A program made the position numbers and the translations under genes. Of a stretch of 64,000 nucleotides of DNA, positions 1 through 64,000 are shown piece after piece; the stretch's first letter is position 1; every line of letters begins with the position of its first letter. This DNA is from Acinetobacter piscicola (GTDB lineage Bacteria; Pseudomonadota; Gammaproteobacteria; Pseudomonadales; Moraxellaceae). Below the pieces are notes generated by a model, which saw only the letters and a list, made by a program, of their open reading frames with translations, ran no database searches and had not been told where the DNA came from. The stretch is from assembly GCF_015218165.1 (NCBI RefSeq), contig NZ_CP048660.1, positions 120,102 through 184,101 on the forward strand, written 5' to 3'.

Positions 1-528
1 CTTGTTTTACAAAAGATTGGTGCACGATTTCGTGAATGTGGACTCGAATTACATCCAGATAAGACAAAGATTGTTTATTGCCAAGATGTGAATCGTCGCC
101 AAGCATATCCCGATGTTCAATTTACTTTTCTCGGGTACACGTTTAGGCCCCGTAAGGCTGTGGACAAGTATAAAAGAGTTTATGTAAATTTCTCTCCTGC
201 AGTCAGTCGTGATGCACTTAAAGCAATGCGACAGACTATTCGGAAATGGCATCTACATCTGATGTGTAATCGCGAATTAAGTGATTTATCTGCAATATTC
301 AATCCAATTCTTCAAGGTTGGCAGCAATACTATGGTCGATTCCATGGTTCAGCAATGTCAGCGATCTGGCAACACATGAATGCTTATCTTATACGCTGGA
401 TGAGGCGTAAGTATAAAAACTTGGCCCGTCATAAAAGACGGGCTAGATATGCCTTAGGGCGACTTGCGCGTGATTTTCCAAATGCCTTTGTGCACTGGAA
501 AATGGGATGTTTACCAACGGTTGGATAA
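1..528 (+). CDS. Group II intron reverse transcriptase/maturase, C-terminal part (cut by window edge)
   Basis: The reading frame is open from base 1, so only the C-terminal ~175 residues are present. It starts in the last part of the RT domain (residues like GLELHPDKTKIVY and FTFLGYTFRPRK) and continues into the maturase thumb/X region (ILQGWQQYYGRF, then AYLIRWMRRKYK). In this family the protein helps the intron RNA fold and splice, and reverse-transcribes it during retrohoming. The domain V/VI RNA signature follows the stop codon directly, as expected for an intron-encoded protein in domain IV. The N-terminal RT domain with the YxDD active site lies outside the window, so intactness cannot be judged. 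Confidence 0.9.
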   Translation, partial: LVLQKIGARFRECGLELHPDKTKIVYCQDVNRRQAYPDVQFTFLGYTFRPRKAVDKYKRVYVNFSPAVSRDALKAMRQTIRKWHLHLMCNRELSDLSAIFNPILQGWQQYYGRFHGSAMSAIWQHMNAYLIRWMRRKYKNLARHKRRARYALGRLARDFPNAFVHWKMGCLPTVG

Positions 529-531
529 TGG

Positions 532-600
532 GAGCCGGATGAGCTGAGAGGTTCACGTCCGGTTCTGCGAGGGGCTAAGGGTGAGATTCCCTTGGTCTAC
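532..600 (+). ncRNA. Group II intron domains V and VI with 3' splice boundary
   Basis: Bases 532-565 form the typical ~34-nt domain V hairpin: GAGCCGGAT pairs with GTCCGGTTC around a GAGA-containing bulge and loop. Bases 567-600 form a second hairpin (AAGGG paired with CCCTT) with an unpaired A near the 3' end, as in domain VI, and end in the sequence CTAC. Placing the 3' splice site at 600|601 lets the following bases read ITPYIWTNEGW if the 5' exon ends in a partial Asp-Ile codon, which restores an IS3 transposase frame. That reconstruction is inference because the 5' exon is outside the window. Confidence 0.88.
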
Positions 601-1072
601 TCACCCCTACATTTGGACAAATGAGGGATGGTTATATTTAGCTGCTTTAAAGGATCTTTATAGCAAACAAGTGATTGGCTATAGCTTAAGTGAACGTATG
701 ACAGCACAGTTAGTCTGTGATGCTCTTAAGATGGCTGTTAGGAATCAAAAACCACGACAAGGCTTAATTGTCCATTCAGACCGAGGCAGTCAATATTGCA
801 GCCATGATTATCGAAACATGCTTGAAAAATATGATTTTCAAGGTTCCATGAGTAAGCGTGGTGACTGCTTTGATAATGCGCCAATTGAAAGCTTTTGGGG
901 AATACTAAATAATGAACTTGTTCACCACTGCAATTATAGAACCAGAGATGAAGCTAAAGCAGATATTACAAAATACATAGAGCTATTTTATAATCAGCAG
1001 AGAATTCAGAAAGGTCTGAATTTTAAGGCACCAAATCAGACAGCAGAGGACTTTTACAAGTTGGCTGCATAG
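601..1072 (+). pseudogene. IS3-family transposase OrfB, 3' exon interrupted by group II intron
   Basis: From 601 the frame encodes the C-terminal two thirds of an IS3-family rve-type DDE integrase. Visible are YIWTNEGWLYLA after the missing first Asp region, the second Asp in IVHSDRGSQY, and the catalytic Glu in DNAPIESFWG, followed by the usual C-terminal YNQQRIQKGL stretch. An apparent ATG-initiated frame from 581 begins inside the intron and is not a genuine start. The intron separates this piece from its N-terminal half, so the transposase would be made only if the intron splices. The IS right end, finishing in CA, is at about 1109. Confidence 0.85.
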
Positions 1073-1084
1073 AATCTCCCAAGT

Positions 1085-1109
1085 GGAAGTGTCCTGTTAT
1101 TTCGGCACA
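1085..1109 (+). repeat. Probable right inverted repeat of the IS3-family element
   Basis: After the orfB stop the sequence AAGTGTCCTGTTATTTCGG continues to a terminal CACA at 1106-1109. The IS5-family coding frame resumes immediately after, in phase with HQSIEHPKK. The CA terminus and the abrupt change of content mark this as the IS3 right end. The left end is outside the window, so the repeat cannot be matched. Confidence 0.55.
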
Positions 1110-1589
1110 CATCAAAGCATAGAGCATCCAAAAAAACAAAAGAAATTCTATAGTGGAAAGAAAAAGCGTCATACGATTAAAGCACAACTGACAGTTAATT
1201 ATGAAACAAAACAGATTTTATCCCTTGCTGTTTCATCAGGCCGAACACATGATTTTCAATTATTTAAAAATCATCAAAAGAAACAAAGATATAAAGCTTT
1301 ACTGCTCGTGGATAAGGGCTATCAAGGACTAGTTAAATTAGGCGTAACGTGCTTAATACCTTTTAAAGCAAGTAAGAAGCAGACACTTTGTCCATTACAA
1401 AAACGAATCAATCGAGAAATAGGAAGACGTATTTGTATTGAACATATCAATAGCAAATTAAAAGTGTTTAGAATACTTGCTGAGCGTTATTGGAATAGAC
1501 GTAAACGAATGGGGTTACGTCTAAATTTGATTGCTGCTTTTTACAATATGGAGTTGATCAAAAAATATTTTTTGCAAGAGGTCTATTAA
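1110..1589 (+). pseudogene. IS5-family transposase, C-terminal remnant
   Basis: The frame encodes the C-terminal ~160 residues of an IS5-family DDE transposase: FYSGKKKRHTIKAQ, the second catalytic Asp in LLVDKGYQG, the Glu region ICIEHINSKLKVF and the NLIAAFYNMEL end. The N-terminal half with the first Asp is absent because the IS3 element (with its own intron) sits at about 1109. The stop at 1587-1589 looks native. It is a non-functional relic and its 5' part should lie left of the window. Confidence 0.82.
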
Positions 1590-1590
1590 G

Positions 1591-1666
1591 CAATATATTC
1601 AAAATCAAAAAGGTTATAATCTGTGAAATTCACCTCCATCCTGACTGTCGGATGGAGTCATCTTTC
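1591..1666 (+). mobile_element. IS200/IS605 right-side end remnant with subterminal hairpin
   Basis: This stretch matches, with few differences, the tnpA tail and end of the IS605-type element at 42857-42931. Shared parts are the end of tnpA (ATATATTCAAAA), AATCTGTGAAATTCACCTC, and a hairpin with loop TGACTGTC. The stem is ATCC/GGAT here and ACCC/GGGT in the other copy, so it is kept by paired changes. Only the end is present, so an element was lost or only its end was left behind. Confidence 0.75.
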
Positions 1667-1743
1667 ACTACTAGATAGAGATGTTATTCACTGAAATAAT
1701 ACTTTATGTAACAAATTTCTCTGTACACCACAAACAAATAACT

Positions 1744-1778
1744 CAAAGCACAGGGACGATCCACATCCCTGTACTTTG
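1744..1778 (-). terminator. Hairpin downstream of the giant adhesin gene, possible terminator
   Basis: On the minus strand a 13-bp stem (CAAAGTACAGGGA pairing with TCCCTGTGCTTTG, one G-U pair) with a 9-nt loop begins about 33 nt after the adhesin stop codon. The following bases are only moderately U-rich, so termination strength is uncertain. Confidence 0.5.
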
Positions 1779-1810
1779 TATGTGACTCAAAAGCCTCACT
1801 AACAATAATA

Positions 1811-4800
1811 TTAACCAATAATGATTTGACCGTTAGCCAATAACTGCTCCAAAGTTAAACCTGCTTGATTTTCAAGCACCAGTAATTCTGTCGAATTATA
1901 AGCAGTTGCCAAACTATCACGATCTACAGATACCACAACATTATAGCCATCCTCGGTTACAGAGATATAGTCGGCGATATTTGAGTTATCACCTAGCAAT
2001 CCGATAAAGAAGTCTACGCTAAACTCTATTTTGTCAGCTTTGCTATCCACAGTAGTGTCACCAAAATGGAAATCTTTCCATGTATCGGTAGCATTGCCAG
2101 CAGTCGCATCGGCAGCATTTAAGACCGCATAAATCGCTGTGTCTGAACCAGAACCACCAATCAAGGTATCGTTGCCTGAACCACCATTGAGGATGTCACT
2201 TCCTGCACCGCCGTTTAAGCTGTCATTCTCGAGACCACTCATCAGCAGATCTTCACCGAACGAATCGGCAACGAAGCTTTCGGCAGATGCACCCCTGCCA
2301 GCGATGTTCTGAGGTGGGGTCAGGGTGATATTGTCGACCTGCAAGGTAAGATTGCCCCACCGTGAATTGTCCGCAACCGTGAACACCAGCCGGTAGGTGC
2401 CTGCCTCATCGATTGTCCGAGTAATGGACTGGTTGCTCAGATTGGTGTCGTTCGTGAAATTGTGCGTACCATCGCCCCCCGTCACATTGCTCCAAGTGCC
2501 ATTGACGTTCTGCTTTTGCAACCGATAACTGACCGAATCACCGTTCCGTGCCTCGCTCGTCCACTGGTTGAACGTCAGAGTACTGCCAGCATGATTGACA
2601 GTAAAAGCAGCGCTGGTGGCTATGGCATTATTTCCACCATTGTTGCTTGAATCATCAATCACCAGTCGCCCATCACTATTAATCGCCACCGTTCCCTCTG
2701 TAACAGTCCACGCCGAGGTATTGCCCAGCACGCCACCGCTGAACGCACCCAACACGACAGGCTCGACCGCATGCACCTGCACCACTAGGCTGCCAGTGGT
2801 GCTGGCGGTGCTGGAGGGATTACCCACTTCGGTGGTGATGGCCTCCACCTGCAACGTTACCGCACCAGTGCTAGCATTGATCGGCGGGGTGTAAGTCAGC
2901 GTAGCCTTGTTCCAGCTCTGAACATCCACTTGCGTGTTGCCACTTGTGGCGGTGAAGCTGTTGCTGCCATCGCTGAGCTTCGCACCCACTGGGATGTTCT
3001 TGACCCACACCGCCAAAGTTTCGGAGCCATCGGTATCCACCAGACCTGCAGCAATGCTGGAAATCTTGATGGCAGTACCAGCCTCGCCTTCATTGGCACC
3101 ATAGGCCTTGTAATAGCCGTAGCCACCGGTACCGTTGCTCAGACTGCCCAGTTCACCCCCTGCCGCCTCAATCGCTGCCACATTTGTAAACAGTTGCGCA
3201 GACGTCGTCGACAGCACGGCGGCTGGGTTCAACCCTTCTTTAAACAAGATGCTATAGCCACCATCCCCAGATTGGTTATGCACATAGATATCCAATGTGT
3301 AGTAACCACTGGCAGAGGGCGTAAACGTGCCTTGAAACTTACCGGATCCACTAGAGCCATCAGGACTGGTACTACTAATGCCCCAACGCCCCGAAGCCAC
3401 AGTGATACCACCGACCACAATGGCAGCGCTGTCATCGGCAGTACCACCAAAGGTATATGACTTACCTGCTTCCAGATAGATCAGGCCGGACATCTTGACA
3501 CCTGCGTTAGCAGTCAATCCGTTGGAGATGTTGACATTGGCATTGGTAACTGTGGTGCTGGTGCCACTGGAGGCAACAGTAAAACCGACCAGCAACTCTG
3601 TTACAGACACACCATTGCCGCCATTGCCGCCAATGTTCAAACCCGTGTAACTGGTCCGCACCAGTCCATTGTCCACTGGTGACTCGACCACCGGCGGCGG
3701 CGTCAGGGTCAACGTGGGCGCGTCGGCCACCGGCGTGACGTTGATCGTCGTGGTGTTATTAGCTGTCTGCCCAAAGTTATCCTTGGAAACCACCGCCAGG
3801 GTATCGATACCACTCCAGTGAGTATTACCTTGGTAGGTCAAGGTCTGCAAGGTCGCGTTGATCGCCGCCTCGCTGCCGACCAAGGTCAGGGTACCGCTAC
3901 CGTTGCTACCAGCACTAATGGAAGCCCCAGTTTGCAACGTCACTTTCATGACACCATTGCCCACGCTGAGCTGCACGCTGGCGAGGTTGGTGTCAGCCAC
4001 CTGAACCGTCGACAGGCTCAACGTCGTGTCTTCATTGACTGTCTGCGCCACAGGTACCGTGTTGACAGGCGCGCGGGTATCCACGGTCATGCCGACCACG
4101 TTGCCTGCCAAGCCGGCATTGCCCGCTGCATCGGCGTAACTGCCCGCCGCAAGCGTCACCGAGGCAGCACCTTCGTAACCCGCTGTCGGGGCGAACGTGG
4201 CCGTCCAGACCAGCGGGCTGACCTGCTGCAGGTTCGAGACCGTGCCACCGGTTGTGGTGATGTCGCCCACGACAAAGCCCTGCGGCGCTTCATTGAAGGT
4301 GAAGGTGACCATGACGGTCTCCGCGCCAGTCAGGTTCACATCGTCTACACTGACACTCACCGTCGGCGGGGTACCGTCCACGGTGAACACAAATGGCGCG
4401 GATGCTAGGCCTGTCGAGTTGGAATCCGAGTTGTAGGCACGCGCCACCACTTCGACCGAACCATCGCCGAGGGTGCCGGTGGTGGTGAGCAGGGCGAGCC
4501 GTTCCGAGGTGATGGTCCAGGTCCAAACTCCGCTCGCACTTTCAGGCACTTCGATACGGATCGGGCCGAGGCCACGCACGGTGACCCAGATTTCGTCCAC
4601 CTCGTCGCCACCGGCTGCATCCAAGTCAATCGTACCGCGAATGCTACCCTGCCTATCGTTGGTCAGTCCATTGTATCCAACATCCCCAGTGTCACCGCTT
4701 CCGCCTACACCATTAGAACCAGTAACAGAATCTACATAGGCAACCACTATCGGTGTTGGCAGATTCTCTGGTGCCGGAGTTACGGTTCCACTGTCACTGG

Positions 4801-7800
4801 TACCAGTATTGCCCGCCTTGTCGGTGACATGAACCTTAAGAAGATCCGAGTTGTAGTCAATAGGCAAGGCCTGATTAAGCGCTACATTGATCTGTAAATA
4901 TTGCCCGTAACCAGGAGCCAGACTACCAACTATACCCTCGCCATAGAACTCACCGTCATAGTACACCTCGACTTTGTCGCCAATATCGGCATGGGTTTGC
5001 TTGGCGTTAGTCAGGTCACCAGACACGAGTGCGGTGACATGACCAAATCCAGTGCTTTCCGGTGCAACATAATCAACATGGGTCGCCTGCGGAGCATAAG
5101 TATCAGCCACGAAGGTGTACTTTTCAGACACCTTGCTGACGTGTCCAGTAACGGTATCAACTAGCTTGACCTGCAGATAGATTTCGTCATCGCCACGCAG
5201 TTGATCGGCCCACCAGATGGTCTGCAGCACTTCACGCAGTTGATCGGGGCTGATTGTCCATTGGCCGTCGCTGACCGTGACCACCACGTCGGCACCGTTA
5301 GGGTAGCCCTGTGGGCCCGGCGCGCTGTCGTCGGTGCTTTGCTTGTTAGCGTACAGGCGCAGGGTGACCTGGCCATCGGGCGCGTCCACCGCGCCAGTAA
5401 TGCGGCCCATGACGTCGTTGCTGTAGACCACCGAGTTGTCGACGATGGTGGTCGTCTGTGGTGTGCTGCCATCGACGGTGTAGTCCAGCGTGATCGAGGC
5501 GCCGTGGTCGTAGGGTTCGAAGGTGTAGTGACCATCGCCGTACACGGTGATCGCGCCCTTGTCAGGCAGTTCCAGCGTCTGGCCGATGGTGACGGGCTGG
5601 CCGTCGACGGTCACGCCCGTGACCAAGCTAGTGCCTGTCACGGTGCCGTTCAGTTGGCCCTCGACCTCGGAGCTATTGATCAGGTTTTCATCCTTCAAGG
5701 CCACGGTGGTGGCGGTGACGGTGGCCACGCCCGGCGGGAACATATCGTGGATCGCGACCTGCACCTGGTACTGCTTGCCGTCACTGCGGGTGACAGTGAG
5801 CTGGTCGTTCAGCGGTGCGTTGCTTGCGGCAAGTGCACCAGCCAAGCCTGTATTGAGCACGTAGCTCCATTCGCCAGTGGCGGTGTTGAAGATGAAGGTG
5901 CCGTAGGTACCAGCCAGCGTGGTTGGCGTATCGAAGCCGGTGAGCGCTTCGCCATAGCGGTCCAACACGCTGCCCGAGACCGTAGTGGTGCCGTCAAGCG
6001 CAGCCTGCGCACTGGCGCTTCCCTGCACATACTCGATGTTGTCGTAGTAACCAGTGATCACCGGTGCCGGCGGCGCGGCAACCGTGTAGGCCTGATCATC
6101 GCTAGCGCTATTGCCTGCGGCATCGCTGACGGTGGCTGTGGTCGTGCCGTCCTTCAACAGTGCGGCTTGTTCCTTGGTGACCTCCGCCGACCAATTGCCA
6201 CTCGCATCGACTGTGCCGGTGACGCTAATCGGGTTGTTGTCGGCACCGAGAATGGGATTACCACTGGCATCTTTGAAAGTCACGATGACTACGGCATCCG
6301 TCGGCACGCCCGAAGCCGTACCAGCAACGATAAAGCCGTCGGTAGTCTTCTCATCCCATTCGACGATGTTATTATCATCCGCCACCGTGGTGATGGTGAT
6401 GATTGGCTCTTCCGTATCCACCCTGACCAGATGGGTCGCCTGCGTTGCAGGGTTGCCAGCCTTATCGCTCACGTCAGCAGTCACAGACACAGAACCTGTT
6501 GTAGGCAGTTCGCCCACAGCTTCCGCCGGTACCGTCACGCTCCAGGCGTTGTCCGTCACCGTCGCGGTGTAGGTCTTGCCGCCCACGGTCACCGTCACCT
6601 TCTGGCCGTTTTCCACGCCTGTGGTCGTGCCGCTAATGGTCAAGTCTTGCTGGGATTCAGCCGCATTAATTACGTCGTCACCAGCCAGCGGGCCATGGAT
6701 GGCGATCGTTGGTGCAATCGTATCAATATTGACTTTACCATTGCCATTGCCACCTGCGTTACCTGCCTGATCATAATAACTCCCAGCAGCAATCTCTAGC
6801 GACACCGTCGTTTCGGTGTTTGTCGCTGCGGTGACCATACCCGTCCAGGTCAGCCCGCCATCGCTCGTACTCAGCGTATCGAGCGTGAGATTGGCTGGAT
6901 TACCTAGCAAAGCCAGAACCTCCGCCGCCGACAGTGCATTGCCTGCGGAATCATACGGCACTTCGGTAAAATTAATAGTCAACTCGCCGGAATTAGCCAC
7001 ACCAACACCATTTAGCACGCCTGGATCCACCGTGATCTTCACTGCGGGAGGCATTCTGTCCACGGTAATCGTGTGCAGATCCTGTGCGTAATTACCTGCG
7101 CTATCGGTCACGCTTGCAGTGATCTGCGGAGAACCCGTAAGTAAAGCTACATCTTCGACAGGCACTGTCACGTTCCAGTTCCCGCTCGCATCAACGATTT
7201 TGAAGGTGTAGGACTTACCACCGATCTGAACCTTGATAACCTGCCCTACCTCTGCATCGGTCGTACCACTAATCACCAGAGGCTTACCAGATTCAGTTTC
7301 GTTGATCACATCGTCAACAGCCAGCGAGCCGGTGATGGTTATTATAGCTTCCCTATCCACCGAATAGGTATGGTCGGTACTGCCCGTACCCACATTGCCA
7401 GCTGCATCCGCAGTACTTACGCTAGCGGTAATGGACGTAGTAGTAGCCAAAATACCCCCAGGCACATCAATACTGAAGCGCAAGATGCCGTTGTCATCAT
7501 AGACCTTGCCGGTGAAGGTCTTGCCATTCACGGCCAGCGTGACGATGTCATCCACCTTCGCATCATCCCCCACCGTACCTGTCACCGGCACGTTGTCGCG
7601 CTCGGATTCGGACTTGTTGATTACGTTGTCGCCAGTGATGGGTTCCAAGGTAATGGTGGGTCTCGGCAATGCTGTCACCGACGGATCGACGTTGGCAGCC
7701 GTGCCGTTCACCTCGCCGTCATTCGGAGTGAGCGTGAATGCAGGCAGATCCTCACCCTTGTTGACTAGGGCCAAGCCAGCCTCAGTCAAGACCACGGTGT

Positions 7801-10800
7801 TGCCGTCCAGTGCATAGTTGGTGGTGTCGCTCAACGTCACCGTCACAGGGTCGTTTTCTTCGTCAGCTGTGGTGAACGTCGCTACCACCGAGCCGACCGC
7901 ATTGCCAGCAGCGTCTTCGGTGAAGTTATTCGTCTGTGTAATCGTGATCGTTGGTGCATCATTCACCGCAGTCACCAACGGATCGACGTTGGCAGCCGTG
8001 CCGTCCACCTTGCCGTCATTCGGAGTGAGCGTGAATGCAGGCAGATCCTCACCCTTGTTGACTAGGGCCAAGCCGGCCGCAGTCAAGACCACGGTGTTGC
8101 CGTCCAGTGCGTAGTTGATGGTGTCACTCAACGTCACCGTTACCGTATTACCGTCTTCGTCGTTGGTGCTGAACGTCGCTACCACCGAGCCGACCGCATT
8201 GCCAGCAGCGTCTTCGGTGAAGTTATTCGTCTGTGTAATCGTGATCGTTGGTGCATCATTCACCGCAGTCACCAACGGATCGACGTTGGCAGCCGTGCCG
8301 TCCACCTTGCCGTCATTCGGAGTGAGCGTGAATGCAGGCAGATCCTCACCCTTGTTGACTAGGGCCAAGCCGGCCGCAGTCAAGACCACGGTGTTGCCGT
8401 CCAGTGCGTAGTTGATGGTGTCACTCAACGTCACCGTTACCGTATTACCGTCTTCGTCGTTGGTGCTGAACGTCGCTACCACCGAGCCGACCGCATTGCC
8501 AGCAGCGTCTTCGGTGAAGTTATTCGTCTGTGTAATCGTGATCGTTGGTGCATCATTCACCGCAGTCACCAACGGATCGACGTTGGCAGCCGTGCCGTCC
8601 ACCTTGCCGTCATTCGGAGTGAGCGTGAATGCAGGCAGATCCTCACCCTTGTTGACTAGGGCCAAGCCGGCCGCAGTCAAGACCACGGTGTTGCCGTCCA
8701 GTGCGTAGTTGATGGTGTCACTCAACGTCACCGTTACCGTATTACCGTCTTCGTCGTTGGTGCTGAACGTCGCTACCACCGAGCCGACCGCATTGCCAGC
8801 AGCGTCTTCGGTGAAGTTATTCGTCTGTGTAATCGTGATCGTTGGTGCATCATTCACCGCAGTCACCAACGGATCGACGTTGGCAGCCGTGCCGTCCACC
8901 TTGCCGTCATTCGGAGTGAGCGTGAATGCAGGCAGATCCTCACCCTTGTTGACTAGGGCCAAGCCGGCCGCAGTCAAGACCACGGTGTTGCCGTCCAGTG
9001 CGTAGTTGATGGTGTCACTCAACGTCACCGTTACCGTATTACCGTCTTCGTCGTTGGTGCTGAACGTCGCTACCACCGAGCCGACCGCATTGCCAGCAGC
9101 GTCTTCGGTGAAGTTATTCGTCTGTGTAATCGTGATCGTTGGTGCATCATTCACCGCAGTCACCAACGGATCGACGTTGGCAGCCGTGCCGTCCACCTTG
9201 CCGTCATTCGGAGTGAGCGTGAATGCAGGCAGATCCTCACCCTTGTTGACTAGGGCCAAGCCGGCCGCAGTCAAGACCACGGTGTTGCCGTCCAGTGCGT
9301 AGTTGATGGTGTCACTCAACGTCACCGTTACCGTATTACCGTCTTCGTCGTTGGTGCTGAACGTCGCTACCACCGAGCCGACCGCATTGCCAGCAGCGTC
9401 TTCGGTGAAGTTATTCGTCTGTGTAATCGTGATCGTTGGTGCATCATTCACCGCAGTCACCAACGGATCGACGTTGGCAGCCGTGCCGTCCACCTTGCCG
9501 TCATTCGGAGTGAGCGTGAATGCAGGCAGATCCTCACCCTTGTTGACTAGGGCCAAGCCGGCCGCAGTCAAGACCACGGTGTTGCCGTCCAGTGCGTAGT
9601 TGATGGTGTCACTCAACGTCACCGTTACCGTATTACCGTCTTCGTCGTTGGTGCTGAACGTCGCTACCACCGAGCCGACCGCATTGCCAGCAGCGTCTTC
9701 GGTGAAGTTATTCGTCTGTGTAATCGTGATCGTTGGTGCATCATTCACCGCAGTCACCAACGGATCGACGTTGGCAGCCGTGCCGTCCACCTTGCCGTCA
9801 TTCGGAGTGAGCGTGAATGCAGGCAGATCCTCACCCTTGTTGACTAGGGCCAAGCCGGCCGCAGTCAAGACCACGGTGTTGCCGTCCAGTGCGTAGTTGA
9901 TGGTGTCACTCAACGTCACCGTTACCGTATTACCGTCTTCGTCGTTGGTGCTGAACGTCGCTACCACCGAGCCGACCGCATTGCCAGCAGCGTCTTCGGT
10001 GAAGTTATTCGTCTGTGTAATCGTGATCGTTGGTGCATCATTCACCGCAGTCACCAACGGATCGACGTTGGCAGCCGTGCCGTCCACCTTGCCGTCATTC
10101 GGAGTGAGCGTGAATGCAGGCAGATCCTCACCCTTGTTGACTAGGGCCAAGCCGGCCGCAGTCAAGACCACGGTGTTGCCGTCCAGTGCGTAGTTGATGG
10201 TGTCACTCAACGTCACCGTTACCGTATTACCGTCTTCGTCGTTGGTGCTGAACGTCGCTACCACCGAGCCGACCGCATTGCCAGCAGCGTCTTCGGTGAA
10301 GTTATTCGTCTGTGTAATCGTGATCGTTGGTGCATCATTCACCGCAGTCACCAACGGATCGACGTTGGCAGCCGTGCCGTCCACCTTGCCGTCATTCGGA
10401 GTGAGCGTGAATGCAGGCAGATCCTCACCCTTGTTGACTAGGGCCAAGCCGGCCGCAGTCAAGACCACGGTGTTGCCGTCCAGTGCGTAGTTGATGGTGT
10501 CACTCAACGTCACCGTTACCGTATTACCGTCTTCGTCGTTGGTGCTGAACGTCGCTACCACCGAGCCGACCGCATTGCCAGCAGCGTCTTCGGTGAAGTT
10601 ATTCGTCTGTGTAATCGTGATCGTTGGTGCATCATTCACCGCAGTCACCAACGGATCGACGTTGGCAGCCGTGCCGTCCACCTTGCCGTCATTCGGAGTG
10701 AGCGTGAATGCAGGCAGATCCTCACCCTTGTTGACTAGGGCCAAGCCGGCCGCAGTCAAGACCACGGTGTTGCCGTCCAGTGCGTAGTTGATGGTGTCAC

Positions 10801-13800
10801 TCAACGTCACCGTTACCGTATTACCGTCTTCGTCGTTGGTGCTGAACGTCGCTACCACCGAGCCGACCGCATTGCCAGCAGCGTCTTCGGTGAAGTTATT
10901 CGTCTGTGTAATCGTGATCGTTGGTGCATCATTCACCGCAGTCACCAACGGATCGACGTTGGCAGCCGTGCCGTCCACCTTGCCGTCATTCGGAGTGAGC
11001 GTGAATGCAGGCAGATCCTCACCCTTGTTGACTAGGGCCAAGCCGGCCGCAGTCAAGACCACGGTGTTGCCGTCCAGTGCGTAGTTGATGGTGTCACTCA
11101 ACGTCACCGTTACCGTATTACCGTCTTCGTCGTTGGTGCTGAACGTCGCTACCACCGAGCCGACCGCATTGCCAGCAGCGTCTTCGGTGAAGTTATTCGT
11201 CTGTGTAATCGTGATCGTTGGTGCATCATTCACCGCAGTCACCAACGGATCGACGTTGGCAGCCGTGCCGTCCACCTTGCCGTCATTCGGAGTGAGCGTG
11301 AATGCAGGCAGATCCTCACCCTTGTTGACTAGGGCCAAGCCGGCCGCAGTCAAGACCACGGTGTTGCCGTCCAGTGCGTAGTTGATGGTGTCACTCAACG
11401 TCACCGTTACCGTATTACCGTCTTCGTCGTTGGTGCTGAACGTCGCTACCACCGAGCCGACCGCATTGCCAGCAGCGTCTTCGGTGAAGTTATTCGTCTG
11501 TGTAATCGTGATCGTTGGTGCATCATTCACCGCAGTCACCAACGGATCGACGTTGGCAGCCGTGCCGTCCACCTTGCCGTCATTCGGAGTGAGCGTGAAT
11601 GCAGGCAGATCCTCACCCTTGTTGACTAGGGCCAAGCCGGCCGCAGTCAAGACCACGGTGTTGCCGTCCAGTGCGTAGTTGATGGTGTCACTCAACGTCA
11701 CCGTTACCGTATTACCGTCTTCGTCGTTGGTGCTGAACGTCGCTACCACCGAGCCGACCGCATTGCCAGCAGCGTCTTCGGTGAAGTTATTCGTCTGTGT
11801 AATCGTGATCGTTGGTGCATCATTCACCGCAGTCACCAACGGATCGACGTTGGCAGCCGTGCCGTCCACCTTGCCGTCATTCGGAGTGAGCGTGAATGCA
11901 GGCAGATCCTCACCCTTGTTGACTAGGGCCAAGCCGGCCGCAGTCAAGACCACGGTGTTGCCGTCCAGTGCGTAGTTGATGGTGTCACTCAACGTCACCG
12001 TTACCGTATTACCGTCTTCGTCGTTGGTGCTGAACGTCGCTACCACCGAGCCGACCGCATTGCCAGCAGCGTCTTCGGTGAAGTTATTCGTCTGTGTAAT
12101 CGTGATCGTTGGTGCATCATTCACCGCAGTCACCAACGGATCGACGTTGGCAGCCGTGCCGTCCACCTTGCCGTCATTCGGAGTGAGCGTGAATGCAGGC
12201 AGATCCTCACCCTTGTTGACTAGGGCCAAGCCGGCCGCAGTCAAGACCACGGTGTTGCCGTCCAGTGCGTAGTTGATGGTGTCACTCAACGTCACCGTTA
12301 CCGTATTACCGTCTTCGTCGTTGGTGCTGAACGTCGCTACCACCGAGCCGACCGCATTGCCAGCAGCGTCTTCGGTGAAGTTATTCGTCTGTGTAATCGT
12401 GATCGTTGGTGCATCATTCACCGCAGTCACCAACGGATCGACGTTGGCAGCCGTGCCGTCCACCTTGCCGTCATTCGGAGTGAGCGTGAATGCAGGCAGA
12501 TCCTCACCCTTGTTGACTAGGGCCAAGCCGGCCGCAGTCAAGACCACGGTGTTGCCGTCCAGTGCGTAGTTGATGGTGTCACTCAACGTCACCGTTACCG
12601 TATTACCGTCTTCGTCGTTGGTGCTGAACGTCGCTACCACCGAGCCGACCGCATTGCCAGCAGCGTCTTCGGTGAAGTTATTCGTCTGTGTAATCGTGAT
12701 CGTTGGTGCATCATTCACCGCAGTCACCAACGGATCGACGTTGGCAGCCGTGCCGTCCACCTTGCCGTCATTCGGAGTGAGCGTGAATGCAGGCAGATCC
12801 TCACCCTTGTTGACTAGGGCCAAGCCGGCCGCAGTCAAGACCACGGTGTTGCCGTCCAGTGCGTAGTTGATGGTGTCACTCAACGTCACCGTTACCGTAT
12901 TACCGTCTTCGTCGTTGGTGCTGAACGTCGCTACCACCGAGCCGACCGCATTGCCAGCAGCGTCTTCGGTGAAGTTATTCGTCTGTGTAATCGTGATCGT
13001 TGGTGCATCATTCACCGCAGTCACCAACGGATCGACGTTGGCAGCCGTGCCGTCCACCTTGCCGTCATTCGGAGTGAGCGTGAATGCAGGCAGATCCTCA
13101 CCCTTGTTGACTAGGGCCAAGCCGGCCGCAGTCAAGACCACGGTGTTGCCGTCCAGTGCGTAGTTGATGGTGTCACTCAACGTCACCGTTACCGTATTAC
13201 CGTCTTCGTCGTTGGTGCTGAACGTCGCTACCACCGAGCCGACCGCATTGCCAGCAGCGTCTTCGGTGAAGTTATTCGTCTGTGTAATCGTGATCGTTGG
13301 TGCATCATTCACCGCAGTCACCAACGGATCGACGTTGGCAGCCGTGCCGTCCACCTTGCCGTCATTCGGAGTGAGCGTGAATGCAGGCAGATCCTCACCC
13401 TTGTTGACTAGGGCCAAGCCGGCCGCAGTCAAGACCACGGTGTTGCCGTCCAGTGCGTAGTTGATGGTGTCACTCAACGTCACCGTTACCGTATTACCGT
13501 CTTCGTCGTTGGTGCTGAACGTCGCTACCACCGAGCCGACCGCATTGCCAGCAGCGTCTTCGGTGAAGTTATTCGTCTGTGTAATCGTGATCGTTGGTGC
13601 ATCATTCACCGCAGTCACCAACGGATCGACGTTGGCAGCCGTGCCGTCCACCTTGCCGTCATTCGGAGTGAGCGTGAATGCAGGCAGATCCTCACCCTTG
13701 TTGACTAGGGCCAAGCCGGCCGCAGTCAAGACCACGGTGTTGCCGTCCAGTGCGTAGTTGATGGTGTCACTCAACGTCACCGTTACCGTATTACCGTCTT

Positions 13801-16800
13801 CGTCGTTGGTGCTGAACGTCGCTACCACCGAGCCGACCGCATTGCCAGCAGCGTCTTCGGTGAAGTTATTCGTCTGTGTAATCGTGATCGTTGGTGCATC
13901 ATTCACCGCAGTCACCAACGGATCGACGTTGGCAGCCGTGCCGTCCACCTTGCCGTCATTCGGAGTGAGCGTGAATGCAGGCAGATCCTCACCCTTGTTG
14001 ACTAGGGCCAAGCCGGCCGCAGTCAAGACCACGGTGTTGCCGTCCAGTGCGTAGTTGATGGTGTCACTCAACGTCACCGTTACCGTATTACCGTCTTCGT
14101 CGTTGGTGCTGAACGTCGCTACCACCGAGCCGACCGCATTGCCAGCAGCGTCTTCGGTGAAGTTATTCGTCTGTGTAATCGTGATCGTTGGTGCATCATT
14201 CACCGCAGTCACCAACGGATCGACGTTGGCAGCCGTGCCGTCCACCTTGCCGTCATTCGGAGTGAGCGTGAATGCAGGCAGATCCTCACCCTTGTTGACT
14301 AGGGCCAAGCCGGCCGCAGTCAAGACCACGGTGTTGCCGTCCAGTGCGTAGTTGATGGTGTCACTCAACGTCACCGTTACCGTATTACCGTCTTCGTCGT
14401 TGGTGCTGAACGTCGCTACCACCGAGCCGACCGCATTGCCAGCAGCGTCTTCGGTGAAGTTATTCGTCTGTGTAATCGTGATCGTTGGTGCATCATTCAC
14501 CGCAGTCACCAACGGATCGACGTTGGCAGCCGTGCCGTCCACCTTGCCGTCATTCGGAGTGAGCGTGAATGCAGGCAGATCCTCACCCTTGTTGACTAGG
14601 GCCAAGCCGGCCGCAGTCAAGACCACGGTGTTGCCGTCCAGTGCGTAGTTGATGGTGTCACTCAACGTCACCGTTACCGTATTACCGTCTTCGTCGTTGG
14701 TGCTGAACGTCGCTACCACCGAGCCGACCGCATTGCCAGCAGCGTCTTCGGTGAAGTTATTCGTCTGTGTAATCGTGATCGTTGGTGCATCATTCACCGC
14801 AGTCACCAACGGATCGACGTTGGCAGCCGTGCCGTCCACCTTGCCGTCATTCGGAGTGAGCGTGAATGCAGGCAGATCCTCACCCTTGTTGACTAGGGCC
14901 AAGCCGGCCGCAGTCAAGACCACGGTGTTGCCGTCCAGTGCGTAGTTGATGGTGTCACTCAACGTCACCGTTACCGTATTACCGTCTTCGTCGTTGGTGC
15001 TGAACGTCGCTACCACCGAGCCGACCGCATTGCCAGCAGCGTCTTCGGTGAAGTTATTCGTCTGTGTAATCGTGATCGTTGGTGCATCATTCACCGCAGT
15101 CACCAACGGATCGACGTTGGCAGCCGTGCCGTCCACCTTGCCGTCATTCGGAGTGAGCGTGAATGCAGGCAGATCCTCACCCTTGTTGACTAGGGCCAAG
15201 CCGGCCGCAGTCAAGACCACGGTGTTGCCGTCCAGTGCGTAGTTGATGGTGTCACTCAACGTCACCGTTACCGTATTACCGTCTTCGTCGTTGGTGCTGA
15301 ACGTCGCTACCACCGAGCCGACCGCATTGCCAGCAGCGTCTTCGGTGAAGTTATTCGTCTGTGTAATCGTGATCGTTGGTGCATCATTCACCGCAGTCAC
15401 CAACGGATCGACGTTGGCAGCCGTGCCGTCCACCTTGCCGTCATTCGGAGTGAGCGTGAATGCAGGCAGATCCTCACCCTTGTTGACTAGGGCCAAGCCG
15501 GCCGCAGTCAAGACCACGGTGTTGCCGTCCAGTGCGTAGTTGATGGTGTCACTCAACGTCACCGTTACCGTATTACCGTCTTCGTCGTTGGTGCTGAACG
15601 TCGCTACCACCGAGCCGACCGCATTGCCAGCAGCGTCTTCGGTGAAGTTATTCGTCTGTGTAATCGTGATCGTTGGTGCATCATTCACCGCAGTCACCAA
15701 CGGATCGACGTTGGCAGCCGTGCCGTCCACCTTGCCGTCATTCGGAGTGAGCGTGAATGCAGGCAGATCCTCACCCTTGTTGACTAGGGCCAAGCCGGCC
15801 GCAGTCAAGACCACGGTGTTGCCGTCCAGTGCGTAGTTGATGGTGTCACTCAACGTCACCGTTACCGTATTACCGTCTTCGTCGTTGGTGCTGAACGTCG
15901 CTACCACCGAGCCGACCGCATTGCCAGCAGCGTCTTCGGTGAAGTTATTCGTCTGTGTAATCGTGATCGTTGGTGCATCATTCACCGCAGTCACCAACGG
16001 ATCGACGTTGGCAGCCGTGCCGTCCACCTTGCCGTCATTCGGAGTGAGCGTGAATGCAGGCAGATCCTCACCCTTGTTGACTAGGGCCAAGCCGGCCGCA
16101 GTCAAGACCACGGTGTTGCCGTCCAGTGCGTAGTTGATGGTGTCACTCAACGTCACCGTTACCGTATTACCGTCTTCGTCGTTGGTGCTGAACGTCGCTA
16201 CCACCGAGCCGACCGCATTGCCAGCAGCGTCTTCGGTGAAGTTATTCGTCTGTGTAATCGTGATCGTTGGTGCATCATTCACCGCAGTCACCAACGGATC
16301 GACGTTGGCAGCCGTGCCGTCCACCTTGCCGTCATTCGGAGTGAGCGTGAATGCAGGCAGATCCTCACCCTTGTTGACTAGGGCCAAGCCGGCCGCAGTC
16401 AAGACCACGGTGTTGCCGTCCAGTGCGTAGTTGATGGTGTCACTCAACGTCACCGTTACCGTATTACCGTCTTCGTCGTTGGTGCTGAACGTCGCTACCA
16501 CCGAGCCGACCGCATTGCCAGCAGCGTCTTCGGTGAAGTTATTCGTCTGTGTAATCGTGATCGTTGGTGCATCATTCACCGCAGTCACCAACGGATCGAC
16601 GTTGGCAGCCGTGCCGTCCACCTTGCCGTCATTCGGAGTGAGCGTGAATGCAGGCAGATCCTCACCCTTGTTGACTAGGGCCAAGCCGGCCGCAGTCAAG
16701 ACCACGGTGTTGCCGTCCAGTGCGTAGTTGATGGTGTCACTCAACGTCACCGTTACCGTATTACCGTCTTCGTCGTTGGTGCTGAACGTCGCTACCACCG

Positions 16801-19800
16801 AGCCGACCGCATTGCCAGCAGCGTCTTCGGTGAAGTTATTCGTCTGTGTAATCGTGATCGTTGGTGCATCATTCACCGCAGTCACCAACGGATCGACGTT
16901 GGCAGCCGTGCCGTCCACCTTGCCGTCATTCGGAGTGAGCGTGAATGCAGGCAGATCCTCACCCTTGTTGACTAGGGCCAAGCCGGCCGCAGTCAAGACC
17001 ACGGTGTTGCCGTCCAGTGCGTAGTTGATGGTGTCACTCAACGTCACCGTTACCGTATTACCGTCTTCGTCGTTGGTGCTGAACGTCGCTACCACCGAGC
17101 CGACCGCATTGCCAGCAGCGTCTTCGGTGAAGTTATTCGTCTGTGTAATCGTGATCGTTGGTGCATCATTCACCGCAGTCACCAACGGATCGACGTTGGC
17201 AGCCGTGCCGTCCACCTTGCCGTCATTCGGAGTGAGCGTGAATGCAGGCAGATCCTCACCCTTGTTGACTAGGGCCAAGCCGGCCGCAGTCAAGACCACG
17301 GTGTTGCCGTCCAGTGCGTAGTTGATGGTGTCACTCAACGTCACCGTTACCGTATTACCGTCTTCGTCGTTGGTGCTGAACGTCGCTACCACCGAGCCGA
17401 CCGCATTGCCAGCAGCGTCTTCGGTGAAGTTATTCGTCTGTGTAATCGTGATCGTTGGTGCATCATTCACCGCAGTCACCAACGGATCGACGTTGGCAGC
17501 CGTGCCGTCCACCTTGCCGTCATTCGGAGTGAGCGTGAATGCAGGCAGATCCTCACCCTTGTTGACTAGGGCCAAGCCGGCCGCAGTCAAGACCACGGTG
17601 TTGCCGTCCAGTGCGTAGTTGATGGTGTCACTCAACGTCACCGTTACCGTATTACCGTCTTCGTCGTTGGTGCTGAACGTCGCTACCACCGAGCCGACCG
17701 CATTGCCAGCAGCGTCTTCGGTGAAGTTATTCGTCTGTGTAATCGTGATCGTTGGTGCATCATTCACCGCAGTCACCAACGGATCGACGTTGGCAGCCGT
17801 GCCGTCCACCTTGCCGTCATTCGGAGTGAGCGTGAATGCAGGCAGATCCTCACCCTTGTTGACTAGGGCCAAGCCGGCCGCAGTCAAGACCACGGTGTTG
17901 CCGTCCAGTGCGTAGTTGATGGTGTCACTCAACGTCACCGTTACCGTATTACCGTCTTCGTCGTTGGTGCTGAACGTCGCTACCACCGAGCCGACCGCAT
18001 TGCCAGCAGCGTCTTCGGTGAAGTTATTCGTCTGTGTAATCGTGATCGTTGGTGCATCATTCACCGCAGTCACCAACGGATCGACGTTGGCAGCCGTGCC
18101 GTCCACCTTGCCGTCATTCGGAGTGAGCGTGAATGCAGGCAGATCCTCACCCTTGTTGACTAGGGCCAAGCCGGCCGCAGTCAAGACCACGGTGTTGCCG
18201 TCCAGTGCGTAGTTGATGGTGTCACTCAACGTCACCGTTACCGTATTACCGTCTTCGTCGTTGGTGCTGAACGTCGCTACCACCGAGCCGACCGCATTGC
18301 CAGCAGCGTCTTCGGTGAAGTTATTCGTCTGTGTAATCGTGATCGTTGGTGCATCATTCACCGCAGTCACCAACGGATCGACGTTGGCAGCCGTGCCGTC
18401 CACCTTGCCGTCATTCGGAGTGAGCGTGAATGCAGGCAGATCCTCACCCTTGTTGACTAGGGCCAAGCCGGCCGCAGTCAAGACCACGGTGTTGCCGTCC
18501 AGTGCGTAGTTGATGGTGTCACTCAACGTCACCGTTACCGTATTACCGTCTTCGTCGTTGGTGCTGAACGTCGCTACCACCGAGCCGACCGCATTGCCAG
18601 CAGCGTCTTCGGTGAAGTTATTCGTCTGTGTAATCGTGATCGTTGGTGCATCATTCACCGCAGTCACCAACGGATCGACGTTGGCAGCCGTGCCGTCCAC
18701 CTTGCCGTCATTCGGAGTGAGCGTGAATGCAGGCAGATCCTCACCCTTGTTGACTAGGGCCAAGCCGGCCGCAGTCAAGACCACGGTGTTGCCGTCCAGT
18801 GCGTAGTTGATGGTGTCACTCAACGTCACCGTTACCGTATTACCGTCTTCGTCGTTGGTGCTGAACGTCGCTACCACCGAGCCGACCGCATTGCCAGCAG
18901 CGTCTTCGGTGAAGTTATTCGTCTGTGTAATCGTGATCGTTGGTGCATCATTCACCGCAGTCACCAACGGATCGACGTTGGCAGCCGTGCCGTCCACCTT
19001 GCCGTCATTCGGAGTGAGCGTGAATGCAGGCAGATCCTCACCCTTGTTGACTAGGGCCAAGCCGGCCGCAGTCAAGACCACGGTGTTGCCGTCCAGTGCG
19101 TAGTTGATGGTGTCACTCAACGTCACCGTTACCGTATTACCGTCTTCGTCGTTGGTGCTGAACGTCGCTACCACCGAGCCGACCGCATTGCCAGCAGCGT
19201 CTTCGGTGAAGTTATTCGTCTGTGTAATCGTGATCGTTGGTGCATCATTCACCGCAGTCACCAACGGATCGACGTTGGCAGCCGTGCCGTCCACCTTGCC
19301 GTCATTCGGAGTGAGCGTGAATGCAGGCAGATCCTCACCCTTGTTGACTAGGGCCAAGCCGGCCGCAGTCAAGACCACGGTGTTGCCGTCCAGTGCGTAG
19401 TTGATGGTGTCACTCAACGTCACCGTTACCGTATTACCGTCTTCGTCGTTGGTGCTGAACGTCGCTACCACCGAGCCGACCGCATTGCCAGCAGCGTCTT
19501 CGGTGAAGTTATTCGTCTGTGTAATCGTGATCGTTGGTGCATCATTCACCGCAGTCACCAACGGATCGACGTTGGCAGCCGTGCCGTCCACCTTGCCGTC
19601 ATTCGGAGTGAGCGTGAATGCAGGCAGATCCTCACCCTTGTTGACTAGGGCCAAGCCGGCCGCAGTCAAGACCACGGTGTTGCCGTCCAGTGCGTAGTTG
19701 ATGGTGTCACTCAACGTCACCGTTACCGTATTACCGTCTTCGTCGTTGGTGCTGAACGTCGCTACCACCGAGCCGACCGCATTGCCAGCAGCGTCTTCGG

Positions 19801-22800
19801 TGAAGTTATTCGTCTGTGTAATCGTGATCGTTGGTGCATCATTCACCGCAGTCACCAACGGATCGACGTTGGCAGCCGTGCCGTCCACCTTGCCGTCATT
19901 CGGAGTGAGCGTGAATGCAGGCAGATCCTCACCCTTGTTGACTAGGGCCAAGCCGGCCGCAGTCAAGACCACGGTGTTGCCGTCCAGTGCGTAGTTGATG
20001 GTGTCACTCAACGTCACCGTTACCGTATTACCGTCTTCGTCGTTGGTGCTGAACGTCGCTACCACCGAGCCGACCGCATTGCCAGCAGCGTCTTCGGTGA
20101 AGTTATTCGTCTGTGTAATCGTGATCGTTGGTGCATCATTCACCGCAGTCACCAACGGATCGACGTTGGCAGCCGTGCCGTCCACCTTGCCGTCATTCGG
20201 AGTGAGCGTGAATGCAGGCAGATCCTCACCCTTGTTGACTAGGGCCAAGCCGGCCGCAGTCAAGACCACGGTGTTGCCGTCCAGTGCGTAGTTGATGGTG
20301 TCACTCAACGTCACCGTTACCGTATTACCGTCTTCGTCGTTGGTGCTGAACGTCGCTACCACCGAGCCGACCGCATTGCCAGCAGCGTCTTCGGTGAAGT
20401 TATTCGTCTGTGTAATCGTGATCGTTGGTGCATCATTCACCGCAGTCACCAACGGATCGACGTTGGCAGCCGTGCCGTCCACCTTGCCGTCATTCGGAGT
20501 GAGCGTGAATGCAGGCAGATCCTCACCCTTGTTGACTAGGGCCAAGCCGGCCGCAGTCAAGACCACGGTGTTGCCGTCCAGTGCGTAGTTGATGGTGTCA
20601 CTCAACGTCACCGTTACCGTATTACCGTCTTCGTCGTTGGTGCTGAACGTCGCTACCACCGAGCCGACCGCATTGCCAGCAGCGTCTTCGGTGAAGTTAT
20701 TCGTCTGTGTAATCGTGATCGTTGGTGCATCATTCACCGCAGTCACCAACGGATCGACGTTGGCAGCCGTGCCGTCCACCTTGCCGTCATTCGGAGTGAG
20801 CGTGAATGCAGGCAGATCCTCACCCTTGTTGACTAGGGCCAAGCCGGCCGCAGTCAAGACCACGGTGTTGCCGTCCAGTGCGTAGTTGATGGTGTCACTC
20901 AACGTCACCGTTACCGTATTACCGTCTTCGTCGTTGGTGCTGAACGTCGCTACCACCGAGCCGACCGCATTGCCAGCAGCGTCTTCGGTGAAGTTATTCG
21001 TCTGTGTAATCGTGATCGTTGGTGCATCATTCACCGCAGTCACCAACGGATCGACGTTGGCAGCCGTGCCGTCCACCTTGCCGTCATTCGGAGTGAGCGT
21101 GAATGCAGGCAGATCCTCACCCTTGTTGACTAGGGCCAAGCCGGCCGCAGTCAAGACCACGGTGTTGCCGTCCAGTGCGTAGTTGATGGTGTCACTCAAC
21201 GTCACCGTTACCGTATTACCGTCTTCGTCGTTGGTGCTGAACGTCGCTACCACCGAGCCGACCGCATTGCCAGCAGCGTCTTCGGTGAAGTTATTCGTCT
21301 GTGTAATCGTGATCGTTGGTGCATCATTCACCGCAGTCACCAACGGATCGACGTTGGCAGCCGTGCCGTCCACCTTGCCGTCATTCGGAGTGAGCGTGAA
21401 TGCAGGCAGATCCTCACCCTTGTTGACTAGGGCCAAGCCGGCCGCAGTCAAGACCACGGTGTTGCCGTCCAGTGCGTAGTTGATGGTGTCACTCAACGTC
21501 ACCGTTACCGTATTACCGTCTTCGTCGTTGGTGCTGAACGTCGCTACCACCGAGCCGACCGCATTGCCAGCAGCGTCTTCGGTGAAGTTATTCGTCTGTG
21601 TAATCGTGATCGTTGGTGCATCATTCACCGCAGTCACCAACGGATCGACGTTGGCAGCCGTGCCGTCCACCTTGCCGTCATTCGGAGTGAGCGTGAATGC
21701 AGGCAGATCCTCACCCTTGTTGACTAGGGCCAAGCCGGCCGCAGTCAAGACCACGGTGTTGCCGTCCAGTGCGTAGTTGATGGTGTCACTCAACGTCACC
21801 GTTACCGTATTACCGTCTTCGTCGTTGGTGCTGAACGTCGCTACCACCGAGCCGACCGCATTGCCAGCAGCGTCTTCGGTGAAGTTATTCGTCTGTGTAA
21901 TCGTGATCGTTGGTGCATCATTCACCGCAGTCACCAACGGATCGACGTTGGCAGCCGTGCCGTCCACCTTGCCGTCATTCGGAGTGAGCGTGAATGCAGG
22001 CAGATCCTCACCCTTGTTGACTAGGGCCAAGCCGGCCGCAGTCAAGACCACGGTGTTGCCGTCCAGTGCGTAGTTGATGGTGTCACTCAACGTCACCGTT
22101 ACCGTATTACCGTCTTCGTCGTTGGTGCTGAACGTCGCTACCACCGAGCCGACCGCATTGCCAGCAGCGTCTTCGGTGAAGTTATTCGTCTGTGTAATCG
22201 TGATCGTTGGTGCATCATTCACCGCAGTCACCAACGGATCGACGTTGGCAGCCGTGCCGTCCACCTTGCCGTCATTCGGAGTGAGCGTGAATGCAGGCAG
22301 ATCCTCACCCTTGTTGACTAGGGCCAAGCCGGCCGCAGTCAAGACCACGGTGTTGCCGTCCAGTGCGTAGTTGATGGTGTCACTCAACGTCACCGTTACC
22401 GTATTACCGTCTTCGTCGTTGGTGCTGAACGTCGCTACCACCGAGCCGACCGCATTGCCAGCAGCGTCTTCGGTGAAGTTATTCGTCTGTGTAATCGTGA
22501 TCGTTGGTGCATCATTCACCGCAGTCACCAACGGATCGACGTTGGCAGCCGTGCCGTCCACCTTGCCGTCATTCGGAGTGAGCGTGAATGCAGGCAGATC
22601 CTCACCCTTGTTGACTAGGGCCAAGCCGGCCGCAGTCAAGACCACGGTGTTGCCGTCCAGTGCGTAGTTGATGGTGTCACTCAACGTCACCGTTACCGTA
22701 TTACCGTCTTCGTCGTTGGTGCTGAACGTCGCTACCACCGAGCCGACCGCATTGCCAGCAGCGTCTTCGGTGAAGTTATTCGTCTGTGTAATCGTGATCG

Positions 22801-24139
22801 TTGGTGCATCATTCACCGCAGTCACCAACGGATCGACGTTGGCAGCCGTGCCGTCCACCTTGCCGTCATTCGGAGTGAGCGTGAATGCAGGCAGATCCTC
22901 ACCCTTGTTGACTAGGGCCAAGCCGGCCGCAGTCAAGACCACGGTGTTGCCGTCCAGTGCGTAGTTGATGGTGTCACTCAACGTCACCGTTACCGTATTA
23001 CCGTCTTCGTCGTTGGTGCTGAACGTCGCTACCACCGAGCCGACCGCATTGCCAGCAGCGTCTTCGGTGAAGTTATTCGTCTGTGTAATCGTGATCGTTG
23101 GTGCATCATTCACCGCAGTCACCAACGGATCGACGTTGGCAGCCGTGCCGTCCACCTTGCCGTCATTCGGAGTGAGCGTGAATGCAGGCAGATCCTCACC
23201 CTTGTTGACTAGGGCCAAGCCGGCCGCAGTCAAGACCACGGTGTTGCCGTCCAGTGCGTAGTTGATGGTGTCACTCAACGTCACCGTTACCGTATTACCG
23301 TCTTCGTCGTTGGTGCTGAACGTCGCTACCACCGAGCCGACCGCATTGCCAGCAGCGTCTTCGGTGAAGTTATTCGTCTGTGTAATCGTGATCGTTGGTG
23401 CATCATTCACCGCAGTCACCAACGGATCGACGTTGGCAGCCGTGCCGTCCACCTTGCCGTCATTCGGAGTGAGCGTGAATGCAGGCAGATCCTCACCCTT
23501 GTTGACTAGGGCCAAGCCGGCCGCAGTCAAGACCACGGTGTTGCCGTCCAGTGCGTAGTTGATGGTGTCACTCAACGTCACCGTCACAGGGTCGTTTTCT
23601 TCGTCAGCTGTGGTGAACGTCGCTACCACCGAGCCGACCGCATTGCCAGCGGCGTCTTCGGTGAAGTTATTCGTCTGTGTAATCGTGATCGTTGGTGCAT
23701 CATTAATAGTATCTTTCTGAATATTTTTATCATCATTATGGTCAATAATCGCAGCAGCACCACCAACAACACCCGCACCCACCAACCAAGGTAACAATCC
23801 AACAAGCTTACTGCCTTCAACTGCTGGCAATAATGCTTCTAATCCTGAAATTTCTTTAAAACCAGAAAGACCATCAAACCAATAAAGAACACAACCATCT
23901 TCTTCAAAAACTAAATCTGATGTAACCCCTTCCGCATCTACAACAAAGAAGTTCTCAATAACAATAACTTCTCCATTTTTGAGCTTTAAAATTAAATTAT
24001 TTCCATCACGAATGAATTCCGCAACATCATCACGATTCATTTTTGTATGAACAATACTTGATTCAGACAAAACAATACATTCAGCATTGACGCTGACTTT
24101 ATTTAGAGAGTCTTTTTCAATTACTATAAAATTACTCAT
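1811..24139 (-). CDS. Giant Bap-like, type I secreted RTX adhesin with 54 Ig-like repeats
   Basis: About 7,440 residues. The ATG at 24139 is preferred over the adjoining GTG at 24142; no strong RBS is seen. The N-terminus (residues 1-~140) has no Sec signal and resembles the BapA/LapF prefix domain: acidic, with VIVIENFFV and then a hydrophobic glycine-rich LLPWLVGAGVVGGAA. Residues ~145-5490 are 54 modules of 99 aa starting NDAPTITITQ and carrying acidic DEDG or DEEN loops, as in cadherin/VCBS-like Ca-binding domains. More varied Ig-like domains follow to ~6750, then a PA14-like segment (~6880-6970), RTX nonapeptides near 7300-7330 (GGAGSDILNGGSGNDTL) and a C-terminal type I secretion region. 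The expected role is surface adhesion or biofilm formation through an ABC exporter, none of which is encoded here. Repeats are visibly G+C-rich; both termini are A+T-rich. Confidence 0.93.
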   Translation of the reverse strand: MSNFIVIEKDSLNKVSVNAECIVLSESSIVHTKMNRDDVAEFIRDGNNLILKLKNGEVIVIENFFVVDAEGVTSDLVFEEDGCVLYWFDGLSGFKEISGLEALLPAVEGSKLVGLLPWLVGAGVVGGAAAIIDHNDDKNIQKDTINDAPTITITQTNNFTEDAAGNAVGSVVATFTTADEENDPVTVTLSDTINYALDGNTVVLTAAGLALVNKGEDLPAFTLTPNDGKVDGTAANVDPLVTAVNDAPTITITQTNNFTEDAAGNAVGSVVATFSTNDEDGNTVTVTLSDTINYALDGNTVVLTAAGLALVNKGEDLPAFTLTPNDGKVDGTAANVDPLVTAVNDAPTITITQTNNFTEDAAGNAVGSVVATFSTNDEDGNTVTVTLSDTINYALDGNTVVLTAAGLALVNKGEDLPAFTLTPNDGKVDGTAANVDPLVTAVNDAPTITITQTNNFTEDAAGNAVGSVVATFSTNDEDGNTVTVTLSDTINYALDGNTVVLTAAGLALVNKGEDLPAFTLTPNDGKVDGTAANVDPLVTAVNDAPTITITQTNNFTEDAAGNAVGSVVATFSTNDEDGNTVTVTLSDTINYALDGNTVVLTAAGLALVNKGEDLPAFTLTPNDGKVDGTAANVDPLVTAVNDAPTITITQTNNFTEDAAGNAVGSVVATFSTNDEDGNTVTVTLSDTINYALDGNTVVLTAAGLALVNKGEDLPAFTLTPNDGKVDGTAANVDPLVTAVNDAPTITITQTNNFTEDAAGNAVGSVVATFSTNDEDGNTVTVTLSDTINYALDGNTVVLTAAGLALVNKGEDLPAFTLTPNDGKVDGTAANVDPLVTAVNDAPTITITQTNNFTEDAAGNAVGSVVATFSTNDEDGNTVTVTLSDTINYALDGNTVVLTAAGLALVNKGEDLPAFTLTPNDGKVDGTAANVDPLVTAVNDAPTITITQTNNFTEDAAGNAVGSVVATFSTNDEDGNTVTVTLSDTINYALDGNTVVLTAAGLALVNKGEDLPAFTLTPNDGKVDGTAANVDPLVTAVNDAPTITITQTNNFTEDAAGNAVGSVVATFSTNDEDGNTVTVTLSDTINYALDGNTVVLTAAGLALVNKGEDLPAFTLTPNDGKVDGTAANVDPLVTAVNDAPTITITQTNNFTEDAAGNAVGSVVATFSTNDEDGNTVTVTLSDTINYALDGNTVVLTAAGLALVNKGEDLPAFTLTPNDGKVDGTAANVDPLVTAVNDAPTITITQTNNFTEDAAGNAVGSVVATFSTNDEDGNTVTVTLSDTINYALDGNTVVLTAAGLALVNKGEDLPAFTLTPNDGKVDGTAANVDPLVTAVNDAPTITITQTNNFTEDAAGNAVGSVVATFSTNDEDGNTVTVTLSDTINYALDGNTVVLTAAGLALVNKGEDLPAFTLTPNDGKVDGTAANVDPLVTAVNDAPTITITQTNNFTEDAAGNAVGSVVATFSTNDEDGNTVTVTLSDTINYALDGNTVVLTAAGLALVNKGEDLPAFTLTPNDGKVDGTAANVDPLVTAVNDAPTITITQTNNFTEDAAGNAVGSVVATFSTNDEDGNTVTVTLSDTINYALDGNTVVLTAAGLALVNKGEDLPAFTLTPNDGKVDGTAANVDPLVTAVNDAPTITITQTNNFTEDAAGNAVGSVVATFSTNDEDGNTVTVTLSDTINYALDGNTVVLTAAGLALVNKGEDLPAFTLTPNDGKVDGTAANVDPLVTAVNDAPTITITQTNNFTEDAAGNAVGSVVATFSTNDEDGNTVTVTLSDTINYALDGNTVVLTAAGLALVNKGEDLPAFTLTPNDGKVDGTAANVDPLVTAVNDAPTITITQTNNFTEDAAGNAVGSVVATFSTNDEDGNTVTVTLSDTINYALDGNTVVLTAAGLALVNKGEDLPAFTLTPNDGKVDGTAANVDPLVTAVNDAPTITITQTNNFTEDAAGNAVGSVVATFSTNDEDGNTVTVTLSDTINYALDGNTVVLTAAGLALVNKGEDLPAFTLTPNDGKVDGTAANVDPLVTAVNDAPTITITQTNNFTEDAAGNAVGSVVATFSTNDEDGNTVTVTLSDTINYALDGNTVVLTAAGLALVNKGEDLPAFTLTPNDGKVDGTAANVDPLVTAVNDAPTITITQTNNFTEDAAGNAVGSVVATFSTNDEDGNTVTVTLSDTINYALDGNTVVLTAAGLALVNKGEDLPAFTLTPNDGKVDGTAANVDPLVTAVNDAPTITITQTNNFTEDAAGNAVGSVVATFSTNDEDGNTVTVTLSDTINYALDGNTVVLTAAGLALVNKGEDLPAFTLTPNDGKVDGTAANVDPLVTAVNDAPTITITQTNNFTEDAAGNAVGSVVATFSTNDEDGNTVTVTLSDTINYALDGNTVVLTAAGLALVNKGEDLPAFTLTPNDGKVDGTAANVDPLVTAVNDAPTITITQTNNFTEDAAGNAVGSVVATFSTNDEDGNTVTVTLSDTINYALDGNTVVLTAAGLALVNKGEDLPAFTLTPNDGKVDGTAANVDPLVTAVNDAPTITITQTNNFTEDAAGNAVGSVVATFSTNDEDGNTVTVTLSDTINYALDGNTVVLTAAGLALVNKGEDLPAFTLTPNDGKVDGTAANVDPLVTAVNDAPTITITQTNNFTEDAAGNAVGSVVATFSTNDEDGNTVTVTLSDTINYALDGNTVVLTAAGLALVNKGEDLPAFTLTPNDGKVDGTAANVDPLVTAVNDAPTITITQTNNFTEDAAGNAVGSVVATFSTNDEDGNTVTVTLSDTINYALDGNTVVLTAAGLALVNKGEDLPAFTLTPNDGKVDGTAANVDPLVTAVNDAPTITITQTNNFTEDAAGNAVGSVVATFSTNDEDGNTVTVTLSDTINYALDGNTVVLTAAGLALVNKGEDLPAFTLTPNDGKVDGTAANVDPLVTAVNDAPTITITQTNNFTEDAAGNAVGSVVATFSTNDEDGNTVTVTLSDTINYALDGNTVVLTAAGLALVNKGEDLPAFTLTPNDGKVDGTAANVDPLVTAVNDAPTITITQTNNFTEDAAGNAVGSVVATFSTNDEDGNTVTVTLSDTINYALDGNTVVLTAAGLALVNKGEDLPAFTLTPNDGKVDGTAANVDPLVTAVNDAPTITITQTNNFTEDAAGNAVGSVVATFSTNDEDGNTVTVTLSDTINYALDGNTVVLTAAGLALVNKGEDLPAFTLTPNDGKVDGTAANVDPLVTAVNDAPTITITQTNNFTEDAAGNAVGSVVATFSTNDEDGNTVTVTLSDTINYALDGNTVVLTAAGLALVNKGEDLPAFTLTPNDGKVDGTAANVDPLVTAVNDAPTITITQTNNFTEDAAGNAVGSVVATFSTNDEDGNTVTVTLSDTINYALDGNTVVLTAAGLALVNKGEDLPAFTLTPNDGKVDGTAANVDPLVTAVNDAPTITITQTNNFTEDAAGNAVGSVVATFSTNDEDGNTVTVTLSDTINYALDGNTVVLTAAGLALVNKGEDLPAFTLTPNDGKVDGTAANVDPLVTAVNDAPTITITQTNNFTEDAAGNAVGSVVATFSTNDEDGNTVTVTLSDTINYALDGNTVVLTAAGLALVNKGEDLPAFTLTPNDGKVDGTAANVDPLVTAVNDAPTITITQTNNFTEDAAGNAVGSVVATFSTNDEDGNTVTVTLSDTINYALDGNTVVLTAAGLALVNKGEDLPAFTLTPNDGKVDGTAANVDPLVTAVNDAPTITITQTNNFTEDAAGNAVGSVVATFSTNDEDGNTVTVTLSDTINYALDGNTVVLTAAGLALVNKGEDLPAFTLTPNDGKVDGTAANVDPLVTAVNDAPTITITQTNNFTEDAAGNAVGSVVATFSTNDEDGNTVTVTLSDTINYALDGNTVVLTAAGLALVNKGEDLPAFTLTPNDGKVDGTAANVDPLVTAVNDAPTITITQTNNFTEDAAGNAVGSVVATFSTNDEDGNTVTVTLSDTINYALDGNTVVLTAAGLALVNKGEDLPAFTLTPNDGKVDGTAANVDPLVTAVNDAPTITITQTNNFTEDAAGNAVGSVVATFSTNDEDGNTVTVTLSDTINYALDGNTVVLTAAGLALVNKGEDLPAFTLTPNDGKVDGTAANVDPLVTAVNDAPTITITQTNNFTEDAAGNAVGSVVATFSTNDEDGNTVTVTLSDTINYALDGNTVVLTAAGLALVNKGEDLPAFTLTPNDGKVDGTAANVDPLVTAVNDAPTITITQTNNFTEDAAGNAVGSVVATFSTNDEDGNTVTVTLSDTINYALDGNTVVLTAAGLALVNKGEDLPAFTLTPNDGKVDGTAANVDPLVTAVNDAPTITITQTNNFTEDAAGNAVGSVVATFSTNDEDGNTVTVTLSDTINYALDGNTVVLTAAGLALVNKGEDLPAFTLTPNDGKVDGTAANVDPLVTAVNDAPTITITQTNNFTEDAAGNAVGSVVATFSTNDEDGNTVTVTLSDTINYALDGNTVVLTAAGLALVNKGEDLPAFTLTPNDGKVDGTAANVDPLVTAVNDAPTITITQTNNFTEDAAGNAVGSVVATFSTNDEDGNTVTVTLSDTINYALDGNTVVLTAAGLALVNKGEDLPAFTLTPNDGKVDGTAANVDPLVTAVNDAPTITITQTNNFTEDAAGNAVGSVVATFSTNDEDGNTVTVTLSDTINYALDGNTVVLTAAGLALVNKGEDLPAFTLTPNDGKVDGTAANVDPLVTAVNDAPTITITQTNNFTEDAAGNAVGSVVATFSTNDEDGNTVTVTLSDTINYALDGNTVVLTAAGLALVNKGEDLPAFTLTPNDGKVDGTAANVDPLVTAVNDAPTITITQTNNFTEDAAGNAVGSVVATFSTNDEDGNTVTVTLSDTINYALDGNTVVLTAAGLALVNKGEDLPAFTLTPNDGKVDGTAANVDPLVTAVNDAPTITITQTNNFTEDAAGNAVGSVVATFSTNDEDGNTVTVTLSDTINYALDGNTVVLTAAGLALVNKGEDLPAFTLTPNDGKVDGTAANVDPLVTAVNDAPTITITQTNNFTEDAAGNAVGSVVATFSTNDEDGNTVTVTLSDTINYALDGNTVVLTAAGLALVNKGEDLPAFTLTPNDGKVDGTAANVDPLVTAVNDAPTITITQTNNFTEDAAGNAVGSVVATFSTNDEDGNTVTVTLSDTINYALDGNTVVLTAAGLALVNKGEDLPAFTLTPNDGKVDGTAANVDPLVTAVNDAPTITITQTNNFTEDAAGNAVGSVVATFSTNDEDGNTVTVTLSDTINYALDGNTVVLTAAGLALVNKGEDLPAFTLTPNDGKVDGTAANVDPLVTAVNDAPTITITQTNNFTEDAAGNAVGSVVATFSTNDEDGNTVTVTLSDTINYALDGNTVVLTAAGLALVNKGEDLPAFTLTPNDGKVDGTAANVDPLVTAVNDAPTITITQTNNFTEDAAGNAVGSVVATFTTADEENDPVTVTLSDTTNYALDGNTVVLTEAGLALVNKGEDLPAFTLTPNDGEVNGTAANVDPSVTALPRPTITLEPITGDNVINKSESERDNVPVTGTVGDDAKVDDIVTLAVNGKTFTGKVYDDNGILRFSIDVPGGILATTTSITASVSTADAAGNVGTGSTDHTYSVDREAIITITGSLAVDDVINETESGKPLVISGTTDAEVGQVIKVQIGGKSYTFKIVDASGNWNVTVPVEDVALLTGSPQITASVTDSAGNYAQDLHTITVDRMPPAVKITVDPGVLNGVGVANSGELTINFTEVPYDSAGNALSAAEVLALLGNPANLTLDTLSTSDGGLTWTGMVTAATNTETTVSLEIAAGSYYDQAGNAGGNGNGKVNIDTIAPTIAIHGPLAGDDVINAAESQQDLTISGTTTGVENGQKVTVTVGGKTYTATVTDNAWSVTVPAEAVGELPTTGSVSVTADVSDKAGNPATQATHLVRVDTEEPIITITTVADDNNIVEWDEKTTDGFIVAGTASGVPTDAVVIVTFKDASGNPILGADNNPISVTGTVDASGNWSAEVTKEQAALLKDGTTTATVSDAAGNSASDDQAYTVAAPPAPVITGYYDNIEYVQGSASAQAALDGTTTVSGSVLDRYGEALTGFDTPTTLAGTYGTFIFNTATGEWSYVLNTGLAGALAASNAPLNDQLTVTRSDGKQYQVQVAIHDMFPPGVATVTATTVALKDENLINSSEVEGQLNGTVTGTSLVTGVTVDGQPVTIGQTLELPDKGAITVYGDGHYTFEPYDHGASITLDYTVDGSTPQTTTIVDNSVVYSNDVMGRITGAVDAPDGQVTLRLYANKQSTDDSAPGPQGYPNGADVVVTVSDGQWTISPDQLREVLQTIWWADQLRGDDEIYLQVKLVDTVTGHVSKVSEKYTFVADTYAPQATHVDYVAPESTGFGHVTALVSGDLTNAKQTHADIGDKVEVYYDGEFYGEGIVGSLAPGYGQYLQINVALNQALPIDYNSDLLKVHVTDKAGNTGTSDSGTVTPAPENLPTPIVVAYVDSVTGSNGVGGSGDTGDVGYNGLTNDRQGSIRGTIDLDAAGGDEVDEIWVTVRGLGPIRIEVPESASGVWTWTITSERLALLTTTGTLGDGSVEVVARAYNSDSNSTGLASAPFVFTVDGTPPTVSVSVDDVNLTGAETVMVTFTFNEAPQGFVVGDITTTGGTVSNLQQVSPLVWTATFAPTAGYEGAASVTLAAGSYADAAGNAGLAGNVVGMTVDTRAPVNTVPVAQTVNEDTTLSLSTVQVADTNLASVQLSVGNGVMKVTLQTGASISAGSNGSGTLTLVGSEAAINATLQTLTYQGNTHWSGIDTLAVVSKDNFGQTANNTTTINVTPVADAPTLTLTPPPVVESPVDNGLVRTSYTGLNIGGNGGNGVSVTELLVGFTVASSGTSTTVTNANVNISNGLTANAGVKMSGLIYLEAGKSYTFGGTADDSAAIVVGGITVASGRWGISSTSPDGSSGSGKFQGTFTPSASGYYTLDIYVHNQSGDGGYSILFKEGLNPAAVLSTTSAQLFTNVAAIEAAGGELGSLSNGTGGYGYYKAYGANEGEAGTAIKISSIAAGLVDTDGSETLAVWVKNIPVGAKLSDGSNSFTATSGNTQVDVQSWNKATLTYTPPINASTGAVTLQVEAITTEVGNPSSTASTTGSLVVQVHAVEPVVLGAFSGGVLGNTSAWTVTEGTVAINSDGRLVIDDSSNNGGNNAIATSAAFTVNHAGSTLTFNQWTSEARNGDSVSYRLQKQNVNGTWSNVTGGDGTHNFTNDTNLSNQSITRTIDEAGTYRLVFTVADNSRWGNLTLQVDNITLTPPQNIAGRGASAESFVADSFGEDLLMSGLENDSLNGGAGSDILNGGSGNDTLIGGSGSDTAIYAVLNAADATAGNATDTWKDFHFGDTTVDSKADKIEFSVDFFIGLLGDNSNIADYISVTEDGYNVVVSVDRDSLATAYNSTELLVLENQAGLTLEQLLANGQIIIG
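7667..23704 (-). repeat. Tandem array of 54 x 297-bp repeats
   Basis: The array spans exactly 54 units of 297 bp (99 codons each). The first unit (near 23,600) carries the TTADEENDP variant. The last (near 7,700) carries TTADEENDP plus Thr, Glu and Asn substitutions. The ~52 internal units appear identical: translations of both the coding frame and an overlapping opposite-strand frame are the same in every unit. Such uniformity implies very recent expansion or active homogenisation. The copy number is liable to slippage and assembly error. Confidence 0.95.
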
Positions 24140-24186
24140 CACACACCCAATAGATAAATTAAATAATTCTTAGATTTAAATGTTAA

Positions 24187-25043
24187 TTACTTAGATAAGC
24201 CTGTAATTTCAACCGTTACTCGGCGATCTGGCTGCAAACATGCATGTAATGCTTCTCGCGGCAAACTGACTACTGTTTTTCATCAAAACAACTATTAGTC
24301 ACTGGTTGACGCTTGCCTGCACTTGCTGTCGAAATCACATTCCCTACCACACCATTTTGAATCAATAGGTTACGCACCGTATCTGCACGGTTTTGGCCCA
24401 ATTGATTGTTATAACTATCACTTCCCAAACGATCTGTATGGCCAACTAACTTAATTTGACTCACTGAAACAAAGTTGTTGCGAATTTGCGATGCAACGTC
24501 TAGTACTTCTTGACGGCCTTTTGGTAATAAATCATTCAAAGAAGAACCATCAAATTTAAATAAAGTATCTGCTGCTAGATCCACTCGAATTGTATGCTCC
24601 TGTGCAACAACCTGTGGTTTTACCTCGCAACTTAATGGCTGGCCATTATTGGAAATAAAAGGCTTACCATCAGCTTTGACAGATAGGACTAATTCATTGC
24701 TCGCTAACTGCCCTACGTTCAAGTCAATATCACAACTCTGGCATGATGCTTCAGTGCAGTTTTTTACTTTGAAATTATACGTCTCAGGTTTTAATGAATA
24801 TTGAGCCGAGTTATTTATATAAAAATTTCCAGCTTTAATACTATCGATATAAAATTCAATTGGGCAATTTTGATTTCCTTCTGTATCACCAGCACATAAG
24901 ACCCCATCTCTTTTTAAACTTATTATTTGATTATTCTTTGTATTTTTTTCTTGAAAACGTAACTCCGAGGGATGCCTATAATTTGATACACAAGCAGTTC
25001 CCCCCATACATATTAAAACTAAAAGCAATAAAACCTTATACAT
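24187..25043 (-). pseudogene. OmpA-family lipoprotein, frameshifted near the C-terminus
   Basis: The ATG at 25043 is chosen because GGAG lies just upstream and it opens a lipoprotein signal (MYKVLLLLVLICMGG then TAC, lipobox Cys about residue 18). The C-terminal OmpA domain shows LFKFDGSSLNDLLPKGRQ, VGHTDRLGSDSYNN and the RADTVRNLL helix, so the protein should bind peptidoglycan. The frame ends early at FDEKQ-stop (24270). Adding one A to the A5 run at 24276-24280 restores TVVSLPREALHACLQPDRRVTVEITGLSK, ending at 24187, and RVTVEI is the normal end of this domain. It is either a true frameshift or a homopolymer error. It lies just upstream of the adhesin gene on the same strand and may be cotranscribed with it. 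Confidence 0.85.
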
Positions 25044-25236
25044 TAACAACTCTCCGCAACACATTAATAATTAACATAAGCCTCTATCATTAATGTAATA
25101 AAATTCACTCTTCCTCATAATTATTGCACATTTGTAGTTAATATATATGTAATTTACAATTTATTTAACACTACCAGAGGTGGTCCCACATGTTTGAACA
25201 ACTAAAAGCTTATTTATAAGTGATACTCTGCTCTAG

Positions 25237-26063
25237 TTAAGCTACCTTATTTTGTTGCGGTAGCTGATCATAGTAAAACTCATTTGGTGTCATTTTGTCT
25301 AGACTCGAATGAGGTCGTTTCAAATTATAAAACTCAAAATATGCACTCAATTGCTTTTTCGCATCTGTGACACTGCTATAAGCTTTGAGATACACCTCTT
25401 CATATTTAACGCTCCGCCATAATCGTTCAACCATCACATTATCAATCCATCGACCTTTACCATCCATACTGATTTGAATGCCATTTGATTTCAATACATC
25501 AATAAATGCATCACTGGTAAATTGACTGCCTTGGTCTGTATTAAATATTTCAGGTCGACCATATTTTTCAATAGCTTCATTTAATGTTTCTATGCAAAAT
25601 GTAACCTCCATACTAATCGATACCCTATGCGCAAGTACCTTGCGGCTATGCCAATCAATCACAGCACATAAATAAAACAAAGCCTTTTGCCATAGGGATA
25701 TACGTTATATCCGTAGACCACACTTGATTACTGCGCTGAATAGCCAATCCTTTGAGCAGATATGGATATTTACGGTGAGCTTGATTAGCCTGGCTTAAAT
25801 TTGGTTTGCAATATAACGCCTGAATACCCATTTTCTTCATTAAAGTACGTGTATGACGTCGTCCTATATGATGCCCTTGAAGATTCAACAAATCACGCAT
25901 CATACGACTGCCTGCAAAAGGATATTGCATATGTAATTCATCAATACATCGCATCAGTTTCAGATCTGATGAGCTAACAGGTTTTGGGCGATAATAATAA
26001 CAACCACGAGAGACTTTCAATAACTTAGCTTTTTAGATACTGAAATCTGAAGTGAGTGGTCGA
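25237..26063 (-). pseudogene. IS3-family transposase OrfB, two frameshifts
   Basis: The DDE integrase is recognisable across two broken frames: SRGCYYYRPKP and HTRTLMKKMGIQ, then STDITYIPMAKGF (first Asp), NTDQGSQFTS (second Asp), NVMVERLWRSVKYEEVY (Glu) and the C-terminal RPHSSLDKMTPNEFYY. One frameshift is in the A-run at 26030-26034 (five where six restores SVSKKAKLLKVSRG). The other is at 25674-25677 (four where three restores AKGFVYLCAVIDWHSRK). Both are homopolymer length changes, so sequencing error is a real alternative to decay. The coordinates cover the part after orfA; the true frame overlaps the orfA end, as in all IS3 elements. Confidence 0.85.
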
Positions 26064-26369
26064 TTAACTTTTGTGGTTGAAGCAGTCCAGTTTCTTCAAC
26101 ACACCTTCTAAAAAATCAATTTCTAATGCCTGCTCACCGATTTTTACATGTAACTTTTTAAGATCAATGGGGGGTTCTGATGGAGCTTTTGATTGATCGA
26201 AAGCTTGTGAGGAAGCTGAGATCAATTGATTTTTCCAGTCAATAATTTGGTTTTGATGAACATTAAACTCAGAACTCAATTCAGCATGTGTTTTTTCTGC
26301 TTTGATCGCAGCAAGTGCTACCTTAGCCTTAAAGTCGTTTGAATGATTTCTTCTTGGTCTACGTGCCAT
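26064..26369 (-). CDS. IS3-family OrfA (HTH protein)
   Basis: About 101 residues. The ATG at 26369 is preferred because GGAG lies 6 nt upstream; a longer frame starts at 26381. MARRPRRNHSNDFKAKVALAAIKAEKT followed by ELSSEFNVHQNQIIDWKNQL is the typical helix-turn-helix of IS3 OrfA, with a C-terminal leucine-rich coiled region (LHVKIGEQALEIDFLEGVL). In this family OrfA binds the IS ends and is fused to OrfB by programmed -1 frameshifting. Confidence 0.88.
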   Translation of the reverse strand: MARRPRRNHSNDFKAKVALAAIKAEKTHAELSSEFNVHQNQIIDWKNQLISASSQAFDQSKAPSEPPIDLKKLHVKIGEQALEIDFLEGVLKKLDCFNHKS

Positions 26370-26535
26370 AAAATACTCCATATATTGATGTTTATAACAT
26401 CATTTGAGGAGCAGAATATCAATTATAGGAGTTGTTCAAATTTCCGGATCCATCTCTGTTGAAATAAACGTTCAATATAACTGTTTTACTAATTAAAGTT
26501 ATAAGTGGTTTCTTGAACTAAGAATAGCCGATAAA

Positions 26536-26556
26536 AGTGTAGCAAGTTGCTACACT
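26536..26556 (-). terminator. Palindrome after rep, identical to the one after parB
   Basis: AGTGTAGCAA and TTGCTACACT form a perfect 10-bp inverted repeat around one base, two bases after the rep stop codon. In the direction of rep transcription it is followed by TTTTA. The same sequence, in the same orientation relative to its gene, ends parB at 30370-30394. Intrinsic termination is the simplest role; a ParB-binding (parS-like) site is an alternative. Confidence 0.6.
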
Positions 26557-26557
26557 C

Positions 26558-27736
26558 CTAGATAATATCCTTTCCGAAAATTTCATTTAGACGATCCTTG
26601 ATGTCTTCCACAAATTTACTATCAGTTTTCAATTTATTTTTCATTTTTCTCTTAAAGTCACTTAAGCTCATTCCAACTTCAGCAAAATCCATTTGAAATA
26701 ATGAATCATTGATAACAACGTTTGCTTGAGAGTCTGTGAGGCAACCTACAGTCTTAAACCACTTTTCAAGCTGTAAATAATTAGCATCATCATTAAAAAT
26801 ATACCATGAACGTACAGTGGTATCGAATTTTGCACCTAGATCTTTTACCTCAGCATTATCTTCAAATGGAACATCTAAGTAGATCTTTAATTTTTCGGCC
26901 TTTTTATTTTCAATTACAGGCTTTTCAAAACCACGATGATGTAGTTTAAATTTTACGCCTACAATAGGGCGTCCTTTTTTAATTGTTTCATATTCTAACT
27001 GTAGATCGGTGTTTTCATTAATTTCAGCTACAATTTTATCTAATACATAACGTCGAAAATCGACCCAACGGTCATATTTAGTTTCATTTATATCAATTAG
27101 AGCTTTGAGATTCTCTAATAATAATGGAACTTCGTAGATTTCTTGAGTCTTAAATTTGAATTCGTTTTTTATGAAATAGGTATAAAGACTCATACTTGCA
27201 ACTGAATCTAGAGCAAATAAATGTTTTAGTTGGTATGTAGTAAAATTACCACCAGCTAATTGAGTAAAGTAAGGTAATACTTCACTGGTAAATCTGATTT
27301 GAAGTGCATTCTTTGAATCATCTTCCCATCTTAACTCACGGATAATAGGGACAACCGAGTGAACTCTTTTAGTCTTTTTCTTTATATCATCTACAGGTTC
27401 TTCAATTACAAAGTGCGCCACACGGGATGAAAGTTCTTTGTAAATTCGATCAATGGCTACATTAATTGAATTTCGCTTACTTAATCCCAGTAATTCAGCT
27501 AAATCATCTTTATACAGATAAATGTATGTTTGTTCACTAATCTCTTTATCGATATGATTCTTCTCACCGTAATTGGCAACAGCCATCGCATATAAAAGTG
27601 CTTTATATTCATTCGCTGACAATTCAATAGGTCGTATCAAACGATTGCTAGTACTTACAACCCCATTGTGACGAATATTACCTATGCAGTACGGGATTGA
27701 ATCCAGCTCTTCTTTGTTATGGCTTAGTTCTGACAT
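26558..27736 (-). CDS. Plasmid replication initiator, Rep_3/RepB family, with DUF5710-like tail
   Basis: 392 residues. Two winged-helix domains typical of Rep_3 initiators are visible: LSANEYKALLYAMAVANYG, YIYLYKDDLAELLGL, ALQIRFTSEVLPYFTQL, FTTYQLKHLFALDSVASMSLYTYF and WVDFRRYVLDKIVAEIN. Proteins of this family bind the iterons and open the origin. Beyond the usual end, residues ~285-330 (YLDVPFEDNAEVKDLGAKFD then WYIF and YLQLEKWF) resemble the small DUF5710 module. The gene faces away from parAB across the iteron region, the normal layout for Acinetobacter theta plasmids. Autoregulation through the iterons is likely. Confidence 0.93.
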   Translation of the reverse strand: MSELSHNKEELDSIPYCIGNIRHNGVVSTSNRLIRPIELSANEYKALLYAMAVANYGEKNHIDKEISEQTYIYLYKDDLAELLGLSKRNSINVAIDRIYKELSSRVAHFVIEEPVDDIKKKTKRVHSVVPIIRELRWEDDSKNALQIRFTSEVLPYFTQLAGGNFTTYQLKHLFALDSVASMSLYTYFIKNEFKFKTQEIYEVPLLLENLKALIDINETKYDRWVDFRRYVLDKIVAEINENTDLQLEYETIKKGRPIVGVKFKLHHRGFEKPVIENKKAEKLKIYLDVPFEDNAEVKDLGAKFDTTVRSWYIFNDDANYLQLEKWFKTVGCLTDSQANVVINDSLFQMDFAEVGMSLSDFKRKMKNKLKTDSKFVEDIKDRLNEIFGKDII

Positions 27737-28174
27737 AAAGTGTATTAACTATTTTAAGTGTGCTTAACTTGATTATGCATGTTATATAAAAAAGTGGAAA
27801 AAGATTCAACACTTTCACCTAAAAAACCTAAGGTGGAATACTTGTCACCAAATTTAGGTAAAAATCAATTAAAGTGGAAATATATTTTTAAATTCCACCC
27901 CAAGATGACAAATACTCCACTTTTAGATGTTTTTGATTCTTTATAGAAATACGGATTGATGAATAAATACCCATAATGGATTTTAAATAATCAATTAACC
28001 TATTTCGATATGACAAGTTTTCCACCTTTAAAAACGCAGATCACTGAAAAAAAATATCGAGTTTAGTCATAAGAACAAAATTTCTGCATTCTAGGGTGAG
28101 TGCGTGAAATTCTTTCCACTCTTAGATCAATGAATATATCAAAAAATGGTGTAGTAAAAAAAAGCCTTGCAACT

Positions 28175-28183
28175 TTATCCACA
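28175..28183 (+). promoter_or_regulatory. DnaA box TTATCCACA
   Basis: Perfect match to the TTATNCACA consensus, placed inside the iteron-rich origin about 120 bp from the main iteron array. Confidence 0.75.
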
Positions 28184-28303
28184 ATATTATTTTTGTAAGT
28201 GATTTTTTTTCCACTCTTGCACTTAAATTCACTAACTTATCAACATTATAAATAATTGTTTTATATATATTTTAAATGATAATACATATATTTTATAATT
28301 AAC

Positions 28304-28455
28304 AGTGAAAAACATTCCACCATAGTGACAAACACTCCACTTTTAAGTGACAAATATTCCACTTTACAGTGACAGATATTCCACTTTTAAGTGATCATCT
28401 TTCCACTTATAGAGGACAACTCTTCCACTTTAAGGTGACAAACCCTCCACCTTAA
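28304..28455 (+). repeat. Seven iterons, ~22-bp period
   Basis: Units start at 28304, 28324, 28346, 28368, 28390, 28412 and 28434. They follow the pattern AGTGACAAAYATTCCACTTT; the spacing is 22 bp except 20 bp after the first. The period is two helical turns, which places initiator monomers on one DNA face. The outer units are the most diverged (the first ends CCACCAT, the last CCACCTTA). Confidence 0.92.
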
Positions 28456-28678
28456 AGTTGATATGCTATTGTTTTTAAATAAAAAATATCAACTTAATTA
28501 TTAATTAACTTAATTATTAATTACTATTAATTATTAAATAAGCTAGCTATATAAAACTTTAAATTTAAAATTGCTTTAGCGTTATACAAATGACTGTTTT
28601 AAATTTAAAAGGTGTAGTAACTTAGCCCAAAGTTATTTATATTAATAGTAATTGTAAATATAGAATGATTTGACAAGT

Positions 28679-29455
28679 ATGTCTGCAAAAATTATTGCTG
28701 TTGCGAATCACAAGGGTGGTTGTGGTAAAACAACAACAGTTGTTCATTTAGCCTCTGAGCTAGCAAACTTAGGAAAAAAAGTGCTTGTAATCGATTTAGA
28801 TCCTCAAGCAAATGCTAGCTTGCATATTGGTTTAAAACATCCAAGTGAAATTGGAGTAACAACCGCTGAATTATTAGTAGGTGATGTCTCATTACTTACT
28901 GACGCTTTAGAAGAAGATACTAATTTTGATAATGTTTCACTAATTTATGGTTCTCTCAATTTAGGAAAAACTGAGGACCAATTAAAAGAAGATGCGCCAA
29001 GACCATCAGAAGAACTCACTACAAAATTAGAACTATTAAAAGATCTTTATGATTTTATTTTAATTGACTGCCCTCCAAGTTTAAAACTATTGACGAGTAA
29101 TGCTTTAGCATCTTCAACACATGTAATTATCCCGATTGAATCTGGCTCACAATATGGTCTATATGGTGTTACAGACTTACTTAATCATTTAGAAAAAATA
29201 AAGCGAATCAATCCGGAGTTACAATTATTAGGTGCACTACTTATTAAGCACGATGAGAGACAAAATGTTTGTAAACTCATTCGTGATGAAGCATTTAAGC
29301 AAGTGGGCTATATTATGGAAACGACTATTCCACAAAGTACAAAAGTAAATCAAGCCGCAATTATGCAGCAGTCTTTACTTAAGCTAGACAAAAGTGGAAA
29401 GGTTCGAAAGGCTTTTGAAAGTTTAGCTAAAGAAGTTTTAGCTAAAGTTAACTGA
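28679..29455 (+). CDS. parA: ParA-family partition ATPase
   Basis: 258 residues from the ATG at 28679; an upstream TTG at 28670 is less likely, and no strong RBS is seen. The deviant Walker A motif HKGGCGKTT is at residues 11-19, Walker A' is VIDLDPQANAS, and Walker B is FILIDCPPSLKLLT. The short N-terminus without a helix-turn-helix indicates a type Ib ParA, which does not itself repress the operon. It lies 11 nt upstream of parB in one operon and next to the iteron origin. Its ATP-driven patterning on the nucleoid would segregate the plasmid. Confidence 0.93.
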   Translation: MSAKIIAVANHKGGCGKTTTVVHLASELANLGKKVLVIDLDPQANASLHIGLKHPSEIGVTTAELLVGDVSLLTDALEEDTNFDNVSLIYGSLNLGKTEDQLKEDAPRPSEELTTKLELLKDLYDFILIDCPPSLKLLTSNALASSTHVIIPIESGSQYGLYGVTDLLNHLEKIKRINPELQLLGALLIKHDERQNVCKLIRDEAFKQVGYIMETTIPQSTKVNQAAIMQQSLLKLDKSGKVRKAFESLAKEVLAKVN

Positions 29456-29466
29456 TTGAGAATTTT

Positions 29467-30378
29467 ATGGCAACTGCAAAAGAACTTTTAGCTCAAAAGC
29501 TGAAACAAAATACTCAAAAGCATCAATTAGCTCAAAAAGATAATATCAAGGAATTAAAGGAATTTAGACGAAATGTCCCCATTGAAGACATTTCACGGAG
29601 TCCTTATCAACCGCGTAGAAAATTTGATGAGCAGGAAATCAAAGAACTGGCTGAATCGATCGATGAAGTTGGTTTGTTGCAACCCATCACTGTTCGTAAA
29701 CTTGAAAATTTAAAATTTGAACTGATTGCAGGTGAACGTCGATTACGTGCGCATGAAATTCTAAAAAAATCGACCATTGAAGCAATTATTATTGATGCAA
29801 ATAATGAAGAAGCTTCACTACTTACACTAGCTGAAAATTTAAAACGCCAGGATTTAACAGACTTCGAAATCTATATTGGTCTAGTAGGCTTAGATGAAAA
29901 TTTAAAGAAAAATAAACAACGTTTAGCGAAGTCTTTAGGCTTAAATCGCGAAGACATGTATAAATATTTATCTTTTGAAAAGTTGCCTAAAGCCATCTTG
30001 AATGATTTGGTAAATGAGCCCCAGTTATTAGGTCGAACTGCTGCAACAGCTTTTAAAAAATTTCTTGCAGATCACGACGAAATAAAACAACGTGCTGAAA
30101 AAGCCTTGTTAACTGTTTGGACAAAAGTAAAGAATGGCCAACTTGAGCAAACTAAGGCTGTTGCACAAGCTACGAAATATCTAGTTCAAGATAATAATGA
30201 CTCTCCATCAACATCGCTTGTAAAAAAAATTGAATATGCTGGGAAAGTTGCTGGAAATATTAAATTTAATGATAAGTTATTAAAGGTTTCTTTAAAAATT
30301 TCTCATTTTGATGATGCTAGTTTGGAAAAATTAGAAAATCTATTGAAAGAGTTGGTAGAGAAAAATCAAGAAGTGTAG
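29467..30378 (+). CDS. parB: ParB-family centromere-binding protein
   Basis: 303 residues. The N-terminal ParB/Spo0J domain shows IEDISRSPYQPRRKFDEQEI, SIDEVGLLQPITVRK and the GERRLRAHE box. The central helix-turn-helix region (QRLAKSLGLNREDMYKYLSFEKLP) would bind parS. The short C-terminal region ends in a leucine-rich helix, probably for dimerisation. The last codons and stop lie inside a 25-nt palindrome. Confidence 0.92.
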   Translation: MATAKELLAQKLKQNTQKHQLAQKDNIKELKEFRRNVPIEDISRSPYQPRRKFDEQEIKELAESIDEVGLLQPITVRKLENLKFELIAGERRLRAHEILKKSTIEAIIIDANNEEASLLTLAENLKRQDLTDFEIYIGLVGLDENLKKNKQRLAKSLGLNREDMYKYLSFEKLPKAILNDLVNEPQLLGRTAATAFKKFLADHDEIKQRAEKALLTVWTKVKNGQLEQTKAVAQATKYLVQDNNDSPSTSLVKKIEYAGKVAGNIKFNDKLLKVSLKISHFDDASLEKLENLLKELVEKNQEV

Positions 30379-30394
30379 CAACTTGCTACACTTC
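30370..30394 (+). terminator. 25-nt palindrome spanning the parB stop
   Basis: GAAGTGTAGCAA and TTGCTACACTTC form a perfect 12-bp inverted repeat around one base, followed by TTTTCTTT. The parB stop (30376-30378) is inside the left arm. It is the same palindrome as at 26536-26556, oriented the same way with respect to its gene. Confidence 0.65.
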
Positions 30395-30610
30395 TTTTCT
30401 TTAAAATATGTCTGATAGTATAATCTTGGTGATACCTAGTAATAAAATTAATGTTAATTAAAAACAATTTTTTTATAATATATATTTATAAAAGTTAGAT
30501 GCTGTTGACATTTGTTGTATAAAAAATAGTGAGAAAGTAAAATTCAATCGACAAACCACATTCCTTCTTGTTATGTATTACAACAATGCTGGCGCATAAT
30601 CAATGGTCTA
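30395..30610. other. A+T-rich spacer, no gene seen
   Basis: Between the parB palindrome and the transposase remnant I see only A+T-rich sequence with no convincing ORF, promoter or repeat. The IS5 remnant's own left end cannot be located. Confidence 0.5.
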
Positions 30611-30854
30611 AGTCTTTAAATTATTATCAAATGATGCAAATCTAGAATAGGTTTCTATTGATGCATCTCATATGCGAGTGCATCAACATACGACCGGAGT
30701 GAAAGACCAAGCTATTTCTAATAACGTTGGTGGAAATAGTTCTAAAATCCATTTAGTTGTGGATGCGGATGGAAATCCTACTGAATTTATTATTAATGAT
30801 ACCAAGACCCATGATTTGAAAGTGCATCTGATTTGTTTGATGTTTTGGATTTAA
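30611..30854 (+). pseudogene. IS5-family transposase fragment
   Basis: Read through an in-frame TAG (a Trp position in relatives), the frame gives VFKLLSNDANLE, then VSIDASHMRVHQHTTGVKDQA and KIHLVVDADGNPTEFIIND. This is the first-Asp region of an IS5-family (IS427-like) DDE transposase. It breaks off after THDLKV and runs directly into vgrG sequence. No terminal repeats were recognised. It probably marks the event that removed the 5' end of vgrG. Confidence 0.72.
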
Positions 30855-32966
30855 GTGAAAAGCCCATTACTCGCTTCTAGCTTAACCTTAGATAAAAGCG
30901 GATTAAGCAAAAGCTATGATGTTCGTCCCTTCATCATGCAGAGCAATGAAACCGACTACGACTTTATTAAACGACTTTTAGCTTCTGAAGGTGTAACTAC
31001 ACTGATTGATGAAGCACAGCATCAAGTATGGAGTTCATCTGAACAGATCAAACCACAAAAGCTACGCTTAATTGATGATAATGCCCAATTTCAAGCATTA
31101 GATCGTCGCAATATTCGTTTTCATCGAAGTAGTGCTACAGAATGACAAGACATTATCACAGCATTCACAGGATTGCGTTCTCTACAACTAACTGCGGTAC
31201 ACCTTCAAAGATGGCAAGCAGATGCTTTAGCACAAGAAGAAGGTGCAGGCTCGGTACTCACAAAACATCAGCATTCAGATAATCAAGATGTAGTAAGTTT
31301 AGGCTTAGAACAAGCCTTTCACATCAGTCCTGCATGGATACAAGGCCTCAAAGGTGAAGATGGTGCAACTCAGTCTGGCAATAAACAAATTGAAAAACTG
31401 AATGAAAATTTAAGCAAATACTTCAATTCGCAAGCCAAGTACTTTAGTGCGACTTCAACAGTACGTGATGCACATGTCGGGTATTGGTTTAAGTTCAAAG
31501 AACATCCTAAAATTGATCAACATGAAGGTTCCGATCAAGAGTTTCTAATCACAGCAAAGACCTTTTATAACCAAAATAATTTGCCTAAAGATCTAACTGA
31601 CCAAGTCACCGCCTTACTCAAAGAAAGCCATTGGCAACAGCCCGAAATTCATACCAACAATCAAGATGAGCGCCAAGCCAATAACCTTATTTTACAACGT
31701 CGAAACATTGACATTGTTCCACCTTACAGGCCACTTGAAGATCGCCCTAAGACCCACCCACAACGTGCCAAAGTCGTAGGCGTCGAGGGTGAAGAAATTC
31801 ATGTCGATGAATGGGGACGGATTATAATCCGTTTTCTGTTTACTCGAACAGATGACCATATGCATGACAATGGTTCAGGCGCGAATAATATTGACACTGA
31901 CTCAGCGTGGGTAGATGTGCTCACCCCTTGGGCAGGAGAAGGTTATGGTTCACGGTTCTTACCGCGTATTGGTGAGATTGTGGTGATTAATTTCTTTGAT
32001 GGCAATATCGACCGACCATATGTCGTTTGTCGCATTCATGAAGCACATCGTAGTCCAACTAAGTTTGATCAAAAAGGACAACTTCCCGATACCATGAAGC
32101 TTTCAGGGATTCGCTCCAAACAAGTCCAAGGCGATGGCTTTGGCCAACTTCGTTTTGACGATACGACTGGACAGATCAGCACACAACTACAAAGTAGTCA
32201 TGGGGCATCACAGCTCAATCTAGGTAATCTTAGCCATCCGAAAGAGACAGACACGAGTGATGGACGTGGTGAAGGTTTTGAATTGCGAACAGATCAATGG
32301 GGAGCACTGAGAGCTAAGCAAGGATTACTCCTTTCTACCTATAAACAAGACAATGCATCAGGCAATCAATTGGATGTAGCAGAAACCAAATCGCAACTGG
32401 AATCCAATCTCAATAATTCTAAAGCCCTCAGTGAAGTAGCCAAAAATCAACAAACCGATCCTTTAGAAGTATTAGACAATCTGAAACAATTTATAGAACA
32501 AATTGAACAAGAAAGTGAGGCTAAAGCAAAAGCCTTTAAACAAGCCATTATGGTATTAACTTCACCAAACTCTATTGCACTAACGACCAATGAAGATGTA
32601 CATCTATCAGCAGATGGTCAAATCAGTCATAGCGCTGGTGATAGTATTAACTTGAGTACACAAAAGAGTCTACTTGTACATGCACAAAGTAAAATCAGTT
32701 TATTTGCAGCTCACGAAGGTGCAAGATTGTTTGCTGGTAAGGGGGAGATTGAAATACAAGCTCAGGGGGATGGAGCGGATTTGATTGCCCGTAAAGGGAT
32801 TCAAATTATTTCAACAGAAGATACGGTTTATATCACTAGTCCGAAAGAACTCATCCTGACTGGAGGCGGTTCACAGCTCAAGATTAATGGTTCAGGTATA
32901 TTTCCTACGACTAGTGGCAAGTTTGAGGTAAAAGCTGGACAGCATAAGTTTGTGGGGGGGGAGTAA
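30855..32966 (+). pseudogene. vgrG: VgrG (T6SS spike) gene, 5'-truncated with an internal stop
   Basis: The frame encodes most of a VgrG. There is a gp27-like part (SKSYDVRPFIMQSNETDYDFIKRLLASEG), an OB/gp5-like region (VVGVEGEEIHVDEWGRIIIRF, VLTPWAGEGYGSRFLPRIGEIVVINFFDG), and the DUF2345 C-terminal beta-region with VHLSADGQISHSAGDSINLST and VKAGQHKF. VgrG trimers tip the type VI secretion tube. The first ~180 codons are missing, replaced by IS5 debris. A TGA at 31143-31145 interrupts the frame; translation is in phase on both sides, and a TTG at 31173 is not a convincing restart. The frame closes at a G8 run (32954-32961), after which a beta-rich extension continues in another frame. Confidence 0.88.
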
Positions 32967-33270
32967 AACAAATTATGTTTTACCACACTTACCACTTACT
33001 GAAATCAAAAAGGATGACTTAGTTCTAGAATATTTACATAGTGATGGCTCACCTGTAAAAGATGCTGAATTTGAAGTTTTACTTTCAGATGGAAGTCGAA
33101 AAAAAGGTAAATTAGACGATAAAGGCAAAGCTGTTGTTAAAGGTGTTCCAGCTGGTAGAGCCAAAATTCAATATGGAGAAGATCAGTCTGAAGATGACTT
33201 TCCTCCTCATGAAATTGATGATTGGTTTATTCAACAAGACTTAGAAATATCGAATAATAATGAAAATTAG
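32956..33270 (+). pseudogene. Detached transthyretin/Ig-like C-terminal extension of VgrG
   Basis: About 100 residues beginning SKTNYVLPHLPLTEIKKDD and continuing LVLEYLHSDGSPVKDAEFEV, KGKLDDKGKAVVKGVPAG. This is a small beta-sandwich pattern like the transthyretin-like tails that some VgrGs use to hold effectors. There is no start codon or RBS of its own. If the G8 run at 32954-32961 were G7, the VgrG frame would read KFVGG straight into SKTNYVLP. I therefore infer that it is the VgrG tail separated by a homopolymer change. The stop overlaps the next gene's possible GTG start. Confidence 0.65.
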
Positions 33271-33278
33271 TGAATAAA

Positions 33279-34205
33279 ATGTCGACAGAAAATCAAGCTT
33301 TTTGGAATAAAATTGCTAACCGTTCTACTGATATACAGCAACAGTTTTGGTACGGTGCTGAAAAACTTGCACAACATATTCAGGATAGCCCAGCTAACTA
33401 TCTTACATATAGAGAATATGACACAAGTAAACCAGATCCGAATCTATCGTGGTGGGAAAAAATATTCTTTTATCAAGGTCAAGCTGCGATTAACGAGAGT
33501 GTGACAAATCATAATATTGCGGTGGCTGTAATAGATAAAAGTAGCTGGATTTGGGGAATGTTAAAGGGTGATTTCAATAAGAATCCTACGATGTCACAAA
33601 TCATTGTTAGTGGTTTAATCAGTATGATTCCTGTGGTTGATCAGGTTTGTGATGTTAGAGACCTAATAGCGAATCTAATAGACCTTTCAAAAGAAAATGG
33701 TAAATCATCTGATAACTATAAAGCGTTGGCTCTTACTGCATTTGGAGTCATTCCTGAAATTGGTTCGGCTGTTAAAACCATTGTCAAAGCCGCAAGATCA
33801 AAGGAAGCTAATAAATTAAAAATTTTTAAATTGATGGAAGGCTTTGAGAGTGCCTTCAAAAAACTAAAAATAAAAAGCCCATGGAACAATGCTCCTGAAG
33901 CATGGCTCAGGTCTAAGCCATGGCAAAAGATGGGAAAAACAGCATTAAATGCATTAAACAAATGTATTGATCGTTTAATTCAAGCTATTAATGGTTTCCT
34001 CAATAAAGTTCGCGGTAGTTTAAAATCGGCTTTGGAAAAGTTCAAAGTTGAGATTACTAATGCAAAGAATGCGATAAAAAAATACATTAGCGATCTCTGC
34101 AATGAAATTCAGAGAAAATTTCAGGAATTATTACCTCAACCTCAATTGGGTATGGCTGGTGCGAATGGGGCCAACATTCCCACCGGTAGATATGATTTAG
34201 TATAA
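33279..34205 (+). CDS. Probable T6SS effector, N-terminal/pre-toxin part
   Basis: 308 residues from the ATG at 33279; a GTG at 33270 overlaps the preceding stop and is possible. No clear RBS. Its position directly after vgrG and its tail domain suggests a VgrG-loaded effector. The middle has two hydrophobic helical segments (IIVSGLISMIPVVDQVCDVRDLI and LALTAFGVIPEIGSAVKTIV) of the kind that precede toxin domains in polymorphic toxins. The C-terminal half is lysine-rich and helical. No catalytic domain is recognisable, and the protein ends at NIPTGRYDLV just before the recombinase unit. The toxin part, and any immunity gene, may have been lost on integration. This is inference. Confidence 0.55.
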   Translation: MSTENQAFWNKIANRSTDIQQQFWYGAEKLAQHIQDSPANYLTYREYDTSKPDPNLSWWEKIFFYQGQAAINESVTNHNIAVAVIDKSSWIWGMLKGDFNKNPTMSQIIVSGLISMIPVVDQVCDVRDLIANLIDLSKENGKSSDNYKALALTAFGVIPEIGSAVKTIVKAARSKEANKLKIFKLMEGFESAFKKLKIKSPWNNAPEAWLRSKPWQKMGKTALNALNKCIDRLIQAINGFLNKVRGSLKSALEKFKVEITNAKNAIKKYISDLCNEIQRKFQELLPQPQLGMAGANGANIPTGRYDLV

Positions 34206-34294
34206 AAATAAGGTTAGTAAATAAATCATATAATCCAGATACTTATTTAGTAAATATAAAATTTATTTGATTTTACTTTGTTAATTTAGGGACT

Positions 34295-35017
34295 ATGGTA
34301 TTCTATTATTTTAACGCTAAAAATAATTTACCTGTGCAGAAAAAAATGATGACACCATTGCTCATTGATGCATTGACAATATCTGAAGGTAGGTTTGAAA
34401 AACCATGCCCAGCTTTAGTTTTGAAAATGATGTTACTCAATGGGGAAATAAGCAGTGAGTTTTCAGAAAAAATTAAAAATCAAGCATTACTACTGCTCGC
34501 GATATATCGTAAGTTATTGCTTGCTGTCGATAGGGATTTATGTAAGGTAAAAACTCTACAGGACAGTGTGAAAAGAAGACACTGGGGAAAAATGGATAAA
34601 GCACAGGACAAGATGGTGGTTGCAGACCAACTTCGGCTAAAGCGTTTAGATCCAGAAGAAATGATTTTATTTTTAAATACACAGGATTATCTAGATAAGC
34701 TGCCTATTTCCTTTGTAAAAAAACTGGTAGGTTGGGCACCACCAGTGGTGAGTGGTACTTTTTTAATCGAAAATGTTTTAGCTGGTTATATCGCCCAGAA
34801 GCTTTTGCCATTAGAAAGAATTAAAGTGAAAGAGCTGGGCAAGTCTGTGCAACCCTATTTTCACATAGCTGACTTTTTTGTGCTTTTACCTCAACTAGAA
34901 GAACTGTATCAAAAATATCAAAAGCAAATTGTTCGTTTGGCGCCAACGGCAGAAGTTGCTTTAGCTTTAACAGACTTTGGGAAAGCATGGATTTATCGTC
35001 TTAGGAGTAGGCTATGA
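34295..35017 (+). CDS. Unknown protein coupled to the giant recombinase
   Basis: 240 residues, not recognised. It is mostly helical and basic, with no signal peptide or membrane segment. Notable stretches are KRRHWGKMDKAQDKMVVADQ and a leucine-rich C-terminus. A GGGA motif precedes the ATG. Its stop overlaps the next start (ATGA at 35014-35017), so it is translationally coupled to the recombinase and probably acts with it, for example as an accessory DNA-binding factor. Confidence 0.75.
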   Translation: MVFYYFNAKNNLPVQKKMMTPLLIDALTISEGRFEKPCPALVLKMMLLNGEISSEFSEKIKNQALLLLAIYRKLLLAVDRDLCKVKTLQDSVKRRHWGKMDKAQDKMVVADQLRLKRLDPEEMILFLNTQDYLDKLPISFVKKLVGWAPPVVSGTFLIENVLAGYIAQKLLPLERIKVKELGKSVQPYFHIADFFVLLPQLEELYQKYQKQIVRLAPTAEVALALTDFGKAWIYRLRSRL

Positions 35018-38000
35018 ATATTTATTTTCAGCAACTGCTAGAATGGATAAACCAGAATACCCCTATAGAAGAACAAAAACTCCTCCGAGCATTATTTTTA
35101 TTACGTGCACATTATAGCTTAGCCGGTATCGTTGTCATTTGTCAGCGAATTTTCACCTTGATTGGTGATAATGAATTACCAAAATTTCGTGATGAGCTTA
35201 AGACTTTAGAGATCATTAGTGCATTAGAGTATTCTGAGGAATATTCACATTTTTTTTCAAAAACAACGGATAAAAATAAACATAACCCCACGCCGTTGCG
35301 CCCCTTTACTGGAGACAGTGGAATTTGTGATTTGCTCTTGCTTAAATCAGGAGAAAATCATAATAATGAGAGTTTTGATACTGTAATTATTTGGTTTTTA
35401 GAGCAAATTTTTCATTTTCAAGACAGGGTACATGCTCTTGAGCTTTATAGTAGTTATTTAAAGGGTGATGGAAGCATAAAGCTGAAAGACCAAAAAGGAT
35501 CTCGTGTGTACAATGCCTTTTTAGCGATTAGGCTATTAGGTGATGCTGGTAATACACAGATTTTAGAAGATGTAAAAGCATCACTGCTTCAAAATTCCCC
35601 GAAACAACTGATTCAGTTAATGTCTGTTCATAATAAAGATGAACAATTAAATAAAATTTATTATGCATTAAAGCTATTTTTATCACAAATCTGGCAAAAT
35701 AATCGGCAAAAAAATAAAACAAAACGTCGAGAATTTTTACACCGTATAGGTTTAAAGCATAGAAAACTGATCTTGCAACGATACGGCTCATTAAGTATTG
35801 CTATCCAACCTTTAGAGGATGTAGATGAAATTCATCGTGGTCTAGTCTCTGATGTATTTGAGGATGATGAGATTGAAGAAGATGAAACACCATTGGAGCC
35901 CTTGTTTAGATTTTTTTTGGCAGAACAATCCGATTTAATTCGAGGGCTTTATGCATCTAAGTCTACTTCTCAACATATTGAAGCTGCAAATGTTGGTTTA
36001 GTTTGGACCAAATCGCGATTGTCCTTAAATTCAATTCAAGAAGTATTTAGGCTCTGTCAACCATCTCATACTGATGCCAGCTTAATCTTACGCGCAAAAT
36101 TAGCTTTAATATTGAGTTTACTCACAGGACGTTCGGTTACTGAATTAACAGCGCCAAGTTTTAGTCAAAATACTGGTCATAATAATATTACTGGTCATAA
36201 TAATATTACTATTAAGTATGATCATACTTTATCTGCATATGTATTGAGTATTTTAGCTGGGACACCAATACTCAAAAAAAAGCCAAAAAAATCTAAATTT
36301 CACGTGCCATGGACCAACGAGTTACATTTGGTTTTACCGATTGAACTCAATGATTTGGTGAGTCAAGTCAAAAATCTTGGGATTACAAGACAGCATATTG
36401 CAGTTGAACGTGACGCGAGTGAACTGATTAACCGTGTACCTAAAGAGCTAGAAATCAGCCTCAAAAGCATTCGAGATATTCTTCCACGGTTGTTATATGA
36501 TCATAGCCAAGGTGATTTAGCTGTCGTTAAAGCAGTGACGAATGCATCAGGTCGAAATTATGATAACTTGATTCATTATGCCTCTTTTGAACAGAGGCAA
36601 CTTGAGCAACTCTGGGCTGCTTGTTTAAGAACGATAAAAATTAATATTCCTGAATATATATACTCTTCCAATAAGCGGGTGGGTAGCCCAATTGGAATAA
36701 AGATTATTGAAATACAAAATGAAATTGCACGAATAAAAAATTATATATATCAAGCCAATGAACAGAAAGATTGGCAGATGTTCTTTAAGTACTTAATGTC
36801 ATATACGGAATTATGGATAAATCTTGCCACAGCTGGTCGAGGGATTAAACAACCCTTTCCAAAGTGGATCAGTCAGCAAGGCTGGGCCTTGATTCAAGAT
36901 AAGCATCATCAAAATGAATCAACTGATCGTTATGTGCCATTGACTCCAGCATTGATCAAACAAATTCAAAGTTTACGTGGTTTGATGGGAATGTTGGGGG
37001 AGCAAATTGAGCTACGTGTTGATTTATCATCTTATGCTGTGCAACTGTATGATCCTCATCAGATTGAAGATTTAATTAGAAATTGGGCACGGAAGTTGGT
37101 TCGCTCTGATCGTAATCAGTTACCTGGGAGGTTCAAGGACGCTGGACTTGGGCACTGGATACGGGGTCGTCATCCATGGGATATATTATCCGTATTTCCT
37201 GTATCAGCCTTTAAACAACAGTGGCTTGATGTACAAGAAAACTTGCAAAAACAATTAGGTTTCGAGTGTATTGAAGATTTTGATTTTTTAAAAATCAAGA
37301 ATGTTCCTACATTTGTTTTAACTCAAGAGACTAAAACAGTACAAGTAGAGACAAAGCTTAGAATAGAGTTTTCAGAAAATGATGTAAAAGAATGGCTGAA
37401 AAACCCAGACTATAAGTCCTATTATCAGCTGATTTTTGAGGAAAATCCTGAGCCACAAGTAGCTTTAGAGCTTGGACATCTATTAGCCTCAAATTTAGCT
37501 AAAAATAAAAATATTGATTTGCCTCAAGCGATCAAGGCATATTGTGCTTATATTCGCGATAAAACGAAAATTCCTTTATTCGTTCAACTTCCTCAAAAAG
37601 CTCATCGTACATGGCTGACATCTGAAAATAGTTTTAGTACATGGGGTTATATTGAACAAAACTTACTTGATCATATTCAGAAGGATTTAGAACATTTACC
37701 TGAACATCAAAATTGTGATGTTGAAATAGGACGTTTGTTGGTTGTACTCTCGATGTATTCACAATTGTGCAGAGTAAGCCATTTACAAGCAATGTTAGAG
37801 TTTATTATAGTCGCTATGGGATATAGTCGGCTTATTGAGCTGGTAGTGAATAATGATAGATCTGTGACGAAGATACGCCGTACAGTACTGTTAAGTCCTT
37901 ATGTCTCGACTTTAATTTTAGTAGACCGACAATATCTACAGCCCCGATTAAAAGAGATTTTAGCAAAGTCAAAAGATCTACAAAGAAAGGATTGGCAAAA

Positions 38001-40068
38001 GTGTTTTAATACATATTTAAAACAAATAGGGGTTAAGTCAACTCTATCGTTAGCTCAATGGTTGAAAGCTTTACAGCAAAATGTGATGTTAAATAGCACT
38101 CCGTTGATTGCAGGTTATATATCAGGCCAAGTCCTGACTGAAGATCTTTCAATAAATGAATTATTACGCTTATTCGAATATGAAAAATTAACCACAAATT
38201 TAGATAGCACTGAGCCAGAAAGTGAAATAGAAATAGACGATGAGCAACTACATTTGTCTGATATTTTAGCGATGATTCAGCAACTAAAAGGTGAATCTAG
38301 ATCAAGCATTTGGCTTAAACAGCTTGCCAATAATGAAACGAATCACTACTCAGTCAATTTATTAACGTGCTTTGTGCGATGGCTGATTTTACGCTGTGAT
38401 GCAGAAGAGTTAAGTCTACAGAATCGAAATATGATTCATCTACATTTGGCCATCGTCAGTGCAGGTATATTGGGGTTTTCAGAAGATTTAACAAAAGATA
38501 GCCAGATTGATGAAGATGTATTTCAAAAATGGATGGAGTTGACGCAAGAGCATTTTCCACACCGCAAGCATCTCGCTGCGTGGAATCGCTTTAGAGATTT
38601 TTTAATTCAGTTAAATGATAATCGTATAAAGTTACACAAGCGTACAGCGCATCAAGCAAGTGCTAAAGTTTTTTCAAAAAATGAAGTGCAGCAGATCGTT
38701 CAAATATTACAATCTGTAGAATCTGGGGTGAATGATGCTGCTTTACGTCTAGAGATTCAGCGTCATTTTCGTTTATCTGCAGCGATGGGTGTACGCCGTT
38801 CAGAGACACTTCATTTACGGCCCTTAGATATTGATGAGGATATGCTCCGAATTCGTCCTTATGGTGAGCATCAGTTAAAAACACTTGGATCAGAACGTGT
38901 TGTTCCGATGAATTTATTAAGTCAGACGATTCAAAATGGATTAAATGATATTTATAAGAATAAAAAATATTCGATATTAATGTCTGATGAGAATAGTGAG
39001 CATAGGCCTTTTTTTGCTCAAATATCTCAAATATTAAAGAAAGTCACTGGAGATGTTGATCTCAGCTTACATCATTTAAGACATACGTTTGCAAGTACAT
39101 ATACTTTAAAGTGTTTGCAAACAGTGGTGGATTTTAAAGCGCTCACGATAGAATTGCCATGGCTACAAAATTGGATGCCATCGAATGAGCAATTTAATAC
39201 GCTAGTAGGCAATGAAGGACAGGTTGGGCAAGGGATTAAGGCGATTAGTCGAGTGCTTGGACATTTACATGAATCGACAACATTAAAGCATTATGTTCAT
39301 ATCTTATTTCTGGCTACTTATGCCTATAGCATGCAACAACAGCAACCCAATTTACATACTGCATTTTTTAAGCGAGTCATGAGTCGGAGTAATTTATTCA
39401 GGCATTTCCAAGCGATTCATCAACAGAATGGTAATCTAAAATATGAGTTGAGAGACACCATCGAAAAATATGTACTCAAAAAAAGACAAAGTCAGAGGTG
39501 GGTCATCTATGCTCAAAAAAGAGGGAATTCGACTGGAAAAGTAATTAAACACGAATTATTTCAAAAGTTTGAAGATATTGAGCGGTATCTTATTTCTGGG
39601 CAGGGGCAGCCACGATTAGATATTGAGTCCTGGAAGAAAGCTTTAATTATGATGGCAAACATTCCGTCAGGTAAACGTGGTTCAAATATAGGAAGACATC
39701 CATTATCGACACAAGGAAAGTTAGCACGTTTGCCTGAATTACTCAGTGCTGTAGATTTTAATTCTGCACAAGAGATTTTAGAGCGATTTGATTATTTAGA
39801 ACAAAACCAATCAGAAACTTATAATTGGTTAATAAAAAAATGGTTGTATGAAAGTAATGTAACAAAAGTATTGATGCATTTTACGGCAGAGGATGAACCT
39901 ATGCTTTCAATCCTTACAGAACATCAGTTTTTTCCGATAGTGATGAAACATAATAAATATGATTATTTTAGAATTATGTCTCAACAAGCGTCATTAAGCG
40001 CCGTGCGATGGGTACTAGCATGGTTGAGTGTACGATATTTGGTGATTAGAGATCATATCAGAATTTAA
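35014..40068 (+). CDS. Giant tyrosine recombinase (1,684 aa) with degenerate internal modules
   Basis: The C-terminal catalytic domain is complete. The first Arg is in AAMGVRRSETLHLRPLDI (~1259), followed by the beta-hairpin with GSERVVPMNLL. The HxxR box is LSLHHLRHTFAST (~1352), the second His is in SRVLGHLHESTTLKHY (~1415), and Tyr ~1425 is the nucleophile. Two upstream stretches look like degraded copies: ~365-520 (LALILSLLTGRSVTELTAP ... NASGRNYDNLIHYASF) and ~600-720 (ELWINLATAGRGI ... STDRYVPLTPALI). Ordinary integrases have 300-450 residues, so this size is exceptional. It should integrate or excise a DNA segment. It sits where the T6SS effector ends, suggesting it entered there, but I could not define attachment sites. 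Confidence 0.8.
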   Translation: MNIYFQQLLEWINQNTPIEEQKLLRALFLLRAHYSLAGIVVICQRIFTLIGDNELPKFRDELKTLEIISALEYSEEYSHFFSKTTDKNKHNPTPLRPFTGDSGICDLLLLKSGENHNNESFDTVIIWFLEQIFHFQDRVHALELYSSYLKGDGSIKLKDQKGSRVYNAFLAIRLLGDAGNTQILEDVKASLLQNSPKQLIQLMSVHNKDEQLNKIYYALKLFLSQIWQNNRQKNKTKRREFLHRIGLKHRKLILQRYGSLSIAIQPLEDVDEIHRGLVSDVFEDDEIEEDETPLEPLFRFFLAEQSDLIRGLYASKSTSQHIEAANVGLVWTKSRLSLNSIQEVFRLCQPSHTDASLILRAKLALILSLLTGRSVTELTAPSFSQNTGHNNITGHNNITIKYDHTLSAYVLSILAGTPILKKKPKKSKFHVPWTNELHLVLPIELNDLVSQVKNLGITRQHIAVERDASELINRVPKELEISLKSIRDILPRLLYDHSQGDLAVVKAVTNASGRNYDNLIHYASFEQRQLEQLWAACLRTIKINIPEYIYSSNKRVGSPIGIKIIEIQNEIARIKNYIYQANEQKDWQMFFKYLMSYTELWINLATAGRGIKQPFPKWISQQGWALIQDKHHQNESTDRYVPLTPALIKQIQSLRGLMGMLGEQIELRVDLSSYAVQLYDPHQIEDLIRNWARKLVRSDRNQLPGRFKDAGLGHWIRGRHPWDILSVFPVSAFKQQWLDVQENLQKQLGFECIEDFDFLKIKNVPTFVLTQETKTVQVETKLRIEFSENDVKEWLKNPDYKSYYQLIFEENPEPQVALELGHLLASNLAKNKNIDLPQAIKAYCAYIRDKTKIPLFVQLPQKAHRTWLTSENSFSTWGYIEQNLLDHIQKDLEHLPEHQNCDVEIGRLLVVLSMYSQLCRVSHLQAMLEFIIVAMGYSRLIELVVNNDRSVTKIRRTVLLSPYVSTLILVDRQYLQPRLKEILAKSKDLQRKDWQKCFNTYLKQIGVKSTLSLAQWLKALQQNVMLNSTPLIAGYISGQVLTEDLSINELLRLFEYEKLTTNLDSTEPESEIEIDDEQLHLSDILAMIQQLKGESRSSIWLKQLANNETNHYSVNLLTCFVRWLILRCDAEELSLQNRNMIHLHLAIVSAGILGFSEDLTKDSQIDEDVFQKWMELTQEHFPHRKHLAAWNRFRDFLIQLNDNRIKLHKRTAHQASAKVFSKNEVQQIVQILQSVESGVNDAALRLEIQRHFRLSAAMGVRRSETLHLRPLDIDEDMLRIRPYGEHQLKTLGSERVVPMNLLSQTIQNGLNDIYKNKKYSILMSDENSEHRPFFAQISQILKKVTGDVDLSLHHLRHTFASTYTLKCLQTVVDFKALTIELPWLQNWMPSNEQFNTLVGNEGQVGQGIKAISRVLGHLHESTTLKHYVHILFLATYAYSMQQQQPNLHTAFFKRVMSRSNLFRHFQAIHQQNGNLKYELRDTIEKYVLKKRQSQRWVIYAQKRGNSTGKVIKHELFQKFEDIERYLISGQGQPRLDIESWKKALIMMANIPSGKRGSNIGRHPLSTQGKLARLPELLSAVDFNSAQEILERFDYLEQNQSETYNWLIKKWLYESNVTKVLMHFTAEDEPMLSILTEHQFFPIVMKHNKYDYFRIMSQQASLSAVRWVLAWLSVRYLVIRDHIRI

Positions 40069-40263
40069 GTAAATATGACTTACGCACGCTTTATTACATA
40101 AAGTTTTGAAAGACAGCGCTACCCTAATTGAGCTAAATTCAAGTGACAATTTGGGTATAAGTGCAGCCAAATTCTGTGAATTTGTTCAAGACAGCTACGT
40201 GTGCATAAATATCATTTACCTGACTACATCATACCTTGCATTTAATATGCTGCTAGAAGCCGT
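40069..40263. other. Spacer between recombinase gene and IS605 element
   Basis: About 195 bp without a credible ORF. A possible right boundary of the recombinase element should lie here. AGTAAATA occurs at 40068 and also at 34214 and 34249 left of the unit, but that is too short to call an att repeat. Confidence 0.4.
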
Positions 40264-40322
40264 TTGACATACTCCCACCACTTTCACGATGTTCAAGTGG
40301 GGGATTCTAAAAGCAAATGCTC

Positions 40323-40834
40323 TTAGGCGACTTCCTTACGGATTTCGCTGGCTTTCTGCTTCGTAGGGCGACCTTTACCGCATCTTCCCTCCACAGACAA
40401 AACGGTGTGCCCCACCGCCAAAATGTTGCGAGAAGCGTTTATATCCGCATTCTCACTAAAGCCACACTCAATACACTCAAATTTTGCCTGAGTGAGCCTA
40501 TTTTCTTTTGCAACATGACCGCATGAACTACAAGTCTGACTTGTATATTTGGGGTCAACTTTAACGAGTAAACCACCTCGCCATTGTTGCTTGTACTCCA
40601 ACATACCCACAAGCATTGACCAACCTTGATCTAGGATTGATTTGTTTAAGCCTGATTTGGCTTTCACATTCTTTCCTTTTTTCTCAATTGTTCCGCTTGC
40701 TGACTTCGACATATTGGCTACTTTTAAGTCCTCAACTACGATCATTGCGTGGTTTTTGCTGAGAGTTGTCGTGACTTTGTGTAAGTAGTCATGCCGAATA
40801 TTGGCAATATGATGGTGTAACTTGTTAATTTTTA
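40323..40834 (-). pseudogene. tnpB: TnpB, C-terminal part (split by IS1)
   Basis: Encodes the second half of the RNA-guided TnpB nuclease. Visible are IVVEDLKVANM with the RuvC Glu, a four-Cys zinc ribbon (CSSCG ... CIECG) and ENADINASRNI with the last RuvC Asp. It is cut from its N-terminal half by the IS1 at 40835-41622. The frame continues a few codons into IS1, so the apparent start MSAYFLKHH is IS sequence. Confidence 0.88.
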
Positions 40835-41622
40835 GGTGGTGTTTCAAAAAGTATGCTGACATTAAATGAAGCCATTATTGATGTAAAAAAAGGTTAAGTC
40901 GAAAGCTTTAAAATGGTTTTCAATCTTTTTTGAAAAATTACAACTCCTTCTAAAACCGCGCCTAATTCGATGCCTTATTTTGCAATTATTACCTTCAATA
41001 CCTACAGTAAAAAATTTACCAATACTTTGCTTGCAGTTTTTAAAAGCAGTTATGAAACTGTCCCAATGATCACTTGCAATTCGGGTGTAGTGAATACCTA
41101 ATTGTTTAAGCTTTGCCTTCAATCGTTGAACTGTAGCTAAGTCTCTTTTACCCCAAACATAAGCAACAATCTCACCTGTTTCTCGATGGTAGGCGTAAAT
41201 AAGCCATTGTTTATTATTTTTATTTCCCACAAAAGTCCAAAACTCATCAACTTCAAGAGACTCATAATGACTTTGTTTAGGCTGAATTTGGTAGGTCGAT
41301 TCGGTTAAAGTACGTAAAACTTTACCGATACTGATTCGCTCAACTTCAGCGATATCTCGTATACCACTACCTCTGACCATCAACTGTAATATTTTTCGAG
41401 TAATGCCTGAATGACATCCTAGATAGCTCAGAGCATGGTCACCAATAAACTGACGTTTACAGTCTTTGCACTGATAGTTTTGTTTCCCATCTACTTTGAT
41501 GCCATTTTTCTTTATACTGTCACTGAGGCAGGTTGGACATTTGATTTCTAGAGTTATTCGCATTTCTCTATTTTATCAAAATTCAACCTGCTTTGTTTCA
41601 GCATACTTTTTGAAACACCACC
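40835..41622 (-). mobile_element. IS1-family element, 788 bp, with 8-bp target duplication
   Basis: Perfect 25-bp terminal inverted repeats (40835-40859 and 41598-41622) begin GGTGGTGTTTC and end in AGTATGCTGA. They are flanked by direct repeats AATTTTTA at 40827-40834 and 41623-41630. The duplication and perfect ends show a recent, simple insertion into tnpB. Confidence 0.95.
40862..41563 (-). CDS. IS1-family transposase
   Basis: 233 residues in a single frame. The N-terminal zinc ribbon has CPTC then YQCKDCKRQF, followed by a helix-turn-helix (GSGIRDIAEVERISIGKVLRTL). The DDE domain shows LEVDEFWTFVG, YTRIASDHWDSF and the C-terminal GNNCKIRHRIRRGFRRSCNFSKK signature of IS1. No frameshift is needed, as in the single-ORF IS1 relatives. 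It appears intact. Confidence 0.93.
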   Translation of the reverse strand: MRITLEIKCPTCLSDSIKKNGIKVDGKQNYQCKDCKRQFIGDHALSYLGCHSGITRKILQLMVRGSGIRDIAEVERISIGKVLRTLTESTYQIQPKQSHYESLEVDEFWTFVGNKNNKQWLIYAYHRETGEIVAYVWGKRDLATVQRLKAKLKQLGIHYTRIASDHWDSFITAFKNCKQSIGKFFTVGIEGNNCKIRHRIRRGFRRSCNFSKKIENHFKAFDLTFFYINNGFI

Positions 41623-42423
41623 AATTTTTAAATTAAGTTTTTTCCAATTTTTGCTGAATTTTGTTTTCTTTTTTATCTTGCGTTGAAGTCTAGCCAACTT
41701 TACTTGATTGGCTTTAAAACTATTGATCGGGTCGAAAACCTGACCTGTTGAGGTTGTCACCAATTTTTTGATGCCAAGATCAACACCAATGGCTGATTTT
41801 GATGGATGGATAGGGGTTTCTAATGTGCTTTCAACACCAAAAGAAATATACCACTTCCCAACATGCTTTGAGATTGTGACGTTTTTAATATCACCTAAAA
41901 TATCTTGTGATTTTCTGAATTTCACAACACCAATATCGTTAGGCAACTTAACCTGATTGCCTTTAACCCAACAGTATCTATCAAACTGAACAATACGAAT
42001 CGAATCATAACCATCGGATTTCTTTTTAAATCGTGGCATGAGTGGTCGAAGTTGAACTTCACTGCCATCCGCTAATTTAAAGAATTTTGGTTTTTTAGGC
42101 TTGAAAGGCTTTTGTTTTAACTTGGCTTGTTCTTTTTTATCGAAGAATTTAGCCCAAGCATCGCCAAGATCACGAACTTTTTGTTGAAGTGAAACACCAT
42201 TTGAACTGTTTTCTAAAAAAGCACATTCAGGCTTTTTGCGTAGTTAAGGGATTTTATTAACTAAATTAACTTTATTGATTCGCTCATTATTAGCAAGCAT
42301 CTCAAATGAGAGAGCTAATATTTGATTCCAAACAAAACGTGCAGAGCCAAGCAACTTGTTTAAAACAAGCTCCTGTTCCGCATTAGGCTCAAGCCTAAAT
42401 TTATACGCTTTGTTGATTTTCAT
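41623..42423 (-). pseudogene. tnpB: TnpB, N-terminal part with nonsense codon (split by IS1)
   Basis: The ATG at 42423 opens MKINKAYKFRLEPNAEQELV, the normal TnpB start. A TAA at 42244-42246 interrupts the frame after KVNLVNKIP. The same frame continues LRKKPECAFLENSSNGVSL to SAIGVDLGIKKLVTTS (first RuvC Asp) and ends at the IS1 junction after NLKI. With a stop codon and an insertion, the nuclease is dead. Transposition would rely on TnpA alone. Confidence 0.88.
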
Positions 42424-42481
42424 AAATGAGTGTGTATGTGTTAATATATATAAATACTAGCATTAAACAAGCATTCAAACA

Positions 42482-42880
42482 ATGACTGAAATATATAAAA
42501 ATCGACATTCAGCCTTTAATTTACACGTACATTTAGTATTTATTACCAAGTACAGAAAGAAAATTTTAGGTGAGTTGCATCATAAATATTTTACTGAGTG
42601 TGTGTCTGAAATTTGCAAAGAATTTGATGCGGAATTAAAGGAATGTAATGGTGAAGCTGACCATATTCACATGCTTATTCAGTATCCACCGACAGTTCAG
42701 CTTAGTAAATTGGTGAATAACTTAAAATCAGTAACAAGCAGAAAAATGAGGAATGAGTTTTTAGATTTACGTGGTAGTTATGCAAAACCTGTTTTGTGGT
42801 CACGCTCATATTTTGCAGGGTCGTGTGGTGGTGCTTCTTTGGACATTATTAAAACATATATTCAAAACCAACAAGGTTAA
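42482..42880 (+). CDS. tnpA: IS200/IS605 TnpA, Y1 HUH transposase
   Basis: 132 residues, full length for the family. Contains NLHVHLVFITKYRKKIL, the HUH pair in EADHIHMLIQYPP, and the catalytic Tyr near residue 127 in IIKTYIQNQQ. It excises and inserts single-stranded IS DNA using the subterminal hairpins. It appears intact and divergent from the dead tnpB. Confidence 0.93.
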   Translation: MTEIYKNRHSAFNLHVHLVFITKYRKKILGELHHKYFTECVSEICKEFDAELKECNGEADHIHMLIQYPPTVQLSKLVNNLKSVTSRKMRNEFLDLRGSYAKPVLWSRSYFAGSCGGASLDIIKTYIQNQQG

Positions 42881-43096
42881 AATCTGTGAAATTCACCTCT
42901 ACCCTGACTGTCGGGTGGAGTCCTCTTTCACGTTAAGATAGCATCCTTCCTTGTGCAAATAGCCTAAGCATATATCGTTCAACCTAATGGGCCTAGGAAT
43001 CAGCGACTTTGATTTGTTCTTTGCTTTCAATTTGATCCATATGTTATCGATTTATATTTTTTTATTTAAAAATGAATAAAAAAATTCTAATTCGGT

Positions 43097-43125
43097 TTGA
43101 CCAAAGAAAAAGATACCCATATGAT
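43097..43125 (+). promoter_or_regulatory. Sigma70-like promoter for structured RNA, copy A
   Basis: TTGACC (43097-43102), 17-bp spacer, TATGAT (43120-43125). The predicted start, 7 nt downstream, is G43132, the first base of the conserved RNA. Copy B has the same boxes, spacer and start distance. Confidence 0.78.
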
Positions 43126-43131
43126 AATTAC

Positions 43132-43339
43132 GTTACAGCAAAATCTGTAATCGGGCGTGGAAACCTGAAAATTACTACAGAAGCATTAAAACCGCTTTAG
43201 CGGTTTTTTGTGCTTATTATGCTTAGTTTGCCATTATGGTAGGCCAGGCAGGGCAGTCTATGACTGGCCGTCTTCTGTAGTGCGGTATTTCCACCCCTGT
43301 TTGGTCTACCTCCATCTCGTGGAAAAGATGGTTGTAGAT
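43132..43339 (+). ncRNA. Conserved structured RNA upstream of DUF262-HNH gene, copy A
   Basis: P1: GTTACAG/CTGTAAT with loop CAAAAT (43132-43151). P2: CGGG/CCTG with loop CGTGGAAA (43152-43167). P3: 43174-43183 pairs perfectly with 43272-43281 (ACTACAGAAG/CTTCTGTAGT). It encloses a terminator-like hairpin AACCGC-TTTA-GCGGTT-TTTT and a GCCAG/CTGGC hairpin. TTTCCAC at 43288-43294 is complementary to the P2 loop. P6: GTCTAC/GTAGAT (43304-43309, 43334-43339) encloses CATCT/AGATG, again with loop CGTGGAAA. Compared with copy B, P1, P3 and P6 keep pairing through paired base changes. No ORF is conserved. I do not recognise the family. The 3' end is not defined by sequence. Confidence 0.82.
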
Positions 43340-43536
43340 AGTTAATTCTAAACTACAGGTACTAAACATGAAGATTTTATTATCTAATCCCCCCATTTCT
43401 CTTAGGTCTCTTTTGTTAGCGCTGACTGGATATTGACGGTCATTTAATTCACAGCTTTAACCAAATCGAACTATATACATTTTCAAATTTCGTACTTGAG
43501 CGAAAGTAGGAAAGTGTTGCCTGGAGAAAATAAGAA

Positions 43537-45192
43537 ATGGGTTCTACACGACTATTGACCAATATTATTCAGCGTAAAGTCATGTTGCCAGAAGAAATGT
43601 CACCTTCAATGCAGCGTGACAATTTTGAAGTGGCACTGACTGATTTTGAAAAGCATCCAATCATCAAATGTTTATTTAAGGCGGATAACCAGCGTTCTAC
43701 GGAATGTTGGAGCGTGCAAGAAATTGCAAACTTTATTGAGGATTGCACAGAAGATCAAAACATCAATTTATGCATTTTGTATTGGAAAGATATACACGGC
43801 AATATTTACATTATTGATGGAGCACATCGTCTTTCCTGTATCTATGCGTGGATTAATAGATATTTTGCGGATGAGCAAGTCACTCAATCACCTAATTTCA
43901 ATGATCCACAAAAACAAGATATTCGTTACCTCCGCAATTATTTAGGAGATCTCGCTGATTTTCAAAAAATTTGTACTGATGCCGAATTCGCAGAAAAAAA
44001 ATCGAAATTAGGCGATATTAAAATCAGTTTCAGGCAGGTACTGGGAACTCCGGAAGATGCGCGACGGGTATTTCAATCGATTAACTCAGATACTAAACGT
44101 TTAGATAAATATGAGGAATATCACCTAAGAAATCGCGGTAGTGACGCGTATTATGCGATCTATGCCTGTTGTTATATCAATGACAATAAATCTAACCTAG
44201 AAGAGCTCCAATATACACGTTTAAATGAGTTGATTGAGTTAGGGGAGAGGATCCACCAGTTACTTTTTTCGACCATTTTATTAGACAATGAAATGAGTCA
44301 TGGCAAAAAAATTGGCTTGGTCAATGAGCTGATGAATATCATTGCGGGTGATCAGATTCATAATATTATGAGTCTGAATCAGGGGGAGCGCGTTGAAAAC
44401 CTAATGTCGCATCTGTTGACCATTCTTTGCAGAATAGCGACGCCTGTAAAAAATGCTGGGGTTCCGAGTTTGGGCTTACATCCATACTTATATTTTTATA
44501 AGGATCAGCGTTTTCAGATTACTTCTTTTCTTGCATGGTTTTCAATTGTGTATGAAATTCATGAAAGCCGCATGCAGATTCATCATCGAAAGATTAGTTT
44601 CAAGGACTTCACCCGGGTACGCCGTAGTATTGAGTTCTTGATCGCCAATTTCCCCGTGGCGACCACCGAAACGGTCGGCAAGTTCGGCAGTGGTATCAAG
44701 GGCTATGATCGGCTACAAATTGTCTATAAAGCCTTTATTTGCTTAAGCTTGGAAATGGAGGTTGATTTTGATGATGAGAAATGCCTGAATACCTTTATTC
44801 TGTCCATGTCTAAGGCCTTCAAGTACATAAACTTTAACGAGTTCTATGTCGAAAGGTTTTTGGGTGGTTATGATGATGCAGTAGTCAAGAATGTGGTGGG
44901 ATATGTGGAGTCGATTAGTCCAATTTCTCGGTCAAAGCCAAAGGCCTTTTCGGCATTAACCAAGAGTCTGCTTAAGCACAATTTTCTGGTGGGTAATCAT
45001 AACTTTTGCCTCATTTGTGATGGATTGATCTATCTTGATTCTACTGAATCGGATCATAGGATTGCCAAAGCCGTAGGTGGGCAAGGCGTTCTAGAGAATG
45101 GCCTGCTAGTTCATCCCATCTGTAATAGGATGAAATCAGATCTGAGCCTGGAAGAGATTAGAGCGGATTTGTTTGGTGAATTACTGTATTGA
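43537..45192 (+). CDS. DUF262-like + HNH endonuclease fusion protein, copy A
   Basis: 551 residues; GGAGA lies upstream of the ATG. The N-terminus has the DUF262/ParB-like signature: DNQRSTECWSVQEIANFIED (~50-70) and IIDGAHRLSCIYAW (IDGxHR at ~93-98). Residues ~120-480 are helical and unrecognised. The C-terminus is an HNH nuclease: FCLICD (~490-495), ESDHRIAKAVGGQG (His ~507), and HPICNRMKSD (~526-534). DUF262 plus HNH in one chain resembles GmrSD/SspE-type modification-dependent restriction proteins, but the family is not identified. It is paralogous to the gene at 49643-51277 and follows the same RNA. A terminator lies at 45341. Confidence 0.82.
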   Translation: MGSTRLLTNIIQRKVMLPEEMSPSMQRDNFEVALTDFEKHPIIKCLFKADNQRSTECWSVQEIANFIEDCTEDQNINLCILYWKDIHGNIYIIDGAHRLSCIYAWINRYFADEQVTQSPNFNDPQKQDIRYLRNYLGDLADFQKICTDAEFAEKKSKLGDIKISFRQVLGTPEDARRVFQSINSDTKRLDKYEEYHLRNRGSDAYYAIYACCYINDNKSNLEELQYTRLNELIELGERIHQLLFSTILLDNEMSHGKKIGLVNELMNIIAGDQIHNIMSLNQGERVENLMSHLLTILCRIATPVKNAGVPSLGLHPYLYFYKDQRFQITSFLAWFSIVYEIHESRMQIHHRKISFKDFTRVRRSIEFLIANFPVATTETVGKFGSGIKGYDRLQIVYKAFICLSLEMEVDFDDEKCLNTFILSMSKAFKYINFNEFYVERFLGGYDDAVVKNVVGYVESISPISRSKPKAFSALTKSLLKHNFLVGNHNFCLICDGLIYLDSTESDHRIAKAVGGQGVLENGLLVHPICNRMKSDLSLEEIRADLFGELLY

Positions 45193-45340
45193 GCAGCAGA
45201 GGGGGTAAATTAATTTTCTAAAATTTATCAATGATTTAACTTTTGATATATTCAGCCAATGTGGTTGTTTTTAATTCACTTTAGAATCACAACCAGAAAC
45301 TAGCTGTAGTTTCTGAATGACCGTCAAGGTCCTTAGTTTC

Positions 45341-45371
45341 GCCCATAGATTCCCTCTGTGGGCTTTTTTTT
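45341..45371 (+). terminator. Intrinsic terminator after DUF262-HNH copy A
   Basis: GCCCATAGA pairs with TCTGTGGGC (one G-U) around TTCCC and is followed by an 8-9 T run. A close relative with preserved flanking words (TTTCTGAA, CCTTAGTTT) stands at 47182-47211 after the remnant copy. Confidence 0.88.
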
Positions 45372-45393
45372 GATCAAAAATTGTATAGATGCC

Positions 45394-45483
45394 CTAAAAT
45401 AAACCTTTTAGCATTTCATAAGCAATGAGGATTAAGGCTGAGACCATCAGCACAACAAAAATGAGTTCCACTCTAGTTAACAT
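45394..45483 (-). CDS. Small single-span membrane protein, 29 aa
   Basis: The ATG at 45483 has a good RBS (AAAGGA, 7 nt spacing). The product is MLTRVELIFVVLMVSALILI followed by AYEMLKGLF, one hydrophobic helix with charged ends. The length recalls KdpF or type I toxins, but no homology is evident. It lies alone between the copy A terminator and the ATPase gene, on the opposite strand. Confidence 0.5.
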   Translation of the reverse strand: MLTRVELIFVVLMVSALILIAYEMLKGLF

Positions 45484-45731
45484 ATTAATTCCTTTTACTT
45501 TTCACTTAATTTATATAGCAGTTAACTCGTAGCATCAATGAAATAACATAACATGGAAAATAATCAAAAAGACAGAATTTGGATTTTGATCAGATCTACT
45601 GTTTGCATGCTTCAACAGTAGCTTTGAATGTTTCACTTAAACTTTAAATTTTTTTTAAAATTGAATATTTTTACATCTAGGTTCTAAACTTTGATAGAAT
45701 TAATTAAAACTTTAGATTTCAAGTGTAAACA

Positions 45732-46964
45732 ATGAGAAGCGCTAATATTCGACGTGATGGCTACTTAAAATTTCTGAATACATGGCAAGACCGTGATGTC
45801 ATTAAAGTGCTTTCGGGTGTACGTCGCTCTGGAAAATCCACCTTATTGGCGATGTTTCAACAAGACCTAAAAGCACAGGGTGTACAAGCCGAAAACATCA
45901 TTGCCATCAACTTCGAATTTATGGAATTTGAAGAACTCACCGATTACCGTAAACTACATGATTATGTACTGTCTAAAGTTGATAAAAGCAAAAAAAACTA
46001 TGTTTTTTTAGATGAAATACAACATGTTAAAAATTTTGAGAAAGTAGTCGACTCCTTATATGTTCGGGATTATATCGATTTATATATTACAGGCTCAAAT
46101 GCATTCTTTCTAAGTGGAGAACTTGCGACTTTACTTACAGGACGCTATATCGAGCAACACGTTCTACCTCTGTCATTCCAAGAATTTAAACAGTGGCATA
46201 TTGAAAATAATCCGATCATCCAACAATTATCCAATCGTGATTTGTATGCCATGTATACGCGCAGTAGTTTCCCTTATACGCTTGCCATGACTAGCCAGCA
46301 GGAAACTTATGATTACTTGCAAGCGGTTTATGCCAGTGTAATGTTTAAAGACGTTATTCCCCGTTTGAATACTGCCGATATTAACTCTCTCGAGCGTGTC
46401 GCAAGATATTTGGCAAGCGTGACAGGCTCACCTATTTCCATTAATAAAATTAAAAATACCTTTGTTTCAAGTGGGGTTAAGATTTCATTTGAAACAGTAA
46501 AACGCTATATTCAGGGCTTACAGGACAGTTTGTTATTTTATAGTGCCGCACAATTTAAAGTACGCGGGCGTGAGTTATTACAATCCTCTGAAAAATACTA
46601 TTTAGTTGATGTCGGATTGCGCCGGATTATGTTGCCTGATGCTAATGCTGATCAAGGTCATATCTTAGAAAATGTGATTTATCTTGAGCTTGTCAGACGA
46701 GGTTATACGGTCTATGTAGGGCGGGTTGATGAATATGAAATTGATTTTGTTGCTGTCGATACTTTACAGAATTTAACTTATTATCAGGTGGCATTAGAAA
46801 CGCTCAATGAGGAGACACTCAGCCGAGAGTTACGTCCATTACAGAAAATTTCTGATTCGTATCCCAAATATTTACTTACCTTAGACACGATAGGGACTGA
46901 AGCAAATTATAATGGTATTGTAAAAATGAGTGCTCTCGATTGGTTGCTATGTGAAAATAAGTAA
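45732..46964 (+). CDS. AAA ATPase with DUF4143 (nuclease-like) C-terminus
   Basis: 410 residues. Walker A is GVRRSGKST (29-37) and Walker B is YVFLDEIQ (Asp-Glu ~94-95); sensor-like YITGSNAFFLSGEL and LTGRYIEQHVLPLSFQEF are characteristic of the AAA_14/DUF4143 family. The C-terminal DUF4143 part keeps YEIDFVAVD and YYQVALE, a PD-(D/E)xK-like pattern with Gln for Lys as is common in the family. The family is widespread and its function is not established. The gene sits between the 3' end of DUF262-HNH copy A and a remnant of a third copy, so it looks like cargo. Confidence 0.88.
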   Translation: MRSANIRRDGYLKFLNTWQDRDVIKVLSGVRRSGKSTLLAMFQQDLKAQGVQAENIIAINFEFMEFEELTDYRKLHDYVLSKVDKSKKNYVFLDEIQHVKNFEKVVDSLYVRDYIDLYITGSNAFFLSGELATLLTGRYIEQHVLPLSFQEFKQWHIENNPIIQQLSNRDLYAMYTRSSFPYTLAMTSQQETYDYLQAVYASVMFKDVIPRLNTADINSLERVARYLASVTGSPISINKIKNTFVSSGVKISFETVKRYIQGLQDSLLFYSAAQFKVRGRELLQSSEKYYLVDVGLRRIMLPDANADQGHILENVIYLELVRRGYTVYVGRVDEYEIDFVAVDTLQNLTYYQVALETLNEETLSRELRPLQKISDSYPKYLLTLDTIGTEANYNGIVKMSALDWLLCENK

Positions 46965-46998
46965 AGTTGAGGGTAGTCATCGGCACTTCTATTTATTG

Positions 46999-47112
46999 AT
47001 CAAAACCCAAAGACTTTTCAGCATTAACCAAGAATGTGATCAAGCATAATTTCTACTCCATTTGTGATGGATTGATTTACCTCGACTCGATTGAGTCAGA
47101 TCATCATGATTG
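46999..47112 (+). pseudogene. Remnant of a third DUF262-HNH gene (C-terminal part)
   Basis: Bases match 44931-45058 of copy A with gaps: TCAAAACCCAAAGACTTTT, AGCATTAACCAAGA, CATTTGTGATGGATTGAT, and a TTGAGTCAGATCATCATGATTG end that covers the HNH Asp-His. The GG...CN half of the motif is missing. After it come 3'-flanking words shared with copy A and an equivalent terminator, so a whole 3' module end was duplicated and then decayed. Confidence 0.82.
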
Positions 47113-47181
47113 AGCTACAGTCGCTTACTGAAAGTAGCGAGAATTGCGCTGGAGTTTCTGAAGGATATTAATTCCTTAGTT

Positions 47182-47211
47182 TGCCCATTCATCCGTGTGG
47201 GCATTTTTTTT
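47182..47211 (+). terminator. Intrinsic terminator after the DUF262-HNH remnant
   Basis: TGCCCA pairs with TGGGCA and is followed by eight T. It is related in sequence and position to the terminator at 45341-45371. Confidence 0.82.
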
Positions 47212-47235
47212 GATTAAAATACAATGCTGTTCTTG

Positions 47236-47433
47236 CTAAAAAATGACGGCACCCACCATAAAACACAATATTCCAAAAATAATCCAAGGCCAGATCTTTG
47301 TCTTCGGTTGTTCTAAATTCTGAGGATTATATTCCGTGTGTTCTAGCGATGTCGGTTGTGGAACACGGGTCTTTTTAGAGTAAGGCTGGTGTTTAGAGAG
47401 AGGTGGTTCCACTTGTTTGAGTCTATTGTTCAA
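47236..47433 (-). CDS. Small protein with C-terminal membrane anchor (uncertain)
   Basis: 65 residues from a TTG at 47433, with an in-frame stop just upstream and no convincing RBS. A proline/glutamine-rich hydrophilic part (PQPTSLEHTEYNPQNLEQP) precedes one membrane helix (IWPWIIFGILCFMVGAVIF). Composition suggests a real coding frame, perhaps the tail of a longer protein. It overlaps an opposite-strand frame that may itself be a gene fragment. Confidence 0.4.
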   Translation of the reverse strand: MNNRLKQVEPPLSKHQPYSKKTRVPQPTSLEHTEYNPQNLEQPKTKIWPWIIFGILCFMVGAVIF

Positions 47434-47616
47434 TCCAGCTTATCTTCTACAAGCGATAGTAGATATCCTGCATGTGATGAATTATCAATGGAAACGGATG
47501 ATAGAGATGTGTTGAAAGAAACTGCTGAAGCTATGTACGCATCTACAGGTGATACAATTTGGTTAAGCTTTTAAATATAAAATTCAAGCGCTTTATATCG
47601 TTTCAATGAGCAGAGT
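47434..47616. other. Spacer with a possible gene tail on the + strand
   Basis: A plus-strand frame ending at 47574 reads CDELSMETDDRDVLKETAEA and then MYASTGDTIWLSF, which looks protein-like, but no start or RBS fits it. It may be the tail of a lost gene. Confidence 0.25.
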
Positions 47617-47799
47617 TCAAAATTGCTTGAGTACGTCATCAATTGATATTTCCTCTTCTACATAGAAAACACCATTTTGGTCTGCTTTCATTTTTTTAAT
47701 AGTATTACCTTGGATTTTATGGATATCGAGTAGATCTTTAAGTATTTGATCTGCAATTTTATTCTTCCAATCATTTTCAGGATCTAAAGGAATCGACAT
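47617..47799 (-). CDS. Hypothetical protein, 60 aa
   Basis: The ATG at 47799 has a strong RBS (AGGAG, 7 nt spacing). The product is small, charged and helical: DWKNKIADQILKDLLDIHKI, then KMKADQNGVFYVEEEISI. No membrane segment or known motif. The size and acidic C-terminus (SIDDVLKQF) would fit an antitoxin, but no toxin neighbour is evident and I do not assign that role. Confidence 0.6.
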   Translation of the reverse strand: MSIPLDPENDWKNKIADQILKDLLDIHKIQGNTIKKMKADQNGVFYVEEEISIDDVLKQF

Positions 47800-47925
47800 G
47801 AGTTTCTCCTAGTTCGGATGTGGTATAAATTTCATTATCAGTATCACAGAAAATTTGAAATAAATTGATGTAGTGGAAAAAGTGGCCAAATATAGGTATG
47901 AACATTTAAACGTGGATAATGAGCT

Positions 47926-48096
47926 TTATTTATAGGCAAGCTTTTGTAGTTCATCTCTATGTTGATGAATTACACGTTTTAAATGATGTAGTACAATACG
48001 TTGTGTTGCTTGACTGTTGTCAAATGCCATAGGTATAACTTCAATAATTGGGCGTGATCTTTGTTCAATATTTTTAAAATCGATCGGTCTTCTCAT
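47926..48096 (-). CDS. Hypothetical protein, 56 aa
   Basis: The frame from ATG 48096 reads MRRPIDFKNIEQRSRPIIEV, then IPMAFDNSQATQRIVLHHL and KRVIHQHRDELQKLAYK. The composition is that of a real basic, helical protein rather than chance. There is no strong Shine-Dalgarno. No family is recognised. It may form a short operon with the next minus-strand gene at 47617-47799. Confidence 0.55.
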   Translation of the reverse strand: MRRPIDFKNIEQRSRPIIEVIPMAFDNSQATQRIVLHHLKRVIHQHRDELQKLAYK

Positions 48097-48311
48097 TTTG
48101 CCATAAAACTTTATTGGTGTTATGTAATTTTATACTAATTCTAACTATGAGCTAAAGCTTAAAAGTCCTAACAGCACTATTGAGTACCAAAAAACATGTG
48201 ACGACACTTATTTTAGGTTTTGATAGGACTAATGCTTCATCATTAATATTGCAGACAATTTTAAAATCGAGTTATCTGATGCTTTAAAAAGGTTTCAGAA
48301 AAAATATCTAT

Positions 48312-49061
48312 TTAAACTTCGATGATCAAATTTTCTCTAAACCCATTTTTACCTTGCTCTGGTGGATAACCCAAAGGATTGATCACTAATCTACATCCAT
48401 CGACTACAGTATCCACTGATGTATGCGTATGTCCTGCAATCCATAACTTAAACCCTTTTACATCTAGGTCATTAATAAAATAGGGATTGAGGGCTGATGC
48501 AACAGGGTGCGTACCCCAATATGGATCAAGACAAGCTAAATGAGGTGGAAAATGCGTAATAACGATCACATGATCTTGCCCTCTAAACTGCAAAATATTT
48601 TGATGATATTTGTTAAATAGTTTTATGTAGTCATCGGCGGTTATAGGTCTATTTTCATTGCTAATCATGATTTGATCAAAATCATAAATCGATTGTTCAG
48701 CATCTTTTTGGGACTGTAAAAGCACCTCAGGAGATATAAGTGGAGAATTGGAGCGAAAGTTCGTAAACAGCGTGCCACCTACAAATATTTTATCTTGAAT
48801 TTTGATATGGTTGTCATCAAGTAGTGCATTTTTTGGGTAGTTTTCTTTCAAGAAATTCACGACTGAACTGTAGTTAGAGCTGTAGTAATCATGATTACCT
48901 AAAACAAAGATAAATTTTTTATTCAGAGATTTACATTTTTCGGCAAACTCAATTGCACCACTTAAGCGATTAGAAAAATCGCCAGCGTGAATAATGACAT
49001 CAGCTTGCTCTGATATTGAATATTTAGAATTGTGAGTATCCGATAAAATTTGCAGTTTCAA
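48312..49061 (-). CDS. Calcineurin-like metallophosphoesterase
   Basis: 249 residues with the full set of metal-binding motifs: DTH (8-10), GDFSN (27-31), GNHD (55-58), a central His in VITHFPPH and GHTHTS (~209-214). Such proteins hydrolyse phosphomono- or diesters; the substrate is unknown here. It lacks a signal peptide, so it is cytoplasmic. It lies just upstream of RNA copy B but on the opposite strand, and looks like cargo between DUF262-HNH modules. Confidence 0.9.
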   Translation of the reverse strand: MKLQILSDTHNSKYSISEQADVIIHAGDFSNRLSGAIEFAEKCKSLNKKFIFVLGNHDYYSSNYSSVVNFLKENYPKNALLDDNHIKIQDKIFVGGTLFTNFRSNSPLISPEVLLQSQKDAEQSIYDFDQIMISNENRPITADDYIKLFNKYHQNILQFRGQDHVIVITHFPPHLACLDPYWGTHPVASALNPYFINDLDVKGFKLWIAGHTHTSVDTVVDGCRLVINPLGYPPEQGKNGFRENLIIEV

Positions 49062-49229
49062 TCTACTTCCTTTATTAAATCACGCTGCTTAAATATATAG
49101 AGTTTCATTGCGATTAGTTTACAGCAACTAAATATTGTAGAAATTATAAGATACTTATCTGTATTCTTAAGCCTCTAAAAATATAGGTAATTATTTTTGA
49201 ATCAATTGATTAAATATTGATCATAAAAT

Positions 49230-49258
49230 TTGACCAATTGAATTTATGCACATAAGAT
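49230..49258 (+). promoter_or_regulatory. Sigma70-like promoter for structured RNA, copy B
   Basis: TTGACC (49230-49235), 17-bp spacer, TAAGAT (49253-49258), with predicted start G49265 exactly at the first conserved RNA base. The spacer sequence differs from copy A while the boxes and distances match. Confidence 0.78.
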
Positions 49259-49264
49259 AAAGAT

Positions 49265-49462
49265 GTTACAGCAAAATCTGTGACCAGGCGTGGAAACCTG
49301 TTACTCAACGAACTAAAGAGTCGCTTTTAGTGGCTCTTTTGTGTCTACATGGCGCTTTTATGGTAAGCCAGGTAGGGCAGTCTTTGACTGGCCGTTTCGT
49401 TGAGCGGTATTTCCACACCCTATTTGGTTTGCCTCCATCTCGTGGAAAAGATGTTGGCAAAC
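49265..49462 (+). ncRNA. Conserved structured RNA upstream of DUF262-HNH gene, copy B
   Basis: P1: GTTACAG/CTGTGAC, loop CAAAAT. P2: CAGG/CCTG, loop CGTGGAAA (49285-49300). P3: 49304-49312 CTCAACGAA pairs with 49396-49404 TTCGTTGAG and encloses a hairpin AGAGTCGC/GTGGCTCT followed by TTTT, and GCCAG/CTGGC. TTTCCAC lies at 49410-49416. P6: GTTTGCC/GGCAAAC (49427-49433, 49456-49462) around CATCT/AGATG with loop CGTGGAAA. At five P3 positions and at least two P6 positions both partners differ from copy A while pairing is kept, which supports RNA-level selection. The gap to the HNH start codon is ~180 nt, as in copy A. Confidence 0.82.
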
Positions 49463-49642
49463 GACAATCTATCAACGAGGTTTAAAATGCATCTTTATAT
49501 TATTTCTATCTGTTTTTTCTCTAGCAAAAAGATACTTCTGAGTTGATGAGTTTTTAATTCATTTATCACTGATTTTAATTTTAATTACTTCTAATTTCGT
49601 AATCTCACGAGATCTAGAGAAGTATTGCCTAGAGAAAATAAA

Positions 49643-51277
49643 ATGGCTCGTACTAAGCTTTTAACCAATATTATTCAAAGAAAAATGATGCTGCTTGACG
49701 AAATGTCGCACTCAAATCTGCACCATAACTTTGAAATATCACTTTATGACTTCGCCAACCATGAGATCCTAGAAAAACTATATAAAGCAGACAATCAACG
49801 CTCCACAGAGTGTTGGAGCCCTGCTGAAATTCAGGAGTTTATTCTAAACTGTTTGAATGATCGTAATGTCAATTTATGCGTTCGCTATTGGAAAGATGCT
49901 GCTGGTAATATTTATATCATCGATGGTGGGCACAGGATTTCAATTATCTATGCTTGGATCAAAAGATACTTTATTGATGAGCAAGTAGCAGGAGCCCCAA
50001 AATTCACGGCACCACAAAAACGAGATATTCGTCAGATTCGTAATCGATTAGGTGGATTAGCTGATTTTCAAGAGTTATGTAACGATTCTGAGTTTCAGCA
50101 AAAATTAAAATCAACCAAAATTAATTTTATTGAAGTCATTGGGACACCTGAGGAAGCTCGAAAAGCCTTTTGTTCAATCAATTCGGATACGAAGCGATTA
50201 GATCCAGATGAAGAATATCATTTACAGAATAGGGGGAGTGATGCTTTTTATGTGATTTATGCGTGTTGTTATATAAACGATAATAAATCCAACTTGGCTG
50301 AACTGAATTACGAGCGGATAAATGAAGTGATCACTTTGGGTGAGCAAATTCATGATCATCTTTTTAAGATAATACTTTTAGAGCCGGATTTAACACACGG
50401 TAAAAAAATCGGCTTGGTCAATGAACTCCTGAATATCATGTTTGGTGATACTTGTCAGAATAATGTGAGTATAGACCAAGGTCAGCGTGTAGAAAATTTA
50501 ATGCTAAAACTTAGAGTTGTGCTGTGTCGTATCGCTACACCAGCAATTAGTATTCGGATTCCAAGTCTGGGCTTACACCCAAAACTATATTTTTATAAAG
50601 ATAATCGTTTTCAAGTGACATCCTTTTTGGCCTGGTTCTCTATCGTCTGTGAAATTGAAGAAGACTGTTTTGAAATACAGAATAAAAAGATAGATTTTAT
50701 TGGATTTACTCGAGCACGCCGTGGTGTTGAAAGTTTAATTGAAAAAATTCCTGTGGCGATCAAAGAAACTGTCGGTAAGTTTGGTAGCGGGATCAGATCA
50801 CATGAGCGATTGAAAAACGTCTATCAAGCATTTATCTGTATTGGACTCAATATGGATTTAGATTTCGAAGATGAAGTTTGTTTGAACACCGTCATTCTTT
50901 CGATGAGTCAATCATTTGATTATATTAATTTTAATGATTTTTACCTTGAACGTTTTGGTGGTGATTATGATGAGACCATTGTGGATGATGTTGTGAGCTT
51001 TGTGAAATCAGTAAGACTAACAAAGAAGAAAAAACCTCTAAATTTTTCACTCGCGACCAAAAGAAATCTTTATCAACGTGAGGAAAGGAAAACATGGAGC
51101 TATTGCGAAGTATGTGATAGCGCTCTATACCTTGAATCGACTGAAGTAGATCATCGAGAATCGAAAGCAGAAGGTGGTTACGGTGTTTTAGAAAATGGAG
51201 CAATTATTCACCCGATATGTAATCGTTTTAAGTCAGATCGTGCTTTGGAAGAAGTAAGAGCAGATTTATTTGACTAA
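49643..51277 (+). CDS. DUF262-like + HNH endonuclease fusion protein, copy B
   Basis: 544 residues from the ATG at 49643, whose MARTKLLTNIIQRK aligns with the start of copy A; an upstream TTG (49625) is rejected. It has the same layout as copy A: DNQRSTECWSPAEIQEFI, IIDGGHRISIIYAW (IDGxHR), a long helical middle with KETVGKFGSGIR, and a C-terminal HNH with CEVCD, EVDHRESKAEGGYG and HPICNRFKSD. It is diverged from copy A throughout but colinear, so the duplication is not recent or the copies arrived separately. It follows RNA copy B and ends at a strong terminator. Confidence 0.82.
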   Translation: MARTKLLTNIIQRKMMLLDEMSHSNLHHNFEISLYDFANHEILEKLYKADNQRSTECWSPAEIQEFILNCLNDRNVNLCVRYWKDAAGNIYIIDGGHRISIIYAWIKRYFIDEQVAGAPKFTAPQKRDIRQIRNRLGGLADFQELCNDSEFQQKLKSTKINFIEVIGTPEEARKAFCSINSDTKRLDPDEEYHLQNRGSDAFYVIYACCYINDNKSNLAELNYERINEVITLGEQIHDHLFKIILLEPDLTHGKKIGLVNELLNIMFGDTCQNNVSIDQGQRVENLMLKLRVVLCRIATPAISIRIPSLGLHPKLYFYKDNRFQVTSFLAWFSIVCEIEEDCFEIQNKKIDFIGFTRARRGVESLIEKIPVAIKETVGKFGSGIRSHERLKNVYQAFICIGLNMDLDFEDEVCLNTVILSMSQSFDYINFNDFYLERFGGDYDETIVDDVVSFVKSVRLTKKKKPLNFSLATKRNLYQREERKTWSYCEVCDSALYLESTEVDHRESKAEGGYGVLENGAIIHPICNRFKSDRALEEVRADLFD

Positions 51278-51283
51278 AAAGAT

Positions 51284-51311
51284 AAGGGAGCAAATGCTCC
51301 CTTATTTTTTT
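51284..51311 (+). terminator. Intrinsic terminator after DUF262-HNH copy B
   Basis: AAGGGAGCA pairs with TGCTCCCTT around a 2-nt loop and is followed by ATTTTTTT. Confidence 0.92.
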
Positions 51312-51367
51312 GTTTTTTAGTAGACTGGGGTCAGTGTTTAGCCTAAGTGCAAAATCAATAAGTATTT

Positions 51368-52002
51368 GGACACCCATTCTTCTTTAAGTTGGACACTTTA
51401 ATAAACGTATTCATTAATTTTGCAGTGTTCCTCAGTTGGTAATGTGAATACCATGCCACTCACCAACGAGCTAATACGATTACTTTCAGCCTTACGTTGC
51501 TTGGTATTCACCGACAGGGCATAAATGATCATTGTGTCCCGATACATTTTTTCAGGCTCAACTTTATAGTCAATTTCCGCAGCACAAACCATTTTTCTAC
51601 TAACTTCGTGTGACGCTCTACGATAGACCTCACGATCATCACTAGCCAAAGTCAGCTTTCTTCGTAATTCTTGTGCATACTGCATATATACGCTAACAAA
51701 TTCAGGGTTATTCCCATATTTGAGCTTTATGTATCCCTCAATATCATCACGCACACCATTACTATTTGCATCAATCCCACCAATGGTTTTTGTTTTATCT
51801 TCATTTTTTAGGAATTTTGATGTTCTCACTTCTTTTAGTGAATTCTGAATACTTGGATTAAGAAGCGAGGAACAGGCCATCAAAAGTATACTTAAGCAAC
51901 TCACTGCAATAACCGCTTTTTTCATAGGAATCATTTTACTTTTTTCTTTTAAATTTCGTTTTAGATGCAAAGAGTGTCCAATTAAAAGAAGAATCTGTAT
52001 CC
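51368..52002. repeat. Inverted repeats flanking the lipoprotein gene
   Basis: Left 51368-51399 and right 51971-52002 are inverted copies, about 26 of 32 positions identical (left inverted: AAAGTGTCCAACTTAAAGAA; right: AGAGTGTCCAATTAAAAGAA). A further partial copy (AAGTGTCCAATTGGGCAAGAA) is at ~52018. The left repeat overlaps the gene's stop codon. They resemble IS3-type ends (TTGGACAC words), so this may be a passenger cassette mobilised in trans. Confidence 0.6.
51398..51934 (-). CDS. Putative lipoprotein of unknown function
   Basis: The start at 51934 (MIPMKKAVIAVSCLSILLMA then CSS) is chosen because it gives a clean lipoprotein signal with Cys about residue 19. A longer upstream frame runs through the right inverted repeat and is unlikely. 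The mature part has IDANSNGVRDDIEGYI, a calcium-loop-like motif, and a helical region with MQYAQELRRKLTLASDDREV. No family name is assigned. It is the only gene between the two inverted repeats. Confidence 0.65.
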   Translation of the reverse strand: MIPMKKAVIAVSCLSILLMACSSLLNPSIQNSLKEVRTSKFLKNEDKTKTIGGIDANSNGVRDDIEGYIKLKYGNNPEFVSVYMQYAQELRRKLTLASDDREVYRRASHEVSRKMVCAAEIDYKVEPEKMYRDTMIIYALSVNTKQRKAESNRISSLVSGMVFTLPTEEHCKINEYVY

Positions 52003-52059
52003 AGTACGATATACTATTAAGTGTCCAATTGGGCAAGAATATGCACCTAAGCAACCAAT

Positions 52060-52644
52060 ATGAAAACAATAGACTATTACAACCAATACGCAGATCAATT
52101 TTTACAAGCCACGTTGTATGTGGATATGGAAAGCCTATACCAACCATTTTTAGCTGAGTTGCCAGATTCAGCACGCATCCTGGATTTAGGCTGTGGCTCA
52201 GGGCGTGACACTTTGGCTTTTAAAAATAAAGGCTATCAAGTTGATGCTATCGACTATTCTGAAGTATTGGTCGAACGAGCGAGCCAACTGACCGGTATCG
52301 CTGTTCAGCAGCAAAGTTTTTATGAGCTTGATATGCACGATGTTTATGATGGGGTATGGGCATGTGCCTCTTTACTACATTGTGCTCGTAATAGACTCCC
52401 TGATGTTTTAAAACGTATTCATGCTGCATTACGCCGTGGGGGTGTTTGTTATATGTCATTTAAATACGGCACAATAGACCGAGTAAAAGATGGTAGAGCA
52501 TTTACCGATTTAGATGAAGAACAAGCTAAAGAATTACTAGATCAGTTGGATAGGGTTACTGTATTAAAACAATGGATTACTGTAGATAAGCGTCCTGATC
52601 GTAATGAGGAATGGCTCAATCTGCTTTGGAAAAAACATGCTTAA
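52060..52644 (+). CDS. Class I SAM-dependent methyltransferase
   Basis: 194 residues. Motif I is ARILDLGCGSGRDTLAFK (~38-55); motif II has the acidic AIDYSEVLVERA; the post-motif region is VWACASLLHCARNRLPDVLKRI and motif V-like LRRGGVCYMSFK. The fold matches Methyltransf_11/25 small-molecule or tRNA-type enzymes. There is no DNA MTase NPPY/DPPY motif and no target-recognition domain. Its last codons overlap the ATG of an hnh fragment (ATGCTTAA), so it once formed a coupled pair with an hnh gene. Substrate unknown. Confidence 0.82.
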   Translation: MKTIDYYNQYADQFLQATLYVDMESLYQPFLAELPDSARILDLGCGSGRDTLAFKNKGYQVDAIDYSEVLVERASQLTGIAVQQQSFYELDMHDVYDGVWACASLLHCARNRLPDVLKRIHAALRRGGVCYMSFKYGTIDRVKDGRAFTDLDEEQAKELLDQLDRVTVLKQWITVDKRPDRNEEWLNLLWKKHA

Positions 52645-52714
52645 TTTTATTCCCACTGCACAAGAACAACTCAAATTTCTAAAGAATATTCAGCTGATTT
52701 TACAGTCAGTGTAG
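52637..52714 (+). pseudogene. 5' remnant of an hnh gene (25 codons)
   Basis: Reads MLNFIPTAQEQLKFLKNIQL then ILQSV-stop. It matches IPAAQEQLKFLKNIQLILQS at the start of the intact hnh gene at 60456, one difference in 20 residues, and diverges abruptly after CAGTC. The ATG overlaps the methyltransferase stop. It marks the point where the hnh gene was cut and the two-gene helicase unit now begins. Confidence 0.88.
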
Positions 52715-52855
52715 AGTGAAGAAAAAAATTTAATATAAGGCTTATATTTACATTCTTAATTGAAAAAAATATGATCAAAGTTCAGACAGAGGATTTTGAT
52801 ATTTAATAAATATAAAAATACCTCTTAGTGCCAACTTTGTCATGGATAAAACTTA

Positions 52856-55800
52856 ATGCAATTAAATAACAATGGTTCTAGTACTGAACTAAGTACACTC
52901 GCACCTAAAATAATTCTTTCCCCTTTATTAAAAGCCATGGTGGGGACTCTTAAAAACCATCAATCAGATCATTTCTTCAATTATTATGGGCCTTCTCATA
53001 ATCTGCATTTTGATGCGACCGCTTTTGTGTCTGCAGTATTTAAGCAGATCGGGACTAAAAACGATTCAAAGCCAATTTATAACATCATCAAAGATATTCA
53101 ATTATTACCTGAAGATTCAAAACTCAGAATAAGCACTTTATTTGATAAGGAATCTGAAGCTAAAACTGCCCAGACCTATCGTGATTTAGACCAAGTGATG
53201 TCTGAAATTGTTCAGCAAGTACTTCAAAATGCTCCGACAGGTATGGCACTGAATTCTCTCAACCAATTCTTAGGCGATCTCAAATATTCTGATCCAGTGA
53301 TTGCCAAAAATTCTCAGTATCCTATGCAAGTCAAAGGACAATCTAAAGTAGCTTCTTTGCAATATACAAACGACTTAAAAGCAAAAGATGGCGAATTACG
53401 ACTTTTCACTGTTACTGAAGAAATCAGCAAACCTCAATGGGTGAAAGAGGTTTGCGAGGCAATCAAAGCCATTGTGAAGCAGTCCTACCCAGCTGGTGAA
53501 AAGATGCCATTAGAGGTTGCTGAACGTATGCAGGAAATTCTTGATGATGAATGTTCTGCTGAAAATAATGATATCCAAAATCTACTTCATTTCGTAGAAA
53601 TCAAAGCACTATCACGAGCTCGTATCCGAAATTGCTTCAAAATTATGGAAATCATTGCGGATCACATTGATAAGACTGAGCGTAACGATTTCAAGCGTGA
53701 GTCCGCTGTTTCCTATATCCGTAAAGCAATTGCTTTCTTTCAGATTTTTGGTAATCGAATTGCTCCATGGAATGAGGAAACAACGGAAACCATTAAGGAC
53801 TATGGTATTGACTTTGGTGCTATCTATGGAGCTGTAGGTAAAGTTGATTTTAATGGTTTGCTGGCCTATGTTGGGGCAACAGATGCTTTGCCAATCTGGG
53901 TAAAACCAAAAATTGAAATGAATGATATTCGTCATGAGGATAAGGAAGGGCTATCTCTAAAACGTGAAGTCACTTATGCCTTTCGGGTGAATGGGGAGTT
54001 TGTTAAAGAGGAAAAAGTAAGTTCATTTAACTCTAAGTTGCAGATCAATTATAAGACAAGCAAATGCAACCGTTCGGGTGCAGATACTATGCTGACTGCT
54101 TATGAAGCTCGTCTGCATACTATCAATAAAGCATTGCTGCTGAAGGATATTGTTGATGATAAAGGTCAGCCGATTTCTGAAGAACGATTAAGCAAAGAGT
54201 GCTCAGATCGCGTTGCTCAAGTAGAGATGTTCCAGCTCATTATGATGTACTTCGTCCTATCTGGGGCAGACATGAAGATTTCAGATTTTGAAGGGGCATT
54301 CAATAAACTGGTTGATGCATTCAAGAATCCTCAAAAAATCCGACTTAACCTTACTCGTATCTTAGACGAAAAGCTCAATACCGAAAAAATGCATGAGCGA
54401 ATGGAGGTGATCACGTCTACGATCACTACAGCGCTAAAAGCGAATCTGGATTCCATCATTAGTGAGATGGAAAAGGATAGTAGTCTTAAAACTGTACTCT
54501 ACATCCTTCCAAGTATTGTGAATCTAGATGTATTCAAGAGTTCAATTGGTGAAGATGCGGAACAGTTCTTTAGTATATTTAAGGGTAAAGAATCGAACTT
54601 TTACAGCTACATCTCGATAGTGGATGCTAGCCGTAAAAAGTTGGCGAAAATGAGCCAAGACGAAATCATTCGAAAGAATGATTATGCTCGTAAAGCCCTA
54701 AGCGAGATTGAGTTTAATTCCACACTGAAAATTCGAACGTTGGTACCGATTGAGAATCCTAATACCGACCTAGATCAATTTGATGTCGCTCGTAATCTGA
54801 ATATTCCTTGTTTACCAGTATTGATGGTGCCGACCAACAAGAAGGTCAGCGACAATGGGCTGCCACATTTTTATCATCCTGAGAGCTTAAGTTATGACAA
54901 CTTGTTATCTAAATACAAGGTCATGATTCATTATTCATCTAAGCTATTTCGATTGAGTGACTTAAAAGGCGGCCATGCTCAATTATGTTTGGATGAAAAA
55001 GAAAATGCTTTGATCATCAGTACGTCATGTTTTTCGATTGCGATTCATCTATTCCTTAAACATCTGATTAAAGAAGTAAAAAATCAACTGGGTATCGAAG
55101 AGCGCTTATATGTACCTGTAATGCGAATTGACTCAGTTGATGAACATGAGAATGAAGAAAAAGCCCAATTTCAAAGGAAATCAAAAAAGATCCAAAAAGG
55201 TGGGTTTAATCCTGAGTGTAAACGAGCGTATGCCACCGCTTATACCCTTGAGAAGTTGCTGAACAATGATGATGCTATTGTGAAGGTACAGGGCCTTAAG
55301 TATCAACCAGATCCTATGCCTTATGGTAATCAAAATGGTGAGCGAGTTTGTGCCCCGGTGAATCTCGCTATGGATAAAACAGTGACTTACCGTATTCAGG
55401 CTGCAATTGAAGCACTGTCAGGATATTCAGAAATCATCATCCCATTTGAGGGCACTAAGGACAAAATTGCCTGTATTAGTTATAACTCTCGACCTGAGAA
55501 TGATGTGGAATTTAAGTATCAGCATCAGAAGGATTTGCTACTTCTTAAACCAGATTATGGCTACATCTGCTACGTCTATACACTTGAGCGTATCAACGAT
55601 AAACAGGGTCGCTTATCACTACAGAAGGTCAGTCATGCCCCAGTTGCTGAAGACAATCTGAGAACAAGTAAGGCGATGCACCGTATCATCGAAAAACTGC
55701 AGTCAGATGGTTTTGAAGATGTTGTATTGCTTTCACACCATTTTGCACAGCGTAAGATCGGTAAGACTGAAACCAGCAACTTGATTCATGAAAGTGAAAG

Positions 55801-56431
55801 TGCTTTGGATCAACTTGATCAGTTGTTCCCGAATATGAATTTCTATCCATTCCAGTCTGATACGATCCCAGCACTGAGCTTAAAAACCAGTGATAACAGT
55901 CGTGTCTATGAGGTACCGCACCATCAGTACCATACTGCGATCATCAATCAAAAAGAATATAAACAATCCTTGTCCGTATATAGCTTTGCGACTAAACGTA
56001 CTGTGGGTGTTCGTACTCAGAATGGTATTTGTTCGTATTTCTATATGCTAACCAGTCAGGAGCATTCGATTCATAACGATAAGCGAATTAGATTGCACAG
56101 TAAAATTATTGATGTGAATGATTCCAATGAAATGAAATCAATTCGCTCTGTATTGCGTGGTCTGCATTACTTTGAGTCTGAACGTCCTACAGCTGGCAAA
56201 AACTTCACTCCGGTACTTGAGCCTTCCCATATTCGTGGCACTACTGGCATTCAAGAGCTTGGTGAAGTCATAGTGTCGAGTCGTCTAAATAAAGGCGAAG
56301 TTGTCATGAGTCTGCCAGCCTTAATCGGCAAGCTCGAAGAATACGTTATTCTGATGAATGAAGACTTGATTGAGCCAATCGAGCCGTCTCCAGAGGGAGC
56401 TGAAGAAATTTTAGCGACTGATGTGGAGTAA
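52856..56431 (+). CDS. Large protein of unknown function, first gene of a putative three-gene defence operon
   Basis: 1,191 residues, no family recognised; no signal peptide or membrane helices. The N-terminal half is helical (QVMSEIVQQVLQNAPTGMAL, KAIVKQSYPAGEKMPLEV). The C-terminal half (~640-1170) alternates beta and alpha and ends with RGTTGIQELGEVIVSSRL. No Walker, HNH, PD-(D/E)xK, DEDD or DNA MTase motif could be found. The RBS is weak. It ends 5 nt before the helicase gene, with that gene's RBS in its last codons, so the two are coupled and probably form a complex. The upstream 140 bp after the hnh remnant should hold the operon promoter. Confidence 0.72.
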   Translation: MQLNNNGSSTELSTLAPKIILSPLLKAMVGTLKNHQSDHFFNYYGPSHNLHFDATAFVSAVFKQIGTKNDSKPIYNIIKDIQLLPEDSKLRISTLFDKESEAKTAQTYRDLDQVMSEIVQQVLQNAPTGMALNSLNQFLGDLKYSDPVIAKNSQYPMQVKGQSKVASLQYTNDLKAKDGELRLFTVTEEISKPQWVKEVCEAIKAIVKQSYPAGEKMPLEVAERMQEILDDECSAENNDIQNLLHFVEIKALSRARIRNCFKIMEIIADHIDKTERNDFKRESAVSYIRKAIAFFQIFGNRIAPWNEETTETIKDYGIDFGAIYGAVGKVDFNGLLAYVGATDALPIWVKPKIEMNDIRHEDKEGLSLKREVTYAFRVNGEFVKEEKVSSFNSKLQINYKTSKCNRSGADTMLTAYEARLHTINKALLLKDIVDDKGQPISEERLSKECSDRVAQVEMFQLIMMYFVLSGADMKISDFEGAFNKLVDAFKNPQKIRLNLTRILDEKLNTEKMHERMEVITSTITTALKANLDSIISEMEKDSSLKTVLYILPSIVNLDVFKSSIGEDAEQFFSIFKGKESNFYSYISIVDASRKKLAKMSQDEIIRKNDYARKALSEIEFNSTLKIRTLVPIENPNTDLDQFDVARNLNIPCLPVLMVPTNKKVSDNGLPHFYHPESLSYDNLLSKYKVMIHYSSKLFRLSDLKGGHAQLCLDEKENALIISTSCFSIAIHLFLKHLIKEVKNQLGIEERLYVPVMRIDSVDEHENEEKAQFQRKSKKIQKGGFNPECKRAYATAYTLEKLLNNDDAIVKVQGLKYQPDPMPYGNQNGERVCAPVNLAMDKTVTYRIQAAIEALSGYSEIIIPFEGTKDKIACISYNSRPENDVEFKYQHQKDLLLLKPDYGYICYVYTLERINDKQGRLSLQKVSHAPVAEDNLRTSKAMHRIIEKLQSDGFEDVVLLSHHFAQRKIGKTETSNLIHESESALDQLDQLFPNMNFYPFQSDTIPALSLKTSDNSRVYEVPHHQYHTAIINQKEYKQSLSVYSFATKRTVGVRTQNGICSYFYMLTSQEHSIHNDKRIRLHSKIIDVNDSNEMKSIRSVLRGLHYFESERPTAGKNFTPVLEPSHIRGTTGIQELGEVIVSSRLNKGEVVMSLPALIGKLEEYVILMNEDLIEPIEPSPEGAEEILATDVE

Positions 56432-56436
56432 GCGCC

Positions 56437-59400
56437 GTGGTGAACAATGAAGCCAAAGTTTGGGGCGAGGTTTATGAGATCGCTGTTAAACGTGGTTCGA
56501 TTATGGCTTTGCTTGATGCAAAGCTATTATCAGCCAGCCATCCTGTAGTAGCAGAATGGAATAGTAAACAGATTGCTGATGTCTTTCAGGAAATGAAGGA
56601 AGCGCTATATAGCGATGTCATTAATGCCGCTATCCATGAAAATATCGAAAGCTATTTTCAGCAATTGATAAAAACTGGATTCGGGCATGGTTATACCAAT
56701 ACTCGTGAGTTTCTAAGAAAGATCAAGCCAAAAGGTATTGCAAGGGCTAAAACGGCGAATGCAAGACCAAATTGGAGCTTATCTGGCATCTGGTGTCCAC
56801 TGACAATGCCAAATGATATAACCCAGACCATTGTAGATGACTACACAACTGAGGAAGAACATATTGCTATTAAAGCCTTCAAGGAGAAGGCGTTGGAAAC
56901 ATGGAATCAACAATTCAGTCTTACCCACGCTAAAATGTTTGGTAAGGGTATGTTTGGTCGTGCTGATTTCTTGGCGGTAATCAAAGTCAAAGCCAACTAT
57001 CATGTGCTGGTTCAGGAATATTCATTATTTTACGTTTTAGGTGAACCAGAACAATTCAATGCCAAGGATTCTTGTACCTATTTGCAAGAGTACAAGCGTT
57101 ACATCAAACATTCTGAATCGCAAAGTGTTTTCTCATACGTGAATGCAGAAGCTCAAGAGATCCCATTTAAGTTCTCAAAAAAACTACGTGAATACTTGAG
57201 AGCCTATGTCCGTAAGGAAAAAGTCCTATTTAAGATGGCGCAAGGCTGTTCGTATGCAACCACTTTTGTTGATTCTTTTAAATGGAAGTTTGAACAAGAT
57301 GACATGCCAAATATTCGTCTGAGTGTGATGGCGATCACCAGCCGGGGAAGTGAATACATTTCTGCTGAATTTTCGGATAAAGATAAATCCCCAGAGCTGG
57401 AAATTATGTATCAGCTGGGCAAGGAGTATCAGGATAACGTTCTGAGTCTGGACGATATGGATGAACGTACGAAACTGCAAGTTGAGATTCTGAATTATCT
57501 GGTGAATGAACCTGTCAAAAACATCTCGGAAATCGTGTCCAAAAATATTAGCGATATTTCCTACGGTCAGGATCTTACTTTCACTATTACCGAAAGGCTT
57601 AAGGATTTTGTGAATCCTAACCAGCCACTGGCTTTAGAGTGGGTTTTTGACTTGATAGATCGGCAAGTCGATGACGAAGACCATAACCAAAAACTTAAAG
57701 AGATGGTGCTGGCTGAGTTTAAAACAATTCGTAAGGGAAAAATTGAGAATAAAACTTCATTCACCTTACGTGATTTGCATAAATCCGCCGTAGTACTGGC
57801 ACTGAAGGAAAGTAAACAAGGCCAAGTGAATTTCATCTGTTTGACTGGTACGCCGGGGATTGGGAAAACATCGAGCGTTAAGACTTTGCTGGCAGATTTG
57901 GAAGGCTTTTTTTTCTTTTATACCAGTCCACGAGTGTTGATTAACGATGATGTGGTCAGTGATTTATCTAAAATATCAGCTACGATTACCAGTAACAGTG
58001 ATGTGGTGACACAGGCACAGCAAATCTATTCGAAGATTCACAATACGGATTGTAAGGTGAATGCGCGTGGTGCCGCTATTGTGGGTGGTGTTGAAGATAT
58101 GAAGATAGATCATGGCTCAAGTGTTCTATTGTTCAAACAAGATGAATACCGAAAGCTCAAAGACCTGGAACAGAATGCAAATGCCAATAGACGCTATGCC
58201 AATACTTCAGAATCTAAAATTACGGCAACCAATAAGAAGTTTGCCAGAGTGTTTGATTCATTAGGGGAAGCGACCCAGCAATTACTTGTATTCCATCCAG
58301 AGCTCAATAAACTGACGATGACTGTAGCAAGTCAGGCATTCATGCCATATAACACCACACCAGCTGGACCACGAAACCCAAGGGAAAACCAAAATAAAAC
58401 TGTGGCAGCTTCCAGTTTGGATGGGCTGGAAAAAATGTTCCAATACAAAATCGATAAGAAGCCGACAGAGGCCAAAATCGAACGGAGAGAGTTTGCCAAA
58501 AAGTTCCCTAACATTGTGGTGATGTTTGATGAAATTACAGGGGATTCAGGTACACGTACTTTTATCAATGAGATGCTGAAATTCCTTTCCAAAAACTTCA
58601 TTGAACCGTTTCAAGGTAATTCTCCATTTACGGTGACTGTGATTCTTGCAGATGCATCCCTTAGTAATGTGAATGCAATCCAAAATTACATGAAGAAACA
58701 GGACCAGTTACCAGCAAAAATGTTCATCTCTCCATCTTTGGGTAATTTCCCATTCAAGATGCAGACTGCAGATCTGGATGATGGTAACTCTGTTCGTTCT
58801 AGTATCCATATCATGGCGAATTGTTACCCGGCAAGTGATCTTAAAATCCAATATATGCTCAAGCAATACGCCGTAGTCCCTGAAACAGATGATTTTGGAT
58901 TGGATAAGAACCTGACTCATCTATTTCGCCAGAAAGCTGGGGAAAGGACTCAACAGACTGCTATCGAGCTTATTCAAAAGAATCTTGAAGATGGTAAAAA
59001 GCAAGTTATCTACTTTGCTCAGGATAAAAATGCATTGGCCGCACTCAGAGATGCATTAGTCGATGAAGGAGTGGTTGGACGCTCTAAGATTGGCATTTTT
59101 GATAGCCAGTTAATGGGATACCACCGTACAGAGTTGCTGGATCGCAAAGAGACATTGCAAGTCGTACTGATTACTTCGACTGCGGCTAGGGGGATTTCAT
59201 TCCCGAACTGTGATTCAATCATTGCTGCCATGCCTCGTTTCGCAATTGAAGCCTCTTTAATGGAAATCGCCCAGCTTGTTTACCGGGGACGTGGTGGATA
59301 TTTGGATAAAGAGAAAAATGAGTGGGTCAACGGCGATGAACGTGATCGTTTGCTGACGATTCTGGTAGAAGATTTCTACTTGGTATCTAATGATGAAACT

Positions 59401-60420
59401 CAGACAGAGCTTGAATATAAAGTTAAGAGCTCATTGGATATGCTCTCAATTTTCATGCTTATTCGTGGGACTTTATACACTCGTATCACTGGGGATGCTG
59501 GCTTCAAAAAAACTCAGATCGCCATGATCCCAATTGGTGAGGTGAAAGATAAGACCAGTGATAAACCGGGGCTGGCTTCTTTGATCAGGGATTTCATCAA
59601 GGACGTGAATAGTGTTCTTTATAAGATTACTGCAACCGAAGGTGAGTTGGTTGGAAGGCTTAAGGCTGTGGTAGAGAAGGCTCAAACAGTTTACTCAGCA
59701 AATAAGCTCACTTCTACCTATAGTACTAAGACCAACAAATACCGAAGTTTTTACACACCTGCATTAACGCCTGAGTTAAAAGAACTTCAGTTCTACGAGA
59801 AATGGTGCCGGGAACATCATTCGCTTAAGTCCAGATTACTCACCATTAGCGATCAGGAAGATGCTTTGACGATTCCTGAAAATATCTATATCTGTGGGCC
59901 TATGATCATGGAAGATCGCTCAAACTTCGGTAACAAGGAGTCGTTTGATATTGCCAATGACAATCTCTCACAAAATTCTTTAAGGAAGTTCCTAAATGAG
60001 TTAATCGCCCTGCAGAGGGGATACCCTCAGTTGAATGCTTATAAGAACATTCAAAAGCATATCAGGGAGATCACGAATATGATTTCTTCTGTTCTTGAAT
60101 CAGAAACGGATAGCTATACAAAGGAAGTTGAGCAACAGGGAATGATGCGTAAGCTCTGGGTGACGTACCCGGTAGCGGCAAACGAGCTGGTTAAACTTCA
60201 AGACAAGAACTTTGATAAAGACTGGTTTGATGCATTGAGCTTTGAGCTGAGAGTGAGGAATGCAGAGTTTCCGGTAATGCCAGAATATCGGGATCATCCA
60301 TTTCGTGGTACTCAGCAATTATCAGGGCATCCAGTGTTTGAAAGGTTGTTCGAGCAGACAAATTTCATGCTTTGTCGTGAATTAAACTTGGTGAATACTT
60401 TGACTATGTTTAATGAATGA
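56437..60420 (+). CDS. Large SF2-like helicase/ATPase, second gene of the operon
   Basis: 1,327 residues; start GTG 56437 with GGAG ~9 nt upstream. Walker A is LTGTPGIGKTSS (~469-480), Walker B is IVVMFDEITGDS (~692-703), and motif IV-like KQVIYFAQDKNALAALRDAL is near 850-870. Motif V is LITSTAARGISFPNCDS (~910-925) and motif VI is QLVYRGRGGYLD (~945-955). About 215 residues separate Walker A and B, far more than in ordinary helicases, so the first RecA fold carries an insertion. The N-terminal ~450 residues have no assigned domain; KGMFGRADFLAVIKVKANYH and QEYSLFYV are vaguely nuclease-like but not convincing. The last ~350 residues are unassigned. Confidence 0.78.
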   Translation: MVNNEAKVWGEVYEIAVKRGSIMALLDAKLLSASHPVVAEWNSKQIADVFQEMKEALYSDVINAAIHENIESYFQQLIKTGFGHGYTNTREFLRKIKPKGIARAKTANARPNWSLSGIWCPLTMPNDITQTIVDDYTTEEEHIAIKAFKEKALETWNQQFSLTHAKMFGKGMFGRADFLAVIKVKANYHVLVQEYSLFYVLGEPEQFNAKDSCTYLQEYKRYIKHSESQSVFSYVNAEAQEIPFKFSKKLREYLRAYVRKEKVLFKMAQGCSYATTFVDSFKWKFEQDDMPNIRLSVMAITSRGSEYISAEFSDKDKSPELEIMYQLGKEYQDNVLSLDDMDERTKLQVEILNYLVNEPVKNISEIVSKNISDISYGQDLTFTITERLKDFVNPNQPLALEWVFDLIDRQVDDEDHNQKLKEMVLAEFKTIRKGKIENKTSFTLRDLHKSAVVLALKESKQGQVNFICLTGTPGIGKTSSVKTLLADLEGFFFFYTSPRVLINDDVVSDLSKISATITSNSDVVTQAQQIYSKIHNTDCKVNARGAAIVGGVEDMKIDHGSSVLLFKQDEYRKLKDLEQNANANRRYANTSESKITATNKKFARVFDSLGEATQQLLVFHPELNKLTMTVASQAFMPYNTTPAGPRNPRENQNKTVAASSLDGLEKMFQYKIDKKPTEAKIERREFAKKFPNIVVMFDEITGDSGTRTFINEMLKFLSKNFIEPFQGNSPFTVTVILADASLSNVNAIQNYMKKQDQLPAKMFISPSLGNFPFKMQTADLDDGNSVRSSIHIMANCYPASDLKIQYMLKQYAVVPETDDFGLDKNLTHLFRQKAGERTQQTAIELIQKNLEDGKKQVIYFAQDKNALAALRDALVDEGVVGRSKIGIFDSQLMGYHRTELLDRKETLQVVLITSTAARGISFPNCDSIIAAMPRFAIEASLMEIAQLVYRGRGGYLDKEKNEWVNGDERDRLLTILVEDFYLVSNDETQTELEYKVKSSLDMLSIFMLIRGTLYTRITGDAGFKKTQIAMIPIGEVKDKTSDKPGLASLIRDFIKDVNSVLYKITATEGELVGRLKAVVEKAQTVYSANKLTSTYSTKTNKYRSFYTPALTPELKELQFYEKWCREHHSLKSRLLTISDQEDALTIPENIYICGPMIMEDRSNFGNKESFDIANDNLSQNSLRKFLNELIALQRGYPQLNAYKNIQKHIREITNMISSVLESETDSYTKEVEQQGMMRKLWVTYPVAANELVKLQDKNFDKDWFDALSFELRVRNAEFPVMPEYRDHPFRGTQQLSGHPVFERLFEQTNFMLCRELNLVNTLTMFNE

Positions 60421-60455
60421 TTCAAATTATATTATCTATTTAGTAGAGGATTAAT

Positions 60456-61469
60456 GTGCATATACCTGCTGCACAAGAACAACTTAAATTCTTAAAAAAT
60501 ATTCAGCTGATTTTACAGTCGGGTAGTTTTAGTAGCACCTATAAATTTGCGTTGCTGATTAGCCTAAGCCGATTAGCTATTGAAAAAGGTAAAGATTCAG
60601 GTGAGAGTCTATCACTCGAATATACGGATATTGCTGAGAAGTTTATCGAGCTATATTGGAAGCAAGCAGTGCCATATACCTTTAATGATGAAGGCCAACT
60701 GATCTTAAATCAAAATAATGGTAAGCAAGCAGCGATTGTAAATCGAATCATTGGGCTTCGTCAGAGTTACTCATCCCTTGGACTGTTAAGACGAGATTCA
60801 TTAGTGTGGTTGAAGCTAGTTAAAGATGTCGCTCGCACTGTAAAAGACATGCCAGTCCGTTATCTGCAAAACATCAATGGACAAAACTTTGAGTTTCTAT
60901 ACCGGCTTGAGCAATCAGGGAAGCAATTAATTTTATTACCGCAAGTCATGTATTGCTTACGACAATTTAGTGAAATTATTGAAGAACTCTGTCAGAAGCG
61001 CTGGATTGATTATATTCGTAGAAATAGTAGTAATGCCGAGATTTTGAATAAGTTACCAAACCTTGAGCAATTTATGTTTGAGCCGAGCCGAAATCAGCTT
61101 AATGCAGTTGCTACAGTATTGGTAGAGATGCAGGAGTGCAGATGCTTTTACTGTAATAAGGAAATGAAAAAGAATAATTACGCCGTAGACTATTTTATTC
61201 CTTGGTCAATGTATCCATCAGATACCGGGCATAACTTTGTGTTAGCCGATTCCCGCTGTAATTCTAAGAAAAGCAATCTATTGGCCTCACATGAATTTCT
61301 TTATAAATGGCAAGAGCGTAATGAAGAACAGGATTTGATTATTGTGGATCGGATATCAGTGCTCGGTTTTTTAACAGATAAAGAGCGGTCACATAAAGTG
61401 GCGGAGTGGGCATATGCTCAAGGGAAAGAAAATAATTATTTAATGTGGATGGGGGAAAATAGCAAATAA
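60456..61469 (+). CDS. HNH endonuclease, third gene of the operon
   Basis: 337 residues from GTG 60456, with AGAGGA 7 nt upstream. The C-terminal HNH module shows CFYCNKEMKK (~230-238), AVDYFIPWSMYPSDTGHNFV (~243-262) and CNSKKSNLL (~268-276). The His of the usual DHxxPWS box is Tyr here, so metal-dependent cleavage must use another residue (for example the His in TGHNF) or may be lost. The N-terminal ~220 residues are helical, and its start is duplicated as the remnant at 52637. It lies 35 nt after the helicase stop, in the same operon. Confidence 0.82.
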   Translation: MHIPAAQEQLKFLKNIQLILQSGSFSSTYKFALLISLSRLAIEKGKDSGESLSLEYTDIAEKFIELYWKQAVPYTFNDEGQLILNQNNGKQAAIVNRIIGLRQSYSSLGLLRRDSLVWLKLVKDVARTVKDMPVRYLQNINGQNFEFLYRLEQSGKQLILLPQVMYCLRQFSEIIEELCQKRWIDYIRRNSSNAEILNKLPNLEQFMFEPSRNQLNAVATVLVEMQECRCFYCNKEMKKNNYAVDYFIPWSMYPSDTGHNFVLADSRCNSKKSNLLASHEFLYKWQERNEEQDLIIVDRISVLGFLTDKERSHKVAEWAYAQGKENNYLMWMGENSK

Positions 61470-61526
61470 ATCATGGCTCCCCTGAGATTAGACTAAAAAT
61501 CCAATTGCTTTAAAAATACCGTAAAA

Positions 61527-61559
61527 AATGTTTACTGTACATTTGCTATGGGGTAATCT
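61527..61559 (+). promoter_or_regulatory. Candidate brxR promoter with overlapping operator palindrome
   Basis: AATGT-N7-ACATT forms an inverted repeat at 61527-61543. TTTACT (61531-61536), 17 bp, then TAATCT (61554-61559) could be -35 and -10 boxes, so a dimer bound at the palindrome would cover the promoter. BrxR proteins are known to repress their own promoters through inverted repeats. Confidence 0.5.
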
Positions 61560-61589
61560 TAAAACTACTATTTATTGACTGATTGGTAT

Positions 61590-62456
61590 ATGACGACAGA
61601 TAAGCATGAAGTCCTTCTCAGAATGAGAGCCATTGAACTCCTTGCATACTGGGAAGGTCGTTTGGTTACCAATCGTTTGATGAGCTGGTTTGGATTGAGT
61701 CGACAGCAGGCTTCTGCGGATATCAAGCGCTATAATACGCTGTATAACCCCGATGCCTTGATTCATGATCCCTCAGTCAAGGGTTATGTGCCTAAGGCCA
61801 GCTTCCAGCCTGTACTGACTACAGCGCATATCAATGAATATCTCAATATGCTGTCAGGTTTGGTTAGTGAATCGCATGCCCTGATTGCGACACCAGAACC
61901 GAATCTTGCAGCAGTTCAATTACCTGATCGCAGTGTACGTCCTGAAGTGATTCGGGAAGTTTTGCGTGCCTGTCGAACACAAAGCTGTCTCAAAATTATT
62001 TATGCCTCCATGCAGAATCCGCAGTGGCATGAACGCATCATTTCCCCACACACCCTGGTGTATACCGGTTTTCGCTGGCATGTCCGTGCCTATTGCCATC
62101 AGAGCAAGCAGTTTAAGGACTTTTTACTCTCCAGAATTGATCGTACACCTGTTGTGGTGGCGATTGAGTCAGTAGACCCTGCTCAGGATCAGCAATGGCA
62201 TGAAGAAATTGTACTGACGCTGATCCCTAATCCAAAATTGAATGAAGCTCAAAAAGCGCTGGTCGAAAAAGACTTCGGCATGCCTGATGGCAGATTACAG
62301 ATTTCGGTCAAAAAAGCCCTGGCTCACTATACTTTGCAGCGATATCAGGCCGCGATCACGCTGGCTGAGGCGGATGATGCCTTGAAATATCCCTTGGTAC
62401 TACAACGCTCAGATATCGAAAAGCTGTCGTCTTACCTGTTTGATCAAGCTTCATAG
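61590..62456 (+). CDS. brxR: BrxR, WYL-domain transcriptional regulator of BREX
   Basis: 288 residues; ATG 61590 is preferred over TTG 61575. The N-terminal winged HTH (LLAYWEGRLVTNRLMSWFGL, SRQQASADIKRYNT) is followed by a WYL domain with CLKIIYASMQNPQWHERIIS and HTLVYTGFRWHVRAYCHQS, then a C-terminal WCX-like region (LTLIPNPKLNEAQKALVEKD). The family binds inverted repeats as a dimer and represses BREX operons. It is 10 nt upstream of brxA with the brxA RBS overlapping its stop region, the standard BREX order. Confidence 0.9.
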   Translation: MTTDKHEVLLRMRAIELLAYWEGRLVTNRLMSWFGLSRQQASADIKRYNTLYNPDALIHDPSVKGYVPKASFQPVLTTAHINEYLNMLSGLVSESHALIATPEPNLAAVQLPDRSVRPEVIREVLRACRTQSCLKIIYASMQNPQWHERIISPHTLVYTGFRWHVRAYCHQSKQFKDFLLSRIDRTPVVVAIESVDPAQDQQWHEEIVLTLIPNPKLNEAQKALVEKDFGMPDGRLQISVKKALAHYTLQRYQAAITLAEADDALKYPLVLQRSDIEKLSSYLFDQAS

Positions 62457-62466
62457 GAGATTGGCC

Positions 62467-62692
62467 ATGTTAGAACAATTTCATTATGACAGTGACCTGA
62501 TTGGTGGCTCCCTGATGGTGCGTGAAAGCCGGCTGATCGCGGATCTGTTATTACGAGAAGCGACTCCAGAACAATGGCATCAGGCAATTCAGATTGACAA
62601 TATTCTGCAAAAAAGAACGCCTGCTTCAGCCCAACGTAACGCCACTGCCATTCGTAAGCGTCTGGAGCGCTTAGAGCCTGATTTCTGGAAAG
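62467..62692 (+). pseudogene. brxA: brxA (DUF1819), truncated by IS3 insertion
   Basis: ATG 62467 with AGGAGA 6 nt upstream; 75 codons remain. Residues IGGSLMVRESRLIADLLL, ATPEQWHQAIQIDNILQKRT and AIRKRLERLEPDFWKV are the BrxA/DUF1819 N-terminus, usually ~200 aa in full. The frame enters the IS3 left repeat at 62693 and ends in it. The rest of brxA and the BREX operon should lie beyond the window. Polar effects on the downstream genes are likely. Confidence 0.88.
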
Positions 62693-62742
62693 TGAACCGT
62701 ACCGGGTTTGTCGGAGACCAAGCTTTCTGAGAGAATGTCCCG

Positions 62743-63060
62743 ATGAAAAAAGTAAAATATACCCCTGAAATCAGAGAAAGAGCGGTTGAATTATTGATTG
62801 AATCCGAGAAAGATTATCCATCGAATTGGGCTGCGATCACCGCTATTGCTCCCAAGATAGGTTGTACTCCTGAAACTCTACGTGTTTGGTATCAAAAATA
62901 TTTAGATAAACAAAACCCAATTAAAGTACAGCAACTTTCAGATCAAGAACGTATTAAACAACTCGAACGTGAAAATAAAGAACTGCAACGTGCTAACGAA
63001 ATTCTACGTAAAGCAGCCGCTTTTTTCGCCCAGGCGGAGCTCGACCGCCCACACAAATAA
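62743..63060 (+). CDS. IS3-family OrfA
   Basis: 105 residues: KKVKYTPEIRERAVELLIES and the helix-turn-helix AITAIAPKIGCTPETLRVWY, then a leucine-zipper-like helix (ERIKQLERENKELQRANEIL). A T6 run (AAAGCAGCCGCTTTTTTCG) near the end is a plausible -1 slip site; the shifted frame runs through the OrfB start to give the OrfAB transposase. Confidence 0.92.
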   Translation: MKKVKYTPEIRERAVELLIESEKDYPSNWAAITAIAPKIGCTPETLRVWYQKYLDKQNPIKVQQLSDQERIKQLERENKELQRANEILRKAAAFFAQAELDRPHK

Positions 63061-63962
63061 TGGTAGATTTCATCCATAACAATAAGGCGTTATATGGTGT
63101 TGAGGCGATTTGCAGGATTTTACCGATCGCGGCTTCTACCTATTATCGAACACTAGATTTCGTTGAAAACCCAGAACATCGAGCAAAGCGAGATCTACAT
63201 GACTTGCATCATGCTGAACAAATTAAACGAATTTGGAAGGAAAGTTCAGGTCGATATGGTGTGCGTAAAGTTTGGCAAAAATTGAAACGTGAAGGCTATG
63301 TTATTGCTCGCTGTACAGTTGCTCGATTGATGCAAAAACTAGGTATACAAGGTGTTTGGCGTGGTAAGAATAAACAAACTACCCGTAGCCGAGAGGATCA
63401 AAAACGAGCAGATGACTTGGTGAAACGCAATTTTAGTGCTGATCATCCTGACCAGCTATGGGTCGCTGACTTCACGTATATTCAAACAAATTCAGGTTGG
63501 GTTTATACTGCATTTATTATTGATGTCTTCTCACGAGCAATTGTTGGATGGAAAGTATCGACACGGATGAATACAGATATGGTGCTCGATGCACTTGAGC
63601 AAGCGTTACATGCTCGAGACATGCCAAAGAATGTGATTCACCATAGTGACAGAGGGGTTCAATATCTTTCCATTCGCTATACCAATCGTTTAGAAGCAGC
63701 AAATTTACGAGCATCAGTCGGTACGACCGGTGATTCATACGATAACGCTTTGGCTGAAACAGTGAATGGCTTATACAAAACAGAGGTGATTGAATATTTA
63801 AAAGCAGACTGGCAAGGTTTAGCGGATGTACAACTTGCGACATTAAATTGGGTAGATTGGTTCAACAAAAAGCGTGTACACAGCGCATTGGGTTATGTAT
63901 CGCCTTTTGAGTTTGAAGCAATGTACTATGATAAGATTAACCCGTTAGGTCACGTGGCCTAA
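63060..63962 (+). CDS. IS3-family OrfB, DDE transposase
   Basis: 300 residues, overlapping the orfA stop by one base. HTH_21-like RIWKESSGRYGVRKVWQKL; the rve domain with VADFTYIQTNSGWVYTAF (first Asp), HHSDRGVQYLS (second Asp) and NALAETVNGLYKTEVI (Glu); the end is KKRVHSALGYVSPFEFE. All catalytic residues are present, so it appears active. It differs from the other two IS3-type elements in the window. Confidence 0.93.
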   Translation: MVDFIHNNKALYGVEAICRILPIAASTYYRTLDFVENPEHRAKRDLHDLHHAEQIKRIWKESSGRYGVRKVWQKLKREGYVIARCTVARLMQKLGIQGVWRGKNKQTTRSREDQKRADDLVKRNFSADHPDQLWVADFTYIQTNSGWVYTAFIIDVFSRAIVGWKVSTRMNTDMVLDALEQALHARDMPKNVIHHSDRGVQYLSIRYTNRLEAANLRASVGTTGDSYDNALAETVNGLYKTEVIEYLKADWQGLADVQLATLNWVDWFNKKRVHSALGYVSPFEFEAMYYDKINPLGHVA

Positions 63963-64000
63963 CTTAAATAAAAAGTCTCCGACAAACCCGGTACGGTTCA

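Follow-up and report, generated by a model that had tools for sequence, protein, structure and literature searches.

A phage-type isrK–C4 RNA pair lies ahead of DUF262-HNH nuclease genes in Acinetobacter and may control them by base pairing

Two genes for DUF262-HNH nucleases lie in a 64-kb stretch of Acinetobacter piscicola DNA (the window), and each is preceded by a non-coding block. An initial annotation took this block for an undescribed structured RNA with its own promoter, which raises the question of what the RNA is and what it does in front of a nuclease gene. Judged by Rfam, both blocks (copies A and B) are a pair of known RNAs, isrK (RF01394) followed by the C4 antisense RNA (RF01695). 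Because both models match over their cut-offs and position 1 of the isrK model is the very start that had been predicted, the block is a known pair and not a new family, and C4-like RNAs have already been described in A. baumannii (PMC5320573, available in part). What is new, as read from the sequence, is the setting: in Acinetobacter a phage RNA switch stands ahead of a restriction-type nuclease and not a phage gene. We consider it likely, from sequence, predicted folds and analogy, that each copy is an antisense switch of the kind found in phages P1 and P7 and in Gifsy-1, with a DUF262-HNH nuclease, resembling type IV restriction enzymes, as the cargo that it would keep in check.

Parts of the two RNA blocks

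Both copies carry promoter-like sequences (TTGACC-17 bp-TATGAT or TAAGAT), and GTTACAG stands at the predicted start, as had been pointed out (Table 1). Each isrK exceeds the gathering score and ends in a terminator, the two marks of its family. The marks of C4 are likewise present in both copies, namely the score, a long P1 helix (15 bp in copy A and 13 bp in copy B), and a’ and b’ words whose complements lie downstream, at a ribosome site, and again upstream. In P1-type C4 RNAs, a’ and b’ match a1 and b1 upstream, and a2 and b2 downstream at a ribosome site; Rfam lists the upstream words as a family of their own, RF03163 c4-a1b1 (‘a1, b1 targets of C4 antisense RNA’). The a’ and b’ loops are also described for the A. 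baumannii RNAs, and GGT at 43238, on the 5’ side of copy A’s C4, fits the RNase P motif GGW reported for C4 (PMC5320573, available in part).

Table 1. Positions of the RNA elements, pairing words and genes of copies A and B in the window
Copy	Feature	Position	Strand	Remarks
A	Promoter, sigma-70-like	43097..43125	+	TTGACC 43097-43102, 17 bp, TATGAT 43120-43125; consensus only
A	isrK RNA (RF01394)	43132..43210	+	58.9 bits, cut-off 50; GTTACAG begins at 43132
A	b1 word	43157..43163	+	GTGGAAA, in isrK hairpin
A	a1 word	43174..43183	+	ACTACAGAAG; 5’ side of P3
A	Intrinsic terminator	43188-43209	+	3’ end of isrK, inside P3
A	C4 antisense RNA (RF01695)	43232..43316	+	62.1 bits, cut-off 45
A	C4 P1 helix	43238-43252 / 43296-43310	+	
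A	a’ antisense word	43272..43281	+	CTTCTGTAGT; P3 partner
A	b’ antisense word	43288..43294	+	TTTCCAC
A	P6 strands	43304-43310 / 43330-43339	+	
A	b2 target word	43319..43325	+	GTGGAAA
A	a2 target word	43352..43358	+	ACTACAG, at leader ORF ribosome site
A	Leader ORF	43368..43436	+	22 codons
A	Nuclease ribosome site	43523-43527	+	GGAGA; predicted partner probably 43395-43406 (by eye)
A	DUF262-HNH nuclease	43537..45192	+	551 aa; Pfam profile matches
B	Promoter	49230..49258	+	TTGACC 49230-49235, 17 bp, TAAGAT 49253-49258
B	isrK RNA (RF01394)	49265..49340	+	50.8 bits, cut-off 50; GTTACAG begins at 49265
B	b1 word	49290-49296	+	GTGGAAA
B	a1 word	49304-49312	+	CTCAACGAA; 5’ side of P3
B	Intrinsic terminator	49315-49340	+	Terminator of isrK
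B	C4 antisense RNA (RF01695)	49356..49439	+	52.1 bits, cut-off 45
B	a’ antisense word	49396-49404	+	TTCGTTGAG; P3 partner
B	b’ antisense word	49410-49416	+	TTTCCAC
B	P6 strands	49427-49433 / 49456-49462	+	
B	b2 target word	49442-49448	+	GTGGAAA
B	a2 target word	49472-49478	+	
B	Leader ORF	49487..49546	+	19 codons
B	Nuclease ribosome site	within 49625-49639	+	Predicted partner probably 49515-49529 (by eye)
B	DUF262-HNH nuclease	49643..51277	+	544 aa; 62% identical to copy A

Most of the pairings first noticed in the two copies find their place in this scheme. The P3 helix, present in both copies as described, corresponds to a1 and a’ of the C4 switch, and the loop word GTGGAAA, found twice per copy with its complement TTTCCAC once, corresponds to b1, b2 and b’. 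For the helix called P6, both strands are there, but their pairing is barely above that of mixed controls (8.1 bp within modules versus 7.3 bp in mixed pairs, 45 modules). Since its first strand is used by P1 of C4 as well, on the 3’ side, P6 and P1 are mutually exclusive, and with so small an excess over mixed pairs P6 is at most an alternative hairpin that would expose b2. Three features had gone unmentioned: the terminator inside P3, a short leader ORF and, just 5’ of it, another occurrence of the P3 word, the third (a2).

Joint change of the pairing words

To test these words, we collected 85 isrK-C4 modules, made up of the two window copies, locus L012, 12 loci from a contig collection and 70 isrK places from a search of 175 Acinetobacter genomes, and reduced them to 48 with less than 90% identity. 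Thirty of the 70 places rank highest, and the other 40 were taken nearly in rank order below these; G020:C8, G049:C3, G032:C55 and places weaker than about E 1e-6 were left out. The score was the longest word common to isrK and the target with its complement in C4, and 7 nt or more was counted as a hit. For the a word, such triples were found in 40 of the 48 Acinetobacter modules versus 0.3% of 5000 draws that mixed modules, and for the b word in 45 of 48 versus 0.1% of 13003 mixed draws (what was left of 20000 after draws with equal words had been dropped). The eight a-word misses reached 6 nt (L015, L018, L120 and L127), 5 nt (L068, L115 and L122) or 4 nt (L049). The three b-word misses were L049, which is interrupted by an IS, and L115 and L122, whose blocks seem to be cut off past isrK. 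Because the words themselves vary widely from module to module, the three places must change jointly, which bears out the earlier view that the RNA is under selection for pairing. With these three modules left out, the C4 P1 helix averaged 14.4 bp within the remaining 45 modules versus 8.8 bp in mixed pairs. Whole-duplex energies separated own from foreign partners weakly: C4 with its target gave -28.9 kcal/mol for own versus -24.5 kcal/mol for foreign partners (own partner best in 7 of 45), and C4 with isrK gave -26.8 versus -19.8 kcal/mol (best in 10 of 45).

These counts also bear on where C4 acts. The A. baumannii Group 1 C4-like sRNAs, which belong to the same family and the same genus, are expressed and seemingly processed at GGW, and have been proposed to act in trans (PMC5320573, available in part). 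By extension, the C4 RNAs described here might act mainly on unlinked genes or incoming phages, with the nuclease a mere neighbour. We find this very doubtful, as the 40 and 45 modules given above have their a2 and b2 words in cis, for the most part next to a start codon, and these words change together with C4. The neighbours and targets of the Group 1 sRNAs are not given in the available part of that account, whereas here cis targets can be named for seven C4 loci of a single genome as well as for the modules with an a-word triple. At each of the seven C4 loci of this genome, a word complementary to C4 stands just 5’ of a nearby downstream ATG, which makes cis targets the first candidates for the Group 1 sRNAs too. 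Four of the seven (L008, L009, L010 and L011) have no isrK over the cut-off and show C4-complementary words both upstream and downstream; by eye, three of these four look like satellite elements, and L010 adjoins a divergent gene that reads as a DUF262 protein.

Nuclease genes, other payloads and the surroundings

The genes downstream of the two C4 RNAs encode DUF262-HNH proteins and not antirepressors (ant), which are typical of phages and are not part of the C4 model. In copy A the GmrSD_N (DUF262) match scored 31.9 bits, just below the 33.2 cut-off, and the C-terminal HNH match (PF01844) scored 21.2 bits in copy A, just below the 21.4 cut-off, and 26.7 bits in copy B. DUF1524 gave no Pfam match in the nucleases at E≤1e-3, and at the same threshold, where a weak domain could be missed, no RuvC family was among the matches. 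Among the closest known systems is BrxU, a type IV enzyme of the GmrSD family. Like the present proteins, as far as their domain matches go, it joins DUF262 and an HNH-type nuclease on one chain, and it too belongs to a BREX island of a plasmid, in which a WYL regulator is also encoded. BrxU differs in having DUF1524 and in sitting between brxC and pglX, whereas here the HNH domain is a classical one (PF01844) and the gene lies 5’ of the WYL gene; the word ‘antisense’ is absent from the BrxU text (PMC8565348, available in part).

How regularly the RNA pair and the nuclease occur together was assessed in the 175 Acinetobacter genomes, 85 of which have isrK at E≤1e-3 (30 over the cut-off) and 32 of which have the nuclease family at E≤1e-20. 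Twenty of the 21 full-length nuclease genes of the clade with at least 60% identity have isrK (E≤1e-3) directly 5’, so that a non-coding block with a promoter-like sequence does regularly precede the gene, as had been suspected. One of the 21 genes (G019) is slightly short at its end, and of the 20 linked cases, G119 has an isrK below the cut-off score and G020 is linked only if its contig is circular. In the lone exception, G114, a leader remnant follows on another promoter-like stretch, an arrangement that L021 and L027 share. At L147, L021 and L027, another promoter-like stretch and a terminator, joined to a leader remnant, replace isrK-C4 before a near-identical nuclease gene.

The contig collection held 28 loci, and the first 20 searched yielded 12 with C4 and 11 with isrK over the cut-off. 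No C4 was found at the other eight, which comprise the relatives of about 50% identity L029, L030, L031 and L033, the truncated gene L020, and L021, L027 and L028. Seven distant loci of the collection had no isrK-C4 (L019 was left out of this search), and in the 175-genome search no isrK was hit beside the full-length relatives of about 50% identity in G120, G154:C61 and G155. The nuclease relative at L029 (Acinetobacter sp. B51) has a long CRISPR array on its 3’ side. Among plasmid records, 134 matched the protein (60 at 80% coverage or more and 74 without any place covering 80%), 128 of them from Acinetobacter, and 57 matched the RNA block, all from Acinetobacter. A scan of IMG/VR gave no confirmed relative. 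A 99% identical cassette at L014 lies on a contig labelled Kineococcus rubinsiae, probably a contamination.

Seen from the RNA, the 30 isrK loci over the cut-off comprise 17 with a nuclease start downstream, the IS-cut copy L049, L055, which runs off its contig end, and 11 with other payloads. Nuclease genes, near-identical or related, also occur without isrK-C4 (G114, L021, L027 and L028). Gene and RNA thus travel together, and neither requires the other, so the tie of the RNA to this nuclease family that had been proposed does not hold. Ten other payloads were scanned, six of them from the 11; seven belong to antirepressor families (Bro-N twice, P22_AR_N, pRha three times and ORF6N), and three had no Pfam match. 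Outside the genus, isrK occurs in 24 and C4 in 23 of 368 other genomes of the class. G251, of another genus of this class, has three isrK-C4 modules (L195, L196 and L197): one lies before a SymE toxin gene (PF08845, E 7e-13), and the other two lie before genes of 88 aa that match CsrA weakly and have C5 DNA methylases nearby.

This spread of payloads argues against the reading, which the nearby HNH gene might invite, that the HNH protein binds the RNA as its guide or scaffold in the way IscB binds omega-RNA. The same RNA families serve antirepressor genes, the protein’s relatives of about 50% identity show no such RNA, no RuvC family turned up among the Pfam matches at E≤1e-3, and Rfam gives no HEARO match at the gathering score in the window, in keeping with the initial annotation, which had set HEARO apart; we give this reading practically no credence. 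Of the roles that had been put forward (guide, antitoxin, sensor or regulator), regulator is the most likely, and nothing was found in support of a guide or a protein-bound sensor.

The nuclease cassette often adjoins a recombinase gene group or BREX genes. In the window, an HNH gene, a WYL regulator and a partial BrxA (60462-62700) form the start of a BREX locus that then breaks off, and an ALIL pseudoknot lies 3’ of it at 63018. Such pseudoknots are typical of IS3-like elements. Two large adjacent genes (52856-60420) for products of 1191 and 1327 aa also occur in G170 and G019; the 1327-aa product, which comes second, matches AAA/helicase families weakly. PADLOC gave no hits on the two genes, and they are a possible unknown defence pair. 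Elsewhere in the window, a 43-aa nuclease-like stretch (47000-47130) lies 3’ of an AAA_14/DUF4143 gene, a single open frame of 7443 aa on the minus strand (1811-24142) is built of near-identical repeats and looks adhesin-like by eye, and a TnpB-like gene, split by an IS1-like transposase, appears by eye beside a Y1 transposase gene (40323-42880).

Control of the nuclease through its leader

In the DUF262-HNH modules, the ribosome site at which a2 is found is that of a leader ORF of 19-22 codons, and an ORF of 19, 20 or 22 codons was found in all 17 distinct upstream sequences (32 nuclease modules). Fifteen of the 17 sequences were folded, with 100 shuffles each; L055 ended too early, which left 14 to be scored. 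In both copy A and copy B, the predicted fold of the leader covers the nuclease ribosome site. The predicted probability that this site is paired with the leader was 0.80-1.00 in 12 of the 14, above the mean of their shuffled counterparts (0.18-0.48), and five of the 14 beat at least 95% of their shuffles; the pairing was not seen in L015 and L062 (probability 0.08). Given this predicted pairing, the nuclease gene would be opened whenever the leader is translated and closed whenever C4 is bound to the leader.

The mechanism that we propose draws on Gifsy-1 isrK and P1 C4. One promoter would produce both a short isrK, stopped at the terminator, and a read-through RNA from which C4 may be cut. 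By pairing with a2 and b2, the a’ and b’ words of C4 would then mask the leader ORF’s ribosome site and so repress the leader; left untranslated, the leader is predicted to close over the nuclease ribosome site and keep the nuclease off. With a1 and b1 words identical to the targets, isrK would bind C4 and thereby release the leader and hence the nuclease. The sequence data suggest that base pairing of the isrK-C4 pair turns the DUF262-HNH nuclease on and off, and the regulatory logic of the cassette is strongly supported at the sequence level; a defence role for the nuclease is what we infer.

The arrangement resembles isrK-orf45-anrP of Gifsy-1, which also has an isrK promoter, an isrK ended by a terminator, a read-through RNA, a short ORF before the payload and complementarity to isrK downstream (PMC4825925, available in part). 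There, isrK supplied in trans raised anrP translation, largely via the upstream ORF, and translational coupling was measured for orf45; the predicted coupling of leader and nuclease fits this result as well as the icd step in the c4-icd-ant order of phage P1 (PMC8198154, available in part). In the authors’ model, isrK opens a cis structure whose inactive form is ‘structure A’ (PMC4825925). The predicted fold of the copy A read-through RNA, which pairs a1b1 with a’b’, resembles that form, and the lowest-energy fold of copy B leaves a1 unpaired. A stable RNA, STnc1160, arises 3’ of Gifsy-1 isrK, and the effect of isrK was stronger with STnc1160 co-expressed, which disfavours a simple C4-only model. 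The Gifsy-1 payload is a prophage antirepressor and not a DUF262-HNH nuclease, and C4 is not named in the available text of that account (PMC4825925). With the C4 of P1 and P7 (RF01695), the copies share the covariance model, the P1 helix, the 5’ GGT, a’ and b’, matching words on both sides and a short ORF before the payload; they differ in the payload and in not being on a phage.

The leader ORFs could instead suggest a type I toxin-antitoxin system, with the leader peptide as toxin and C4 as the antitoxin RNA. Their shortness and their hydrophobic look, judged by eye, would fit, but it is the position of the ORF that is conserved between the A and B types and not the peptide sequence, and prophage-type modules can have the payload’s own ribosome site as the target, which makes such a system most improbable.

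A variant of the proposed switch concerns its trigger. Phage infection might be sensed, with a phage antiterminator or a phage-encoded isrK-like RNA raising read-through or sequestering C4, so that the nuclease would be made only during infection. The cassette’s frequent BREX neighbours would suit this, as would terminator read-through, a known input in Gifsy-1 (PMC4825925, available in part), and isrK-C4 modules also precede phage antirepressors, several with the b word GTGGAAA. The phage record MF417929 has this b word too, and its RNA block matches copy A at 75% identity across 86% of the query. Neither ACTACAG nor TCAACG, however, occurs as the a word in any of the compared non-DUF262 modules or at the equivalent place of MF417929, and cross-talk via the a words is thus not expected in this sample; we regard phage sensing as possible, if rather unlikely. 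The MF417929 module itself (L141, uncultured phage 2F_1), which combines the b word of copy A with another a word, precedes small hypothetical genes and a replication-type gene.

Returning to the switch as proposed, its specificity appears to have been exchanged. Each of the two a words, ACTACAG and CAACG, occurs with A-type as well as with B-type nucleases. On a payload tree of 23 rows (21 with the cassette and two without; only three of 18 inner branches well supported), the a-word labels require eight changes, at least three of them forced by well-supported branches, and cluster no better than shuffled labels (mean 9.1 changes; as low in 61 of 200). Both words are scattered over the tree, and pairing specificity is thus exchanged between near-identical nucleases, which fits an advantage of acquiring a new specificity. 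One tentative idea, which we think unlikely, is that the cassette is a plasmid-borne ‘immunity group’ weapon. As C4 would act in trans and accumulate slowly, entry of the plasmid into a cell without a matching C4 would cause a burst of nuclease that attacks resident or competing DNA, and a cell of the same specificity would be protected. If so, the swapped specificities would reflect selection for new groups, like P1 versus P7, and this genome, which has the two specificities on a single contig, would be protected twice over.

An RNA switch of phage superinfection immunity thus appears to lie outside phages, before a restriction-type nuclease and often on plasmids. From the a and b words it can be predicted which cassettes should protect against which others. 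Together with the C4 modules before the SymE toxin and CsrA-like genes in G251, this setting suggests that RNA cassettes of this kind are a portable means of controlling harmful cargo, and the question of what many Acinetobacter C4-like sRNAs bind may be turned into a list of named cis targets.
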